The translations under genes and the position numbers were made by a program. A stretch of DNA of 64,000 nucleotides from Sipunculus nudus. Taxonomy: Eukaryota > Annelida > Sipuncula > Golfingiida > Sipunculidae. The notes beneath the pieces were generated by a model. The model did not search any database. It was not told the DNA's origin and saw nothing but the letters and a program-made list of their open reading frames with translations. Shown piece by piece: positions 1 to 64,000 of this stretch (positions are counted from its first letter, which is position 1; the number at the start of each line of letters is the position of its first letter). The stretch covers positions 53,545,250 through 53,609,249 of the forward strand of contig CM049318.1 of NCBI GenBank assembly GCA_026874595.1, read 5' to 3'.

Positions 1-1466
1 GTTATATATGACTTTCTCTTCGTACATATTATACATTATTCTCTCTAATGGAGGTATTATTTATCTACAGGGTGTAAGTTACAGAGCAGTGTTGACAAAC
101 GAAAAAAAAAATGTAACCTTAATTGGTTGGCTGCATATAAATGTAAATTGGGGACAATAATCCGATATCACGGAAGACGTCAGTCTCATCCGACTTTTCA
201 CTTTGCCTTCCTGGGCCTGTTCAGTCTGGAAGCTTTTCTGGGCTCCCTGTGGAGCATACAACCAAAGCTACCGCAATAGGAGCTAGAAGGTTTTTCGTTC
301 TTCATTTGCCTGCCTCCCATGTAATACCTCTATGATAAAGACTTTTGTTAGGAGTCTGTCAATGTCTGTCTTCAAGTATTGTGTGAGGAATTCAACATGT
401 AACCCTCCCTGAAAATTATACACTTTGTATCGACTGATATATATTGATATATCAATTCACAGTATGAGCATGGAAACAAATATGTTTGCATTAAATAATA
501 CAAAAATATGTACCTTCTTGTCAGTGACTTTCTAGCATGCTCTAAAATGCATGTTGGACACATTCATTGCAGGGTTTTGTTGAACAAAAGCTATATCAAT
601 CACATTGAGCTCAGACATTTTATAGTGCTAGGACATTATGGAAGTCTCTTCTATTAACTGACTTTTTTATTAGTATACACAAGATATATCAAACTCCAAA
701 CTGTTATTGATATCGCACGAGATATTATAAGTGGTGAATTAGTATTATATGATATATCATAACCTATAATAAGAACATAAAGAGTTATCTACAGAGGTAA
801 ACATGAGGTTAAAGAGGTGGCTGGAACGAAAGCCACCATAAGGAAGTTACAATAACTGCCACGGTCCTGGAGTAAAGAGTAGGATTGTGAAACAGTAAAA
901 AATATAATGAAAAATAAGGCATAAAAGTAAAAAAAAATGTCATATTATAATATTAGCCTGACATATAAAAAAGTCGTATATCTGAGTCTTATATTATTTA
1001 ATGTAAAACTAATTGATGTGAATTTCACTTAGTATGACCAGTTCGAAACAGACGTGATAAGCACTACATGTTATTGTTCACTAAATCTGATTCTAATTTA
1101 TCTCAGTATAAAAATTATACACGCGTATTTTACTTTTCATTCACGTTTACAAAATGTTGGACCACAGAATGCTTAAACTGAATTGAATTAGTCCTTTTCC
1201 GCTCAGACCTAGTTTTCTTCTTGATATTAGATCTATTAGTCACTGGCTAGGGTGCTCCTAGCGCATTGATACAAGGGTCACTTGTTTCCTGTTTAATCTA
1301 CCGAGAATATATGAATTGATTACTTGACAGATATATATATATATATATAATACTATGGGGATGGTTCTTTTCATCTTCATACAAGTACTGGCTCAAATTG
1401 TTTTCTAACTTTAACTGCAATTGTGGCAGGCATCGACATAAGTATATTTCGGATTCAACCAATTCA
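1..1466. other. gene-free AT-rich stretch
   Basis: No coding region is supported; open frames are short and have no recognisable motif. A short (AT)n run lies near 1331-1349. I see nothing else in it. Confidence 0.6.
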
Positions 1467-1724
1467 TTACAAAAGGTTGATTTTACTGTGAAGTTGGTAC
1501 AGTAGTTGAAAATAATCGATTTGCATATGACTATCTTGGATGTGTTCATTCAGCCAATTTTCTATAAAACAAAGCACACTGCTATGTCTGTATTCACTCA
1601 AGTACCTTGCATTGGCCTGTAGTTCATCTGTTCTGTTGTCTAACACTTGAATATTTGCAAATACAATGGATAGTAATGGTAACCTGAATTTCTCCTTTTT
1701 TAACCTCGAGTTCCACCTGTACAA
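1467..1724 (-). pseudogene. fragment of a CR1/L2-like non-LTR endonuclease
   Basis: An 85-codon open frame reads like the start of the endonuclease domain of CR1/L2-type LINE ORF2 proteins: a LPLLSIVFANIQ stretch, then DELQANARYLSEYR, then a SVLCFIENWLNE segment, which corresponds to the usual 'LCFTETWL' block holding the catalytic Glu of the APE-type nuclease. In this copy the 'TETW' is 'IENW', keeping E and W. No downstream reverse transcriptase is present, so this is a stranded fragment. Assignment rests on motif order only. Confidence 0.55.
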
Positions 1725-2690
1725 CCCCGTTTACTTACCTTTCAGCTTTGATTGAACAATCACATTGACAGAGAGTATGTCCTTCATGGCAGGTGTTTCT
1801 CAGACTAAGAAGTGTATCTCGACTGTGAACTAACATTCTGCTGTATGGACAGAGTTCACCTGGTCTTTGACAGCAGTCATTTATCCTCCATTATCGCTCA
1901 CGGATAAACACTCGTTAACATTACCGCAATCATAGTCCCAGCTGGCACAGAGGCCCGCTAAAGTGACACAAATAGCCAACAACAGTTCTTTAACCCTGTC
2001 CAAGTTGTGTATAGTGAAAACATTATGAACACAAACAAAGGAAATGCCATCAGTTGAGTCGACGTGTCGCCACTAGGGCAGCGCCATCTATCTAAACAAT
2101 GGGTAAAAAAACTTCTGGAGTGTTCACAATCATGCATTTTGACAATACTCATCGGAAATAAGTTAAACTGCCTTATTAAGCCTTTCCAAGAAGATTTTAC
2201 CAAGCACTCCCAAGATGCTTATTTAGAAGCTTCTTCGTGCAACTGTTTAAATAATTTCCTTTCACTTAGCTCGCAGATTATAGGTCAAGTGACAATATTT
2301 CTGGTTTCCTTGATTTTTACAGGAACCTATCTGGTTCTTAATCAAATTTGAAAGTTCTAGGTCCAACTGTCCTAATGTTCTTTTACATATCTAGCAAAAT
2401 GTCAGATTCCCACAGAGATTTACCCAGGACCTCCCAGAATGTTGCCTGAAAAGATTCTAGGTCTAGCGGATACAACTCGTGTCCTGTCTGACTCACTGGG
2501 TGCCCACAATTACGTTTGCAGCCCCCAAATTTAGGTCATCATGACCTTATTTCAGGCTTCAAAGGAGATTTGCTACCAAATTCCCAGGATGTAATAAGTC
2601 TAATGCCTACGGATGGATTTTTAGGAAAAAGTTTCTAGCGACCCCTACCAAATACCTGCTACCACATGGGTAAATTGGTCACCATGAGAT
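1725..2690. other. gene-free stretch
   Basis: No gene supported. Open frames on both strands overlap around 2064-2203 and neither resembles a known family. Confidence 0.5.
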
Positions 2691-5560
2691 TATTTGAATA
2701 AAATACATGCCTATTACCACCACTGATAACTAAAAGTTGACTGACCCATTAACAGTAAAAGAACTGGAGTAAAGAACAGATAATTTATGATCAATAAACA
2801 AATGAGACTCAATGACACGACATGAAACGGTGGCTAGAAAATGACACAAATGCAATAAATTGGCAATCTCAAAATACAGGTAAAAATGGACAAAGATAGA
2901 CATAGTAATGGCACCAACAGTCTGTAGCAGCTGATAAAACTAGTAATGATTAATAAACAAACCAGGTTTTAGAAGACTTTATAAACCACAGCTCACAAAC
3001 TGACACGATTACAGTCATTTGACAGATAAAAATTGAGTACAAAATGCTTAAATTATCGGTAGCGCAATCATTTGGTGAAACAGTGCATGAACAATATGCA
3101 AAACAAATCTTATGGCAATGAGCTTTTGTATCAATATTCTTTTGTTTCATTACAGAAAAAAAATAGATCACGGTAACCCTATTACAGAATTCCAAGGAAA
3201 TCTTTGAGGAACTCCTTGGATTTTAGGTTAGAAGTTTCTGGGTCCAACAGGTGTGATTTGTGCCCTTTTAACGTGTTAACTGACGGCGAGACGGCCGTAT
3301 AATGGGTGATCGCTATTGCGCCGATGACCTATAGTCAGTTGAGCTTATTACCGTGGATACAAATAAATATCTACGGCGAAGAAAACCGTCATATAAATTC
3401 ATACATGATTCAGATTTTGACACTGGCCATGACACCTATATACGCGATCCTAAATTTGTCGCTCCTATATGTACATACTGATGTGACTTTTTGTTTAAGC
3501 ACTGATTAATAGATAAGGCGCAATGGTCTCCAAACATGTCTGCCTTGAAATATGCAGGATATATTGCTTTGACTGACCTTGAATTGTCAGGATTAATGCT
3601 CACACCATGGAGCAAAATGTCCTGTGCCGGGCCACAATCTGTGATCCCATTATTCTTAGGTTCCTGGTAAAAATTTTGTCATTACCATTTATTTTATATC
3701 GTTTCTAGAAATACCAATATTAGGAGAAAAAAGATTTTATCATTATTAAAGCATACATGCGAAATTTGGGAACATGGTAGTATTAATCGAGCTCTCCACT
3801 GAATTTACTTTATGGGTCAATTCTAACCTTAAACACAGATACCGATTTTAAAGCGGTCCCTAATGAACCCTATACCCATAGGTGCCCATTGGCAGCAAGT
3901 TATTATGCCCAGTTCCGCCTCATTCTCACACTGTAGCAGTCTATACTAGCATGTTATCGCCGCATGGGCCTCAATGGCGGGGGCTGGGGGTGGAGATGGT
4001 GGGGGGGGGGGTTTACCGCCTCCACGTTTTAGCAAGGGGGTTGGTCAATGTTATCCCCTCTGTAATTCAAAGAATAATATTTGTATTTTGGAAATTAAAT
4101 ATATTATTTATTAGAATAAAAGACTTTGGTTCTATTTCTGAGTTAACTAAAAATATTATATAAAATCTATATTTTATGTCACCCTCTAGCTGCCGAAAAA
4201 TAGTGAACGCATGACGGCCGTACAAAGGGTGTACTTACAGTCAGTTGAGCCAATAAACGTTAATGCGAAAAAGGGCACCACGGCGAAGAAAAATTTGAAA
4301 GATACCAGAATACATGATCATAATATTTTGATTCATATATATATATATATTTCTGTTGCCGGGCATGATAAAGTACCTACCTGATGTGGCCTATGGCTAG
4401 AGCACTGATTGAATTAACGTTTTTATAGATAAGGCGCATTGGCCTCCAATCATATCTGCATTGAAATATACAGGATGTATTGCTTTGACTGACCTTTGGA
4501 CGTCGGGATTAATGCTTACACCCTGGAGCGAATTGGCCTGTCCCGATTAACATATATGCTAAGCGGGCCACAACCAGTGATCCCTTAATTTTTAAAATTC
4601 TTTAAAAAATATGTAATTACTATTTATTTTATATCATTACTAGAAATAACAATCTTGGGAGAAAAAAGATTTTATTATTATTAAAGCATAAATCCGAAAT
4701 TTTGGAACATGGGAGTATCAAACGCGCTCTCCACTTAATTTACTATATGGGTCAATTCTACATTAAAAACAGAAGTCGATTTATAGCGGTCCCTAATGAC
4801 AAGAAATACAGTTGCAATCTTATTTCCTATGAAATAAATTAAACAAATTTCTGTTATCATAGAGAATATAAAGAAGAGAAAGAGGCATCGTTTCTCCTGA
4901 CCAGATGCTTTAAAGGGGGCATAATCCGATTTCTGACGTGTATCAACGATAGATGATATCTTGAGCCTGATATAAATATTAGAATTGTAACGCCGGGCAA
5001 AGAGGCTGATATTTTAGTTTATTTCCATTTTATGTGTTTATAATGTTTGGATTATCCCAAAAAATACGCACAATCAACAAGGGCATCTGGAGCATCCAGG
5101 GTTTTGCCAAGTGCACTTTGCAACTAGTGACCTTTCAACTTCATCAGAGGCGTACTAAGAATATTTCATAGCAGGCATTACCTACAGTTCATTAAAATGT
5201 ATGCAGAGAGAAAAGGGTTAATAGCTGGCCTCAAACTTAGGCCTCTCATTGTCTCCTAGCGCAGACATCTATTTGATTTTATCTATCACTTAATTAATGA
5301 TGGCACGGTATCAGTGCATAGATATACAATCAACAGATTAAGTAATGTAGGCATCCTTAGCACCAGACCAAACTGCTCATTTTAAAGAGGTGCCCTCTGA
5401 ATTGAGGGACGGGCTCAAACTGGTTTATTTTTAATTAGGACAGATGCATCTGGACTTGGCTGAAATATGACTACAGGATTTGATCAAACATTAAGATGCA
5501 TGCATCAAATATCACAGGTTTAACTCAAGCTCTGTGTGAAGTAAAAGTAAATGCAATTGA
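2690..5560 (+). repeat. interspersed repeat family, copy 1, with internal tandem duplication
   Basis: The stretch is repeated at 20340-22900 (copy 2) and in part at 23430-23870 (copy 3). Anchors shared with copy 2 include GATCAATAAACAAATGAGAC and CAGACCAAACTG near the right end. Inside copy 1 a unit of roughly 600 bp occurs twice in tandem (about 3285-3865 and 4205-4798), each with GATAAGGCGCA, a TTGACTGACCTT stretch and GGTCAATTCTA in the same order. No coding capacity is visible, so it looks like a non-autonomous element or a segmental duplicate. Confidence 0.7.
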
Positions 5561-5757
5561 ACTTAGAGCCCCCGCCCCCGGATTACAACTCTTTAGGCTT
5601 AATTGGGGAGACTATGCCCAACAGTCACGTCGCGTTTCTGTCACAATGGAATGAGCCTTTCTGGGGTTCCTCGGTGTTATGAGCCAGCAAAAGGGATGAC
5701 ACACCCAGGTACGGCAAGAGTGGTACATCGGGCGCCCTATTAACGGCATAACTCACG

Positions 5758-5827
5758 CATGTAAAGCCACTTTCAGGTCGTAGTTCAAAAAACACATGTA
5801 AAGCCACTTTCAGGTCGTAGTTCAAAA
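5758..5827 (+). repeat. 33-bp direct duplication
   Basis: The 33-bp string beginning CATGTAAAGCCACTTTCAGG occurs twice, starting at 5758 and 5795 (period 37), with no mismatch visible. It is a local tandem duplication. Confidence 0.85.
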
Positions 5828-5829
5828 CA

Positions 5830-6647
5830 CAGCTTGATTATATTTTGTCATATTGGTCAACCTTGTTAATTACAACAATTCTGTTTCCGAATGACATAAT
5901 CTGATAATATGTCCTGAGTCAGAATAGAAATTTGTACGCATTACAATGTATTACTTATTGAACAAAACAAGGTCGTAGCACAAAAATCAATACCTGTTGC
6001 CTTCAAACTATGCCACCATGCATGCATTACATGCGAAAATCAGGGAGAAGCTCACATAGATCGCATATCTCATTGACATGATTTACAACTCCTTATCACC
6101 AAGGGTTATCTTGGGCTTTCCCGAAAGACTGCACAGGTCTGAGCAAGTCTTCCTGATTAAATTTTATTATTTTTTTTCTAATCTATATCTCATGTCACCC
6201 CCTCCCCTACACACACACCTTTCAAGATAATTGACGCCACTGTTTGGCGGGATCTGACATGGACCCTTCCGTGCACTAAAAAAACTCTTCCATAACGGTT
6301 CGACCCTTTCTGTCATGTTTAGATACTAGTGTTTGCAAATGTAAGAGAAAGTTTCTTTTCTCTAATCTCTATCGTTTAACCGGACAGTATCTCAGTTGTA
6401 TAACTTGAATATTGATTATGCACCCCTGTTGACAACATGAAAGATGGAGAGAGTCTCTGTAAAAAGTAGACTTTAATCTGCCTGAATTATTCTATTTTAA
6501 TATTATGACAAGTATATATATATACAGATCAAAAATGAAATATAGCTGTGATAGTCTGTAGTCTAAATGTAAGTAAAGGATAAAGTGACGGCTTTGAATA
6601 GGCTAACTTAAAAAACAAGTTAGTTTGTAGAAAAAGCATCACATTTT

Positions 6648-6697
<50 letters not shown>

Positions 6698-6990
6698 TAT
6701 ATGGTCTATAAATACCCCGGCTCATATCAGTAGCTGACAAAAAATATAGTAATCTCAAAAATGTTACTGTAAAAAGCGTGAGGAATACCACATATATAAA
6801 TATGGGATAAAAAATGTGAGTATAAATGAATTTATAACGAATAAACAGTTTGTGTAAATTTACTTAAATTATAACAAAATATTTTTAGATACAATTATGT
6901 TGTAAGCAATAAACAGTAAATCAAGGTCAAGGCAAATACAAATGGCAGGTTGTGCTTTGGAGAAGCTCCAAAATACATTTCCATCCAGGC
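5830..6990. other. gene-free stretch with (AT)n tract
   Basis: No gene recognised. A (TA)n microsatellite occupies 6651-6692. A GACGCCACTG string near 6232 resembles the end of hAT-type inverted repeats, but no partner end was found. Confidence 0.5.
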
Positions 6991-7006
6991 CATATATTGA
7001 GAGAAA

Positions 7007-7801
7007 ATGGATAAAGACACTATGGAAATATTGTTAAAGAGCATGGAAACAAATATCTTGAAAAATTTAGACAACAAATTGGCTGAAATGGAAAGTAAAA
7101 TGGAGTGTAAAATTAAAATTCTGAGAGTTGACATTCAAGGGACTGATGCATCACTTAAACAGACAGAGGCCCTGGTACAGAACATGCAGACTGAGGTAAA
7201 TAGTGCAATTTGTCATTTAGAAAGTGTATATGAAAGTATTTTTCAAAAGCTGAAAGATGAATGTAAGAGAGAGCTGCTTACTGTAGCTGAGGTGAACATA
7301 TCTCTCGAGAAAGACTTGGAGTCAGCCAGGGCCCACTTTGAAGAATAAGAACAGTACAGTCGCAGAAATAGTGTAAGAATTATTGGTGTCCAGGAGGACG
7401 AAAATGATAATTTAAGAGATAAAGTCTGGTAAATTTTCGAGAAGATTGGAGCCCAAGTCGACCTCTGGATGATTGACAGGATGCACAGGGTAGGACGCAC
7501 AGGGAAACAGAACCGGCGGCCAATTCTGATCAAATTTGTTAGCTACGCATGTAGACAGAATGTGATAAGGAAAAGAAAATTGCTAAAAGGAACAGGCATC
7601 TATATTGTGGAAGATCTAACTGATTATAGATTCAAGTTGTTACTGGCAGCTAAAGAACACAAAAAATTTCAACTGGAATGGACCTCTGATGGAAAAGTTA
7701 TTGTGAAAACTGAGGGTGGTTCACTTGTGCATATCAACCATTTAAACAAACAAACAAACTCTGCTTCTGTGAAAATTCGAATATTTCATTGTTCAAGATA
7801 A
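7007..7801 (+). pseudogene. LINE ORF1 (RNA-binding coiled-coil protein)
   Basis: ORF1p of L1-type elements is the nucleic-acid chaperone that coats the element RNA. The first ~110 codons are heptad-rich and should form a coiled coil. After a stop at 7346-7348 the same frame continues with the typical EQYSRRNSVRIIG block, then DRMHRVGRTG and RPILIKF, a conserved order in L1-like ORF1 proteins. A second in-frame stop lies near 7430. The frame then runs to the stop at 7799-7801. Two nonsense codons make it inactive. Confidence 0.8.
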
Positions 7802-8599
7802 AGTCTACTTGTTATGTTCTTTGAAAATAAGTATTTTTATTAGTGTATTGAACTAAGATGCACATTATCTATATCAATTTATGCTACTGTCATATGGAGG
7901 ATCTATGGTACATACTGAGTGTACTCTGTATATGTATTTCAATTGTATTAAGTTTCTGTTCAGTATTATATCCTGTGGTTTACATTTTGGCTGTAATGTA
8001 ATATACACAAAGTTTAATGTCATAGCTGAACCTTAGTGAACCATTTATTATCTAATATTGTCTTGCCTTTTGGATACTATATTTTAAATGCAATTAATAA
8101 TTACAAAATCATGGTTACATGTTTAAATGTTAATTTACTATACTAAATATTATAAAACTTTTTTTAATATGGACGTATGTTACTTTCAAAGATAGCCTGG
8201 TATCACATGGATTTAACTGTAAGTTTTGAGTTTAAGTACAAAGGTACACTTGCACTAAATTAATTGGCATGAAAAGAAAGTGTGCCTGGATGGATTTGCG
8301 GTTTCACAACTTTGCATGGCAGGACCGTGTTAGTGGTATTTGTTGGGGGAAGCTTAAAATAGGTCAACCCAATAACACAGGGAACTAAAGCTTTTGGTAA
8401 ACCTCTTATGTGTCTTTTAAATGGTCAATGTTTGTTTTTTGTGTCACGGCCAATGCAGGGGGAAAATGTGTTTGCCCTGCAGTTATTGTACTGTCCTGGT
8501 AACCTTAATGCACTGATGAGAGTCTCTGACATGTTTGATATATCTCTGTATGCGGTAAAACATATTATATTTACTTGAAGTGTTTAATAGTTGCAGCTG

Positions 8600-11500
8600 T
8601 AATTTAAATATTAAAACATTAAATATTCGAGAACTTAATAAAACCAGAAAAAGAGGATCATTATTTAGATTACTGCATAAGGAGAAAACAAACATAACTT
8701 TTTTTTCAAGAAAATTATAGCAGTGAACAGAATGAAGCGCTTTGGAAGAATGAATGGGGTGCAAAAATATATTAGTCATGGGAATAATAATAGTCGTGGT
8801 GTGGCTATTTAATTTGTAATGAATTGGATATTCAGGTAAAGCAAATTCATGAATATGAAAATGGGAGATTGCTTATGTTAAATTGTTTAATTGAAAAAAA
8901 CATCCGTTTCTGGTGATCAATATATATGCACCGAAAAGCCTAAATGAACAAAAATTATTTTTAGGACTCTAACGGAGAGAATGATGGAGCAAAACCAACA
9001 AGGGAGGAATAATATTATTCTGGGTGGGGATTTCAACATTGTTCTTAATAAAAGATTAGGTAAAATAGGCAATTTACACGATAATAAAAACCAAGTCAGA
9101 AACATTTTAAACTCTGTATGTGAGACATGATCTAACTGATGTATGGAGGAGGAGATATCCTAACAAAAAAAAAGATATACATGGAGAAGAAATAATCCAA
9201 TTACCCGTTGTAGGTTGGACTACTGGTTGCTATCCAACTCACTATATGATTATGTGGATGATATTTGTATAGAGGCAGCCTATCATTCTGATCACAGTCC
9301 AGTTAAACTTAAAATAGAATGAAGCAACAAAGTAAAGGTAGAGGTTACTGGAAAATTAATACTTCTTATTTAGATGACGGTGATTTTATAATACATTTAA
9401 TTAGACAAAATGAAGTATGACAAAATGAAAGTGAATGTATAACAAATGCCCAAACAAAATGGGAATACATTAAATATAAGATAAAAGAATATTGTGTTGC
9501 CTTTGGAAAGAAAAATAAAAAGAAAACAGCACAACGGGAAAAGAATTATTTGAGGAACTAAAATTCAATGAAGAAAAAAATTAGAGGCTGAAACCAATGA
9601 AAATGTAAAAGAACAGTTGATACAATCCTATAACCAGATAAAAATTGAATTTGAAAAGATAGAACATGATAAAACAGAAGGGGCTGTTATGGGGTCAAAA
9701 GTCAGATGGTACGAGCACGGTGAGAGAAGTAATAAATATTTCCTAAACCTTGAAAAACGGAACTATACAACGAAAAATAAAAATAAGTTAATAGACCTTG
9801 ATGGAAATGTTGTGACAGATCCTAAGCAGATATTGGAGATTCAAAGAAAATTTTATACAAAACTATATAGTTCAAATCTAAAGATGACACCAGTTGAAAT
9901 TAAATCATATTTAAAAGATCTTAAAATGTCAATGTTGTCGGAAGATGAAAAATTATCTTGTGAAGGTCCACTCACATCAGAAGAATGTTTAAAAGCTCTA
10001 AATACTATGAAATTTAACAAAAGCCCAGGGAGTGATGGAATACCTGTTGAATTTTACAAAACATATTGGCACATCTTTGGTAATTATATGATTGACAGCT
10101 TTAACTTTTCAAAAAAGCAGGTAGAAAATGCATGTCTGCTGTACAAAGACAAGTCATAATAACTCTATTAGATAAAGGAAAGGGTCGATTTAAGGTAGAA
10201 AACTGGAGGCTAATTTCTCTTTTAAATACGGAATATAAAATTGTGTCAAAAACACTTTCAAATAGATTTATACAGTATGAAAATTAATAAATAATAACCA
10301 GTCTGGTTTTATCAAAGGTCGAGACATTCACGATGTTACAAGATTTCTATCAGATTTATTACCATGTACAGAGAAAAAGCATATACCATGTATACTATTG
10401 GCAATCGACTTTAAAAAGGCTTTTGATTCATTGGAATGGACCTTTATGTTTCAAATATTAGAAAAAATGAACTTTGGAGTAGATTTTATAAATTTGATTA
10501 AATTGATGTATACCAACATATTTAGTAATGTAAAAAACAATGGACATCCTTCAGAGCGTATACAGATAGAAAGAGGTGTCCGACAAGTGACCCTTTATCA
10601 CCCTATTTATTTATCCTATCACGAGAAGCATCAGCAAACAAAATAGAGCAAAGTGATAAAATTATGGGTTTACAAATAGAAAATAACCATATTAAAAATG
10701 CTATGCTGATGATGTTACAGAAATTATCAAAGATAAAAAAATCTGCCTCCTGTTTACTTTAAGAAATAAAATTATTTGGTAATTCTTTGGTTTGCAAATG
10801 AATATGAAAAAAAAGCAGAAGTGCTTTGGCTAGGTTTAGAAAAAAGGTAATGAAGATACACCATTAGGTATTAAATGGCCGGGTGACACACTTACTATTC
10901 TTGGTATTTTAATTTCGTACAGTAAAGAAAAAGCAGAAAAACTAAATTTTCATGATAAGCTTGTAAACAGCTGGAAATTGCGTTATCTGACAATGATAGG
11001 TAGAATCTAAATTGTTAAATCATTTCTAATATCACAACTTCAGTATTGTTTCTCATGTTTGTGTATTCCAAAAATTGTTATACAGAAATTGAATACAATT
11101 ATATTTAACTTATATGGAGAGGAAAGAGAGAGAAATTAAAACGTGATGTTCTTTTACAAGAGACTAAAAATGGAGGTTTTACAGCACCTCATGTTGAAGC
11201 CATTATTAATACTTGTAAACTAAGATGGGTTAAGAAATATATGTATGGAACTTATGGGCCTTTGAAACTATTATGGGAATATAATATGAAAACATTCTGT
11301 ACCCTACCAGGGATGATTTTTTATTGCTCATACACAATGGACATTCTTAAGAATTTCTATTAAGCAAATTGATACGTTTTATTCTGGAGTACTGAGAGCT
11401 TGGTATATAATTAGGTATGATACTGAAAATTTTATGATCAGGTTGTATGGTATAATTCTTATCTAAAAACCAATTTATTTTATGTTAACTTATTTCAGCC

Positions 11501-12250
11501 TGGTTTGTGATTTGTGAGGGATCTTTTTAATGAAAATGGTGAAATTATACCATTTAGAGAGTGGCAAAAACGGGGTGTTTTACCAAGATTCTATATGAAG
11601 TGGAGGGCAACAGTGTCTATTGTGAGGAAAAATATTGAATTAATTAATGTGCCCAATATTCATATGCAGATACCATTATCAACTGAACGGTGTATTGATC
11701 GTGACCTTAAATTTGATTCAAAAAGGTTGTATTCAGTTTATGTACAAAAACACTCATTTTTAAAATTAACTCCAACTATCAGTAAACATGTTGATACCGA
11801 TGAAGATATAGTCTGGAAAGAAGTCTTTTTGTTGATTCCTTTGAAAACATGTTTTAATATGAAATATCGCTTTTTGCAGTTTAGAATATTGCATGATATA
11901 TTAATAAACAATTACTGGTTAACTAAGTGGAAGGTAAAATCAGATAGTATTTTTGTAAGTGCGAGGTAGAAAATTTAGAATATTTGTTTTGGTTATGTCT
12001 CATTTAGTTACATTATGGCGTCATTTTACTGAATAGTGGAATGAAAACACTAATGAAAGAATTGTTTTAAGTAAAAGAGACGTCTTACTTGGAAAGATAA
12101 AGGGCATGATTTAAATTTACTTATTATTTTAGTTAAATGCTACATTTACTCTGCTCGTCTAGAAGAGGTGAAATTAGAATGGATAAGGGTAAAGCAACAA
12201 ATAAAATATGTTTTTGAAATTGAAAAGCATATAGCAAGTAAAAATTTATA
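8600..12250 (+). pseudogene. LINE ORF2 (APE endonuclease + reverse transcriptase)
   Basis: Endonuclease signatures appear in order: LNIRELNKTRKRGSLF near 8617, SHGNNNSRGVAI near 8775, VINIYAP near 8920, ILGGDFNIVLN near 9015. RT signatures follow: SPGSDGIPVEFYK near 10025, SGFIKGRDI near 10305, LAIDFKKAFDSLEW near 10395, and the catalytic YADD encoded by GCTATGCTGATGATG near 10700. The C-terminal region includes FREWQKRGVLPRFY near 11550, typical of L1/Tx1 tails. Frame changes and stops between these blocks show long decay. Confidence 0.85.
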
Positions 12251-12459
12251 TTAAAAATATCGATATTATGTAACATGGAGGACTTCCATGTTAAGTAATT
12301 CAGGTTACATGGACTCAGTGTATTATGTTTATTGTTTGTGTGCTTGTATTTATCTAACTATAGTGAAACATATGTATTTTATGCGACTGATATGTGAAGT
12401 GTTTCATATGTAATGTCAATGTTTGTATTGTGTTTGTGGTTGAAATAAAAAAAAACACC

Positions 12460-12820
12460 CAAAAAAACAGTAAAATCATGTATGTTTAACATAACTTTTA
12501 TGTGAATAGGTCCCTTTAATATCCATAACAGGACCACCTTTAAACCTGTCACAGCGGAGAGATCATAAACAACATCGAATGACCAGGGGCGTTTTAGCAT
12601 GCAAGTGGAGATGGGGTGATTAATGGAATCCCCTCTCAGCTATTCAGAAAATACGATTTATATGATGGAAATGAAATATATGAATGGTTAGTATTATAGA
12701 CTTTGGTTCCATTTCTGCCTTTCGACTTGCTGGGACCAGCATTAACAGGTGGGTTATAAATTGTTTTAAATTAATACTCATGTCTCACACACACACACAC
12801 ACACATATATATATGAAAAC
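12460..12820. other. gene-free stretch, (CA)n/(TA)n
   Basis: No gene. A compound microsatellite of CA then TA units lies at about 12786-12814. Confidence 0.6.
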
Positions 12821-12870
12821 AGTGAAACAGACTGTTGTGAATTAACAGTGTTGTTTTTCTTCAGAGTTAT
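12821..12870 (+). repeat. 50-bp motif, copy 1 of 3
   Basis: This 50-bp motif (starting AGTGAAACAGACTG, ending TTCTTCAGAGTTAT) recurs in the same direction at 13017-13065 and reversed at 32511-32560. The two copies here bracket 12871-13016. Copies 2 and 3 abut (AT)n tracts. Confidence 0.85.
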
Positions 12871-13016
12871 ACCGCTCTGGCCTAGCTTGAAGGCCATAGA
12901 GCACTTTACATCGGAGGGTAACACTACCTTCTACTCCAGCTCCAGCGACAGGTACGTTGTCGAGCACTTTTGTTAACCCACCCTGTCCAGAAATTCAACT
13001 TGTAACATCTACTCCC

Positions 13017-13061
13017 GTGAAACAGACTGTTGTGAATTAACAGTGTTGTTTTTCTTCAGAG

Positions 13062-13065
<4 letters not shown>
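13017..13065 (+). repeat. 50-bp motif, copy 2 of 3
   Basis: Same motif as at 12821, running straight into the (AT)n tract that follows. With copy 1 it forms direct repeats around a 146-bp unit. Confidence 0.85.
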
Positions 13066-13114
<49 letters not shown>

Positions 13115-13130
13115 TATATATATATATAAT
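13063..13130. repeat. (AT)n microsatellite
   Basis: Long TA run with one interruption. A poly-C run lies at about 13225-13244. Confidence 0.95.
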
Positions 13131-14030
13131 AATAATAATTTTAACTAATGGGAAAAAGGAAAATTCAGTGTGTGAGTTTATTATAAACAGTGCCCTAACT
13201 ACACCCCTGTATCCGCCGTCTCCAGCCCCCCCCCCCCCCCCCCGGTTAAGGATAAATCGACGCCACTGCGGTTGATCATCAGGTGAGGTCAAGAATCTGT
13301 CGACTGGTGACAAAGTCTCTCACAGTTGATACTTATACGGAATTACCTTGTTTGTATATTACGTCTTTTAAATAAACGTGATAATGAGGATGTCAGGAAA
13401 ATCGCGGCGGTTACTGTAATTTCGCTTTGTGTCGAACCTCCGTCCCTTAGCACGTCTAAATGACTTAACAAGAGACGCCTTAGACACGGGCTGGTGGAGT
13501 ATAAGTAAGGTTTCTACCTTTTGCCCAAGGACAGCTTACTTTATCCTATAGGAAAGCTTATTATTGGGCCAGTCGACGCGTAGTGAAGAGGGGTGGTATG
13601 TTTCTCTTATATCTAACAATATGGTGCAAAATGTACTACGTATCAGAATCAGAAACATAAAAGTTATAGAACCATAAATGTCTGGCAAAAAGAAACCATG
13701 GAAACATAACCCATTTTTTTAAATAATTCATAGGAGCCAGAGAAATTAGCTATATTTGCAGTAGGTGGCTTAGACTGATTCCCCGCCCTACCCCAAAGCA
13801 TAATAATGCAGGGTACTACTGCTTGCGCCAAGAGAGAAACTGGCCCTCGCATCAAGTGGCGTTTTGTTAAAAAGCATTTTAACAAAGATGAATTTCCAGA
13901 TGGTGCTCCACGAGTTAGATGCAGGTAGGATCGGCTCCACTTGTTTTGTCTATGAATTTTGTAAAATATTGCGATTGTTATAAAAATAAGACCATTTGAT
14001 ATTTAAGGATTTAACTTCTCATTAGTAACA
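13131..14030. other. gene-free stretch
   Basis: Apart from the poly-C run at 13225 nothing recognisable; frames are short and lack motifs. CGACGCCACTGCGG near 13260 again resembles a hAT-type terminus, without a partner. Confidence 0.5.
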
Positions 14031-14033
14031 TTT

Positions 14034-14960
14034 TTGTATAAATACGTTAAGTATATTGCCAATTCACCAATTTACAGAACATTGACATTTATAACATACC
14101 AGACCCCAGACCATTCGGCCGGGGCAGGAAATTTACATGCACAGGTCCACAATAAAACTTACGCAATGCTGACCCATAACAACAATACCTCACACAAAAG
14201 CTCCGGCCCATCCACAACCGCCAACGCAGTCACCAAAACCAAAGTGCAAGCGCAACAAGGAGGCATTAGGAAAAGGTTGAAAAGAGAATCGCCATCCACG
14301 TCACCCATTCAGAGAAAGAAGAAACAACTCACGAGTACAGGTATATCTGAAGATTCAGACAACCAGCCCCTGTCTCAGCTGAAAGAAAGTTGTGATGACT
14401 AGCATATATTTAAGGAAAAGTCAGAGAAATTAACCAGATGCCTGACTGAGGAACTGAAAGCCGAGAATGTGCAAAAAGCTTTAAAAACATTATAGACCGA
14501 GCCGTAACTATAAAGGACAAAAGAATTAGAAATTAAGGTGACATCTTTTGAAAAACAAATTCTTTCTCTTTACACTGTGAAAGAGTCTTTAGAAGAGAAA
14601 CTTGAACAACATGAACAATATTCACGTCGTACGTCTCTGTGCGTTGTTAATGAATTGCCAGAAAGCAAAGACGAAAATACAGACACAATTATGAATATGG
14701 TATAACAGCTTTTCAATGTGAATAACTGGGAGGATGATATAGAACGGTCTCATCGTGTTAGGAAGTGCCAACATGATGAAAAGCCGGTACCCATTTTGGT
14801 AAGACTATTGTCTTACCGAACAAAAGCTAAAATCTATCGTTCAAAGAACAAGTTAAAGTTTGCCGGCAACAGAGGACAACACATTTTTATTAATTAAGAC
14901 AAAGAAAAGACTTAAAATGATTAAACAGTAGAAAACCTAAAAAAAATGACGGCCTTATAA
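14034..14960 (+). pseudogene. LINE ORF1
   Basis: A basic, Ser/Thr/Pro-rich N-terminus (including IQRKKKQ) runs to a stop at 14400. Then, in pieces, come a heptad-rich EKLEQHEQYSRRTSL block near 14600, IERSHRVRKCQH near 14740 and PILVRLLSYRTKAKIYR near 14790, the standard L1-type ORF1p order. Interrupted by stops near 14703 and 14895. Confidence 0.75.
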
Positions 14961-15769
14961 GAGACCGTTGGACCATGAGTTGCAAAATCAGAATCAGGGA
15001 CGTTCAGGAGAAGCTTTTGTATTTTACCTCACCTTAAGTGTTAAATGACTGGGGAAAAATAGAGTAACTACCACAACACCTCAGTGAAGCTGTTTCGATT
15101 AGCAGCACAATGCCGAAGTTATCTAATCACTCCACAGGCTTTGCATGCTATGCGGACTCAAATGAGAACATTGGAATTTTCACTGTATAAGACATATGTA
15201 TATTACATAAATGATAACTATGGTGGGATATATTGACAAAGTTGAAAAATGAATATTAAATATATATAAGTATATATAAACAGGTGGAACCGCCCTGACC
15301 CGACCTGCAACAGGAAGTAATCACAGCAAATTTCTAAAATAATATTATTTTCTCCATTCAATCCCTTTCAAATTATCGTTTTTACGTTTGCAAAACATAT
15401 TTATAAAAAGATAACAAATTCTCTTAGGTTCCCTGGTATATTCATTCATACGTATACATACGCGCTCATGGTATATTATACAAAACGATCCAACCTGTGC
15501 TAAAGAAACGACTTTTCTCAGTACAGCACGTATACTCAAACAGCTACAGTTCGTGTTTATCTTCAGTTAGTTATTTAAACGTATTATCGCACGAATGTTT
15601 GTAATTCAATACATATGGAAAGCACATTTGGCTAATGTTATGTCAGGTTCGAATGGTAGAGCTCAAAGCAAGGGAGTATACGGAAGTATGCTATTGCAAA
15701 AGGAGAGTTTCACTGGATTACAAAGAGAACATATTCGTTTATATAAATTAATACATATACAACATTTAA

Positions 15770-18720
15770 AATGCGTTCACTCAATGTTAGGAGTCGAAGA
15801 GATAGGCTTAAAAGAGAAAAAAAACTTTAAAATCGCTAGGATGCAAATCGAAAGGCATTATCTTTCTACAAGAAATGCACAGCTGCATAGACAATGAGAA
15901 ATCGCTGGAGAGAGAATGGGACTTAAAAATTGTGTTTGCTCATGGGAATAGGATGAGCAGAGGTGTAGCCATTCTCTTTCCATCCAATGTTAATATTATT
16001 ATCCACAAAATGAATGCAGACGTAAACGGACGTTACATATTTCTCCACTGTAATATAGATGAAGCAGAAATTCTGCTGATAAACATCTATGCACTTACCA
16101 AAGACACCCAGTGAACAACACATTTTCTTTACAAACGTTTATGGATAAAACAATAATTATCGGTGGTGATTTCAACATGACTCTTAATCCTAATATAGAT
16201 AAATTAGGTGGTAAAAATGAACCTGAATCTAAATACAGAAATTTATCATCAATTTCTTATATGATTATTAATACAGAGATACATGGTGGGATTTAATCTA
16301 AAACACGTGCACGTTTACCAGAGTACAGAAAACCCCTAGGATTTTGAGTAGACTTGATTATTGGATAATCCTTGCTGTCCTCTCCCCGCAGGTGTCCTCG
16401 GGAAAAATAACAACCGCTATATGTACGGATCACAGCTTGATCACATTAAACTGAAAATTAATCGGGTTATCAAAACGGGATCCAGGATACTGGAAATTTA
16501 ATACGCTTCTTTTAAATGATAAAGACATTTGTTCGGGTGTCTGACGAGAAATAAAAGAAAACAAAGAAAATATGCAGAAGAATCAAATAAAACTTTGGTA
16601 GGGCACACTAAAATGCGAAATCAGGGTATTCGCTATTCAATTTTTGAAAAGGAATGCCAGGAATTTGGGACAGACGGGGAAAATATTAAAGAAGAGAATA
16701 ATAGTATATCAGAATCTATCCAGACGATTGACTGAAAAGGGTAAACGTTCTGATTACCTAAAGTAAGAACTAGAGGACATTTATGAAAAAAGCAAAACAT
16801 TCTCTTTTTAGATCACGTGTACAATGTTATGAAGAAGGCGAAAAAAGCACGAAATACTTTCTTTCTTTAGAGCACAGTTATTATAATAATAAACATATAA
16901 GACAGATTAAGGTAAATATATGGTAATATAAAATGTGATGATATTATATTATAGGAATGTTTTAAGTTCTTCAAAGACTTTACATGAGAGCAGAAACCGT
17001 GGAGAGTGGGGACAACACCTTTTTCCAACAAGATAATATTCCACAGTTAAGCGATGTAGATAATTCCTTTGTAAATGCTGATATTACAGAGGAAGAATGT
17101 ACGAAAGCTCTTAAACCAATGAAGAATGGGAAAACGCCAGGTCCAGATGGTTTCAACGCAGATTTTTATCAATATTTTTGGCTTCACTTTCAGGCTACTT
17201 TTCTAGGTTCTGTGAGATATAGTTATGCGGAATCCTATCAGTTGAGCAAAGAAGGGGGGGTCATATCTTTACTTCCAAAGAAAGGTAAAGACAGGATGTT
17301 TCCTAAAAAAACTACAGGCCCATTACAATCCCTTTTTGAATTTGTTCATGTTCAGGCCCGGAAGCTAATTTAGCTGATTTACCAGTGAGATGGTACTCGG
17401 GGTCCTTTCAAGTTCTTGGTATTATATTTGATAACAATAAAAGTAAATTAGCAGATGCTAACTTCAATGACAAATCGGTGCTTATTCAAAATATGTTTAG
17501 AATTTGGAAATTAAGATGCTTTACACAAGGAAGAATATTAATTGCCAAAACTTCAGCAATGTTCCAGCTGGTATATCCTATGTCTGTATTGCATATACCT
17601 GTACACTGTTTAAAAAAGGCACAGCAGTTGACAGATCAATTCATTTTGGAGGAGAAACACCCTAAGATAAAACACAGTGTATTAATTTTGAATGTTTAAC
17701 ATTGTGGTCTTTATGCTCCAGACATCAGGTTGGAAAACGTCTCATAAAAGTTAACCTGGATTAAACGCTTCCTCTGTTCAAATGATGTTGCTTTGAAAAC
17801 TGCTATGGTATCCCATTTCAGATGGTCACCTGTATTTATAACAGATCTGTTTAAGAGCAGATGCGAAATGGACTTGGAAATCAATTTACCGTCTTTTTAC
17901 CCAGATATTCTTACTAACATAAACCAATTAATGATAAAAGTAACCATAGCTCTGTGGGAAATACTTTATATGAAATCATATGGCATAATAACTGCATACG
18001 TGCCAATGGTAAAGATATACTATATCTAAGGTATAAAACAGGGATAATTTTTTAAAGGATATTTTAAGAGAAGATGCAAATGTTATGACGCTTAAAGATA
18101 TAGCTACTAAATATCATATTAAATTTATTTTTTTAGAGTATTTTACGCAAATCCATACCATCGTTTTGAAAAAAAAAAACTTTTACGAACAAACATTGAA
18201 CAGAGTCAATTAGAGATGAAAATATGATGTCTAAATCTAACATGAACCTGGATGTCTTCTGTAGTAAGAATATTTTAAGAAAGTTTCTTAACAAAAAAAC
18301 GCAGAATACCAACCGGGATTCAAACATGAAACTCGGAACTTCAGATAACACCAAAGGATTGGTCTTTTATATTGATGTGTCCATGTACGTGTACAATATG
18401 TGTCAATTTCAGGACTTCTAATACAGACTGATTAAAAAAACTATAGCACATAATCATTGGCTGCAAAATAATGAAAATAAATGAATCACCGAACTGTTAA
18501 TATTGCGAAACGAACGATGAATTGCTGTTACACAAGTCCATATTTTGTAAAGATATACAGACATTCTGACATCGGAATAACAAAGATAAAATATTTGAGA
18601 TATATAGGAATCAAGATAAAAGGCATTTTAATTTTTGTCTGTTAATCTCAAGATTCTATATCCATAATGCTCGATATAAAAAATGAACCTTTTTCTATTT
18701 TAGCCTTTCAGAGAATATTG
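15770..18720 (+). pseudogene. LINE ORF2 with deleted catalytic core
   Basis: Endonuclease remnants: MRSLNVRSRRDRLK near 15770, SRGVAILFPS near 15957, LLINIYALT near 16077 and IIIGGDFNMTLN near 16155. RT remnants: ECTKALKPMKNGKTPGPDGF near 17096, then VISLLPKKGKD near 17260. No FxxAFDS or YADD block exists between there and the FQVLGIIFDNN stretch near 17407, which normally lies well after YADD. Non-functional. Confidence 0.8.
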
Positions 18721-20340
18721 AACAACTACCAAAATATAGAAATGCAATTCTGTATTAAAAAGGACAATAAAAACAGTATTCAAACTTGGGATAGATTATG
18801 CCCTGCTATCTCATTGTAATGAAATCTCCCATAAATAGTGTGCCAGGCCATCTGTGATGAAGGTTGATTAAAAAAAATCGCATTTGTGTACTTACTTTTT
18901 CCCCACCATTGTGTACTCTGTTCTGTGCATAAAAAAAAGTAGAAATTGCAAAAAGGATGAGATGTTCCTTGCAATATACTTGCTGAGATGCATTTCCAAA
19001 TTTAAAAAAAAATGAATTTTCCTTAAATTTCACCTGATGAACCTACTCGTTTTGTTATAGCGGTTCAGTTTACTACGCGACAAGTGAAATTGTTTCAATG
19101 ACAAGTAGACGGCACTCGGTTCAGAACAAAATATAGTTCCGTTATGAGAACTACATGTCGTGCATAAACCTATCGTGTGGTGCAAATATCAAAGAACACC
19201 TGCTTCATAATAGAGGCAGCTTGCCACCCATACGTCGATATATAATTAAGTAAAAACCTTGAGATGGTAGCACAAGCTGTAGGGTTCGTATCAATTCTAT
19301 TATAAGTAGATTTGCAGGCCATTTCTAACAGTACTTTATTCATCTGCTTGTTGAACTGTCAATTACCAGCAGTAAAACAGAAATGACGTTATTCTGTTAT
19401 GAAAAAATAACAAATATTACATTCACGTTTGTCTTACGTATATTCATGCAGCCATTATTTATAACGAAGCTGGTTTTGCTCGTAAAGTTTGTCTCTCCGT
19501 CCGTGATGTTGGCTGGACAAGGGAAATTACTTCAAATTCAGTTCTCGCCGCCAGGGAAACCAAAACAGATTTTGTAGGACAACATTGTTTCTTCATTATT
19601 TAGCAAAAAATACACGACCATATAAGCCTCTGATGTCAAATACTACCAGACAGCAAATATTTCCGGCCCTTATAATACGTGTTTGATTATGACTTGAAGT
19701 ATGACACGCAGGCTCCTATCAGTTTATTTCAAAAAGGCCTGAATGTCCTGTTGACTTGACTTGGTTCATAAACAAACCACTCTAGCCATATTCGTTTGGA
19801 TCATTTGATTTAATTTCCTCATAAGGAGATGACCCATTGGTCATGTCGCTCAACTGATTAATAGTATTGGTAGTGGATATGATACTAGATGCATTTTTTG
19901 GATTATAACTGATTGTCACAAGGGCACTGTAAATAAGCCTATGTTGAATCTAAATAAGGTCACGGTGACTTATTTACCCATGTGGTGGCAGATATCGGGT
20001 AGGGGTTGGTATGTGCAAAATTGAAAAGATTCAGCACCAGGGAATAAAGTACTAGTCATGATTGGACCAACTGTTTTAATGGTGAAATGGATGTTTTAAG
20101 CAAGCAGATTGCAGAATACTGGCTGTCGTGACATTATTTAAGGTTTTCAAATGTACCACCCTGTAAGTGCAACAGTTTAGATATGTGACCTGTAAAGCAC
20201 ATCCAAGTTTCAGAAGTAGAGAAACTGGTATGATTACTGTAATTTGACAACTAGTCTGGATTAAACAATGAACTACGTTTAATGACTTTAACTGAAAATG
20301 CTGAGAAACTGATTTGATTGCTGTCATTTGACGGTCTCAA
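18721..20340. other. gene-free stretch
   Basis: No gene recognised on either strand. Small open frames (for example at 18780-19033 and 19383-19577) have no motif and no splice context that I can support. Confidence 0.5.
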
Positions 20341-21685
20341 GAAGAACAGAAGAAGTTGGGGAAAGAACAGATCAGTAATGATCAATAAACAAATGAGACT
20401 CAATGAAACGACATGAAACCTTGGCTAGAAACTGGCACAAATGCTGTAATTTGGCAATCTCAAAATACCGGTAAAAATTGATAAAAATAGAAATAATAAT
20501 GGCACCACCAGTCTGTATCAGCTGATTAAACTTGTAATGAATAATAAATAAACCAGGTTTCAGGAGACTTGATTAAACCACAGCTCAGAAACTGACACGA
20601 TTGCTCTAATTTGACAGATAAAAATGAGAGGACAAAATATATTTCAGGTAGCGAAACAGTGCATGATCTATATGCAATTCAAGATTCATGGCAATACATG
20701 CATTAATGATTGAGATACATGAGCTTTTGTATCAATTTTTCTTTATTCATTACAGAATGAAATTAGATCACAGTGACCGACTTTGAGATTTCCAAGGTGA
20801 TCTTTAGAGAACTCCCTGGATTTAAAGTTAACAGTTTCTTGATCTGTGCCCTGTTAACGGACGGAAACACGGCCGTATCAAAGGTGATCGCTAGCTATTG
20901 CTCAGATGACTTGCAGTCAGTTGAGCTATTACGCTCGGATGCAAATAAACTTCCACGGCGAAAAAAAACCGCCACATAACTTAATATATGATTCTAAATT
21001 GAACATTGGCCATAACACCTGTATACATTATCCTAAATATGTCGCTTCTATATGTACATACTGATATGACGTTACGTTAAGCAATGATTGAATAAACATC
21101 TTAATAGATAAGGCCCAGTGGCCTCCAAACATGTCTGCCTGTATATAGAATATATTGATTTGACTGACCTGTAGTTTATCAGGATTAATGCTCTCACCCT
21201 TAGGCAAAATGGCCTGTGCCGATTTTCATAAGTGCTGAGCAGGCCATAATCTATGATTCCGTAATGCTTAGTATTCTGGGATAATTAAGTAATTACTATT
21301 TATGTTATATCTTTCCAGAAAATACAATCTGGGGAGGAAAAGGAGTTTAAATCCGAAATTTTGGAACATGGGAATATCAAATTCGGTCTCCACTGAATTT
21401 ACTGTACGGGTCAATTTTAACATGAAACACAGCAAACAATCTATAGCAGTCCATTCGACAAGAAATACAGTTGCAATCGTACTACCAATGAAGTTAATAC
21501 AAAAAAGCTCTGTTATAATTAAGTATATCAAGAAGACAAAGAGACAGAGTTTCTCGTGACCAGATGCTATTATAGGAGCATATTCCGATATTATCTGACG
21601 TTTTATAACTGTAATTGATATCTTGAATTTATGATTGTACGGTTTCAGTGCATTCAATAGATTAAGTAATATAGACACCCTTAGC

Positions 21686-21734
21686 AGTAGCGGATCCAGA
21701 AATTCGAGATCAGGGGTGCGCTTATACTGGGTGT

Positions 21735-21783
<49 letters not shown>

Positions 21784-22728
21784 TTGTTTATTTATTATTA
21801 TTGTTGTTATTAAATAATAAATTTTCAACCTATGAATAATACAATTTTTTATTAGACCTATATGAATAAAATCTAGAGTAATGTTATTTTGTCAAGTCAA
21901 TGACAGGTACAAGAGTGAAGGGATGGGAGGGGGCCATCTCTTCCAATATTAAGTATATTTAAAGTAAAGAAGATATCCTGAGGCAACTTTCAGGTATTTG
22001 AGGCTTTCTTGTTCCTCGACTACTGTTTTTTTTAAATATCTTTGCATTACCAAGTCAGAATTTAGGGGTTTGGGTTCACTTGTGGCCGGCTATAATATTT
22101 ATTTTAATCAAAATTTGGATATTAAATTTAACTGGAAAGTCTGTCCATTCAATCGTTTATAACATGGTAATGTATGTATCGTGAAATACGTATCTACATT
22201 TATTACTTTCATATATCATTTTTAAATATAATCCTCGTGGAAAATATTTGATATGTTAAGGTTGCATGTTAAACTTTGCTGGCTTTTTTGGCCTAAGCAG
22301 CACACAGGACTCAAGATAGCACAGACCATGAGTTCGAGTATCAGGCGTGGAGCCGTGAAATTTTCACGGTCTACCAAATCCAGCACTGGGATCCGTAGGC
22401 AAAACAGAAGGCCGTGTCTCACTCACAAACGCGAATGCTCTTTTAAGGGGGAGGGGTGTTAAACAGTGTTATGACTAAGCAAAGTGTTATCATGGAAAGA
22501 CTCCCTCCCTCAGTATAGAAACATTCTGATGGTATCTTAATCACAGAGCTGTTCATTAATATATTAAAATTACATATAAAATAGAAAGTTTGTGGAAAAC
22601 TGTAATTGTTAGTGAGTGAGAAATATATCTAAAAACTGAAAAACAAGTACGAATAACTGAGGAAAATAGATTAAGTGAGAGATATCACAGCTCAACAAGG
22701 GGGGGGGGGCAATCTGGATCCGCCACTC
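21686..22728 (+). mobile_element. hAT-like non-autonomous DNA transposon nested in repeat copy 2
   Basis: The left end reads AGTAGCGGATCCAGA and the reverse complement of the right end GAGTGGCGGATCCAGA, a terminal inverted repeat of the hAT type. Flanking octamers CCCTTAGC (21678-21685) and TCCTTAGC (22729-22736) match at 7 of 8 positions, as expected for an 8-bp target duplication. The uninterrupted site in copy 1 near 5350 reads CATCCTTAGCACCAGACC, giving the empty site. No transposase is visible in about 1.04 kb. An (AT)n tract (about 21738-21778) and a SINE lie inside. Confidence 0.8.
22288..22400 (+). repeat. tRNA-derived SINE, copy 1
   Basis: GGCCTAAGCAGCACACAGGA resembles a tRNA-like head with an approximate A box, and ATGAGTTCGAGTATC an approximate B box. 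A GTGAAATTTTCACGGTC stretch follows. The same order occurs reversed at 57345-57466. It lies inside the hAT-like element, so it inserted later or was carried by it. Confidence 0.6.
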
Positions 22729-22899
22729 TCCTTAGCAGCAGACCAAACTGTCCATTTTAAAAATGTGTCCACTGATTGAAGAAATGGGCTCACCCTGGTT
22801 TATTATTAGTTAGGACAGGTGCATCCAGACTTGGCTGAAGTATGAATAAGGATGTGTTCAAAGCTTTTGCGTGAAGTGAAAAGTAAATGTAATTGGAAA

Positions 22900-23430
22900 T
22901 ACAGCTTTATTGTGTACTTAATCAGGTAATGCACTGTATTATAAGACATACAAAGCTATAACACCAGAATTACCTTTGGGTCTCACAAAACTCTCAGAGA
23001 ATAAGACAAGAAATGTTAGGTTTCAAGAGCACCACGCAAGAGATTTTTTTTTCGATTTGTCGGTTGTCCTGCCAGGCCTAAGGTTCTGTCACTGGGACCT
23101 TTTCCCATCCGATAGTATAAGCTTCCTATGAAATATACAATGTGCACTAAAATCGATTTCTCAAATGTTCCTCAGTATCATACTATATTTTGTGTTAGTA
23201 AGGCAAGTCAGTTCCTGGCTTACAGAATCTTGCGCAAAGGATACTTAAGCTTAAAGTTTCTGTATAGAGCAAACAGCTTCTGAAATCTAGGAGTAGATAC
23301 AGCCGAGGAGAACTACCCCCCCCCCCCCCCCCCACCCCAAGCACAGGCTTGGTGTTATGAAAACTTAATGGCGAGACTATGCCAATTTTAGTCATAAACA
23401 AATGAGCCTTGTTTATGACCAGAATTCTGC
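22900..23430. other. gene-free stretch
   Basis: No gene. A poly-C run lies at about 23317-23333. Confidence 0.5.
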
Positions 23431-23870
23431 TTCACTTCAAAATGACATAAATCAATAACGCAATATTTTTTGTCTAATGTCAGGATGGAGATGTATACAA
23501 ATGACAATGTGTTATTCACTGAATTATGCAACACTCCATGATCAATATGCATGGAAAGAACCATGGAAATACATGCATTAGTTATTCATATGCTCAAGCG
23601 TTTGTATCAATTTTTTTAAATATACTAAGAGCTACTTATTAGCCCTATAGCTCGGAGAATATAGGTCCCAGTACACTAATTTAATATTTCGAAAGAGGCT
23701 TTTTTTACGGACCTCCATTGGTATTTAGTTAGAAGTATCCAGCAGTTACGTTTTGTGTCATGTTAACGAAAAACTGGAAAGCCGGACATCTAGCCGTACG
23801 ACGGACAAAGAGTGATTGCTTTTTATCCAATTGACCTAATTTTTGCAGAATGGTATGACCAGTATTGAAT
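23430..23870 (+). repeat. interspersed repeat family, partial copy 3
   Basis: Similar to about 20640-20890: shared TACATGCATTA..., TTTGTATCAATTTTT, then a diverged AACGGACGG/CCGTA region. Only this part of the repeat is present. Confidence 0.5.
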
Positions 23871-24121
23871 TTATTATATATATATATATTAAATATGTAT
23901 ATACATATATACCTTAATTCAATATCTGCATACACTTAGCGACTGAAATACCTCATGTGTTGCCTCACTTAATTAAATCTAATGTATATATTATTTGTAA
24001 TACATCCATTTTGACACATTTAGTAATTTATACACCAGCTTCACAAGGCCTCCTAAATTTTACAAAATATTTAACCCGTGTAAGTGCTGATACTGTAAAC
24101 GTGCATATTAAAGACCGGGTA

Positions 24122-24760
24122 TGTTACTTCCAGGTAGCTTAACTTCAGGAAAGCTTAACCCGGCTTAACCTCTGGACAGCTAAACCTCAAGCAAGCTTAA
24201 GCATGGACAGCTTTACCTCAATAGGTCAACCTTTCGACAGCTTAACCTCAGGCAAGCTAAATCTCTAGACAGCTTAACCTCAGGGGAGCTTAATCTCTAG
24301 ACAGGTTAAATACAAGAAAGCTTAACCTTTTGACAGATTAACCTCAGGAAAGCTTCATCTATGGACAGCTTAACCTCAGGAAAGCTTAACATCAGGACAG
24401 CTTATCTTCAGGACAGCTTAACCTCTGGACAGCTAAGCCTCAGGACAGTGTAACCAAAGGATGGCCTTACCTCAGGACAGCTTAACCTCAGGACAGTTTG
24501 ACACTCGGGCACCTTAACTTCAGGACAGTTTATCCTCCGTGCAGAATCTGGCAAGCTCAACCTCTGGAAAGCCTAACTTCTGGACAGCTTAACCTCAGGA
24601 CACCTTAACCTCCGGATAAATTTCTTGCAAGACTGACCCCCATCCCCTGACTGGGACAGATTAACCTCACAATCAAAAATCTACACAAATTAACGGCAGT
24701 ACAGCATCGTCTGCGGACAGCTTAACCTGCGGACAGATAATTCCGCATGGCTTCGGGCTT
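24122..24760 (+). repeat. minisatellite, ~16-bp unit GGACAGCTTAACCTCA
   Basis: Several dozen diverged copies of a unit close to GGACAGCTTAACCTCA follow each other, with variants such as GGAAAGCTTAACC. The reverse complement of the same array is found at 47790-48180, on the other side of the RAG-like locus. Confidence 0.9.
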
Positions 24761-25582
24761 ACCTTCAGCCTAGTCCCCTAACTTGTCTAGTAATTTGCTT
24801 CTTGTAATTTGTGCTGATCATGAAGGCCTAGTAAGATCTCGCACCAGTATAGTTGCCCGGAAGTGGCCTAGATAACAAAGAACTCTATCCAGGTGATAAG
24901 GAATATTGTAAATGAGCACATGACGTACTACGTCACGAGGGGCGGATCAAGGATTTAGAGAAAGGAGGGTATACAAAAGGTCCCAAAGTCAGGTGAAAAG
25001 GAAGGAATCGGGGGTGGGGGGGGTGGGGGGGGGAGGGGTTCGGCCGCAATATTTGTTCTGATACCCTTACCCTAAGGTTGCGGCAGGGGAAAAGGGGGGT
25101 GGGGTGGGGATGATTTTAATTGGCTAATTAACGATTAAGTTTTACATTCTTTATCTGCACATTTCCATAGAAGGCTTGGTCTTTACCCCGTTGGGTGACC
25201 ATTCATATGAAAGATCCTTTCATTGGATGTCTTTTGAGTTGACAAAGATGTAAATTTTACCAATAATAACGATTATAAGGTTATTCACCAGGACAGGACT
25301 CGACAACAATAATGGCCAACTTGCCCATGGGGTGGGAATATCTTGAGACCAAGATGTCCCTTGTCTGAAAGTTGCCCGCTGAGCCTACGATATGTCAGAC
25401 CATGCCCATGACATAATCCAAGGGAATATGACATACAGGATATATCATACAGGAAATATAGGAGCAGAGTATGTGTTATGTCATGATGTGTATAATGAGG
25501 TAAATAGAGTTTTCCACATCAGGGAATATTAAGCATTTAAATTTCGTCCAACCCATTTCAATGAACTAGAATTTAATATATA

Positions 25583-25628
<46 letters not shown>

Positions 25629-25742
25629 CAATGAGGGTTGGTCGGCAGATAACCACAGGTAATTCTGTTGAATGAAGACAGACAGACATAACCCAATACT
25701 AACACCAAAAAAACCATCAGAAATGTAAAAACGTAAGTCTAA
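24760..25742 (+). repeat. left flank of RAG-like locus, diverged inverted repeat of 47255-47790
   Basis: Several blocks match the reverse complement of the right flank: AAATTTCTTGCAAGA (24620; partner near 47920), GTGCTGATCA (about 24812; partner near 47740), ATATCTTGAGA (about 25340; partner near 47430), CCAAGGGAATAT (25420; partner near 47400) and TCATGATGTGTATAA (25480; partner near 47335). Identity is clearly lower than between the transposon arms. Poly-G-rich DNA lies at about 25010-25110 and an (AT)n tract at about 25585-25626. No gene. Confidence 0.7.
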
Positions 25743-25778
25743 CACTTACAAATGTTTGCAGTGTATTGCAACGAAGCT
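25743..25778 (+). repeat. RAG2L-side terminal repeat, left element
   Basis: These 36 bp, starting CACTTACAAATGTTTGCAG, are identical to the inverted 36 bp at the other end of the locus, and homology stops exactly before the CAC. CAC is the invariant start of RSS heptamers and of Transib and ProtoRAG ends; here the heptamer would be CACTTAC. A TTGCA...TGCAA inverted repeat sits just inside. Confidence 0.75.
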
Positions 25779-26019
25779 GTAAGCTCGTCTTTCACCCGGT
25801 CGCGACGCATGCGCAAACAGATATAGGTTAAACACGCCCATCGTGACCTGTCTCGACGCATGCACACATGTTTCTCAGATACTTCCGCCCAGACCAAAAC
25901 AACAACAGCTACACGTGAATCTGCGACGCGCCACATTTTGATCAGTTCATTATAGTTTTATCTAGTTTTATATAACTCAACACCCTTTTTGATTCGCGTT
26001 ATTGTGATATATCGAGGGG
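25779..26019 (+). promoter_or_regulatory. 5' region of the RAG2L-side gene
   Basis: Between the element end and the first ATG. It carries CGACGCATGC twice (about 25802 and 25853). The first copy, read on the minus strand, is TTTGCGCATGCG, a good match to the NRF-1 palindrome of TATA-less promoters. The first site is kept in the right arm (about 45897) and the second with one change. A promoter here is inference. Confidence 0.4.
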
Positions 26020-29000
26020 ATGACGGACCAGGCCGGGTCCGGGAAAAGGAAACGTGACGATTCGCCAGACCTGTTCGCTTCAAGCTCCAGCGAGACGGAG
26101 GGTAAGCTGCACTTCACGCTGTTTCGTTTTTCCGTTTACTCAGATCAGCTCATCATCAGTTTTACACTTAGATGTGTGTGTGTGTGTTAAACACCCACAA
26201 TATGTATCCATTCAAGGTCTGACAATAATTTATCGAGTGTCATCTTTCACTTAAAGTAACATCAATCAACTTACTATTACTGACAGTGACACTAGTACAC
26301 TGTTAATGAAGCATGAAACTGATCAGTGCATGAACAACGCCATTTTAGCCTATTGCTATTGCAAATATCACACCATGTAAGACCTTTTCCTTCATCTGTC
26401 ACACTTTGTTATGGTAAATGCAGATCCAGTCCCCTATAAATCTTCTCATTTGTTTATCAAGTTTGGTTGTTATCATTGTTTAAAATAATGATAAGACTTT
26501 AAGAAAGGCAATTAACAATGCCAGTGCAGTTGCTTGCAGATGTGGACCCTGAGCTTCAGTGTATACTTCACATCTGATATGAGATATTGCACTGTGTGTA
26601 TGGAAATATGTTTAAAAATTAATTATAAGTTTAAATGGAAAGTGTGTCTCACACTTTAAAATAAACATAGGAGAATTATCATCATTAAAAGTATGCACAT
26701 CATCAGGGTGCATAGAAAACTAAATCACATTTTTTTTCCAATCTTACAAGTGGGATGGTGAAAGAACGAGCAATACACATGGTGTACATAATAAAAAATA
26801 AGCCATACTAATGGAAAATGAATTTTTATTTCCGACTTTTTATTTTTGCAGGTCCATCCCAGGATTCCAGCAGTCAAGGCAGCAGCAGTGGAAAGACAGT
26901 GTCTCTGCTCAAAGGTAGGTAATATGATTATATATTATTTTCTGTTTTAATCATATATTAAGATTTTCTTTGACACTCTGTGTCAAATATATGTATGTAA
27001 ACACAGCAGATGATAATCACTAGGATGCATAAAGAAATAGTTTTTTTTTTAATTTTACAAATATAGTGGGATGAAACAACAAATTGCGTATAAAAAACAA
27101 GGTGTGCAAAATAATAATTTATTTCACATTCCTACTTGTAAGTAACATTTATTTTCTGTCCAATTTGCAGGTCCACTCCAGGATTCAAGCAGCCAAGGCA
27201 GCAGTAGTGGAAAGTCTGTGTCTCTGCTAAAAGGTAGGTAATGTAATAATTGTACTTTTTTTAGAGTTTTTCTTGTACACTCTTTGGCAAAGGATGCATA
27301 TATAGCAGAGGACTGTCACCAGGATGCTAAAGATAACTAAATTACATAAATATTTTCCCCCAAAATGTTACAGATGGAAGTTGCTTATGATAAACATGAG
27401 TGTGTTTCTTGCATACTCCATGCCAGAGTATGCACATTATTCAATTTACACCCATATACAAGTTCAAAATATTGTTGTATCCTTGGCCTTGTTAATTATG
27501 CACACAGTGTTCTAACATATCAGGTCAGCAGTGTATATTATGTTTAATGTATTTAAATAATTTTTTTGTTTATCACTTCAGCAGGCCCAGCAGGCTCATC
27601 TCAACATTCCAGTAGCCAAAGCAGTAGTAGTGAGAAGTCAGTTTCACTGCTTAAAGGTAAGCACAACAGTAACTTTATTGAATTAAGCCTGGCACAACTT
27701 TATGACTGTACCGAGTTAACTTAGACTGACACTGTTATTAAAAAGAGGGGAGTGGAACCTGTTTTTACCTTCAACTCTGTATTACTGGCACCTATTTTTG
27801 GTCATTATAGAAGGTCTCTTGCTTTTCCTACTACGGGCACCTCTCTTCCATGAAAAATATATTCTCCCGTCAGTGGCCTTAATTTTGAGGTTCTGCTATG
27901 TTTGTGTTTATTTAAAGCATCCAGATCAGTGTCAACTGGGTCACATGTCATTTAAATTCTGACAAACTGTTTGGGTGTCTGTGCATTTCATTGAGAATGT
28001 ATTTTCAATATTGTACCAGTATAGTGCAAATAGGCTAAACCTAATTAATTTTAACTTTCAAATTAAAGTGCAGTATTCAGTAAAAATGAATGTTTCACTG
28101 AGGCTTATTATTGTTGTGATGTTTTTTCAATTAACCATATTTGAACCATATTTGTCAGAATGCGACTAAGTAAATGCCCAGTGATATTTCCTTATCCGTG
28201 TCACCACTAAGAATGCACTGGTGTTGCTTTATTTAATATTACTACTAACAAAAGGTATAGTGAACTGTGGTATTATTATTAGAAGAGGCTGATAAATTGG
28301 CATCATATCATAAATGTATAGAAGAGGCAAGTAAATTGGCATGGTGTCATAAATGTGTACACATCTAAACAAGAAATGTTATCTAAGAATACCATACTGG
28401 AGATCCTCATAAAAATAAATGTTTCAGACACAATAAGATCTCATTTAATATTTATATTAAAACAGTAAACAATTACTTCTCTGCACCCACTAGGGTAAAC
28501 AGAATGGCCAGCCCTTGGCCTCTTTGGATGACAACTGTTTGAAAGTGGGGGTGGGACATATAGTCATTCCTTAGAAGCTAACCCTGTTTATATTGGGTAT
28601 TATCCTTAAATGTCAGCAGCATTTACATTGTAGTATATTTTGAAGTATTCATGATATTTTACTTACACTTTAAGTTTTATGCAAGTATATTTAAAGATTT
28701 AAAAATGACTGAAATAATAACAGTGTTTTTCAAATTTCATTTATTTGAACTGGTTTTATTTTTTTTCAGGACACCAGGTATCACTGCCCAAGCCTGACAG
28801 CAAGGAACACCCACTGGTAGTAAGCAGTTCCAGCCAGTCTGCAGAAGACCTTCCACAGGAAGACACAGACTGTGTGTGGTGCTTTAGCAGGCCAGATAGC
28901 CAGTGTCCGTACCATACCAGTCACAAAACACCCTCCAGTCCAAAGGCAGGAACCAGTACAGCAAGGGGCAATCAAGACTGTTTGTGGTGCAATCCTAAGC

Positions 29001-29146
29001 CAGACAGTCAGTGTCCGCACCATTCGGGTGGAGTGCCACCACTACCACTGCCGTCAAAACGGACCCAATTCTCAAGTGAAGAATACGACTGTCCTTTTTG
29101 TGATAGTAAAACTAAAGCCATCTGCCCTTTCAACAAGAAGAAATAG
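26020..29146 (+). CDS. Ser-rich, triple C-x2-C-x7-C-x2-H protein encoded upstream of RAG2L (five exons)
   Basis: Exons: 26020-26101, 26852-26914, 27171-27233, 27582-27656, 28770-29151, with TAG at 29144-29146. Every intron is GT-AG and phase 1. Exon 1 encodes an acidic/basic start with GKRKRDDSPDLF. Exons 2-4 are near-repeats of a QDSSSQGSSSGK...VSLLK module. Exon 5 encodes three zinc-type modules: DCVWCFSRPDSQCPYH, DCLWCNPKPDSQCPHH, and DCPFCDSKTKAICPF with Asn where the right arm has His. I know no family with this triple motif. The frame continues past the TAG in phase through the exon at 29695-29772 into the RAG2L kelch exon, and the TAG is also in the right arm. So it is either a separate third gene or an N-terminal extension of RAG2L closed by an old nonsense change. 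The frame is uninterrupted in this arm. Confidence 0.7.
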
Positions 29147-29694
29147 TCATGGTGAGATCTTTCTTAACAGTTTATTTTGTTGCATAGTTTCAGTCCTTAA
29201 ACATAATGTTCAATTGTTAGTGGAGTTCTTTTGATGATTTTGTAGACTTGACTTAATTGCTAGTCCATAGCAGCTGTAGGACATACATTTAGTATGGCAA
29301 TAATGCAGACTTTGCTAAAAAATAAGTCCGGCACAGTACAAGTCAAAGGTTTAATTAGTTATTGTCAGTAGGAAAAGCTAAATTTCTATTATCATTTCAC
29401 TGTAACAGAACCTTTTTATATTATTATTACACAAATCAGAAATGCGCAATCTGAAGAATGCATGGCTTTGCCATATGTGGAAGGGGGGGGGGGTTGAAGG
29501 CATACCCTAATAGAGGCAGACTGGCAGTCTGACTGGTACGGCCGTGTGTATGCATCAATTTATGTGTGCTTCAAGCTTTCTGTAAACTATTTTGTTTCAG
29601 ACATACATCAAAGACTTGAAAATAACTTAGTTTATAGACATCTATAAACACTAGCAGTTTGTTCTGAATTTATTTTTTTTTTAATTTTTTGTAG
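29147..29694 (+). other. intron between zinc-module exon and RAG2L exons
   Basis: Donor ATG|GTGAGA at 29152, acceptor TTTTTTGTAG at 29694. Contains a poly-G run at about 29484. Same organisation in the right arm (42017-42570). Confidence 0.6.
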
Positions 29695-29869
29695 TGTGAG
29701 CCAGATACATCCGAGACAAATCAACCATGGAAGATCAAAAGCTTACAGCAGCACACAACTGACAAAAGAAAAGTAAGTAGAAAGCGGCATGCACTTCATG
29801 TTGCGAATGCTGATGTATATCCTGCAGAAGGACACTCAGCATGTAAGATAAGTCCGAATCAGTGCGACC

Positions 29870-29938
<69 letters not shown>

Positions 29939-31141
29939 AAGGAGGGTGCCGGTTTACTGAGGACATGACTTGGTCTACAAGTTCCCACATTATCAGGTAT
30001 AAATTTTCTACAATGGGTGGAGATCTGGAGCTGAAAGAAGTCAAAGTGTTCAAAGAGACACATGGGGCCAATATACCACCATTGCTTAGCCCAAGTCTAG
30101 TAGAGGGAGAGACCAGTGGGACAAACCACCACCAGTTGATACTGTTTGGTGGTCTTGAACATGAGAGATATATACACACAAATGATCTATACATGCTGTC
30201 TTTGTCGGTTTCTGGACAAAATAATTAAATGACAGCCAGTCTTCATATGGGGCAGTCCCCTTCTGTCATGGGACCTGGCTTAGATTAGGTTCCTGTGCAA
30301 ACCGGGGATGTGCCATCAGGGCGATATGGGCGATCATTGACAAGAATTCAGTGGTGACATTGTGAACTATGCGGACCAGCTATTCAGGTCAACATGTGAT
30401 GACCAATGTGTGTACATATTGGAAGTCCAAGGCAACATAGCCAAATGGCAGAAGTTTCAAATGGGACCTGAGGTGACGAGAGCTTTTCACTCTGCGATTA
30501 TGGGCCCTAATCAAAATGTTTTCATCTGTGGGAGTATCAGAAATCTGGGCACAAACCCACAGCGGTTACCCATCACCCATGTCACTCTGTTGAAACTGTA
30601 TGATGGTGACATTGTCAGTTCAGTTTTGTTTAAAACTGGCAGTCCTACCCTGTACCTCTCTAGCCCTGCCATAAACATTGTAGGCACACAGATACTTGTG
30701 TATGGCGGGTATGGTTGTGATACCTCAGACGTAACTGGAGACAGGTATCCACCGGTTAGCAGTGCCCTGGTGACAATTGAGGGAGACTCGGGAGATTTTA
30801 AAATCACCCAGTTTGATGAACAATTTGCTTCAGCAGGTTGTTCTTTGATACAACTTGAACAAAATCTTTTCCTGATAGTAAGTGGGACATCTCAGGCTGT
30901 TAATGTCTTGAGCAAACAAATTTTGAAGCAGACACTTGTGCACATGACACTTGCAAAATTTCACAGTAAGCAGTATTACCAGTGTCTTGGATACAATGTG
31001 ACTTAATTTGTCAACAATGGTACCATCAGTTTTGTTTAAATCTTCTTCAGGTGCCCAAAGGTAAATACAAATATCCGAAATGTAAAAAAAAATCCAGAAA
31101 GAGGAAAGGTAAGCGCTAGGCCAAAGACCTGTTTCTACTAA
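29695..31141 (+). pseudogene. RAG2-like kelch protein, left copy
   Basis: Exon 29695-29772, an intron filled by (AT)n, then the main exon from 29937. RAG2 is the non-catalytic partner of RAG1, a six-bladed kelch propeller. Seen here: a kelch-type HHQLILFGGLEHERYIHTN block near 30130 that matches RAG2 blade structure, QNVFICGSIRN near 30515 and TQILVYGGYG near 30690. A Met at 29965 (MTWSTSS) could be its own start. Damage in this copy: Lys to TAA at 30226-30228, TAG near 30285, and a 44-bp deletion at about 30350, which removes a GGAM-type blade motif present in the right arm. TAA also follows GYNVT at 31004-31006. The tail is basic and ends TCFY. No PHD finger is visible, as in lancelet ProtoRAG and unlike vertebrate RAG2. 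Confidence 0.85.
29872..29936. repeat. (AT)n microsatellite in RAG2L intron
   Basis: About 64 bp of TA in the left arm; only about 14 bp at the matching site in the right arm (41829-41842). It has expanded or contracted since the arms split. Confidence 0.95.
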
Positions 31142-31169
31142 GATTTCAAATGCCTATGTTTATTACATT

Positions 31170-31427
31170 TCAATTTTTTGTATTGTCTGTATCAGATTTT
31201 ATTCTGTAATGTATCTTCAACTTGCTTGAGATGTTGCCATACATATTTCTTTTCTCAAAGGTATTTATTTTCAAATGAAGGGCATCAGTGTGAAATGTAT
31301 TTTTTGTAATTGCATCTTTGAATTTACTATTCAATATACAAGAATGAAATGTTAAGGCTGTTCTGAGGATTTTTTTAAAGTACTTTATTTTTAATATCTT
31401 GGACTTTTTCTGGTCTAAATGTGCCAA
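31170..31427 (-). other. conserved open frame of unknown status (left copy)
   Basis: 85 codons on the RAG1L strand between the two genes; the partner on the right is 40298-40576. Both share a LRTALTFHSCILNSKFKDAI segment and the same stop. The first ~20 codons differ because one base is gained or lost, so the start is not conserved. No family recognised; it may simply be conserved DNA antisense to RAG2L 3' sequence. Confidence 0.25.
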
Positions 31428-31639
31428 ACATTTGTGAAAACTTGCTCATGTGAATATTTAATTGTTCCTATGTGTATGTTAATTTTTTTTAATATATACT
31501 TAGAATATTAGATCACATTCAAATCCTCTGGGCAGGTTTTACAAATTGCTTATTTCAAGTAAATGTACCCAGCATGCAGCATAGTATATACTTTATAAGC
31601 AGGGTATTTTGTGTTCCTCACTGCTTTTCTTTTATGCAG

Positions 31640-31791
31640 ATATATGCCACACTAGTAAACATTCCATCAAGAGGTTATGGAAGAATAACCTGGATCAAGC
31701 ATATTGGCATATTCTAAAACTTTCAGACATCCACACCAGTGATGAATTTGAAACAGTCTTGGATAAATATAAACTGGTAAAGATAGGATGA
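31640..31791 (+). other. candidate terminal exon of RAG2L or small gene (left copy)
   Basis: Follows a TTTTATGCAG acceptor and encodes CHTSKHSIKRLWKNNLDQAY and on to DKYKLVKIG before TGA. The right arm (39956-40107) has the same acceptor and stop but a TAA replacing the Leu after KR. No family recognised. It could be the last exon of a RAG2L transcript. Confidence 0.35.
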
Positions 31792-32028
31792 TTTCATGGC
31801 CACTGATTTCTTGCTCACATAAAATTTTTCTATTGTTTCTTACATTAAATTAAAAACTAAATATAGAGAAGTAAAGAAGTTCAAAACATAAGCAACAGCT
31901 GAGTGATTTATTTCCTTTACCTCCAATTATAATATCTGGTTCACAAGGTATCACTTGCATGAAGCTTAAACTGATAACATTTGGTAAAGACGAAAAAGAA
32001 AAATATATATAGATATTTACGTCAATAA

Positions 32029-32476
32029 GACATGCTCAGATCTCAAAACAAGTCAGTATTTTGTATGCTTTACAGCTCATACTCATAATATTTTACATGT
32101 ATATTGTTACATATTTATTATTTATAGGTTGTAAACAAGTGAACGGGTTACACATATCAACTGAATCCATATATACACGTCAATATGACATACTGAGATC
32201 ACAAAACGAGTCAGTATTTTGTACGCTTTACAGCTCATACTCATAATCTTGTCATATATATTGTTACATATTTATTATTTATAGGTTTTATAACAAGCGA
32301 GCAGGTTTCTCATATTACATTCACACATATCAATATGACATACTTAGATCTCAAAACAAGTCAGTATTTTGTATGCTTTACAGGTCATACTCATAATATT
32401 GTACATGTGTATTGTTACATATTTATGATTTCTAGGTTGTAAACAAGTGAACGGGTTACATTTATCAAGTGATATA

Positions 32477-32515
<39 letters not shown>

Positions 32516-33030
32516 CTCTGAAGAAAAACAACACTATTAATTCACAACAGACTGTTTCACCATTCCATTTCGAAACTCTACTCTACTCTATATATATATA
32601 TATATATATATACGTCAATATGACATGCTCAGATCTCAAAACGAGTCAGTACTTTGTACGCTTAACAGCTCATACTCATAATATTGTCATATATATTGTT
32701 ACATATTTATTATTTATAGGTTTTACAACAAGCGAGCAGGTTTCTCATATTACATTTACACATATCAATATGACATACTTAGATCTCAAAACAAGCTAGT
32801 ATTTTGTATGATTTACAGGTCATTCTCATAATATTGTACATGTATATTGTTACATATTTATGATTTATAGGTTTTAACAAGTGAACAGGTTACATATATT
32901 AAGTGATATAAACATATATATAAATACGTCAATATGACATGCTCAGATCTCAAAACAGTCAGTATTTTGTATGCTCAACAGCTCATACTCATAATTTTGT
33001 ACATGTATATTGTTACATATTTATTATTTA
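32029..33030. repeat. tandem repeat between convergent RAG2L and RAG1L, left arm
   Basis: Six diverged units of roughly 150-165 bp. Each has GACATRCT(C/T)AGATCTCAAAAC followed by GTCAGTATTTTGTA and TGTTACATATTTATTATTTATAGG, with starts near 32029, 32187, 32336, 32621, 32769 and 32934. The larger gap holds (AT)n and the inverted 50-bp motif (32511-32560), both absent from the right arm. Confidence 0.8.
32511..32560 (-). repeat. 50-bp motif, copy 3 of 3
   Basis: Reverse of the motif at 12821 and 13017 with few changes, sitting between two (AT)n tracts (about 32480-32513 and 32590-32611). Present in the left arm only, so it arrived after the arms formed or was lost from the right. Confidence 0.8.
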
Positions 33031-33565
33031 TAGGTGATGTGACCATCTTAGATCATATTTGAGTTGAGAAGTGTTGTACGTATTTATGCATTTTTCATAG
33101 AATTATAGGGATAAGGTACATTTACACACATACATTTTTTGGCATAAAAACAAAATATTTTGTGATACATTTGAAGTCCATACATGATAATATAATATTC
33201 AAATATCTCAAAGGTCATATCATTATGTATTGCATACACTTTACATACCAAAATGGTGCTGTACATGTGTTTTTATAGTGTATAAGTAGTTTGACATTTT
33301 CTTTTCAGAAGATATATTAGTATTGTATATGAGTTTGCATACTTTAGTTAGCACTACGTTTTACATATATATATATATTCAAGTGTTTTCATATTTTCTG
33401 TATCAAGTCAATAAATGTGTAATTGTTTTGTATCACAATATTTTGCTTATGCTTCAGTGATTAAAACCATTTTCTATCTCATGTTGCTAAAAAAGATAAT
33501 GCTGATACAATGTGATTATTAAATCATTTTTAATGCACATGTTTTGTCTGTTGTGCAAGTGAAAA

Positions 33566-36450
33566 TCAAAAGATCTCATCTGACAGGCTCACTTGGATTT
33601 CCTTTGGGCAGGTTAGTTTATTATGTCCTGTGTTCCCACATGTTCCACATTTGTATTTCTGATGTGTCACTGTGGAGAGTGTCTGAAGGCTTGGTGAACT
33701 GTATAGCCAGTGAAATTTCAGGACATGCACTAATCCCTGATGTGTACTTCCCTTCGCTGATAGGTTTTTTCTGATATGCCTGAAGAGTTTATTTCCTACC
33801 TCCAGACCCTCTCCGCTCATTCCACCTATTGTGTGCAGGGAACTTTCATCGGATAGTAGTTCTTGTACATGTTCCACCAATTTGTGCATGTAGTTAGGCC
33901 ATTTGGCAAATTCAAAGTTTTCCTTCATCATTTTAGCAAATGACACTGCTATAGCTTTGTATCCACAAATCATGGCATGTGTTGGTTTGCTTGACCTGTA
34001 AACTTGTCTCATTTGGCGAAATTTGTCCATCACCAATAAAAAAAATTTTCTTGTCAGGTCCATCCTTGATAAGTGCAGCAACCTTGTTTGCATTCTCTGC
34101 CTGGAACAGCATCCTGGCATAATTTCCAGGCATTAGTATAATTTCAACACTGCCAATCTCCCTTCTGATGTGTTTATCAAATTTGGCCTCTGCATCTGCC
34201 AGGTTTGGTTTGATGGCAGCAGTCTCCTCCCATTGCCTTATGCCAGCAATCAATCTGATGATCAACTTCTTAAAAAACCTTGCCATGTTAATGTCTGCAT
34301 GGGTTGCATCTAGCATGCGTTCGTTTGGCTGAGACATGAGCAGTGGCACAGATTTCACCCCCTATGCCACTTTAGACATGACCTTGGTGCCAAGGTTGTC
34401 AGGATTGGCCTTCAGATAATCAGCTAAATAATGGGTTTCTTCCCTAGTTCTAACTATCTTGAAATCCTCCACATACTCTCTTGCTGAATGTTCTGTTGCA
34501 TGGCAAAGGGTGCAAATAAAACTTGACCCGGCACCCTGGAGTCCACCAAATGCACGGTCATATTTCTCATCTTCCATTGGTGAGAAAAAAAAAACAAACT
34601 CATATTACCTAAATAGGTTTTCTTTAACTTTAACAGACAGGAGTTTATTCCTTGAAGACGTCCTTTCAGTTTCAATAGGTGCAAGACAGATGGTTGCAGC
34701 AGACTTGTTGTTTTCATCAGCAAGTGCCTCCAGCAATGGACGGTTGGAACGGACTGAATTAGGTGTCTCACACTCGTACACAACAAATTTTTTGCCATCC
34801 ATATTAACATGTATTTCAAGTATACAAAAAGCAAATTGAAATGTTTTATCAGGCAATTTTCTGTTACCTTTCTCCTTATAAACAGAGCATTCCCCCATGC
34901 CATCTCTTCCATCTTTTATCACTGCTGTGAGCACTGCATCATGACTATCAAACTCCAGCATGTCCAGCCCTTCCTCTACCATAGGGTAAAATTCTTTTAA
35001 TGTTGAGGCCAATGCATCTGGATAGTGCCACCTCAGGCCTTTGCAGTTTGGAGGTAACAGTTCTGGAAATCCTGTTGAGAAATTTGCCATCACATCAACA
35101 GGCCTTGAATCCTTGGCAGGATTATGCTCAAAAGTCATATCATGTTCAGGGTCTGTTAAATTGTACTCACAAGCAGGGGGCACTAATTCAGCCTCAACCT
35201 TATTCAGTTCATCAGGGCTTGGAATCACAGTGTCATGTTTATGCTTTAAAATCTCATACTGTCTTCTGTACTTGGACTTACTCTGAAGACTCTCAACCCT
35301 TATTGCTAAGCTTTCTTTGGCTGTCATCTTACTTGATCCCATGGAATCCCACATATCCTGCAGTTTTAATGACAACTCAGTTTCATCCTGTAACTGAAGT
35401 TCATTTTTCAACATGAAAAATTAAACATCAACAATGTTTTCATAATGTTCAGTGCAATAGGAACGAACACTGTAGATCAAGTTCTTGATTCTATCCCTTT
35501 TCACACACCCTGGGTTTGCCTGGTTCAAGTTCATTTTTGTATCTCTTGGTCTGACAGAACGTTTCCTTGGCTCAGCTAGTAAAGCTCTGCTATACCTGCC
35601 ATAGGTACATATTTTTTCATGTTCACACAATTTATCAAACTTAAATTCTTTCTTACAACCTTTGTCAACATATCTGCACTTAACATGAATTTCTTCTGTC
35701 ACCATGGATACCATATGTGTAGCATCATATAAGTCATCATCCCCCATGACTGATCTGCATATTGGGCAAGCACCGCCATTACTAAGTAGACCTCTAACAC
35801 ATGTATAACAAAGAATATGTTTACATGATGTTATAAAGCGCTGTTTGTTACCACCTATGCATTCACAATATCCACATTTAACTCTGGCAGCAATGTGTTT
35901 TTCTACACACCTATCATATCTCACGTGTGTCTCACATGCCAATTTGTCTTCGGTTTGAAATGTCCCTGACCTGGAGATGTTGTTGCAAACAGTTTCAGTT
36001 TTTTTCCTTGCAGGAGGTGTGGTTGCCTTTCTTTCTAGGCTAGTAGGACTGGTTACCTTAGGTGTTTTTTTTTTGGGGGGGTGTTTTTCTCGGTGTTTTC
36101 CTCTTCTCCCAACCACAGATATTACAATTTCCAGAATGAGGCTCAAAATGAAAAACCTCAGTTATTCTTGTAGAAATCCTTTTTCTGTCTCACCTTCCCT
36201 TCTTAACCCTGTGCAGCATTCGGTCACAAGACAGACAAATAAATGGGGGATGAACACCTTGAATATCATTGTCCAGGTCATAATTGAAATGAAAAGCAAT
36301 GGTGCTTTTATAGTCTGAAATTGGAACGAGATTTCTCCCTTGTACTTGGCTGGTGGGCTTTCCACAAACTCGACAGTGAAGTAACAACTTTTTGATATGG
36401 TCATCAGGAATATCCCTTCTGCTAGATTCAGCTGATAGGCTCTCCATCAT
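33566..36450 (-). pseudogene. RAG1-like transposase, left copy, full length but broken
   Basis: About 960 codons, close to vertebrate RAG1 (about 1040). In order: an N-terminal zinc region (HCRVCGKP, then GVHPPFICLSCDRMLHR, then HSGNCNICG); a C3HC4 RING (CGYCEC, SCKHILCYTC, ACPICRS) with a following Cys/His finger; the core with RDGMGEC (first Asp, codon 34902-34904), MEDEKYDRA (second Asp, 34569-34571) and SGEGLEVGNKLFRHIRK (Glu, 33809-33811); and a C-terminal CGTCGNTGHNKLTC knuckle. These match RAG1 D600, D708 and E962. Lesions: TGA 36190-36192, frameshift in the T10G7 tract 36065-36081, TAA 35421-35423, TAA 34605-34607, TAG 34362-34364, and +1 in the A8T4 tract near 34040. The main body has no obvious intron. 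An acceptor-like TTTATTTTCAG just before the ATG suggests a lost 5' exon. Converges with RAG2L. Confidence 0.93.
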
Positions 36451-36708
36451 ATTCTAATATTTCTCTGAAAATAAAAAAGTTAAACATATTTTGGAATGTT
36501 ATATATATAGGGGAATATTTTATAAACCTACACAAATAAGGCCAAAAAATTTAAAGGTATGATTCTCAGGCACCGCCCGCATTAATTTTAAACCCCCGCA
36601 TCAAAAAATTTATTTTGATTTTCAACAGAAACTTACCGATTTTGAGTTTCAGCCGCTAGGATATTTCGTTCAAGTAGATAAAATCATACAATTTCCTTTG
36701 TTATGGAA
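36451..36708. repeat. junction between the two arms, with interspersed-repeat sequence
   Basis: Contains GGTATGATTCTCAGG (near 36556) and, near 36664, a TTCGTTCAAGTAGATAAAAT block ending CAATTTCCTTTGTTAT. Both recur around 58200-58420, the first in inverted sense, and a GCGGGCGG stretch is shared with about 50030. Homology to RAG1L begins just after, at about 36709. No terminal repeat like that at 25743 is present. Confidence 0.55.
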
Positions 36709-38271
36709 CATGAACATGATATGACTTTTGAGCATAATCCTGCCAAGGATTCAAGGCCTGTTGATGTGATGGCAAATTTCTCAACAGGATTTCCAGAACT
36801 GTTACCTCCAAACTGCAAAGGCCTGAGGTGGCACTATCCAGATGCATTGGCCTCAACATTAAAAGAATTGGACCCTATGGTAGAGGAAGGGCTGGACATG
36901 CTGGAGTTTGATAGTCATGATGCAGTGCTCACAGCAGTGATAAAAGATGGAAGAGATGGCATGGGGGAATGCTCTGTTTACAAGGAGTAAGGTGACAGAA
37001 AATTGCCTGATAAAGCACTTCGATTTGCTTTTTGTATACTTGAAATACATGTTAATATTGATGGCAAAAATTTGTTGTGTACGAGTGTGAGACACCAAAT
37101 TCAGTCCGCTCCAACCGTCCATTGCTGGAGGCACTTGCTGATGAAAACAACAAGTCTGCTGCAACCATCTGTCTTGCACCTATTGAAACTGAAAGGACGT
37201 CTTCAAGGAATAAACTCCTGTCTGTTAAAGTTAAAGAAAACCTATTTAGGAAATATGAGTTAGTTTTTTTTTTCTCACCAATGGAAGATGAGAAATATGA
37301 CCGTGCATTTGGTGGACTCCAGGGTGCCGGGTCAAGTTTTATTTGCACCCTTTGCCATGCAACAGAACATTCAGCAAGAGAGGATGTGGGGAATTTCAAG
37401 ATAGTTAGAACTAGGGAAGAAACATATTATTTAGTTGATTATCTGAAGGCCAATCCTGACAACCTTGGCACCAAGGCCATGTCTAAAGTGGCAAAGGGGG
37501 TGAAATCTGTGCCACTGCTCATGTCTCAGCCAAAGGAACGTATGCTAGATGCAACCCATGCAGACATTAACATGGCAAGGTTTTTTAAGAAGTTGATTAT
37601 CAGATTGATTGCAGGCATAAGGCAATGGGAGGAGACTGCTGCCATCAAACCAAACCTGGCAGATGCAGAGGCCAAATTTGATAAACACATCAGAAGGGAG
37701 ATTGGTAGTGTTGCAATTCTACTAATGCCTGGAAATTATGCCAGGATGCTGTTCCAGGCAGAGAATGCAAACAAGGTTGCTGCACTTATCAAGGATGGAC
37801 CTGACAAGAATAATTTTTTACTGGTGATGGACAAATTTCGCCAAATGAGACAAGTTTACAGGTCAAGCAAACCAACAAATGCCATGATTGGTGGATACAA
37901 AGCTATAGCAATGTCATTTGCTAAAATGATGAAGGAAAACTTTGAATTTGCCAGATGGCCTAACTACATGCACGAATTGGCGGAACATGTACAAGAACTA
38001 CTATCCGATGAAAGTTCCCTGCGGAGAGGGTCTCGAGGCAGGAAATAAACTCTTCAGGCATATCAGAAAAAAACTTTCAGCGAAGGGAAGTACACATCAG
38101 GGATTAGTGGATGTCCTGAAATTTCACTGGCTATACAGTTCACCAAGCCTTCAGACTCTCTCCACAGTGACACATCAGAAATACAAATGTGGAACATGTG
38201 GGAGCACAGGACATAATAAACTAACCTGCCCAAAGGAAATCCAAGTGAGCCTGTCTGATGAGATCTTTTGA
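36709..38271 (+). pseudogene. RAG1-like transposase core, right copy, N-terminus missing
   Basis: Begins at the HDMTFEHNPAKD point of the left copy, so the N-terminal zinc region, RING and linker (about 435 codons) are absent. First Asp codon at 36955-36957, second at 37287-37289, and the SxxGEGLEAGNKLFRHIR glutamate and C-terminal knuckle (CGTCGSTGHNKLTC) are present. Lesions differ from the left: TAA at 36988-36990, one A lost at about 37066, and a 20-bp deletion at 38021/38022 just before the catalytic-Glu motif, shifting the frame. Between 37077 and 38048 the frame is open and lacks the three left-copy lesions of that interval. Residues are otherwise nearly all the same. Confidence 0.92.
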
Positions 38272-38463
38272 ATTTCACTTGCACAACAGACAAAACATGT
38301 GCATTAAAAATGATTTAATAATCACATTGTATCAGCATTAACTTTTTAACAACATGAGATAGAGAAAGGTTTTAATCGCTGAAGCATAAGCAAAATATTG
38401 TGATACAAAAAAACACACATTTATTGACTTGATACAGAAAATATGAAAACACTTGAAAACATA

Positions 38464-38505
<42 letters not shown>

Positions 38506-39955
38506 AAACGTAGTGCTAACTAAAGTATGCAAAACTCATATACAATACTAATATATCTTCTGAAAAGAAAATGTCAAACTACTTATACACTATAAAAACA
38601 CATGTACAGCACCATTTTGGTATGTAAAGTGTATGCAATACAAACTGATATGACCTTTGAGAAATTTGTATATCATATTGTCATGTATGGACTTCCAATG
38701 TATCATTAAATATTTTGTTTTTATGCCAAAAAATGTATGTGTGTAAATGTACCTTATCCCTATAATTCTATGAAAAATGCATAAATCCTTACAACACTAC
38801 TCAACTCAAATATGATCTAAGATGGTCACATCACCTATAAATAATAAATATGAAACAATATACATGTAAAATATTAATAGTATGAGCTGTTAAGATTACA
38901 AAATCCTGACTTGTTTTGAGATCTGAGCATGTCATATTGACGTATATATATGTTTTATATCACTTAATATATGTAACCTGTTCACTTGTTAAAGCCTATA
39001 AATCATAAATATGTAACAATATACATGTACAATATTATGAGAATGACCTGTAAAGCATACAAAATACTGGCTTGTTTTGAGATCTAAATATGTCATATTG
39101 ATACGTTTAAATGTAATATGAGAAACCTGCTCGCTTGTTGTAAAACCTATAAATAATAAATATGTTACAATATATATGACAATATTATGAGTATGAGCTG
39201 TAAAGCGTACAAAATACTGACCCGTTTTAAAATCTAAGTATGTCATATTGACGTGTATATATGGATACAGTTGATATGTGTAACCCGTTCACTTGTTTAC
39301 AACCTATAAATAATAATATGTAATAATATACATGTACAATATTATGAGTATGACCTGTGAAGCATAAAATATACTGACTTGTTTTGAGATCTAAGTATGT
39401 CATATTGACGTATATATATATGTTTAGATCACTTGATATATGTAACCCGTTCACTTGTTTACAACCTATAAATCATAAATATGTAACAATATACATGTAC
39501 AATATTATGAGTATGACCTGTGAAGCATACAATATACTGACTTGTTTTGAGATCTAAGTATGTCTTATTTACATGTGTAGATGTAATATGAGAAACCTGC
39601 TCGCTTGTTGTCAAATCTATTTACGGATAAACAAATTGACCTGTTTTATGTAGTTCAAGGAAGCACCTACTGCTCTTGACCACTTTAAATTTTACACAAA
39701 ACTCTTTCATTCTATATGAATATTAAATGAAAAATCTTGCTCAGTTTTCTTTTTCGTGTTTACCAAATGTTATCAGTTTAACCTTCATGCAAGTGGTACC
39801 ATGTGGAACAGTTATTAAAACTGGAGGTAAAGGAAATAAATCACTCAGCTGTTGCTAATGTTTTGAACTTCTTTATTTCTCTATATTTAGTTTTTAATTT
39901 AATGTAAGAAACAATAGAAAAATTTTATGTGAGCAAGAATTCAGTGGCCATGAAA
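38272..39955. repeat. intergenic tandem repeat between convergent genes, right arm
   Basis: Mirror of the left-arm region. (AT)n lies at about 38467-38502. Units with GAGATCTAAGTATGTCATAT occur near 38919, 39079, 39231, 39384 and 39549, spacing about 150-165 bp. Five units against six on the left; no 50-bp motif. Confidence 0.75.
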
Positions 39956-40107
39956 TCATCCTATCTTTACCAGTTTATATTTATCCAAGACTGTTTCAAA
40001 TTCATCACTGGTGTGGATGTCTGAAAGTTTTAGAATATGCCAATATGCTTGATCCAGGTTATTCTTCCATTACCTCTTGATGGAATGTTTACCAGTGTGG
40101 CATATAT
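39956..40107 (-). other. candidate terminal exon (right copy)
   Basis: Partner of 31640-31791, same acceptor (TTTATGCAG) and same TGA, but with an in-frame TAA after IKR. Status as coding sequence is uncertain. Confidence 0.3.
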
Positions 40108-40297
40108 CTGCATAAAGGAAAAGCAGTGAGGAACACAAATTACCCTGCTTATAAAGTATATACTATGCTGCATGCTGGGTACATTTACTTGAAATAAGCA
40201 ATTTGTAAAACCAGCCCAGAGGATTTGAATGTGATCTAATATTCTAAGTATATATTTCAAAAATTAAATATACACATAGGAACAATTAAATATTCAC

Positions 40298-40576
40298 ATG
40301 AGCAAGTTTTCACAAATGTTTGGCACATTTAGACCAGAAAAAGTCCAAGATATTAAAAATAAAGTAATTAAAAAAATCCTCAGAACAGCCTTAACATTTC
40401 ATTCTTGTATATTGAATAGTAAATTCAAAGATGCAATTACCAAAAATACATTTCACACTGATGCCCTTCATTTGAAAATAAATACCCTTGAAAAAAGAAA
40501 TATGTATGGCAACATCTCAAGCAAGTTGAAGATACATAACAGAATAAAATCTGATACAGACAATACAAAAAATTGA
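40298..40576 (+). other. conserved open frame of unknown status (right copy)
   Basis: 93 codons, the longer version of the frame at 31170-31427, starting MSKFSQMFGTFRPEK. It lies antisense to the RAG2L 3' part and on the same strand as RAG1L. No family recognised. Confidence 0.25.
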
Positions 40577-40604
40577 AATGTAATAAACAAATGCATTTGA
40601 AATC

Positions 40605-42016
40605 TTAGTAGAAACAGGTCTTTGGCATAGCGCTCACCTTTCCTCTTTCTGGATTTTTTACATTTCGGACATTTCTATTTACCTTTGGGCACCTGAAGAA
40701 GATTAAAAAAAAACTGATGGTACCAATGTTGACACATAAAGTCACATTGTATCCAAGACACTGGTTATACTGCTGACTGTGAAATTTTGCAAGTGTCATG
40801 TGCACAAGTGTCTGCTTCAAAAATATGTTTGCTCAAGACATTAACAGCCTGAGATGTCCCACTTACTATCAGGAAAAGATTTTGTTCAAGTTGTATCAAA
40901 GAACAACCTGCTGAAGCAAATTAAAATCTCCCGAGTCTCCCTCAATTGTCACCAGGCACTGCTAACCGGTGGTTACCTGTCTCCAGTTACGTCTGAGGTA
41001 TCACAACTATATCCGCCATACACAAGTATATGTGTGCCTACAATGTTTATGGCAGGGCTAGAGAGGTACAGGGTAGGACTGCCAGTTTTAAACAAAACTG
41101 AACTGACAATGTCACCATCATACTGTTTCAACTGAGTGACAGGGGTGATGGGTAACCGCTGTGGGTTGGTGCCCAGATTTCTGATACTCCCACAGATGAA
41201 AACATTTTGATTAGGACCCATAATCGCAGAGCGAAAAGCTCTCATCACCTCTGGTCCCATTTGAAACTTCTGCCATTTGGCTATGTTGCCTTGGACATCC
41301 AATATGTTCACACATTGGTCATCACATGTTGACCTGAATAGCTGGTCCGCATAGTTCACAATGTCACCTCTGGACTTCACCATGGCACCTCCAATTAAAA
41401 TGTAACTATTACACTGAATTCTTGTCAATGTGTGCCCGTATCGCCCTGATGACACATCCCCGGTTTGCACAGGAACCTTACCTAAGCCAGGTCCGATGAC
41501 AGAAGGGGACTGCCCCATATGAAGACTGGCTGTCATTTTATTATTTTGTCCAGAAACCGACAAAGACAGCATGTATAGATCATTTGTGTGTATATATCTC
41601 TCATGTTCAAGACCACCAAACAGTATCAACTGGTGGTGGTTTGTCCCACTGGTCTCTCCCTCTACTAGGCTTGGGCTAAGCAATGGTGGTATATTGGCCT
41701 CATGTGTCTCTTTGAACATTTTGACTTCTTTCAGCTCCAGATCTCCACCCATTGTAGAAAATTTATACCTGATAATGTGGGAACTTGTAGACCAAGTCAT
41801 GTCCTCAGTAAACCGGCACCCTGCTATTCTATATATATATAATGGTCGCACGTATTCGGACTTATCTTACATGCTGAGTGTCCTTCTGCAGGATATACAT
41901 CAGCATTCGCAACATGAAGTGCATGCCGCTTTCTACTTACTTCTTTTGTCAGTTGTGTGCTGCTGGAAGCTTATGATCTTCCATGATTGATTTGTCTCGG
42001 ATGTATCTGGCTCACA
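40605..42016 (-). pseudogene. RAG2-like kelch protein, right copy
   Basis: Exon 41941-42016 and main exon from 41828 downwards. The kelch frame is open from 41828 to 40973 and keeps the segment deleted on the left (RYGHTLTRIQ then ILIGGAMVKS, the RAG2-type GDV..RYGH...GG blade). Lesions: the upstream exon is two bases shorter than on the left, so it no longer joins in phase; Tyr to TAA at 40973-40975; one C lost near 40955. The C-terminal frame resumes and ends at the same TCFY stop (40605). No PHD finger. Confidence 0.85.
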
Positions 42017-42570
42017 CTACAAAAAATTTTAAAAAAAAAAATTCAGAACAAACTGCAACTGTTTATAGATGTCTTTAAACTAAGTTATTTTCAAGTCTAT
42101 GATGTATGTCTGAAACAAAATAGTTTACTGAAAGCTTGAAGCACACATAAATTGATGCATACACACGACCGTACCAGTTTTATTTATCAGACTGCCAGTC
42201 TGCCTCTATTAGGGTATGCCTTCAACCCCCCCCCCCCCCCTTCCACATATGGCAAAGCCATGCATTCTTCAGATTGAACATTTCTGGTTTGTGTAATAAT
42301 AATATAAAAAGGTTCTGTTACAGTGAAATGATAATAGAAATTTAGCTTTTCCTACTGACAATAACTTATTAAACCTTTGACTTGTACAGTGCTGGACTTA
42401 TTTTTAGCAAAATCTGCATTATTGCCATACTAAATGTATGTCCTACAGCTGCTATGGACTAACAATTAAGTCAAGTCTACAAAATCATCAAAAGAACTCC
42501 ACTAACTATTGAACATTATGTTTAAGGACTGAAACTATGCAACAAAATAAACTGTTAAGAAAGATCTCAC

Positions 42571-45500
42571 CATGACTATTTCTTCTTGTGGAAAGGGCAG
42601 ATGGCTTTAGTTTTACTATCACAAAAACGACAGTCGTATTCTTCACTTGAGAATTGGGTCCGTTGTGACGGCAGTGGTGGTGGTTGCACTCCACCCGAAT
42701 GGTACGGACACTGACTGTCTGTCTTGATTGCCCCTTGCTGTACTGGTTCCTGCCTTTGGACTGGAGGGTGTTTTGTGACTAGTATGGTACGGACACTGGC
42801 TATCTGGCCTGCTAAAGCAGCACACACAGTCTGTGTCTTCCTGTGGAAGGTCTTCTGCAGACTGGCTGGAACTGCTTACTACCAGTGGGTGTTCCTTGCT
42901 GTCAGGCTTGGGCAGTGATACCTGGTGTCCTGGAAAAAAAATAAAACCAGTTCAAATAAATGAAATTTGAAAAACACTGTTATTATTTCAGTCATTTCTA
43001 AATCTTTAAATATACTTGCATAAAACTTAAAGTGTAAGTAAAATATCATGAATACTTCAAAATATACTACAATGTAAATGCTGCTGACATTTAAGGATAA
43101 TACCCAATATAAACAGGGTTAGCTTCTAAGGAATGACTATATGTCCCACCCCCACTTTCAAACAGTTGTCATCCAAAGAGGCCAAGGGCTGGGCATTCTG
43201 TTTACCCTAGTGGGTGCAGGGAGTAAATTTTTACTGTTTTAATATAAATATTAAATGAGATCTTATTGTGTCAGAAACATTTATTTTTATGAGAATCTCC
43301 AGTATGGTATTCTTAGATAACATTTCTTGTTTAGATGTGTACACATTTATGACACCATGCCAATTTACTGGCCTCTTCTATACATTTATGATATGATGCC
43401 AATTTATCAGCCTCTTCTAATAATAATACCACAGACAGTTCACTATACCTTTAGTTAGTAGTAATATTAAATAAAGCAACACCAGTGCATTCTTAGTAAT
43501 GACATGGATAAAGAAATATCATTGAGCATTTACTTAGTTGCATTCTGACAAATATGGTTCAAATATGGTTAATTGAAAAAACATCACAACAATAATAAGC
43601 CTCAGTGAAACATTCATTTTTACTGAATACTTCACTTTAATTTGAAAGTTAAAATTAATTAGGTTTAGCCTATTTGCACTCTACTGGTACAATATTGAAA
43701 ATACATTCTCAATGAAATGCACAGACACCCAAACAGTTTGTCAGAATTTAAATGACATGATACCCAGTTGACCCTGATCTGGATGCTTTAAATAAACACA
43801 AACACAGCAGAACCTCAAAATTAAGGCCACTGACGGGACAAATTATTTTTCATGGAATAGAGAGGTGCCCGTAGTAGAAAAAGCAAGAGACCTTCTATAA
43901 TGACCAAAAATAGGTGCCCGTAATACATAGTTGAAGGTAAAAACAGGTTCCACTCCCCTCCTTTTAATCACAGTGTCAGTCAAAGTTAACTCGGTACAGT
44001 CATAAAGTTGTGCCAGGCTTAATTAAATAAAGTTACTTTTGTGCTTACCTTTAAGCAATGAAACTGACTTCTCACTACTACTGCTTTGGCTACTGGAATG
44101 TTGAGATGAGCCTGCTGGGCCTGCTGAAGTGATAAACAAAAAATTATTTAAATACATTAAACATAATATACACTGCTGACCTGATATGTTAGAACACTGT
44201 GTGCATAATTAACAAGGCCAAGGATACAACAATATTTTGAACTTGTATATGGGTGTAAATTGAATAATGTTGTGAAAATTTAATGTGCATACTCTGGCAT
44301 GCAGTATGCAAGAAACACACTCATGTTTATCATAAGCAACTTCCATCTGTAACATTTTGGGGGAAATTATTTATGTAATTTAGTTATCTTTAGCATCCTG
44401 GTGACAATCCTCTGCTATATATGCATCCTTTGCCAAAGAGTGTACAAGAAAAACTCTAAAAAAGTACTATTATTACATTACTTACCTTTTAGCAGAGACA
44501 CAGACTTTCCACTGCTGCTGCCTTGGCTGCTTGAATCCTGGGGTGGACCTGCAAATTGGACAGAAAATAAATGTTACTTACAAGTAGGAATATGAAATAA
44601 ATTATTATTTTGCACACCGTGTTTTTCATACGCAATTTGTTGTTTCATCCCATTATATTTGTAAAATTAAAAAAAAAACATTTCTTTATGCATCCTAGTG
44701 GTTATCATCTGCTGTATATACATACATATATTTGACAAAGAGTGTGCAAGAAAAACTTAATATATGATTAAAACAGAAAATAATATATAATCGTATTACC
44801 TACCTTTGAGCAGAGACACTGTCTTTCCACTGCTGCTGCCTTGACTGCTGGAATCCTGGGATGGACCAGCAAAAATAAAAAGTCGGAAATAAAAATTCAT
44901 TTTCCATTAGTATGGCTTATTTTTAATTATGTACACCATGTGTATTGCTTGTTCTTTCCCAATCCCACTTGTAAGATTGGGAAAAAAATGTGATTTAGTT
45001 TTCTATGCACCCTGATGATGTGCATACTTTTAATGATGATAATTTAATTCTCATATGTTTATTTTAAAGTGTGAGACACATTTTCTATTAATTTTTAAAC
45101 ATATTTCCATACACACAGTGCAATATCTCATATCAGATGTGAAGTATACACTGAAGCTCAGGGACCACATCTGCAGGCACCCGCACTGGCATGGTTAATT
45201 GCCTTTCTTAAAGTCTTATCATTATTTTTTAACAATGATAACAACCAAACTTGATAAATGAGAAAATTTATAGGGGACTGTATCTGCATTTACCATAACA
45301 AAGTGTGACAGATGAAGGAAAATAAGGTTTTACATGGTGTGATATTTGCAATAGCAATAGGCTAAAATGGCGTTGTTCATGCACCGATCAATTTCATGCT
45401 TCATTAACAGTGTACTAGTGTCACTGTCAGTAATAGTAAGTTGATTGATGTTACTTTAAGTGAAGGATGACACTCGATAAATTATTGTAAGAACTTGGAT

Positions 45501-45692
45501 GGATACATATTGTGGGTATTTAACACACACACACATTTATCTAAGTGTAAAACTGATCATGAGCTGATCTGAGTAAACGGAAAAACGAAACAGCGTGAAG
45601 TGCAGCTTACCCTCCGTCTCGCTGGAGCTTGAAGCGAACAGGTCTGGCGAATCGTCACGTTTCCTTTTCCTGGACCCGGCCTGGTCCGTCAT
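42571..45692 (-). pseudogene. Ser-rich / triple zinc-module gene, right copy
   Basis: Exons 45692-45611, 44866-44804, 44548-44486, 44123-44049, 42929-42571, the mirror of the left gene with the same lengths for exons 1-4. Lesions: the acceptor of exon 2 is TTGCTG instead of TTGCAG, and a 23-bp deletion in exon 5 removes the two leading Cys of the second zinc module and shifts the frame. The third module ends CPFH, showing that the Asn in the left copy is derived. The TAG after KKK is shared with the left copy. Confidence 0.7.
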
Positions 45693-45933
45693 CCCCTCGA
45701 TATATCACAATAACGCAAATCAAAAAGGTTGTTGAGTTATATAAAACTAGATAAAACTATAATGAACTGATCAAAATGTGGCGCGTCGCAGATTCACGTG
45801 TACGTGTTGTTGTTTTGGTCTGGGCGGAAGTATCTGAGAAACATGTGCCCATGCGTCGTGACAGGTCACGATGGGCGTTTATAAACTATATCTGTTTGCG
45901 CATGCGTCGTGACCGGGTAAAGGACGAGCTTAT

Positions 45934-45969
45934 AGCTTCGTTGCAATACACTGCAAACATTTGTAAGTG
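45934..45969 (-). repeat. RAG2L-side terminal repeat, right element
   Basis: Reverse complement starts CACTTACAAATGTTTGCAG and is identical to 25743-25778 over 36 bp. The next bases outward (AGCGA) do not match the left flank. Confidence 0.75.
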
Positions 45970-47254
45970 AGCGACGGATAGGGTATTGCCATTACTGGCC
46001 GATAGAGTTCGGGGCAACAGGTGATAATGCAACTGGGACACTTCGTATCACATCTTTATGTGTCTAAAACAAAATCACGTAAGAAGACCCACCAGCTATA
46101 CCTGCTATGTAAATGGGAAGTGGATATGAGTAACCGGTTTCAATTTTGCATTGCATGTGAAATGTCAGTTTTGGGACCTTTTTCCGATTATTGAAGTGGT
46201 GACAGATATTCAACGGACTTAATACGGATTTAATACGGACTCTCTCTAGTTAGCCTTGAATTATTACTATTTATTTAGGTTATTGGTTTTAAAGGACTCT
46301 TGTTGAACTGTGACAGTGGTGGTATCCAGAATCAAAGCCTAGGATCCGGACACTCTGGTACTGTACCTTCTTATTGTTATACTGTGTATTTGTATTAATT
46401 TAGAGCATTCTAATGTTAGGCATGTTCTAAGAATAATTTATAATTATTTGTTAAAAAAAACACTGACTTCTTTATTCATTCCTCTAGACATTTCCTGCTG
46501 CCTAGTCTTACAGAATCTATTTTTTTTTATCTCCGTAACAAAATTTTTGCTGAACACGATTACGTGATCTGTTCATATTAGGTTCCGTAACATTGGATTA
46601 TACTATTTCACCTCACATAGAGTAAGGTACCACAGGTACTGCAATCTGCAGGCAAAACATAGCAAAGATAATTAAACCAGTAAAAAATGCCATGTGAAAA
46701 CATCAGTCTGAAAATAATTCTATTTAATATAGTATTTATAAATATCCCTTTGCTCTAAATGGCAAATGATTTGAAGCTAATGTACTTTACAGACTAATCT
46801 CAAGAAAAGTCTGTAACATGTGGTGAAGAAAGCAGCAGCGGTTTTAAATATATTTGGTAAAAGAATTGGGCGGAACGGACCAAAGAACAGATTTGAAACA
46901 TTTTATTAGTCCTTCCTCCTTATGATTGGGACTAATAAATAACAAAATGCTGTGGACTACTTACTTTTTTTTGCTTTTCTGGTCCTCGAAACCATTGCTA
47001 CTATTCACCGATCCTGTTGGTGACAACCGGAAATATGTCTAACATAATTGGATACTTGAATGCTTTTTATGGAGCATGTTGTTAGTTAGTCATTATAGTC
47101 CTTCCTAACTGTATCAAATCCATATTAACGTACACGATAGTGTGCTTTATGCATACAGTGAGAAAGTCCCAGCATTCATTTAAACTTAGGTTTGCCTTTT
47201 TGGATTATAATGCTGAAAATTCTGCAGGATTTGCTAGCTTTAATATTAAGTCTG
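45970..47254. repeat. right flank with interspersed repeat
   Basis: About 1.3 kb with no counterpart beside the left end. Roughly 46590-47050 resembles 51110-51640 in the same orientation (shared GTCTGAAAATAATTC, GGTAAAAGAAT, and a TTAGTAGTC/TTAGTCCTTCC region). No gene seen. Confidence 0.6.
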
Positions 47255-47789
47255 ATGTAAGATTATTGTAAATGGTTTGAAGCTAGCATTGCTAAATGTC
47301 CCCTGATGTTGATAATCTTATATAACTCTTTATACACATCATGATATAAAACATATCCTGCTCCTATTTCTATTTCCTGTATGATTTATCCGGTATGCGA
47401 TATTCCCTTGGATTGTGCCAAGGGACATGTTCTCAAGATATTCAAACCCCTTGGCGTGTTTGCAAGTGTTTTTGGTTGTCAAATATTTTTATATTATGAT
47501 TTATCAAATCAATAACCTTTGGATTGTAAGTTTAAGATAGACTGCAAGGCATTTCACAAGTTGATGCAACAGCGAATCCTTTAAAATGACAATAAACACA
47601 GCGTTATGTGTTACACGGGCAAACTTTTTGATCGTCCATGTGCAAATGACATTATTCTTTATCACAATGTCGAGTTGTTTGTTATAAAGGCCATTCCCCT
47701 TAAGACTGTACAGATTCGAGATTTCCTAGTCCTTCTTGATCAGCACATTACTGGACAAGTCATAGGGACCAGAATGAAGGAAGACCCGA
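47255..47789 (-). repeat. right partner of the left flank (diverged inverted repeat)
   Basis: Reverse complement matches blocks of 24760-25560, listed at that feature. A 71-codon open frame here (47606-47821) is not supported as a gene. Confidence 0.65.
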
Positions 47790-48180
47790 AGCCATCCGGA
47801 ATTATTTGTCCGGAGGTTTAGCTGTCCGGAGATAATGCTGTCCGGAGGTTAATTTGTCCGGAATTTTCTGTAGGATGTCAATCTATCGATGAAGAAGGGA
47901 GGGGTAGATCAATCTTGCAAGAAATTTAATCGGAGGTTAAGGTGTCCTGAGGTTAATCTGTCCATAAGTTAAGCTGTCCTGAGGTTAAGCTATATTGAGG
48001 TTAAGCTGTCGTGACGTTAAACTGTCAAGAAGTAAAGGTGTCCGAAGATAAAGCTGTCCAGAGATTAATCTATCCAAAGGTTGATCTGTCCAGAATATAA
48101 TCTGTACGGAGGTTATCTTTTCCAGAGGTAAAGCTGTGCTAATGTAAAGCTGTCCAGAGGTCACATAAAAAAGGAGGTAC
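47790..48180 (-). repeat. minisatellite, inverted partner of 24122-24760
   Basis: Repeated TGTCCGGAGGTTAAGC-like units, the reverse complement of the left array, about 390 bp and strongly diverged between units. Confidence 0.85.
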
Positions 48181-49500
48181 TGACTTAATTAAGTGGGTTG
48201 TTTCTTTATGTCATAGTGGTCATACCTTTAAATAGGTCTCTGCAATTAGACAAGCCTCGAAATATGGCCACGTGTTTGTTTGTGTTTGTTTGTGTCATAA
48301 CTACAACTTTGTTTCACTAGAACTTTGAGTTGTAAAAAACATATCAGTTTGTTTATGGCACAACCTATATATTGGTTGCTCGATTTCATATGCAATCATA
48401 AGAAGTACCTATGTATCACAGAAAACATGATAAGCAAAGAAGACTTGTTTAATGCTTGGGTTAAATGTGAAGAAAAACTTGTTTCTTTTTAAGAGAACCA
48501 CCGCTTTGACCTTTGGTGACGGGATTCCAGAATAAATGCTACAGCCCAAAAGAGAGCTCTTAAACGTGTATTAAATCAGGGAATGAAATTCACAGATTTC
48601 AGTTACAACTGCAAACATGGTGGGTGACCTACCACATTTCGTCCCAAGGTGCTTATGATTTTCATTACCGGTAACATAGCCTTCTGGGCTAAGTCTATGT
48701 ATAATCTGTACGTATATATGTTTGTCTCATTCTCAAATGCAATAATCAATGATTATACACTGATCACCTCTCCCCTTTTAGCGACAACTTAGCCTTGGGT
48801 GTTTCCTTGCCTGACACGTGACACAAACACGTGAAACTGTGACAGAAACAAACTCAAACCACCCACCTATTTAAGTCAGTACCTCGTTTTATAATGTGAC
48901 CAATATGACATAAACTCACCCTTGCCATTACAGCTCCTCTTATTAAATAAGTGTCCCCATGTAAGTTTCAAATAAATAACAAAAACAAAGTTTTAGGAGG
49001 TGTTTCTAATTGTATCGGCTACATAGACATTGGTATGTAATAGGCTATTTTACCTGTGCTGGAAAAATAGCCTGCTTAGCTATTTTGCCTTTACCAGTAA
49101 AACTATGTAATTTTTAAGTGTAGGTTACCACCCTCATATAGCAAGCAAAAAAATAACAAGGAGACACGCACAAGTAACCGTAACACGTTATTGACATGTT
49201 TTTTCTTTTTGTCAAAGCTGACGGAGTCAAGTCTTTGTATATAGAGGTATTGCGAGGGATGAGACTGTGCGGTATTTATATAGAAATTAGCGTCAGGGGT
49301 TCTTCATACAACACCTGGGACTGACTGGCTCAGCGGCCTGTTCACACGGAGACAACTGTGTAGTGTTGTGAACACAAATGTAATAACCGCACAATTGCAA
49401 AACTTATAACATCGGTGGTTGGTAAGGTCCAGTTTTGGCCACTTACTATTGAAATAACGGTCACTAAATGTCGTTGTTGATATAAATAACTACAAAAGGA
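48181..49500 (-). repeat. TIR-element family B, copy 1 (inverted)
   Basis: Reads as the reverse complement of about 59450-61330. Matching points: AAAAAGAAACAAGTTTTTC (near 48480), CAAACATGGTGGG (near 48612), GGCTATTTT...TAGCCTGC (near 49043) and CGGCCTGTTCACACGG (49332). No transposase frame seen. Confidence 0.65.
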
Positions 49501-50400
49501 TTGGTTAGTAGTATAGAATAATCAAAATCAACACCATTTTATACTTGTATACAATCATTTATAATTAATGATATTTCGACATGGAAGATGGAAGAAATCA
49601 CTTCTTCAGTCGTAAAAAATGTGGCCGCTATTTTTTATTAGATTAGTAACCATTAATAATAAAGTGGTTGCATGACGCGCTTTCTATATTTGATGAACGT
49701 CACTATTGTAATACATGAAAATCTAAATATTTATATAAATATTGATGTAAGGATGGAATATTTCTTATTCAGAATAATACATGTCCCTATATAGATTACA
49801 ATTGAACACAAATATCTAAAATATTGAAATTTAAGGATGTAAGACGCGGACATTGCTGTATTATATTCACTGATGTAATTACATCTAAATACACAGTAAA
49901 GCCGTTGCGGGGAAAGAGGGTCAAATATGTATGTTTTTTTCGGAAAAAAAAACAAGTTTTTTTATCAGAATCTCGAGAGAAATGTTAAAATAATGTTAAG
50001 AAAACTCTTTTCGGAAACCAGTGCGGGCGGGCAATTTTTATTGTTTTACATTTTTTGTATGTTTCGATAAAAAAAAAGTCAAAGGAAATCTTATTAAAAT
50101 TCTATTTATTTAATTTTTTTAAATATGAAAATCAAAATACCATCAGGTCAGTCAAACATAGTCAAAACTATTTTCATATTATCATACAATACATTTGTTT
50201 ATGAAAAAAAAATAGGATAGATTTTACATAAACTGAACCTAATTCCTGGAGGAAGAATATTATTTTGCTATTAATTTTTTACGAAAAAAAACATGAGGAT
50301 GTGTGATTTGTACAAAAAAATATTGGCGCATCTCAACTCGGCAGTGACATCAATAATAGTGAATTTCCCTGATTAAAATTCTAGAATTTTCCAAAAGCTT
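49501..50400. repeat. low-complexity AT-rich DNA with repeat fragment
   Basis: About 50010-50140 shares GCGGGCGG and TTTGTATGTTTCGATAAAAA with the reverse of about 58320-58380. No gene. Confidence 0.45.
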
Positions 50401-53320
50401 AGTATTTCTGACACTGTCCGCTTCAAATTAGAATAAGTAGAATAACATTACAACAGATTTTGTGCAAATATTTTTGCGAGTTTTCTTTGGAATCAGAAAA
50501 AATCACGTTTGAAAGGGAAGAGAAAAAGGGAGAAGGGTGATTTAGGTCCGTTGAATGTGGAGGAAGCCCAAGCACGTGACACAAGACAAGACCATTTATG
50601 GTTTTAACGACGATCGTTTTATATATCATATTTGTCAGATTGGCTAACGTATACCACAGGTATCCAACATGATTGAACAAAACTGGAACATTGTCTGAAA
50701 GCAAGGAACTAACAAAATTTTTGATAATTCAGTAGTGCATTATGGTCTACTTTTATGGACTACCAAGATTCTACATACCTTATTTTTGTAGTTTCAGACT
50801 ATATATCCGGTGTTGCGACCGGAGATATCATTAACACAAACAAAGGACTAGAACAACAAATTGCCTCCCGCCATATGTTTACCAAGGAAAGTTTTGCCCA
50901 GATTTTTCGAAACCTTGGCAAGGATCCGGGTTTTTTTTTAATAAAACTGGATTTTTAAAAATGCATGTTTGGCTTTTTAGTTTTAGTGGGACGAATGGGG
51001 GACAGTATTTGTCAACTTGACTGATTTTAACAAATAGATACCTGTGAATGTTGATGGCAAGAAATATGGTTAATTACATATTAATGTAGAAAATCGTAAA
51101 ACAGAGGTCTCGCCACATGCAGGTTTGAACATGTGCCTGTCATGTGGTCAGTATGCCTAAACATTTGGTACTAATTGGTGAAGTGGTTCATGAGAAAAAA
51201 AGTAAAAGATTTAGCACTATACATGTATATGGAAACAAGAGTCTGAAAATAATTCCAATCAATATTAGTATTCATTGAATTCCCCTATCTCCAAGGAACC
51301 TTACCTAAGATTTGAAACCTTTAGTTTTCTCTTTTACTGACTTATCTGAAGGAAAGTGAACAAGAACATTTTTGATCGCAGAAAGTCGTTACACAGAGGT
51401 GGCTTCACCTGCAGGTGATAATAACGTCAGTCATGTGCTGAGAAAGTCTGTAAAATTTATAGAAGAAAGTAGCGAGGGACTTGGGGATATATGGTAAAAG
51501 AATGGAGCGGGACGGAGAGACGTAGACCATTTTAGTAGTCGTCCCTCCTACGGCAGGGACTGATAATTTACACAGTGAAGCGCTATGAAATGTGGTCAGG
51601 TATGTTTGAATGTGCTTGTTTGTCCATCAGCACGACGGACATGGTAATTCTTCGAGTGGCTGCCCTTAACTGATGCAGTGCTTGAATAATAGGGACCCCG
51701 ATATGCTGTGTAGAGTTAAAATTTTCTATTTATGTCTAAAACATGTTTTACATCACCTTTCATTACAGTTTAGGTTATTTATTCCAAGTGTGACACCTTG
51801 TGATTAAGGCAAATGATGTATGGTCACATTTCTCCAGGTGCTAGCTTTTCAAAATCATCCATACTTGCGACTACATAAACCTCCACTGTGGCTGTGTCAG
51901 AACCTGTACAGCCATGATCTTAATACCATCTGAAAGCTGAATAAACCTTTTAACCAACTGCATCATTATTTCATACATAAGGGCTTAGACCACAGTGACA
52001 TTCAGAGAAATGTTCCAGTGACTCTGTCATTGTATAATGCCCCAGGTTACAAGCTGATGTATATTTCTTTTCGGAGCTCACCAGTGCATATTATGACTAT
52101 TGTTTTTTTAACAGTTCTCAGGTGTTTTTTATGTTCATGGTGTACCGCCCACTTTGAATTTTGAATTCAGCAATTTGGGTATTTTTGTTTTTATCACTCT
52201 TTTTTCAGAGAGTCACTCAATATTTTGGATTTCCTGAAAATGACGCTAATTGTTGTTTTTCCCTCTTATTTCCAGTGAATGAAGTAAACTCAAGATAAGA
52301 AGCAGACAAGTGTGGGATTTGTTCCTAAAAGGTGAAAATTATAATATTCAGAAAGAATGACAGCAGGACGACTTTACAGATACGAGATAACCATGAGATA
52401 AGCATATAAAGATGAAAATTCCATTAATATTTAAGAAAAAACCTTACCGCCAAGGAGTCAGTAGTTAACACTTCGTGATGACTTCCAGAACTATATTTCC
52501 ATATGTTTTTACTATTTTTTATGTAAAATATAAATAAAATTGTTGGCTAATACTTCTACTTAATAACTCGAGTTAATAAATCAGAAGCACATTAAAAGTT
52601 CCTAATATTATGACAGAGCCTTGATACTTCTCGTAAGGATAGACCAGTGCCTCCAGTTGATCATGAATTTGTTTAATCTGAACTGGCCAAAAGTCAACCG
52701 AGGAAAAGGAATGACGCTTTGTCCGTCGTTCATCCGGGCCGACCGTTAGCAGGCCACAAATCGCAACCATTGACCATAGAATCTGTAACTGAAAACTCCA
52801 GGTAGTTCAATAAATATCTCCTTTGGAACTTAAATTATGTCACTATAACCTATATCCTCCGAGCTATGGGTCTTGTAAATACCCCAAAGAATAATTAAAA
52901 AGTTGATAAAAAACCTCCAGTATCTTAATGCATGGATGGCCCTGAATCTTACCTTGAATATTGATCATGACTAAGGTAGTCTGTTCCCGAAAGTTGTGGC
53001 AAAACCTGTATTTTTTTCCAATTTCCTTGATTTTTTTTTCTGTTTTTAAGACCGTCAAATGACAGCAATTCTTCTCAGCTATGGTTTCATCTAGTCCCGC
53101 GAAACCTGGTGTGTTTTTTGTTCATGACTGGTCTCTTCGTTTCCTGAAGACTGGTGGCGCCACACCTATTTTTTTTATTTTATTTTTATGCATTGTTTTC
53201 TTTATTTTGTGACTGCAAAATTATATTGATACTATCAGATTTGCAACTTTGGTTTCATCTTGGGCTCTGAAGCGGTTTAATTATCGAATAGCCTATAGTG
53301 ATCGTGGTTGTCCGTGTGTT
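50401..53320. other. gene-free stretch
   Basis: Holds the second copy of the repeat seen at 46590-47050 (about 51110-51640). No coding region is supported elsewhere; frames are short on both strands. Confidence 0.5.
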
Positions 53321-53960
53321 CGACTTTTTATATGTCCGTCAAATCTGTCTCCTGATGATAACTCCAGATAAGACTGGCATATCGATTTTAAACTTGACTG
53401 ATATAAAGACCGCCTCTAAAGCAAGACCCCTTTTGATATTGGGATCTTAAGGTCCAAGATCAAGGTCACAGAAACCACTTTTTCAGAAAGTTTTTGACGT
53501 ATTTTAAGCGAAACTTTTCATCCCAAACCTTTCAACTAGCACATATAGCTGACCTGCCAATGGATGAACCTGCCAGAGGATGAACCTGTTTGACTAACGG
53601 TCACAAGGTCAAGGCCACAGGGGCCATCTGTCTACATACTTGTTTCCAGAGGATAGCTCCAGGTTGGACTGAAATATTGGTTTCCCACTCGACTTATATA
53701 TGGCCATATATTAAAGTAAGAACCCTTTTGATTTTGTAATCATGTGGTCAAAGATTAATGTACTAGGATCCACCATTTTTAAAAGATTGTGGTTGCATTT
53801 AAAGCCAAACGTTTCATCCCAGAACATCCATAGTCCAGCTATAGTTTACCTGACAATAATGGAAGAAATTTTCTGTAGTCACAAGGTCAACGGCCAAGGT
53901 CACAGGATCCATCTGTCCTCATATTTGTTTCAAGATTATAATGCCATTTTTGATTGACAG
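53320..53960 (+). repeat. tandem ~300-bp units rich in AAGGTCA
   Basis: Two diverged units and the start of a third, with CCCTTTTGAT at about 53429 and 53725. Each unit has CTCCAG(A/G)T.AGACTG, a CAAGGTCA-type block and CATCTGTC. This looks like a common mollusc-type interspersed/tandem repeat, and the AGGTCA boxes are repeat content rather than receptor sites. Confidence 0.65.
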
Positions 53961-56900
53961 TTGGCTTCAAACTTGAAAAAATGACCCACATTTCGAAAAA
54001 AAACTCATAAACATATCCTTAAAGACAAATTCAGCTTAGCGTCGAGACCCATGGGTCCCTAATTTGTAAAAAATAGTCAAAACAAAAAAGTAACAAAAAG
54101 CTACCACCTTTTGAAATGCCAACGTATATATGTATCATTTTACATTAAGTAATAATTTATCCACTCGTATTGAAAAATAAATATATACTAGATATACCCA
54201 TGCAAAATCCTCGGTTCTATATGATAAATACTTTTGTAATGAGATGGTAGAGACTGAATGTCGCATATTTTATTATGTGCTTTTCGCAGAGACTGTTATT
54301 CAAGATATAAAGATCACTTGTGCTATGATTTCCAGGAAACCCCCTACCCTGAATTGTAAAAATTGCCATTCAGCTAAGAACAAAGAGGTATATACGTGAG
54401 GCATATGAAGGGTTTACGAATTTTGTGTAAGAGTTTTTTTTTCTTCCGATAAACAATATGGGCACGGCACCATTATTTCCGTAGTGATGGCGAGTGTATA
54501 TATAAGACATCTATTCTGTGAAAAATAATTTGAAGATATTATTTGATTAGGTAGAAAAGTGAAAGTTTATGGAAGATGTTTTTTGTAGGTCTTGGGTATA
54601 ATAACAAACAAATATATGTCGTCGAAAGCTCTTACTGCCGAAAATGCAGATACAAGCTGCCAATGGGGAAAGACCACTGCTAGAGTATTAAATGCTTACC
54701 CCGAGCTTTTTTTAATCAGGTTGACCGAAAACCAGTATTAATATCGAATAGGAACGCCTGGTGCCTTAAATGTAGATTGATAATTTTGATAGGTTCTCTT
54801 CTATCGTATGTGATGCATATATTGCTAGTTCTTCACTTATTTCTCTCGAGCCCCATCAAATGTGGCGCCCTATTTAGACAGTTTATTGAACCCTTGGAGA
54901 TTGCGGATCCTAAAACAATACGTGTGCAATTAGCAGCAACCCCCCCCCCCCCCCCCCCGCCACAATGTTTATGAGTTGTTTGGCTTTGAAGTTGGAACAA
55001 CATTTTTGCAGAAACCCATAAATTGGATGAACTTTTAAAATCATGGTTAAAATGGAATGATCTGATGAATGTATAGAAATCAACATACCTGTAAACCCAT
55101 AAAAAGCCAAACGGATGTCTCGTAACTAGCCGTAGTGTAAACCCATCTGAGGCCCTCGAATTATAAGCGGAGTCATGCGGTCCTTGTTTTGAATTAAAAA
55201 GCTTAACTTCTTGTTGAAGCTAGTATTGGGATCAATGGGAGAATAGAGTGCACCTGTGACCGCGATTAACACAATACGTTCTGTGGCCAGTGAGCTCGAA
55301 ATGCAGGAAAATCCCCAAGGTTCCTTCTGCAAAAACGTGACAGGCGTGGAGGACTTTTAAGCACGAAAGAAATTTGGGCACCTATTGGGGGAATATTAAA
55401 ATTATTAATTATGGAGCTAAATAGGAAATAATCCCGCAACAGAAAACAAACTTGTTTTATTAGAGCGCACCACCGATGCAGGTGCCGAATTTCGAAGGTT
55501 AACACAGAAGGAAAGCAGGTAACATTTTGTCTGGAAATATAACCTAACTGCATATTAATTATATAGATACACACTGTATTTGCTTTAATATGAGCGCCTT
55601 GTGGAAAATCAGGCAGTTTCAACAAGCCACATTGAATGACAAATAAATGAGAATAACTTAACGTGACAAATTACACTGGAAGTAGACAAGCAAACTGTCA
55701 ATCAGTCTGATCTTTGTTTAAAGATATTAATAAATTTAAATAATAAATTAATAATTAAAAATAAATAAAAAAAATATTCCTGAAAGGTGAGAGTGACTTA
55801 TGCTTTTACGAAATTTTAATGAATAACAAAATTTGACTCATTGACACCTGGTTAAGGGGACCTAATCACTTACAAATCATGTTGAATTAACACGACAAAT
55901 AGCTTTTTTTTATTTGAAAAAAAAAAACCCTCCCTCCCAAAAATATTGCCCTGAAACCGCTGGCTTACTCCTATACCTGCTGTTAAAAAGTTGCCCGGGC
56001 GCGATAACTGGCGTTTGCCTAAAGCGCGAACGACATCTGCGTTTTTTGTTTACTTTTAAGGTTTACAACTGGTATTTCACAACCGTGCACATTCATGTTT
56101 GGGCTATTCCTTGTTCTGGATCTGTCGGCTTGCGCAAAATCGGACCGTGTTTCTAACCCATGGAGCCATAACAAGGTGTTATACAGCTGAAGGCGAGAAA
56201 CGAGACTTTGTGCTGGGATTTTTTTTTGTGGGGAATCCTTTATATAAAGCAAACCTGATATAAATCATGATTATGTCCCTTTAAGAACAATGCACTAACG
56301 TTACAATGGACGGGATAGGGAAATCCCTGTTGGAGGTTTAGTATAGGAACAATGTAAGACGTATGGAATCTTTGCTTAAGGCTTACACAACGCAGTGATC
56401 ACATTCCATTCCTACCAGTTCATATCATTAGAATGAAATGGCCCGGATATCCAGGAATGGAATGTGATCGATTCGTAGAAGTTCAGGCCGTTCAACGCGT
56501 TGAGCACCTGTGTCCCGACGGGACGCATTGGTTGAAGTATATCCTTGTGCCTGCACCGGCAGTTCGAATTATCGAAATTTTCGGCTACGGTTAAGGAAAA
56601 CTATTGTAATAGTTTTGACTGCACAATTTTAGTTTGCATGGTAAATAAACATGACCATCTCTCCCATGAGGAGGTTCTCAAGGTCTATTTAATTGGTTTA
56701 GATGATAGCTGCATTTGCATGATTGCATCATTTATACGTCATTGAACAGTTCTCCAAGGAAATTTGAATGTTTTTCAAAATAATTGGTTTGTATACCAAT
56801 AATTATTCATTAATAACAATTATAACAATTATATTGGAAACACAACTATGCAGTACAAAAGTGGGCCTAGGTAAAAATAAGATATTATGGGCTAAATGCT

Positions 56901-57344
56901 GAAACATATGGGGGGGGGGGGGGGGTTAAAGGTAAACACAGGGAGTCATTGAAAGTCCGGATATCCTCTGGATACAGAAGACACAAGTTGTCAATTAATG
57001 TTTAAACATATATTCCTTATGTACGGAATGTGTGTTGAGAAATTTCATATATACCGTAATTAATTTCATTTCCCGTGATGTTATTCGTGATTATTTTTTA
57101 TTTTAAATATTTAACTTTATTCATTACCAATAAGATTATTAAGACATTCACAGTTTATTATTTTCTTATTCATAATTTGAGGATATTAATGAAGAGCAGT
57201 GTAATTTGCTCCGCTAAGACATCACGAAATATTTCTATAATGAGAGAGGGAGTCTTTTCGTTATTATACTCCACTGGGTCATAACACTGAAGAAACCTCT
57301 AAACCACATTTTCTGTAAGCAAGATATTTCTGTTGGCCTGCATA
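53961..57344. other. gene-free stretch
   Basis: Poly-C at about 54941-54958 and poly-G at about 56909-56924. A small frame at 55266-55625 has no recognisable motif. No gene supported. Confidence 0.5.
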
Positions 57345-57466
57345 GCGTTAGGGCTAGGTTGGGGTGGACCGTGAAAATTCCATGGCTCTTCTGCTGATAA
57401 CGGTACTCGAACTCACGATCTGTGCCCTGCCGTCCGAGTCCTGTGCGCTGCCTATACTACAGAAGC
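57345..57466 (-). repeat. tRNA-derived SINE, copy 2
   Basis: The reverse strand reads AGTATAGGCAGCGCACAGGA then GATCGTGAGTTCGAGTACCG (B-box-like) then a GAATTTTCACGGTC stretch, the same order as at 22288-22400. Confidence 0.6.
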
Positions 57467-57826
57467 CAGTAAAATGCAAAGTTTATTACAAGGCTTCAAC
57501 AGGTTTAATTCTTTAACCCCGAAAACTACATTTGAAAGATGATATTTTGCATATTATTAACGTGGAATATCGTTTTCACTTTTGACATCAACATGTTTCA
57601 AACGATTGAAAGTTTATCTCCTAAATATGAAAAAGAGATCTTAAGTTGTAGACAAACAATCCTTCTTTTCTTCGTATGTGTGAAAAGAGTGCCTCAAAAT
57701 GTCCTTTTTACATAACGTATTTAAATATTTTCTCAAGAGACCTCCCTCCCTTACCCTCCCCATGAACTTGTCATTAACTTACATAAATTGAATATTAAAA
57801 ATTTTCATTATCCGAAATTTATAACG

Positions 57827-57882
<56 letters not shown>

Positions 57883-58640
57883 CCTACAACCGCCAACCTG
57901 AAATTGCCCAACACCCCAAGGTTTCAGTTAAAACTGATTACGTCCGAACTCGGTACTTAAGGAATCATAGTTTTACGCGGTAGTAGTAGTGGATATTGGC
58001 TCTTCAGCTATGTACACATTCATCAATTTTTTTCCGACAAAGGCAACGGTGACGACAGCGACAACGCGTTTTGGTGAACACATTAATCCGGAAAATGTTT
58101 AAATGGAGGCCAAATCACACGTGGATGGTGAGGAATAAAGTGAAATGTTAAAGCCAAAAAAAGATGTTTCTCAGGCCCCCAATCAAGTTTTATTTTGAGT
58201 GTCATCGTTCAAGAAGATAAAATTGATAAATTTTGATAAAATTTCCTTTGTTATCCAGTAATTTTACCTGTTAAGCAAAATAAATATGTTATTATCATGC
58301 TTTTTTCCTGATCATTTTTCATTTTTATCGAAACATACAAAAAGGTAAAAAAAATATAAATGAAAATAAATCGCCCACCCAACTGATTTCCGTAAACAGT
58401 ACCTGAGAATCATACCTTTTTTGCCCTATTATGACCTGTATCAAGCTGACAAATCACACTGCATTAACAAACATGCTACACTTCATGACGACATGGCACC
58501 ACAGAGACCCAGCATAACTTATGATAATATCTTTGTTTATCCGGGCACATGTTTTTATTGCCATTGGCATTGGAAAGACCCGGGGATCGAATATGGGATC
58601 GAATATCTTTTTCGTATTCTGTGATGTCCACCACCCCACT
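57467..58640. repeat. AT-rich DNA with (AT)n and a repeat shared with the RAG junction
   Basis: (AT)n at 57829-57881. About 58190-58420 carries AGATAAAAT..., ATTTCCTTTGTTAT and ACCTGAGAATCATACC, also found at 36556-36702. No gene. Confidence 0.55.
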
Positions 58641-59540
58641 GTTGCAACCACGATTGTAATAACGGCTACTTTTGGAATAAACATTACAATTGTGATTGGT
58701 AAGGGCCATGTTTAGCCAACCACTATTGAAATAACGGTCACTATTGTTAATATTATTATATAAGTGGTTGCAAATTGCCACCACTCTTGTAATAATTGTT
58801 GTCGCATAGATTGTTGGTTTTGCAGATGCACCTTTTTTAACGTTTCTCTCGAGATTCTTATAAAACTTTTTCATCGTGGAAAAATATATAATTGACACTA
58901 TTTCGCCGCAAAGGCCTTAGTTTGTATTTTAGATATTTTACACCAGTGACTGTAATACAAAAATGACCGCGTCGAGCAACCGCTATTGCAATAACGGTCA
59001 CTGCTGTAATAATAACCTGCGGTCCCTTGACTACCTGCTTTTGAAACAGTCCGTCCGAACCTTCATGCTAAAGTTTCATATTTTATGATATTTTGGTTCA
59101 ATTACAATCCATATAGGGACTTGTATTTTTCTGTATACGATACAATCCATCCTTACCTCATTATGTCAATATTCAGATTTATTAGAATAGTGACGGTCAT
59201 TAAAATATTGTAGCCGCGTCGTGAAACCACTGTAGTAATAACAGTTACCAATGTGATAAAAACAACCGGCCACTTTTTTACTACTGAAAAAGTAATTACT
59301 CTTAGCTCCCATGTTGAAATGTCATGAATTGTAGATGATTGTGTTCAAATATAATATGGTGTTGATTTTGATTATTCTATTACGTTGCAATAAATCCTTA
59401 CGTCATTATTTATATTTCTACATCTAATATCTACATTTATTAGTGACCGTTATTACAATAGTTGTTGGCCAAAACTGGTCCTTATCAACCACTAATGTAA
59501 TAAGTATTGTAAAAAACGACTGTTATTACAATAGTGTTTG
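58640..59540. repeat. cluster of palindromic AACCACTATTG..ATAACGGTCAC motifs
   Basis: The motif, or its reverse TGACCGTTATTACAATAG, recurs near 58716, 58778, 58977, 59222, 59448 and 59518, and in the related region at about 49400-49470. No coding content. Confidence 0.65.
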
Positions 59541-59789
59541 CTACACTTCAACACTGTGTCCGTGTGAACAGGCCGCTTAGCCAGTGAGTCCGAGGTGTTG
59601 TTTGAAGAACTCCTGACGATAGATGAATACGGCAGAGTCTCATCCTTTGCAATACCTGTACATAAAAGAACTCGATTCTGTCGGCTTTGACAAGAATAAA
59701 TGACAATAACGTGTTAGGGTTACTGGTGCGTGTCTCATTGTTATATTTATTTTTCACTGTATGAGGGTGGTAACTTAAATTTAAAAATT

Positions 59790-61377
59790 ACATGGTGGCT
59801 ATTTAACAGGTACGGGCAAAATAGCTCAGCGGGCTATTTTTCCGGTACAGGTAAATTAGTCTATTACATATAAAATGTCTTTATAGCCGGAACAATAAAA
59901 GCACCATCTGAAACTTTGTTTTTGTCATACATTTGAGCTAACATGGGGACACTCATTAAATTAGAGGACCTGTTATAGTAAGGGTGAGTTTATGCCATAG
60001 TGGTCACATCATAAAACGAGGTAATGACTTAATGAGGGGGTTGTTTGCGTTTGTTTGTGTCACAGTTTCACTTGTTTGTGTCACGTGTCAGCAAGGTAAA
60101 ACCCTAGGCTAAGTACTAGCTCAAAAACAAGAGATAACCTGTGTATAATCATTGATTATTGCATTTGAGAAAGAGACAAACATATATAGCCCAGTAGGCT
60201 ATGTTGCCGTTTGAATGGCATAACCTCTTTGGGACCGACTGTGTTATGCCGTCCCACTATGTTTGCAGTTGTAGACGACTTCTGTGAATTTGATTTCCTG
60301 ATTGGAGCTCTCCTCCGTGCAGTAGCAATTGTTCTGAATCACGGCAAGGCACCAAAGGTCAATGTACGCTCCCGAGGCAGCGGAAATCTTGCTCTTCTGA
60401 AGAAGCAACTGATTTTCACGCTGCCAGCTTTGACCGTTTATGATATATTTAGACACCAGATGGCGGTTCGTTGTGCGCTGAGCAGCCAATCAGATGCCAA
60501 TTAACAAACACTCGACAGGCATCCTGGCTCCGCCCATAGCTGCGCTTCAAGCGCCGCTTGATGGCAGTTTACGGTCGAATTTTAATTGCTCCCTCTGTAT
60601 CTCGATTCGATTATGACATATGACTGTGTTAGCGTAGCCATGTATCTGTTGTCTGCAGAATGAAACAAGCCAGCGAGGTGTGCACGCAGCCTTTGTTGTT
60701 ACGTTTCGTTTGAATTACAACGCACCGGCCGGGCATCCTATGTGCCCAAGGCCCTATAAGCAAACCACGTCTGGGGCAATTCTCTCTGAGCCTGTGGCCT
60801 GTTCAGACGGTTACCGGGGCGATGAGCTGTCACTCAAAACGAAATGAACATGATTGGCTCCGTGTATTCCTCCCTTGGCTGTGTCTTTCAGCACAAGGTC
60901 TCATCTGATTGGACAAAAATACAGTGCTTCCCTCTGGTGTAGCAATTCAGGATACGAGGTCATAACAAACAGCGCTTACGATATAGGGAGTAGGCCTATA
61001 GTTAAAGCGCTGTGTAAAGAGCGCAAGGTCAATGTAGTTGGTCGCTTAAAAAGAAACAAGTTTTTCTTTAATTTCTCCCAAGCATGAAACAAGTCTTCTT
61101 CGCTTATCATGTCTGACATGATACATGGGTACTTCTTTTGATTGCATATGGAATTGTGCAACAAATTTATAAGTTGTACCACAAACAAACTGATATGTTT
61201 TTCACAACTCATAAAGTTCTAGTAAAACAAAGTTTTAGTTGTGACACACAAAAAAACGCAAACAAACTCGTGCTTGATTTTCGAGGCTTGCCTAATTGCA
61301 GAGACCTCTTTACATAGACAATTGCATGAAATAGGCTATTTACCTGTACCGGCAAAATAGCCTGCTGAGCTATTGCC
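59790..61377 (+). mobile_element. TIR-element family B, copy 2
   Basis: Left end region with GCAAAATAGCTCAGCGGGCT followed by TTCCGGTACAGGTAAA (59816-59856). The right end (61331-61377), read in reverse, gives GCAATAGCTCAGCAGGCTAT then TTTGCCGGTACAGGTAAA. These are inverted terminal regions of a DNA transposon-like unit. No transposase; split by the insertion at 60367-61024. Confidence 0.6.
60367..61024. mobile_element. 658-bp insertion with 12-bp target duplication
   Basis: AAGGTCAATGTA flanks it on both sides (60355-60366 and 61025-61036), while family B copy 1 has the site only once (near 48510). The insert is GC-richer than its surroundings and has several ATTGG/CCAAT boxes. No terminal inverted repeat or poly-A was seen, so its class is open. 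Confidence 0.6.
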
Positions 61378-61815
61378 TAAAAGTTAATTAGTTTCTCCTA
61401 GGGATGTTCACATTTTGGAGGGTACTTCATAACAGAGATATGTGATTTATATTTACTTATTTGCTTTCTTATAAACACCCTGCGGAAGATAAGAAACATC
61501 TCTACCACAAGCAACACTGAGTAAATATCTTTAAATAAATACATGATACTTGTTGAACATGACACATGCTGAAACTAAACATGCAATAGTTTATTAACTA
61601 AAAAACAGTCTGATCTTTCTTAATGTTAAAATGGCAATTTCCAATCATGCAGAACTATAGCTAATAAATATGAATATACTAAAAAAATGTTTATTTCCAA
61701 AAATTTAAGAATGACGTGATTTTAAACATATGTACAATGAACTAGAAAAGTACTCAGATAGCGCAGACCACCGCCAAGGCAGCTTATTACCCACGTATGG
61801 CATTGTCAGACAGGC
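61378..61815. other. gene-free AT-rich stretch
   Basis: Nothing recognised. Confidence 0.5.
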
Positions 61816-62277
61816 AGTATTTTACAATAACAAAGTTTTTTGGATCCAGATGGTGATAGTATTTTACAATAACAAAGTTTTTTGGATCCAGATGGTGATA
61901 GTATTTTACAATAACAAAGTTTTTTGGATCCAGATGGTGATAGTATTTTACAATAACAAAGTTTTTTGGATCCAGATGGTGATAGTATTTTACAATAACA
62001 AAGTTTTTTGGATCCAGATGGTGATAGTATTTTACAATAACAAAGTTTTTTGGATCCAGATGGTGATAGTATTTTACAATAACAAAGTTTTTTGGATCCA
62101 GATGGTGATAGTATTTTACAATAACAAAGTTTTTTGGATCCAGATGGTGATAGTATTTTACAATAACAAAGTTTTTTGGATCCAGATGGTGATAGTATTT
62201 TACAATAACAAAGTTTTTTGGATCCAGATGGTGATAGTATTTTACAATAACAAAGTTTTTTGGATCCAGATGGTGAT
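61816..62277 (+). repeat. perfect 11 x 42-bp minisatellite
   Basis: Exactly 462 bp, eleven identical copies of a 42-bp unit that begins AGTATTTTACAATAACAAAG and contains GGATCC. Because 42 is a multiple of three, frames on both strands stay open, but no codon-level or splice evidence supports a protein. Complete identity implies recent expansion. Confidence 0.97.
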
Positions 62278-63212
62278 CCGGATCTCCCAAAAATGTAATC
62301 AGTTGTTCCATGTACCATTGCCGATCTATCCTGAAAATTTTTATAAAAATCCGTTTATAAACGTAAATTGTAACCTGCCTAAATGCTTGTTGGACAAACT
62401 CGGTTGAAATTCCTTACAAATTAGGTGTAGAGTTTATGCAAATGAATCCCTTACCTGCATATATAAGCTGCTTACTCTTATTTTCCATAAACATCCATCC
62501 CGTCATTATCGCAGTGTTTACAACCATGCCAGATCCCTATTGGCTGATACAACCACAAGACAAGAAGAATTTCTCAGTTAATTTACCGCAAGGGTCTATT
62601 CTTTCTGACATATTGGTCATTCGATAGTAATTGTGCTTCCAATGGCGTCTAAGCATTTTTATTAATAGCAATATGCAGGGTTATTTCGTGTTTTCATGTT
62701 ACACAAGAAATATGTGTCAAAAAGTATTTGAATAGTTCTGTCCAACCATCCGTGATGTAAACTGTCACCGAAGTAAGTTGTACCGCTTGTGTTAAGCGGT
62801 AATATTTGTACCTAGTGGTGCTGTTGATGATTTCCCGTAGAGAATTTCAAATGTCTTATATGAAGAAAATGTGTTTCACTAAAAAGCCATGATTGGTAAG
62901 ATTTTTTTTCGGTATGCAAAAATCAGTAGACCGTTTTCATCAATCCAGTTTTGCCCTGGAAGGTTTTGATATAGTCTTTTGGTTGAATTACGATCGACAT
63001 TGATTAAAAAGGCATTTCCCAGAGTGTTAAGTAGGGATGTATACCGCGGTCAACGTCTCCATCACTGGTCATGCATATGGGCATGCGCAGTGAGAAAGGC
63101 GAAAATTAGAGGTTCAGCAGACGAAAACGACCTTTCTTGTCATTTTGCAGTTCAAAGTGGGGACCAGCACCGGAAAAGGTTGTAGTTAAAAAAATGAGGT
63201 ACGACTCTATTG
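62278..63212. other. gene-free stretch
   Basis: No gene recognised. A frame at 62979-63185 has no motif. Confidence 0.5.
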
Positions 63213-63227
63213 AAAATAATGCATTAC

Positions 63228-63801
63228 TTTAAAAGCATCCGCAATGAATAAATGTTGCAGCCTCATACGACAAAATATTACGTCATACGTCTCTCTTAAT
63301 GATTCCACAACTAAATCCTGATGTGCAAATTTCCAGTTGGTGAAACGTGCTTATTGATTTGTTTATTACTCGAGGGACTATATCCATTCCAGTGTAATTA
63401 ATATCATCACGGGTTTGTAGAAAATGGTTCATCCAGAACATATGTTCGCACGGGATGTCTAAAATTCGGATTGTGTCTTTGTCTAACTGTTTCTTCAGCT
63501 CATTAATAAGGGAATGTAAAACGCCAATGTCTTCTTGTGCCCAATCTAAAGCAGATCCAGCGCCTGATCCCTGGACCTCTGGATATCGGGCGTCTAACAT
63601 TGCTTTATTATGTACCAAAGCTTTGCTTTTGTAAACCTTTTCAAATTCCTGTCTCTTATGGCTTTCTTCTAGGCTTTCTGTGGCTAAAAAGACTATAATT
63701 TTCATTTCGGCAGGATTTGGTCTCTGTGTGAGACAATCCAAAGTGCATGATTCTGGCATGTTGCTTGGGTCGACATCTTTCCAATTTTTTACATCTGTCA
63801 C
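63228..63801 (-). pseudogene. SAM-dependent methyltransferase-like exon with one-base frameshift
   Basis: The frame from 63801 contains RILDIPCEHMFWMNHFL, then DDINYTGMDIVPRVI, the order of motif I and the acidic strand-2 loop of class I methyltransferases (usual 'ILDVPCG', here PCE-H). Near 63347 one base is off: the other frame continues with RFTNWKFAHQDLVVESL and YDVIFCRMRLQHLF, which is the expected motif IV region. It then meets an AAA|GTAATG donor at about 63228. A stop lies directly upstream of the first codons and no ATG opens the frame, so this is an internal exon. The frameshift marks a pseudogene or an assembly error. Confidence 0.65.
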
Positions 63802-64000
63802 TTAACTGAATCTATCTGTTTATTAGCAATGGGTAATTGAAATGCAGAAAGCCAGCAAGAACAAGTGCGCCTCTATCAGACTGACACGCACAACATTTCC
63901 CCAGCTTCCGGTGCGCATTTTTCCCGACGTAGGTCTTTTTCTTGTTTTTCTTTTGAACGGAAAGTCAAGGCACCAAAGGTTATCCAGGTCAGGTCACCTG
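63802..64000. other. window edge, nothing recognised
   Basis: Short edge sequence upstream of the methyltransferase-like exon. No further exon identified. Confidence 0.4.

Follow-up and report, generated by a model that had tools for sequence, protein, structure and literature searches.

The mirror-image pair of RAG-like (RAGL) transposons in the Sipunculus nudus genome very probably consists of one RAGL copy (B) nested within another (A) and afterwards reduced by a partial deletion. The RAGL family is the origin of the antibody-gene recombinase. In the first-pass annotation, the window analysed here (the whole 64,000-bp stretch, C13:53545250-53609249 of the 1.43-Gb assembly) had been credited with two such elements in a layout not known for the family. 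That layout is better described as a rearranged nest with an ordinary transposon history, which removes the supposed new architecture. The interval 25743-46062 (20,320 bp) is read as a single insertion of A with B inside it, because 93 bp of the RAG1L-side end of A (TIR5) lie beyond B and the five bases TCTAA are found on both sides of the whole. The unit, previously ended at 45969, extends to 46062, where the displaced end of A meets its target-site duplication (TSD).

Comparison of the window with itself (BLAST) reproduced the reported inverted repeat, which pairs 25743-35148 with 36711-45969 in pieces of about 92-98% identity around a single-copy centre (35149-36710). Six-frame reading and Pfam identify a RAG1-like gene in each copy (Table 1). 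The RAG1-type core announced for both arms was borne out by matches to Pfam RAG1 (2.2e-16 and 8.7e-17 for two pieces of A and 9.3e-32 for B; a third piece of A, at 3.2e-05, is below the cut-off) and by amphioxus 6b40 as the best solved structure (3.9e-47 for a piece of A, 3.7e-80 for a piece of B). A RAG2-type kelch gene converges on RAG1L in both arms, as had also been claimed, on the evidence of the reading frames, of tblastn matches to RAG2L in both A and B, and of a match between a piece of B and the RAG2L of 6b40 (3.8e-12). The D, D and E codons are present in both copies (34904, 34571 and 33802 in A; 36955, 37287 and 38035 in B), and CAC begins both outer ends. Each of these ends agrees with the protostome end consensus of the literature at 16 of its 17 positions, and no other CAC site of the window agrees at more than 14. 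The RING finger, said to occur twice, sits in the single-copy centre together with the zinc region preceding it, and both belong to A alone; all RAG1L regions are found in A, though in pieces, and B, without the first ~432 codons, has only the core. Together these matches support a RAG-like identity of the pair. Seven other ORFs of the window gave no Pfam match above cut-off, and no tRNA was found in the window; NCBIfam returned only rad18 (RING), far below cut-off, for RAG1L and RAG2L, and of two stretches of viral contigs that matched a RAG1L pattern none was confirmed.

Table 1. Features of the nested RAGL copies A and B in the window (exon structures and start codons are predicted)
Feature	Position	Strand	Basis or state
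TSD of A, left, TCTAA	25738..25742		Same as 46063-46067
RAGL copy A, kept part	25743..36707	minus (RAG1L strand)	Alignment with C7, C10, C3a and C3b
TIR3 (RAG2L-side end) of A, CACTTACAAATGTTTGC	25743..25759	plus	16/17 to published protostome consensus
Third ORF of A, 218 aa	26020..29146	plus	Open; five predicted exons, all GT-AG, one phase: 26020-26101, 26852-26914, 27171-27233, 27585-27656, 28770-29146
RAG2L of A	29149..31119	plus	Predicted start codon 29149-29151 and donor; kelch exon from 29695, end approximate
RAG1L of A	33566..36450	minus	4 in-register stops, 4 frame-changing indels (vs C10)
RING finger, single occurrence	35754..35876	minus	Pfam zf-C3HC4, 23.5 bits (cut-off 21), in piece 35424-36161
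Partial insert in 5' region of A, common to C3b	36544..36707	minus	92% to C3b
Deletion junction A/B	36704..36716		Few filler bases
RAGL copy B, kept part, without RAG1L-side end	36711..45969	plus (RAG1L strand)	Self-comparison and family alignment
RAG1L of B, from ~codon 432	36711..38271	plus	Start missing; one stop, two more frameshifts (vs C10)
RAG2L kelch exon of B	40630..42016	minus	3 stops, 5 frame-changing indels (vs C10)
Third ORF of B	42579..45692	minus	Frameshifted in last exon
TIR3 (RAG2L-side end) of B	45953..45969	minus	Consensus match, 16/17
RAG1L-side end (TIR5) of A, first 93 bp, severed by B	45970..46062	minus	93.5-95.7% to bp 1-93 of C7, C10, C3a and C3b
TSD of A, right, TCTAA	46063..46067		Same as left copy

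A RAG1L probe gave at least 13 matches in the genome: A, B, five at 92-97% and six at 67-74%. Six of the other eleven (C10, C7, C3a, C3b, C5 and C3c) were fetched with their flanks, the five weaker being left out. C7 (12.7 kb), C10 (12.2 kb) and C3a (11.1 kb) retain both ends; in C3b the RAG2L-side end is missing. The fragment C5 served only for distances, the catalytic-codon check and the RAG1L tree, and C3c, 9.9 kb long and likewise with both ends, belongs to a second subfamily (73% in RAG1L). The RAG1L-side end of the family starts with CACATACAGAT, the TIR5 of C7, C10, C3a and C3b beginning CACATACAGATGTG; the RAG2L-side end starts with CACTTACAAATGTTTGC, and these 17 bases are identical in C7, C10, C3a and C3c. 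Perfect 5-bp TSDs flank C7 (GGATG), C10 (ACACA), C3a (GGGTT) and C3c (ACCAG), and with A all five of the both-ended elements possess one. A 5-base match by itself has a chance of about 1 in 1000, which counts against the nesting account.

The match between the RAG1L of C10 and vertebrate RAG1 covers residues 16-931 and takes in the N-terminal region; this protein also matches Pfam RAG1 (5.8e-68), RAG1_imp_bd (1.1e-08) and zf-C3HC4 (above cut-off). The RAG2L of C7, 99% identical to that of C10, is similar to amphioxus RAG2L and has a PHD-like finger at its end (Pfam PHD 22.0, under the cut-off of 24); a 27% identical RAG2L relative with a PHD aligns over the whole length, and Pfam RAG2 (26.9 bits, cut-off 21) and Kelch_3 (above cut-off) are found in the RAG2L of a relative. 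The elements thus have what characterizes a RAGL transposon, namely RAG1L with N-terminal region, RING and core, D/D/E, a convergent RAG2L, CAC ends and a TSD, and the earlier choice of a RAG-like element over Transib or an unrelated kelch protein holds. Membership in Transib was rejected, both the RAG1 N-terminal region and RAG2L being found.

The inverted homology halts exactly at the CAC ends on both outer sides. C7, C10, C3a and C3b run uninterrupted past bp 93, the point at which the window sequence is cut by B. Both inner ends are truncated at a single junction, the 5' region of A stopping inside the insert shared with C3b, at 36707, where it is joined to the RAG1L of B near codon 432. 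Apart from bp 1-93, no part of the initial ~1.18 kb of C7, C10 or C3a was found in the window. About 4.2 kb is missing at 36707/36711 (the start and end of B on the RAG1L side and the 5' region of A), as reckoned from C3b (~1.6 kb of A, insert included) and from C7 (~2.57 kb of B). AGCGA adjoins B outside 45969, and the partner of the TSD of B is lost. By the favoured account, A would have inserted by cut-and-paste, duplicating its 5-bp target TCTAA; the closely related B would then have entered A in the opposite orientation, 93 bp inside its RAG1L-side end; and a deletion, apparently closed by end-joining, would have taken ~4.2 kb, comprising the RAG1L-side end of B with ~432 RAG1L codons and the 5' region of A from bp 94. 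The remnant would mimic a mirror pair with RAG2L-side ends outward. We infer that B arrived by ordinary two-ended transposition.

Substitution differences amount to 331/8971 (3.69%) between A and B, 326/9237 (3.53%) between B and C7, 476/10746 (4.43%, inflated by a misaligned 5' block) between A and C7, and 96/12208 (0.79%) between C7 and C10. Because C7 and C10 differ by so little, the RAGL family of this genome has evidently moved fairly recently. By 1-kb blocks, A and B differ by 2.2-4.9% (9.0% in a minisatellite block), and no near-identical tract was found in this comparison. A tree of six copies, built on the 7084 of 13674 columns that are gap-free in all six, makes A and B sisters (bootstrap 100) on a stem of 0.003 versus tips of 0.017; they are sisters also in a RAG1L tree rooted on C3c (96). 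The sister placement and the short stem suggest that the source of B was the source of A, or a sister copy of A, soon after A landed. The same sister relation with its short stem (0.003) also fits a local event in a single step, with a sister copy as its source.

Such an event, an aborted or one-ended insertion in which a sister copy, or a related one, became attached to A at bp 93 by its RAG2L-side end while its other end never integrated, was trimmed back and was joined to the 5' region of A, is an unlikely but serious alternative. It agrees with the want of a RAG1L-side end in B, the filler at the junction and the close kinship of A and B, and its end product equals that of nesting followed by deletion, but it requires a less common reaction that no observation demands. 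The first-pass annotation had proposed an inverted duplication, or two insertions with homogenization; neither accords with arms that stop at transposon ends, with a third end (46062-45970) followed by TCTAA, or with an A-B divergence that is not below that of B and C7. A foldback (palindromic) duplication of one element would explain inverted arms around a single-copy centre and the sister relation of the copies, but its arms, duplicated as one block and identical at birth, would not end exactly at transposon ends on both sides, it leaves unexplained the 93-bp RAG1L-side end and TSD outside one arm (45970-46067), and the A-B divergence is typical of separate copies; it is highly improbable. 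Scarcely credible are two adjacent independent insertions homogenized later by gene conversion, for although two RAG2L-side ends in opposite orientation would be expected of them, A and B (3.69%) are no closer than B and C7 (3.53%) and share no near-identical tract, and TCTAA encloses the whole unit, displaced end included.

Inverted pairs are a known type of assembly artefact, whether from joined haplotypes or a chimeric read, but the arms are 3.7% apart, stops and indels private to one copy occur in A as well as in B, and a coherent nest with its TSD is unexpected from an artefact, which makes that origin very unlikely. A 20-kb composite mobilized by its two RAG2L-side ends was rejected because the 5 bp flanking 25743 and 45969 differ (TCTAA and AGCGA), whereas the flanks of 25743-46062 agree.

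RAG1L and RAG2L are broken in both A and B with C10 as reference (Table 1), the RAG2L of A by 3 stops, a 44-bp deletion and one further frameshift; this condition is absent from the first-pass finding. To judge from the reading frames, neither copy is now able to make a RAG1L/RAG2L transposase. Among the six copies compared, both frames are open in C10 alone, which has both ends and a TSD too; C3a and C3b are frameshifted, and the RAG2L of C3c is also interrupted. The catalytic codons are GAT, GAT and GAG in A, B, C10, C3a and C3b; in C7 the Glu codon reads GAT instead and RAG1L contains one stop, and the C5 fragment has no base at the catalytic Glu position. Over codons readable in at least four copies, the summed private changes are N 58 and S 14 in A and N 35 and S 12 in B (expected ~3.7:1). 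A functional or domesticated locus is therefore most improbable: D, D and E codons kept in both copies, the open third ORF of A and the private RAG1L changes of B (N 13, S 9; 0.38 of expectation) would favour it, but the broken genes and the summed counts speak against it. In RAG1L taken by itself the N/S ratio of B is low, so selection may have constrained B along part of its branch, an active lineage having copied it before it landed.

A predicted third ORF (ORF3), common to two RAGL subfamilies of this genome, lies upstream of RAG2L. The five exons predicted for A also give 218 aa in C7, between the RAG2L-side end and RAG2L. The predicted protein has a basic N-terminus, serine-rich exon repeats ending VSLLKG, and three C-x2-C-x7-C-P-x-H zinc-finger-like modules, the third of which has N for H in A. 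The last exon contains three of these modules in C7 and C10 and two in C3c, to which it is 38% identical over 96 codons (dN 0.69; dS 2.09, near saturation). Exon 1 keeps 22 of 27 residues in C3c (dN 0.10, dS 1.01, resting on 27 codons); the middle exons were not found there with a simple pattern. In C10 the simple reading of ORF3 fails through a 5-base insertion in exon 3, although the RAG1L and RAG2L of this copy are intact. This insertion, the middle exons not found in C3c, the frameshift in B and the lost His of the third module in A weigh against a third gene. A search of protein collections with the last exon gave no relative among 36 candidates (E <= 0.1), and with the spliced protein nothing in Pfam passed its cut-off (the best, PSI_Plexin-B, scored 20.0 bits versus 27) and no solved structure gave a credible match (best E 0.27).

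In A, B, C7 and C10 two bases separate the ORF3 stop from an ATG, behind which comes a GTGAGA donor; this ATG is present in C3a and C3b as well, with a changed donor (GTGACA and GTGATT, respectively), and in C3c the ATG stands nine bases past the stop, with the donor GTAAGC one codon later. A predicted splice from this ATG to the kelch exon would supply RAG2L with an in-frame start codon. Inside the kelch exon no in-frame ATG comes before residue ~70 (C7 and C10). The start of the 27% identical RAG2L relative falls at the corresponding position. Splicing of ORF3 exon 1 directly to the kelch exon at the clearest acceptor was rejected, on a reading of the sequence, for phase mismatch, the post-ORF3 ATG being the one that fits; at a later acceptor inside the kelch exon the phase would fit, by hand count. 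One mRNA could yield both proteins, since the predicted RAG2L start codon is 2-9 bases past the ORF3 stop at the same exon end. The evidence leans slightly toward RAGL elements with three genes, in which ORF3 and RAG2L would be expressed from one mRNA and the ORF3 protein would act as a cofactor or regulator of transposition.

Interest lies less in the mirror layout than in the family, its intact copy C10 and the third ORF. C10, in which the two known genes, the ends and the TSD are intact, would be material for experiments on the mechanism of such a RAG transposase. Should the upstream ORF prove real, a co-transcribed third gene can be part of RAG transposons, and whether other lineages have or lost it would bear on the taming of the RAG1-RAG2 pair for immunity. 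A literature search, to which most subscription papers were inaccessible, returned no paper whose title or opening of the abstract described a third RAGL gene or a nested RAGL pair.

Protostome RAGL transposons, as presented in the main text of Martin et al. 2020 (PMC7204232), likewise have convergent RAG1L and RAG2L, CAC ends and 5-bp TSDs, with a RAG1L of N-terminal zinc regions, RING and a Cx2Cx3GHx4C tail, and a RAG2L of kelch and PHD. The window copies differ in being nested, truncated and broken, and the elements of this genome in their conserved third ORF upstream of RAG2L; the words "third", "ORF" and "nested" have no occurrence in that main text. ProtoRAG of amphioxus (6b40) is the best solved match for both RAG1L (9e-151) and RAG2L (1.5e-19); its RAG2L has no PHD according to the same main text, whereas a PHD-like end is found here. 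AanRAGL of an alga, in the available part of PMC9435367, shares asymmetric CAC ends, 5-bp duplications and the combination of RAG1L and RAG2L, but its RAG2L lies upstream of RAG1L in the same direction, where the genes here are convergent. Transib elements, again by the main text of PMC7204232, likewise have CAC ends and 5-bp duplications, their core is related, and the RAG1 N-terminal region is absent from them. They also have no RAG2L; the elements of this genome have both.

A predicted third open reading frame lies upstream of RAG2L (the RAG2-like kelch gene) in both RAGL transposons of the window, A and B, and is found by sequence comparison in five related copies elsewhere in the genome (C7, C10, C3a, C3b and C3c; loci L009-L020 and L024-L026). 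This conserved frame encodes C-x2-C-x7-C-P-x-H modules, and the predicted RAG2L start codon follows shortly after its stop codon.

Coordinates of RAGL features and associated repeats (window positions unless a contig is named)
Feature	Location	Strand	Loci
Third ORF, A	26020-29146	+	
Third ORF, B	42579-45692	-	
Minisatellite, A	32000-33035		
Minisatellite, B	38833-39620		
5'-region insert, A	36544-36707		
Segment resembling insert (77%)	58236-58422		
Flank repeat 1, left/right	24163-24799/47742-48135		
Flank repeat 2, left/right	25397-25535/47290-47433		
Tandem array	61816-62277		
C10 copy	C10:30480001-30507000		L009-L011
Second-subfamily element (C3c)	C3:57259001-57285000		L024-L026

Within the elements, the interval between RAG2L and RAG1L (the RAG1-like gene) contains a minisatellite that differs in size from copy to copy. 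The 5'-region insert of A is shared with C3b, where it spans ~690 bp, and from its sequence looks like a dispersed repeat. The diverged flank repeats (~72-81%), which match in inverted orientation across the pair, are probably dispersed repeats with no relation to the insertion. The tandem array, perfect with a period of 42 bp, lies inside a 225-codon open frame.

The element of the second RAGL subfamily (9.9 kb; 73% in RAG1L) has both ends and the 5-bp target duplication ACCAG. In the C10 copy the frames of RAG1L and RAG2L are both intact, and the element still has its two ends and the target duplication ACACA; it diverges from the C7 copy by 0.79%.
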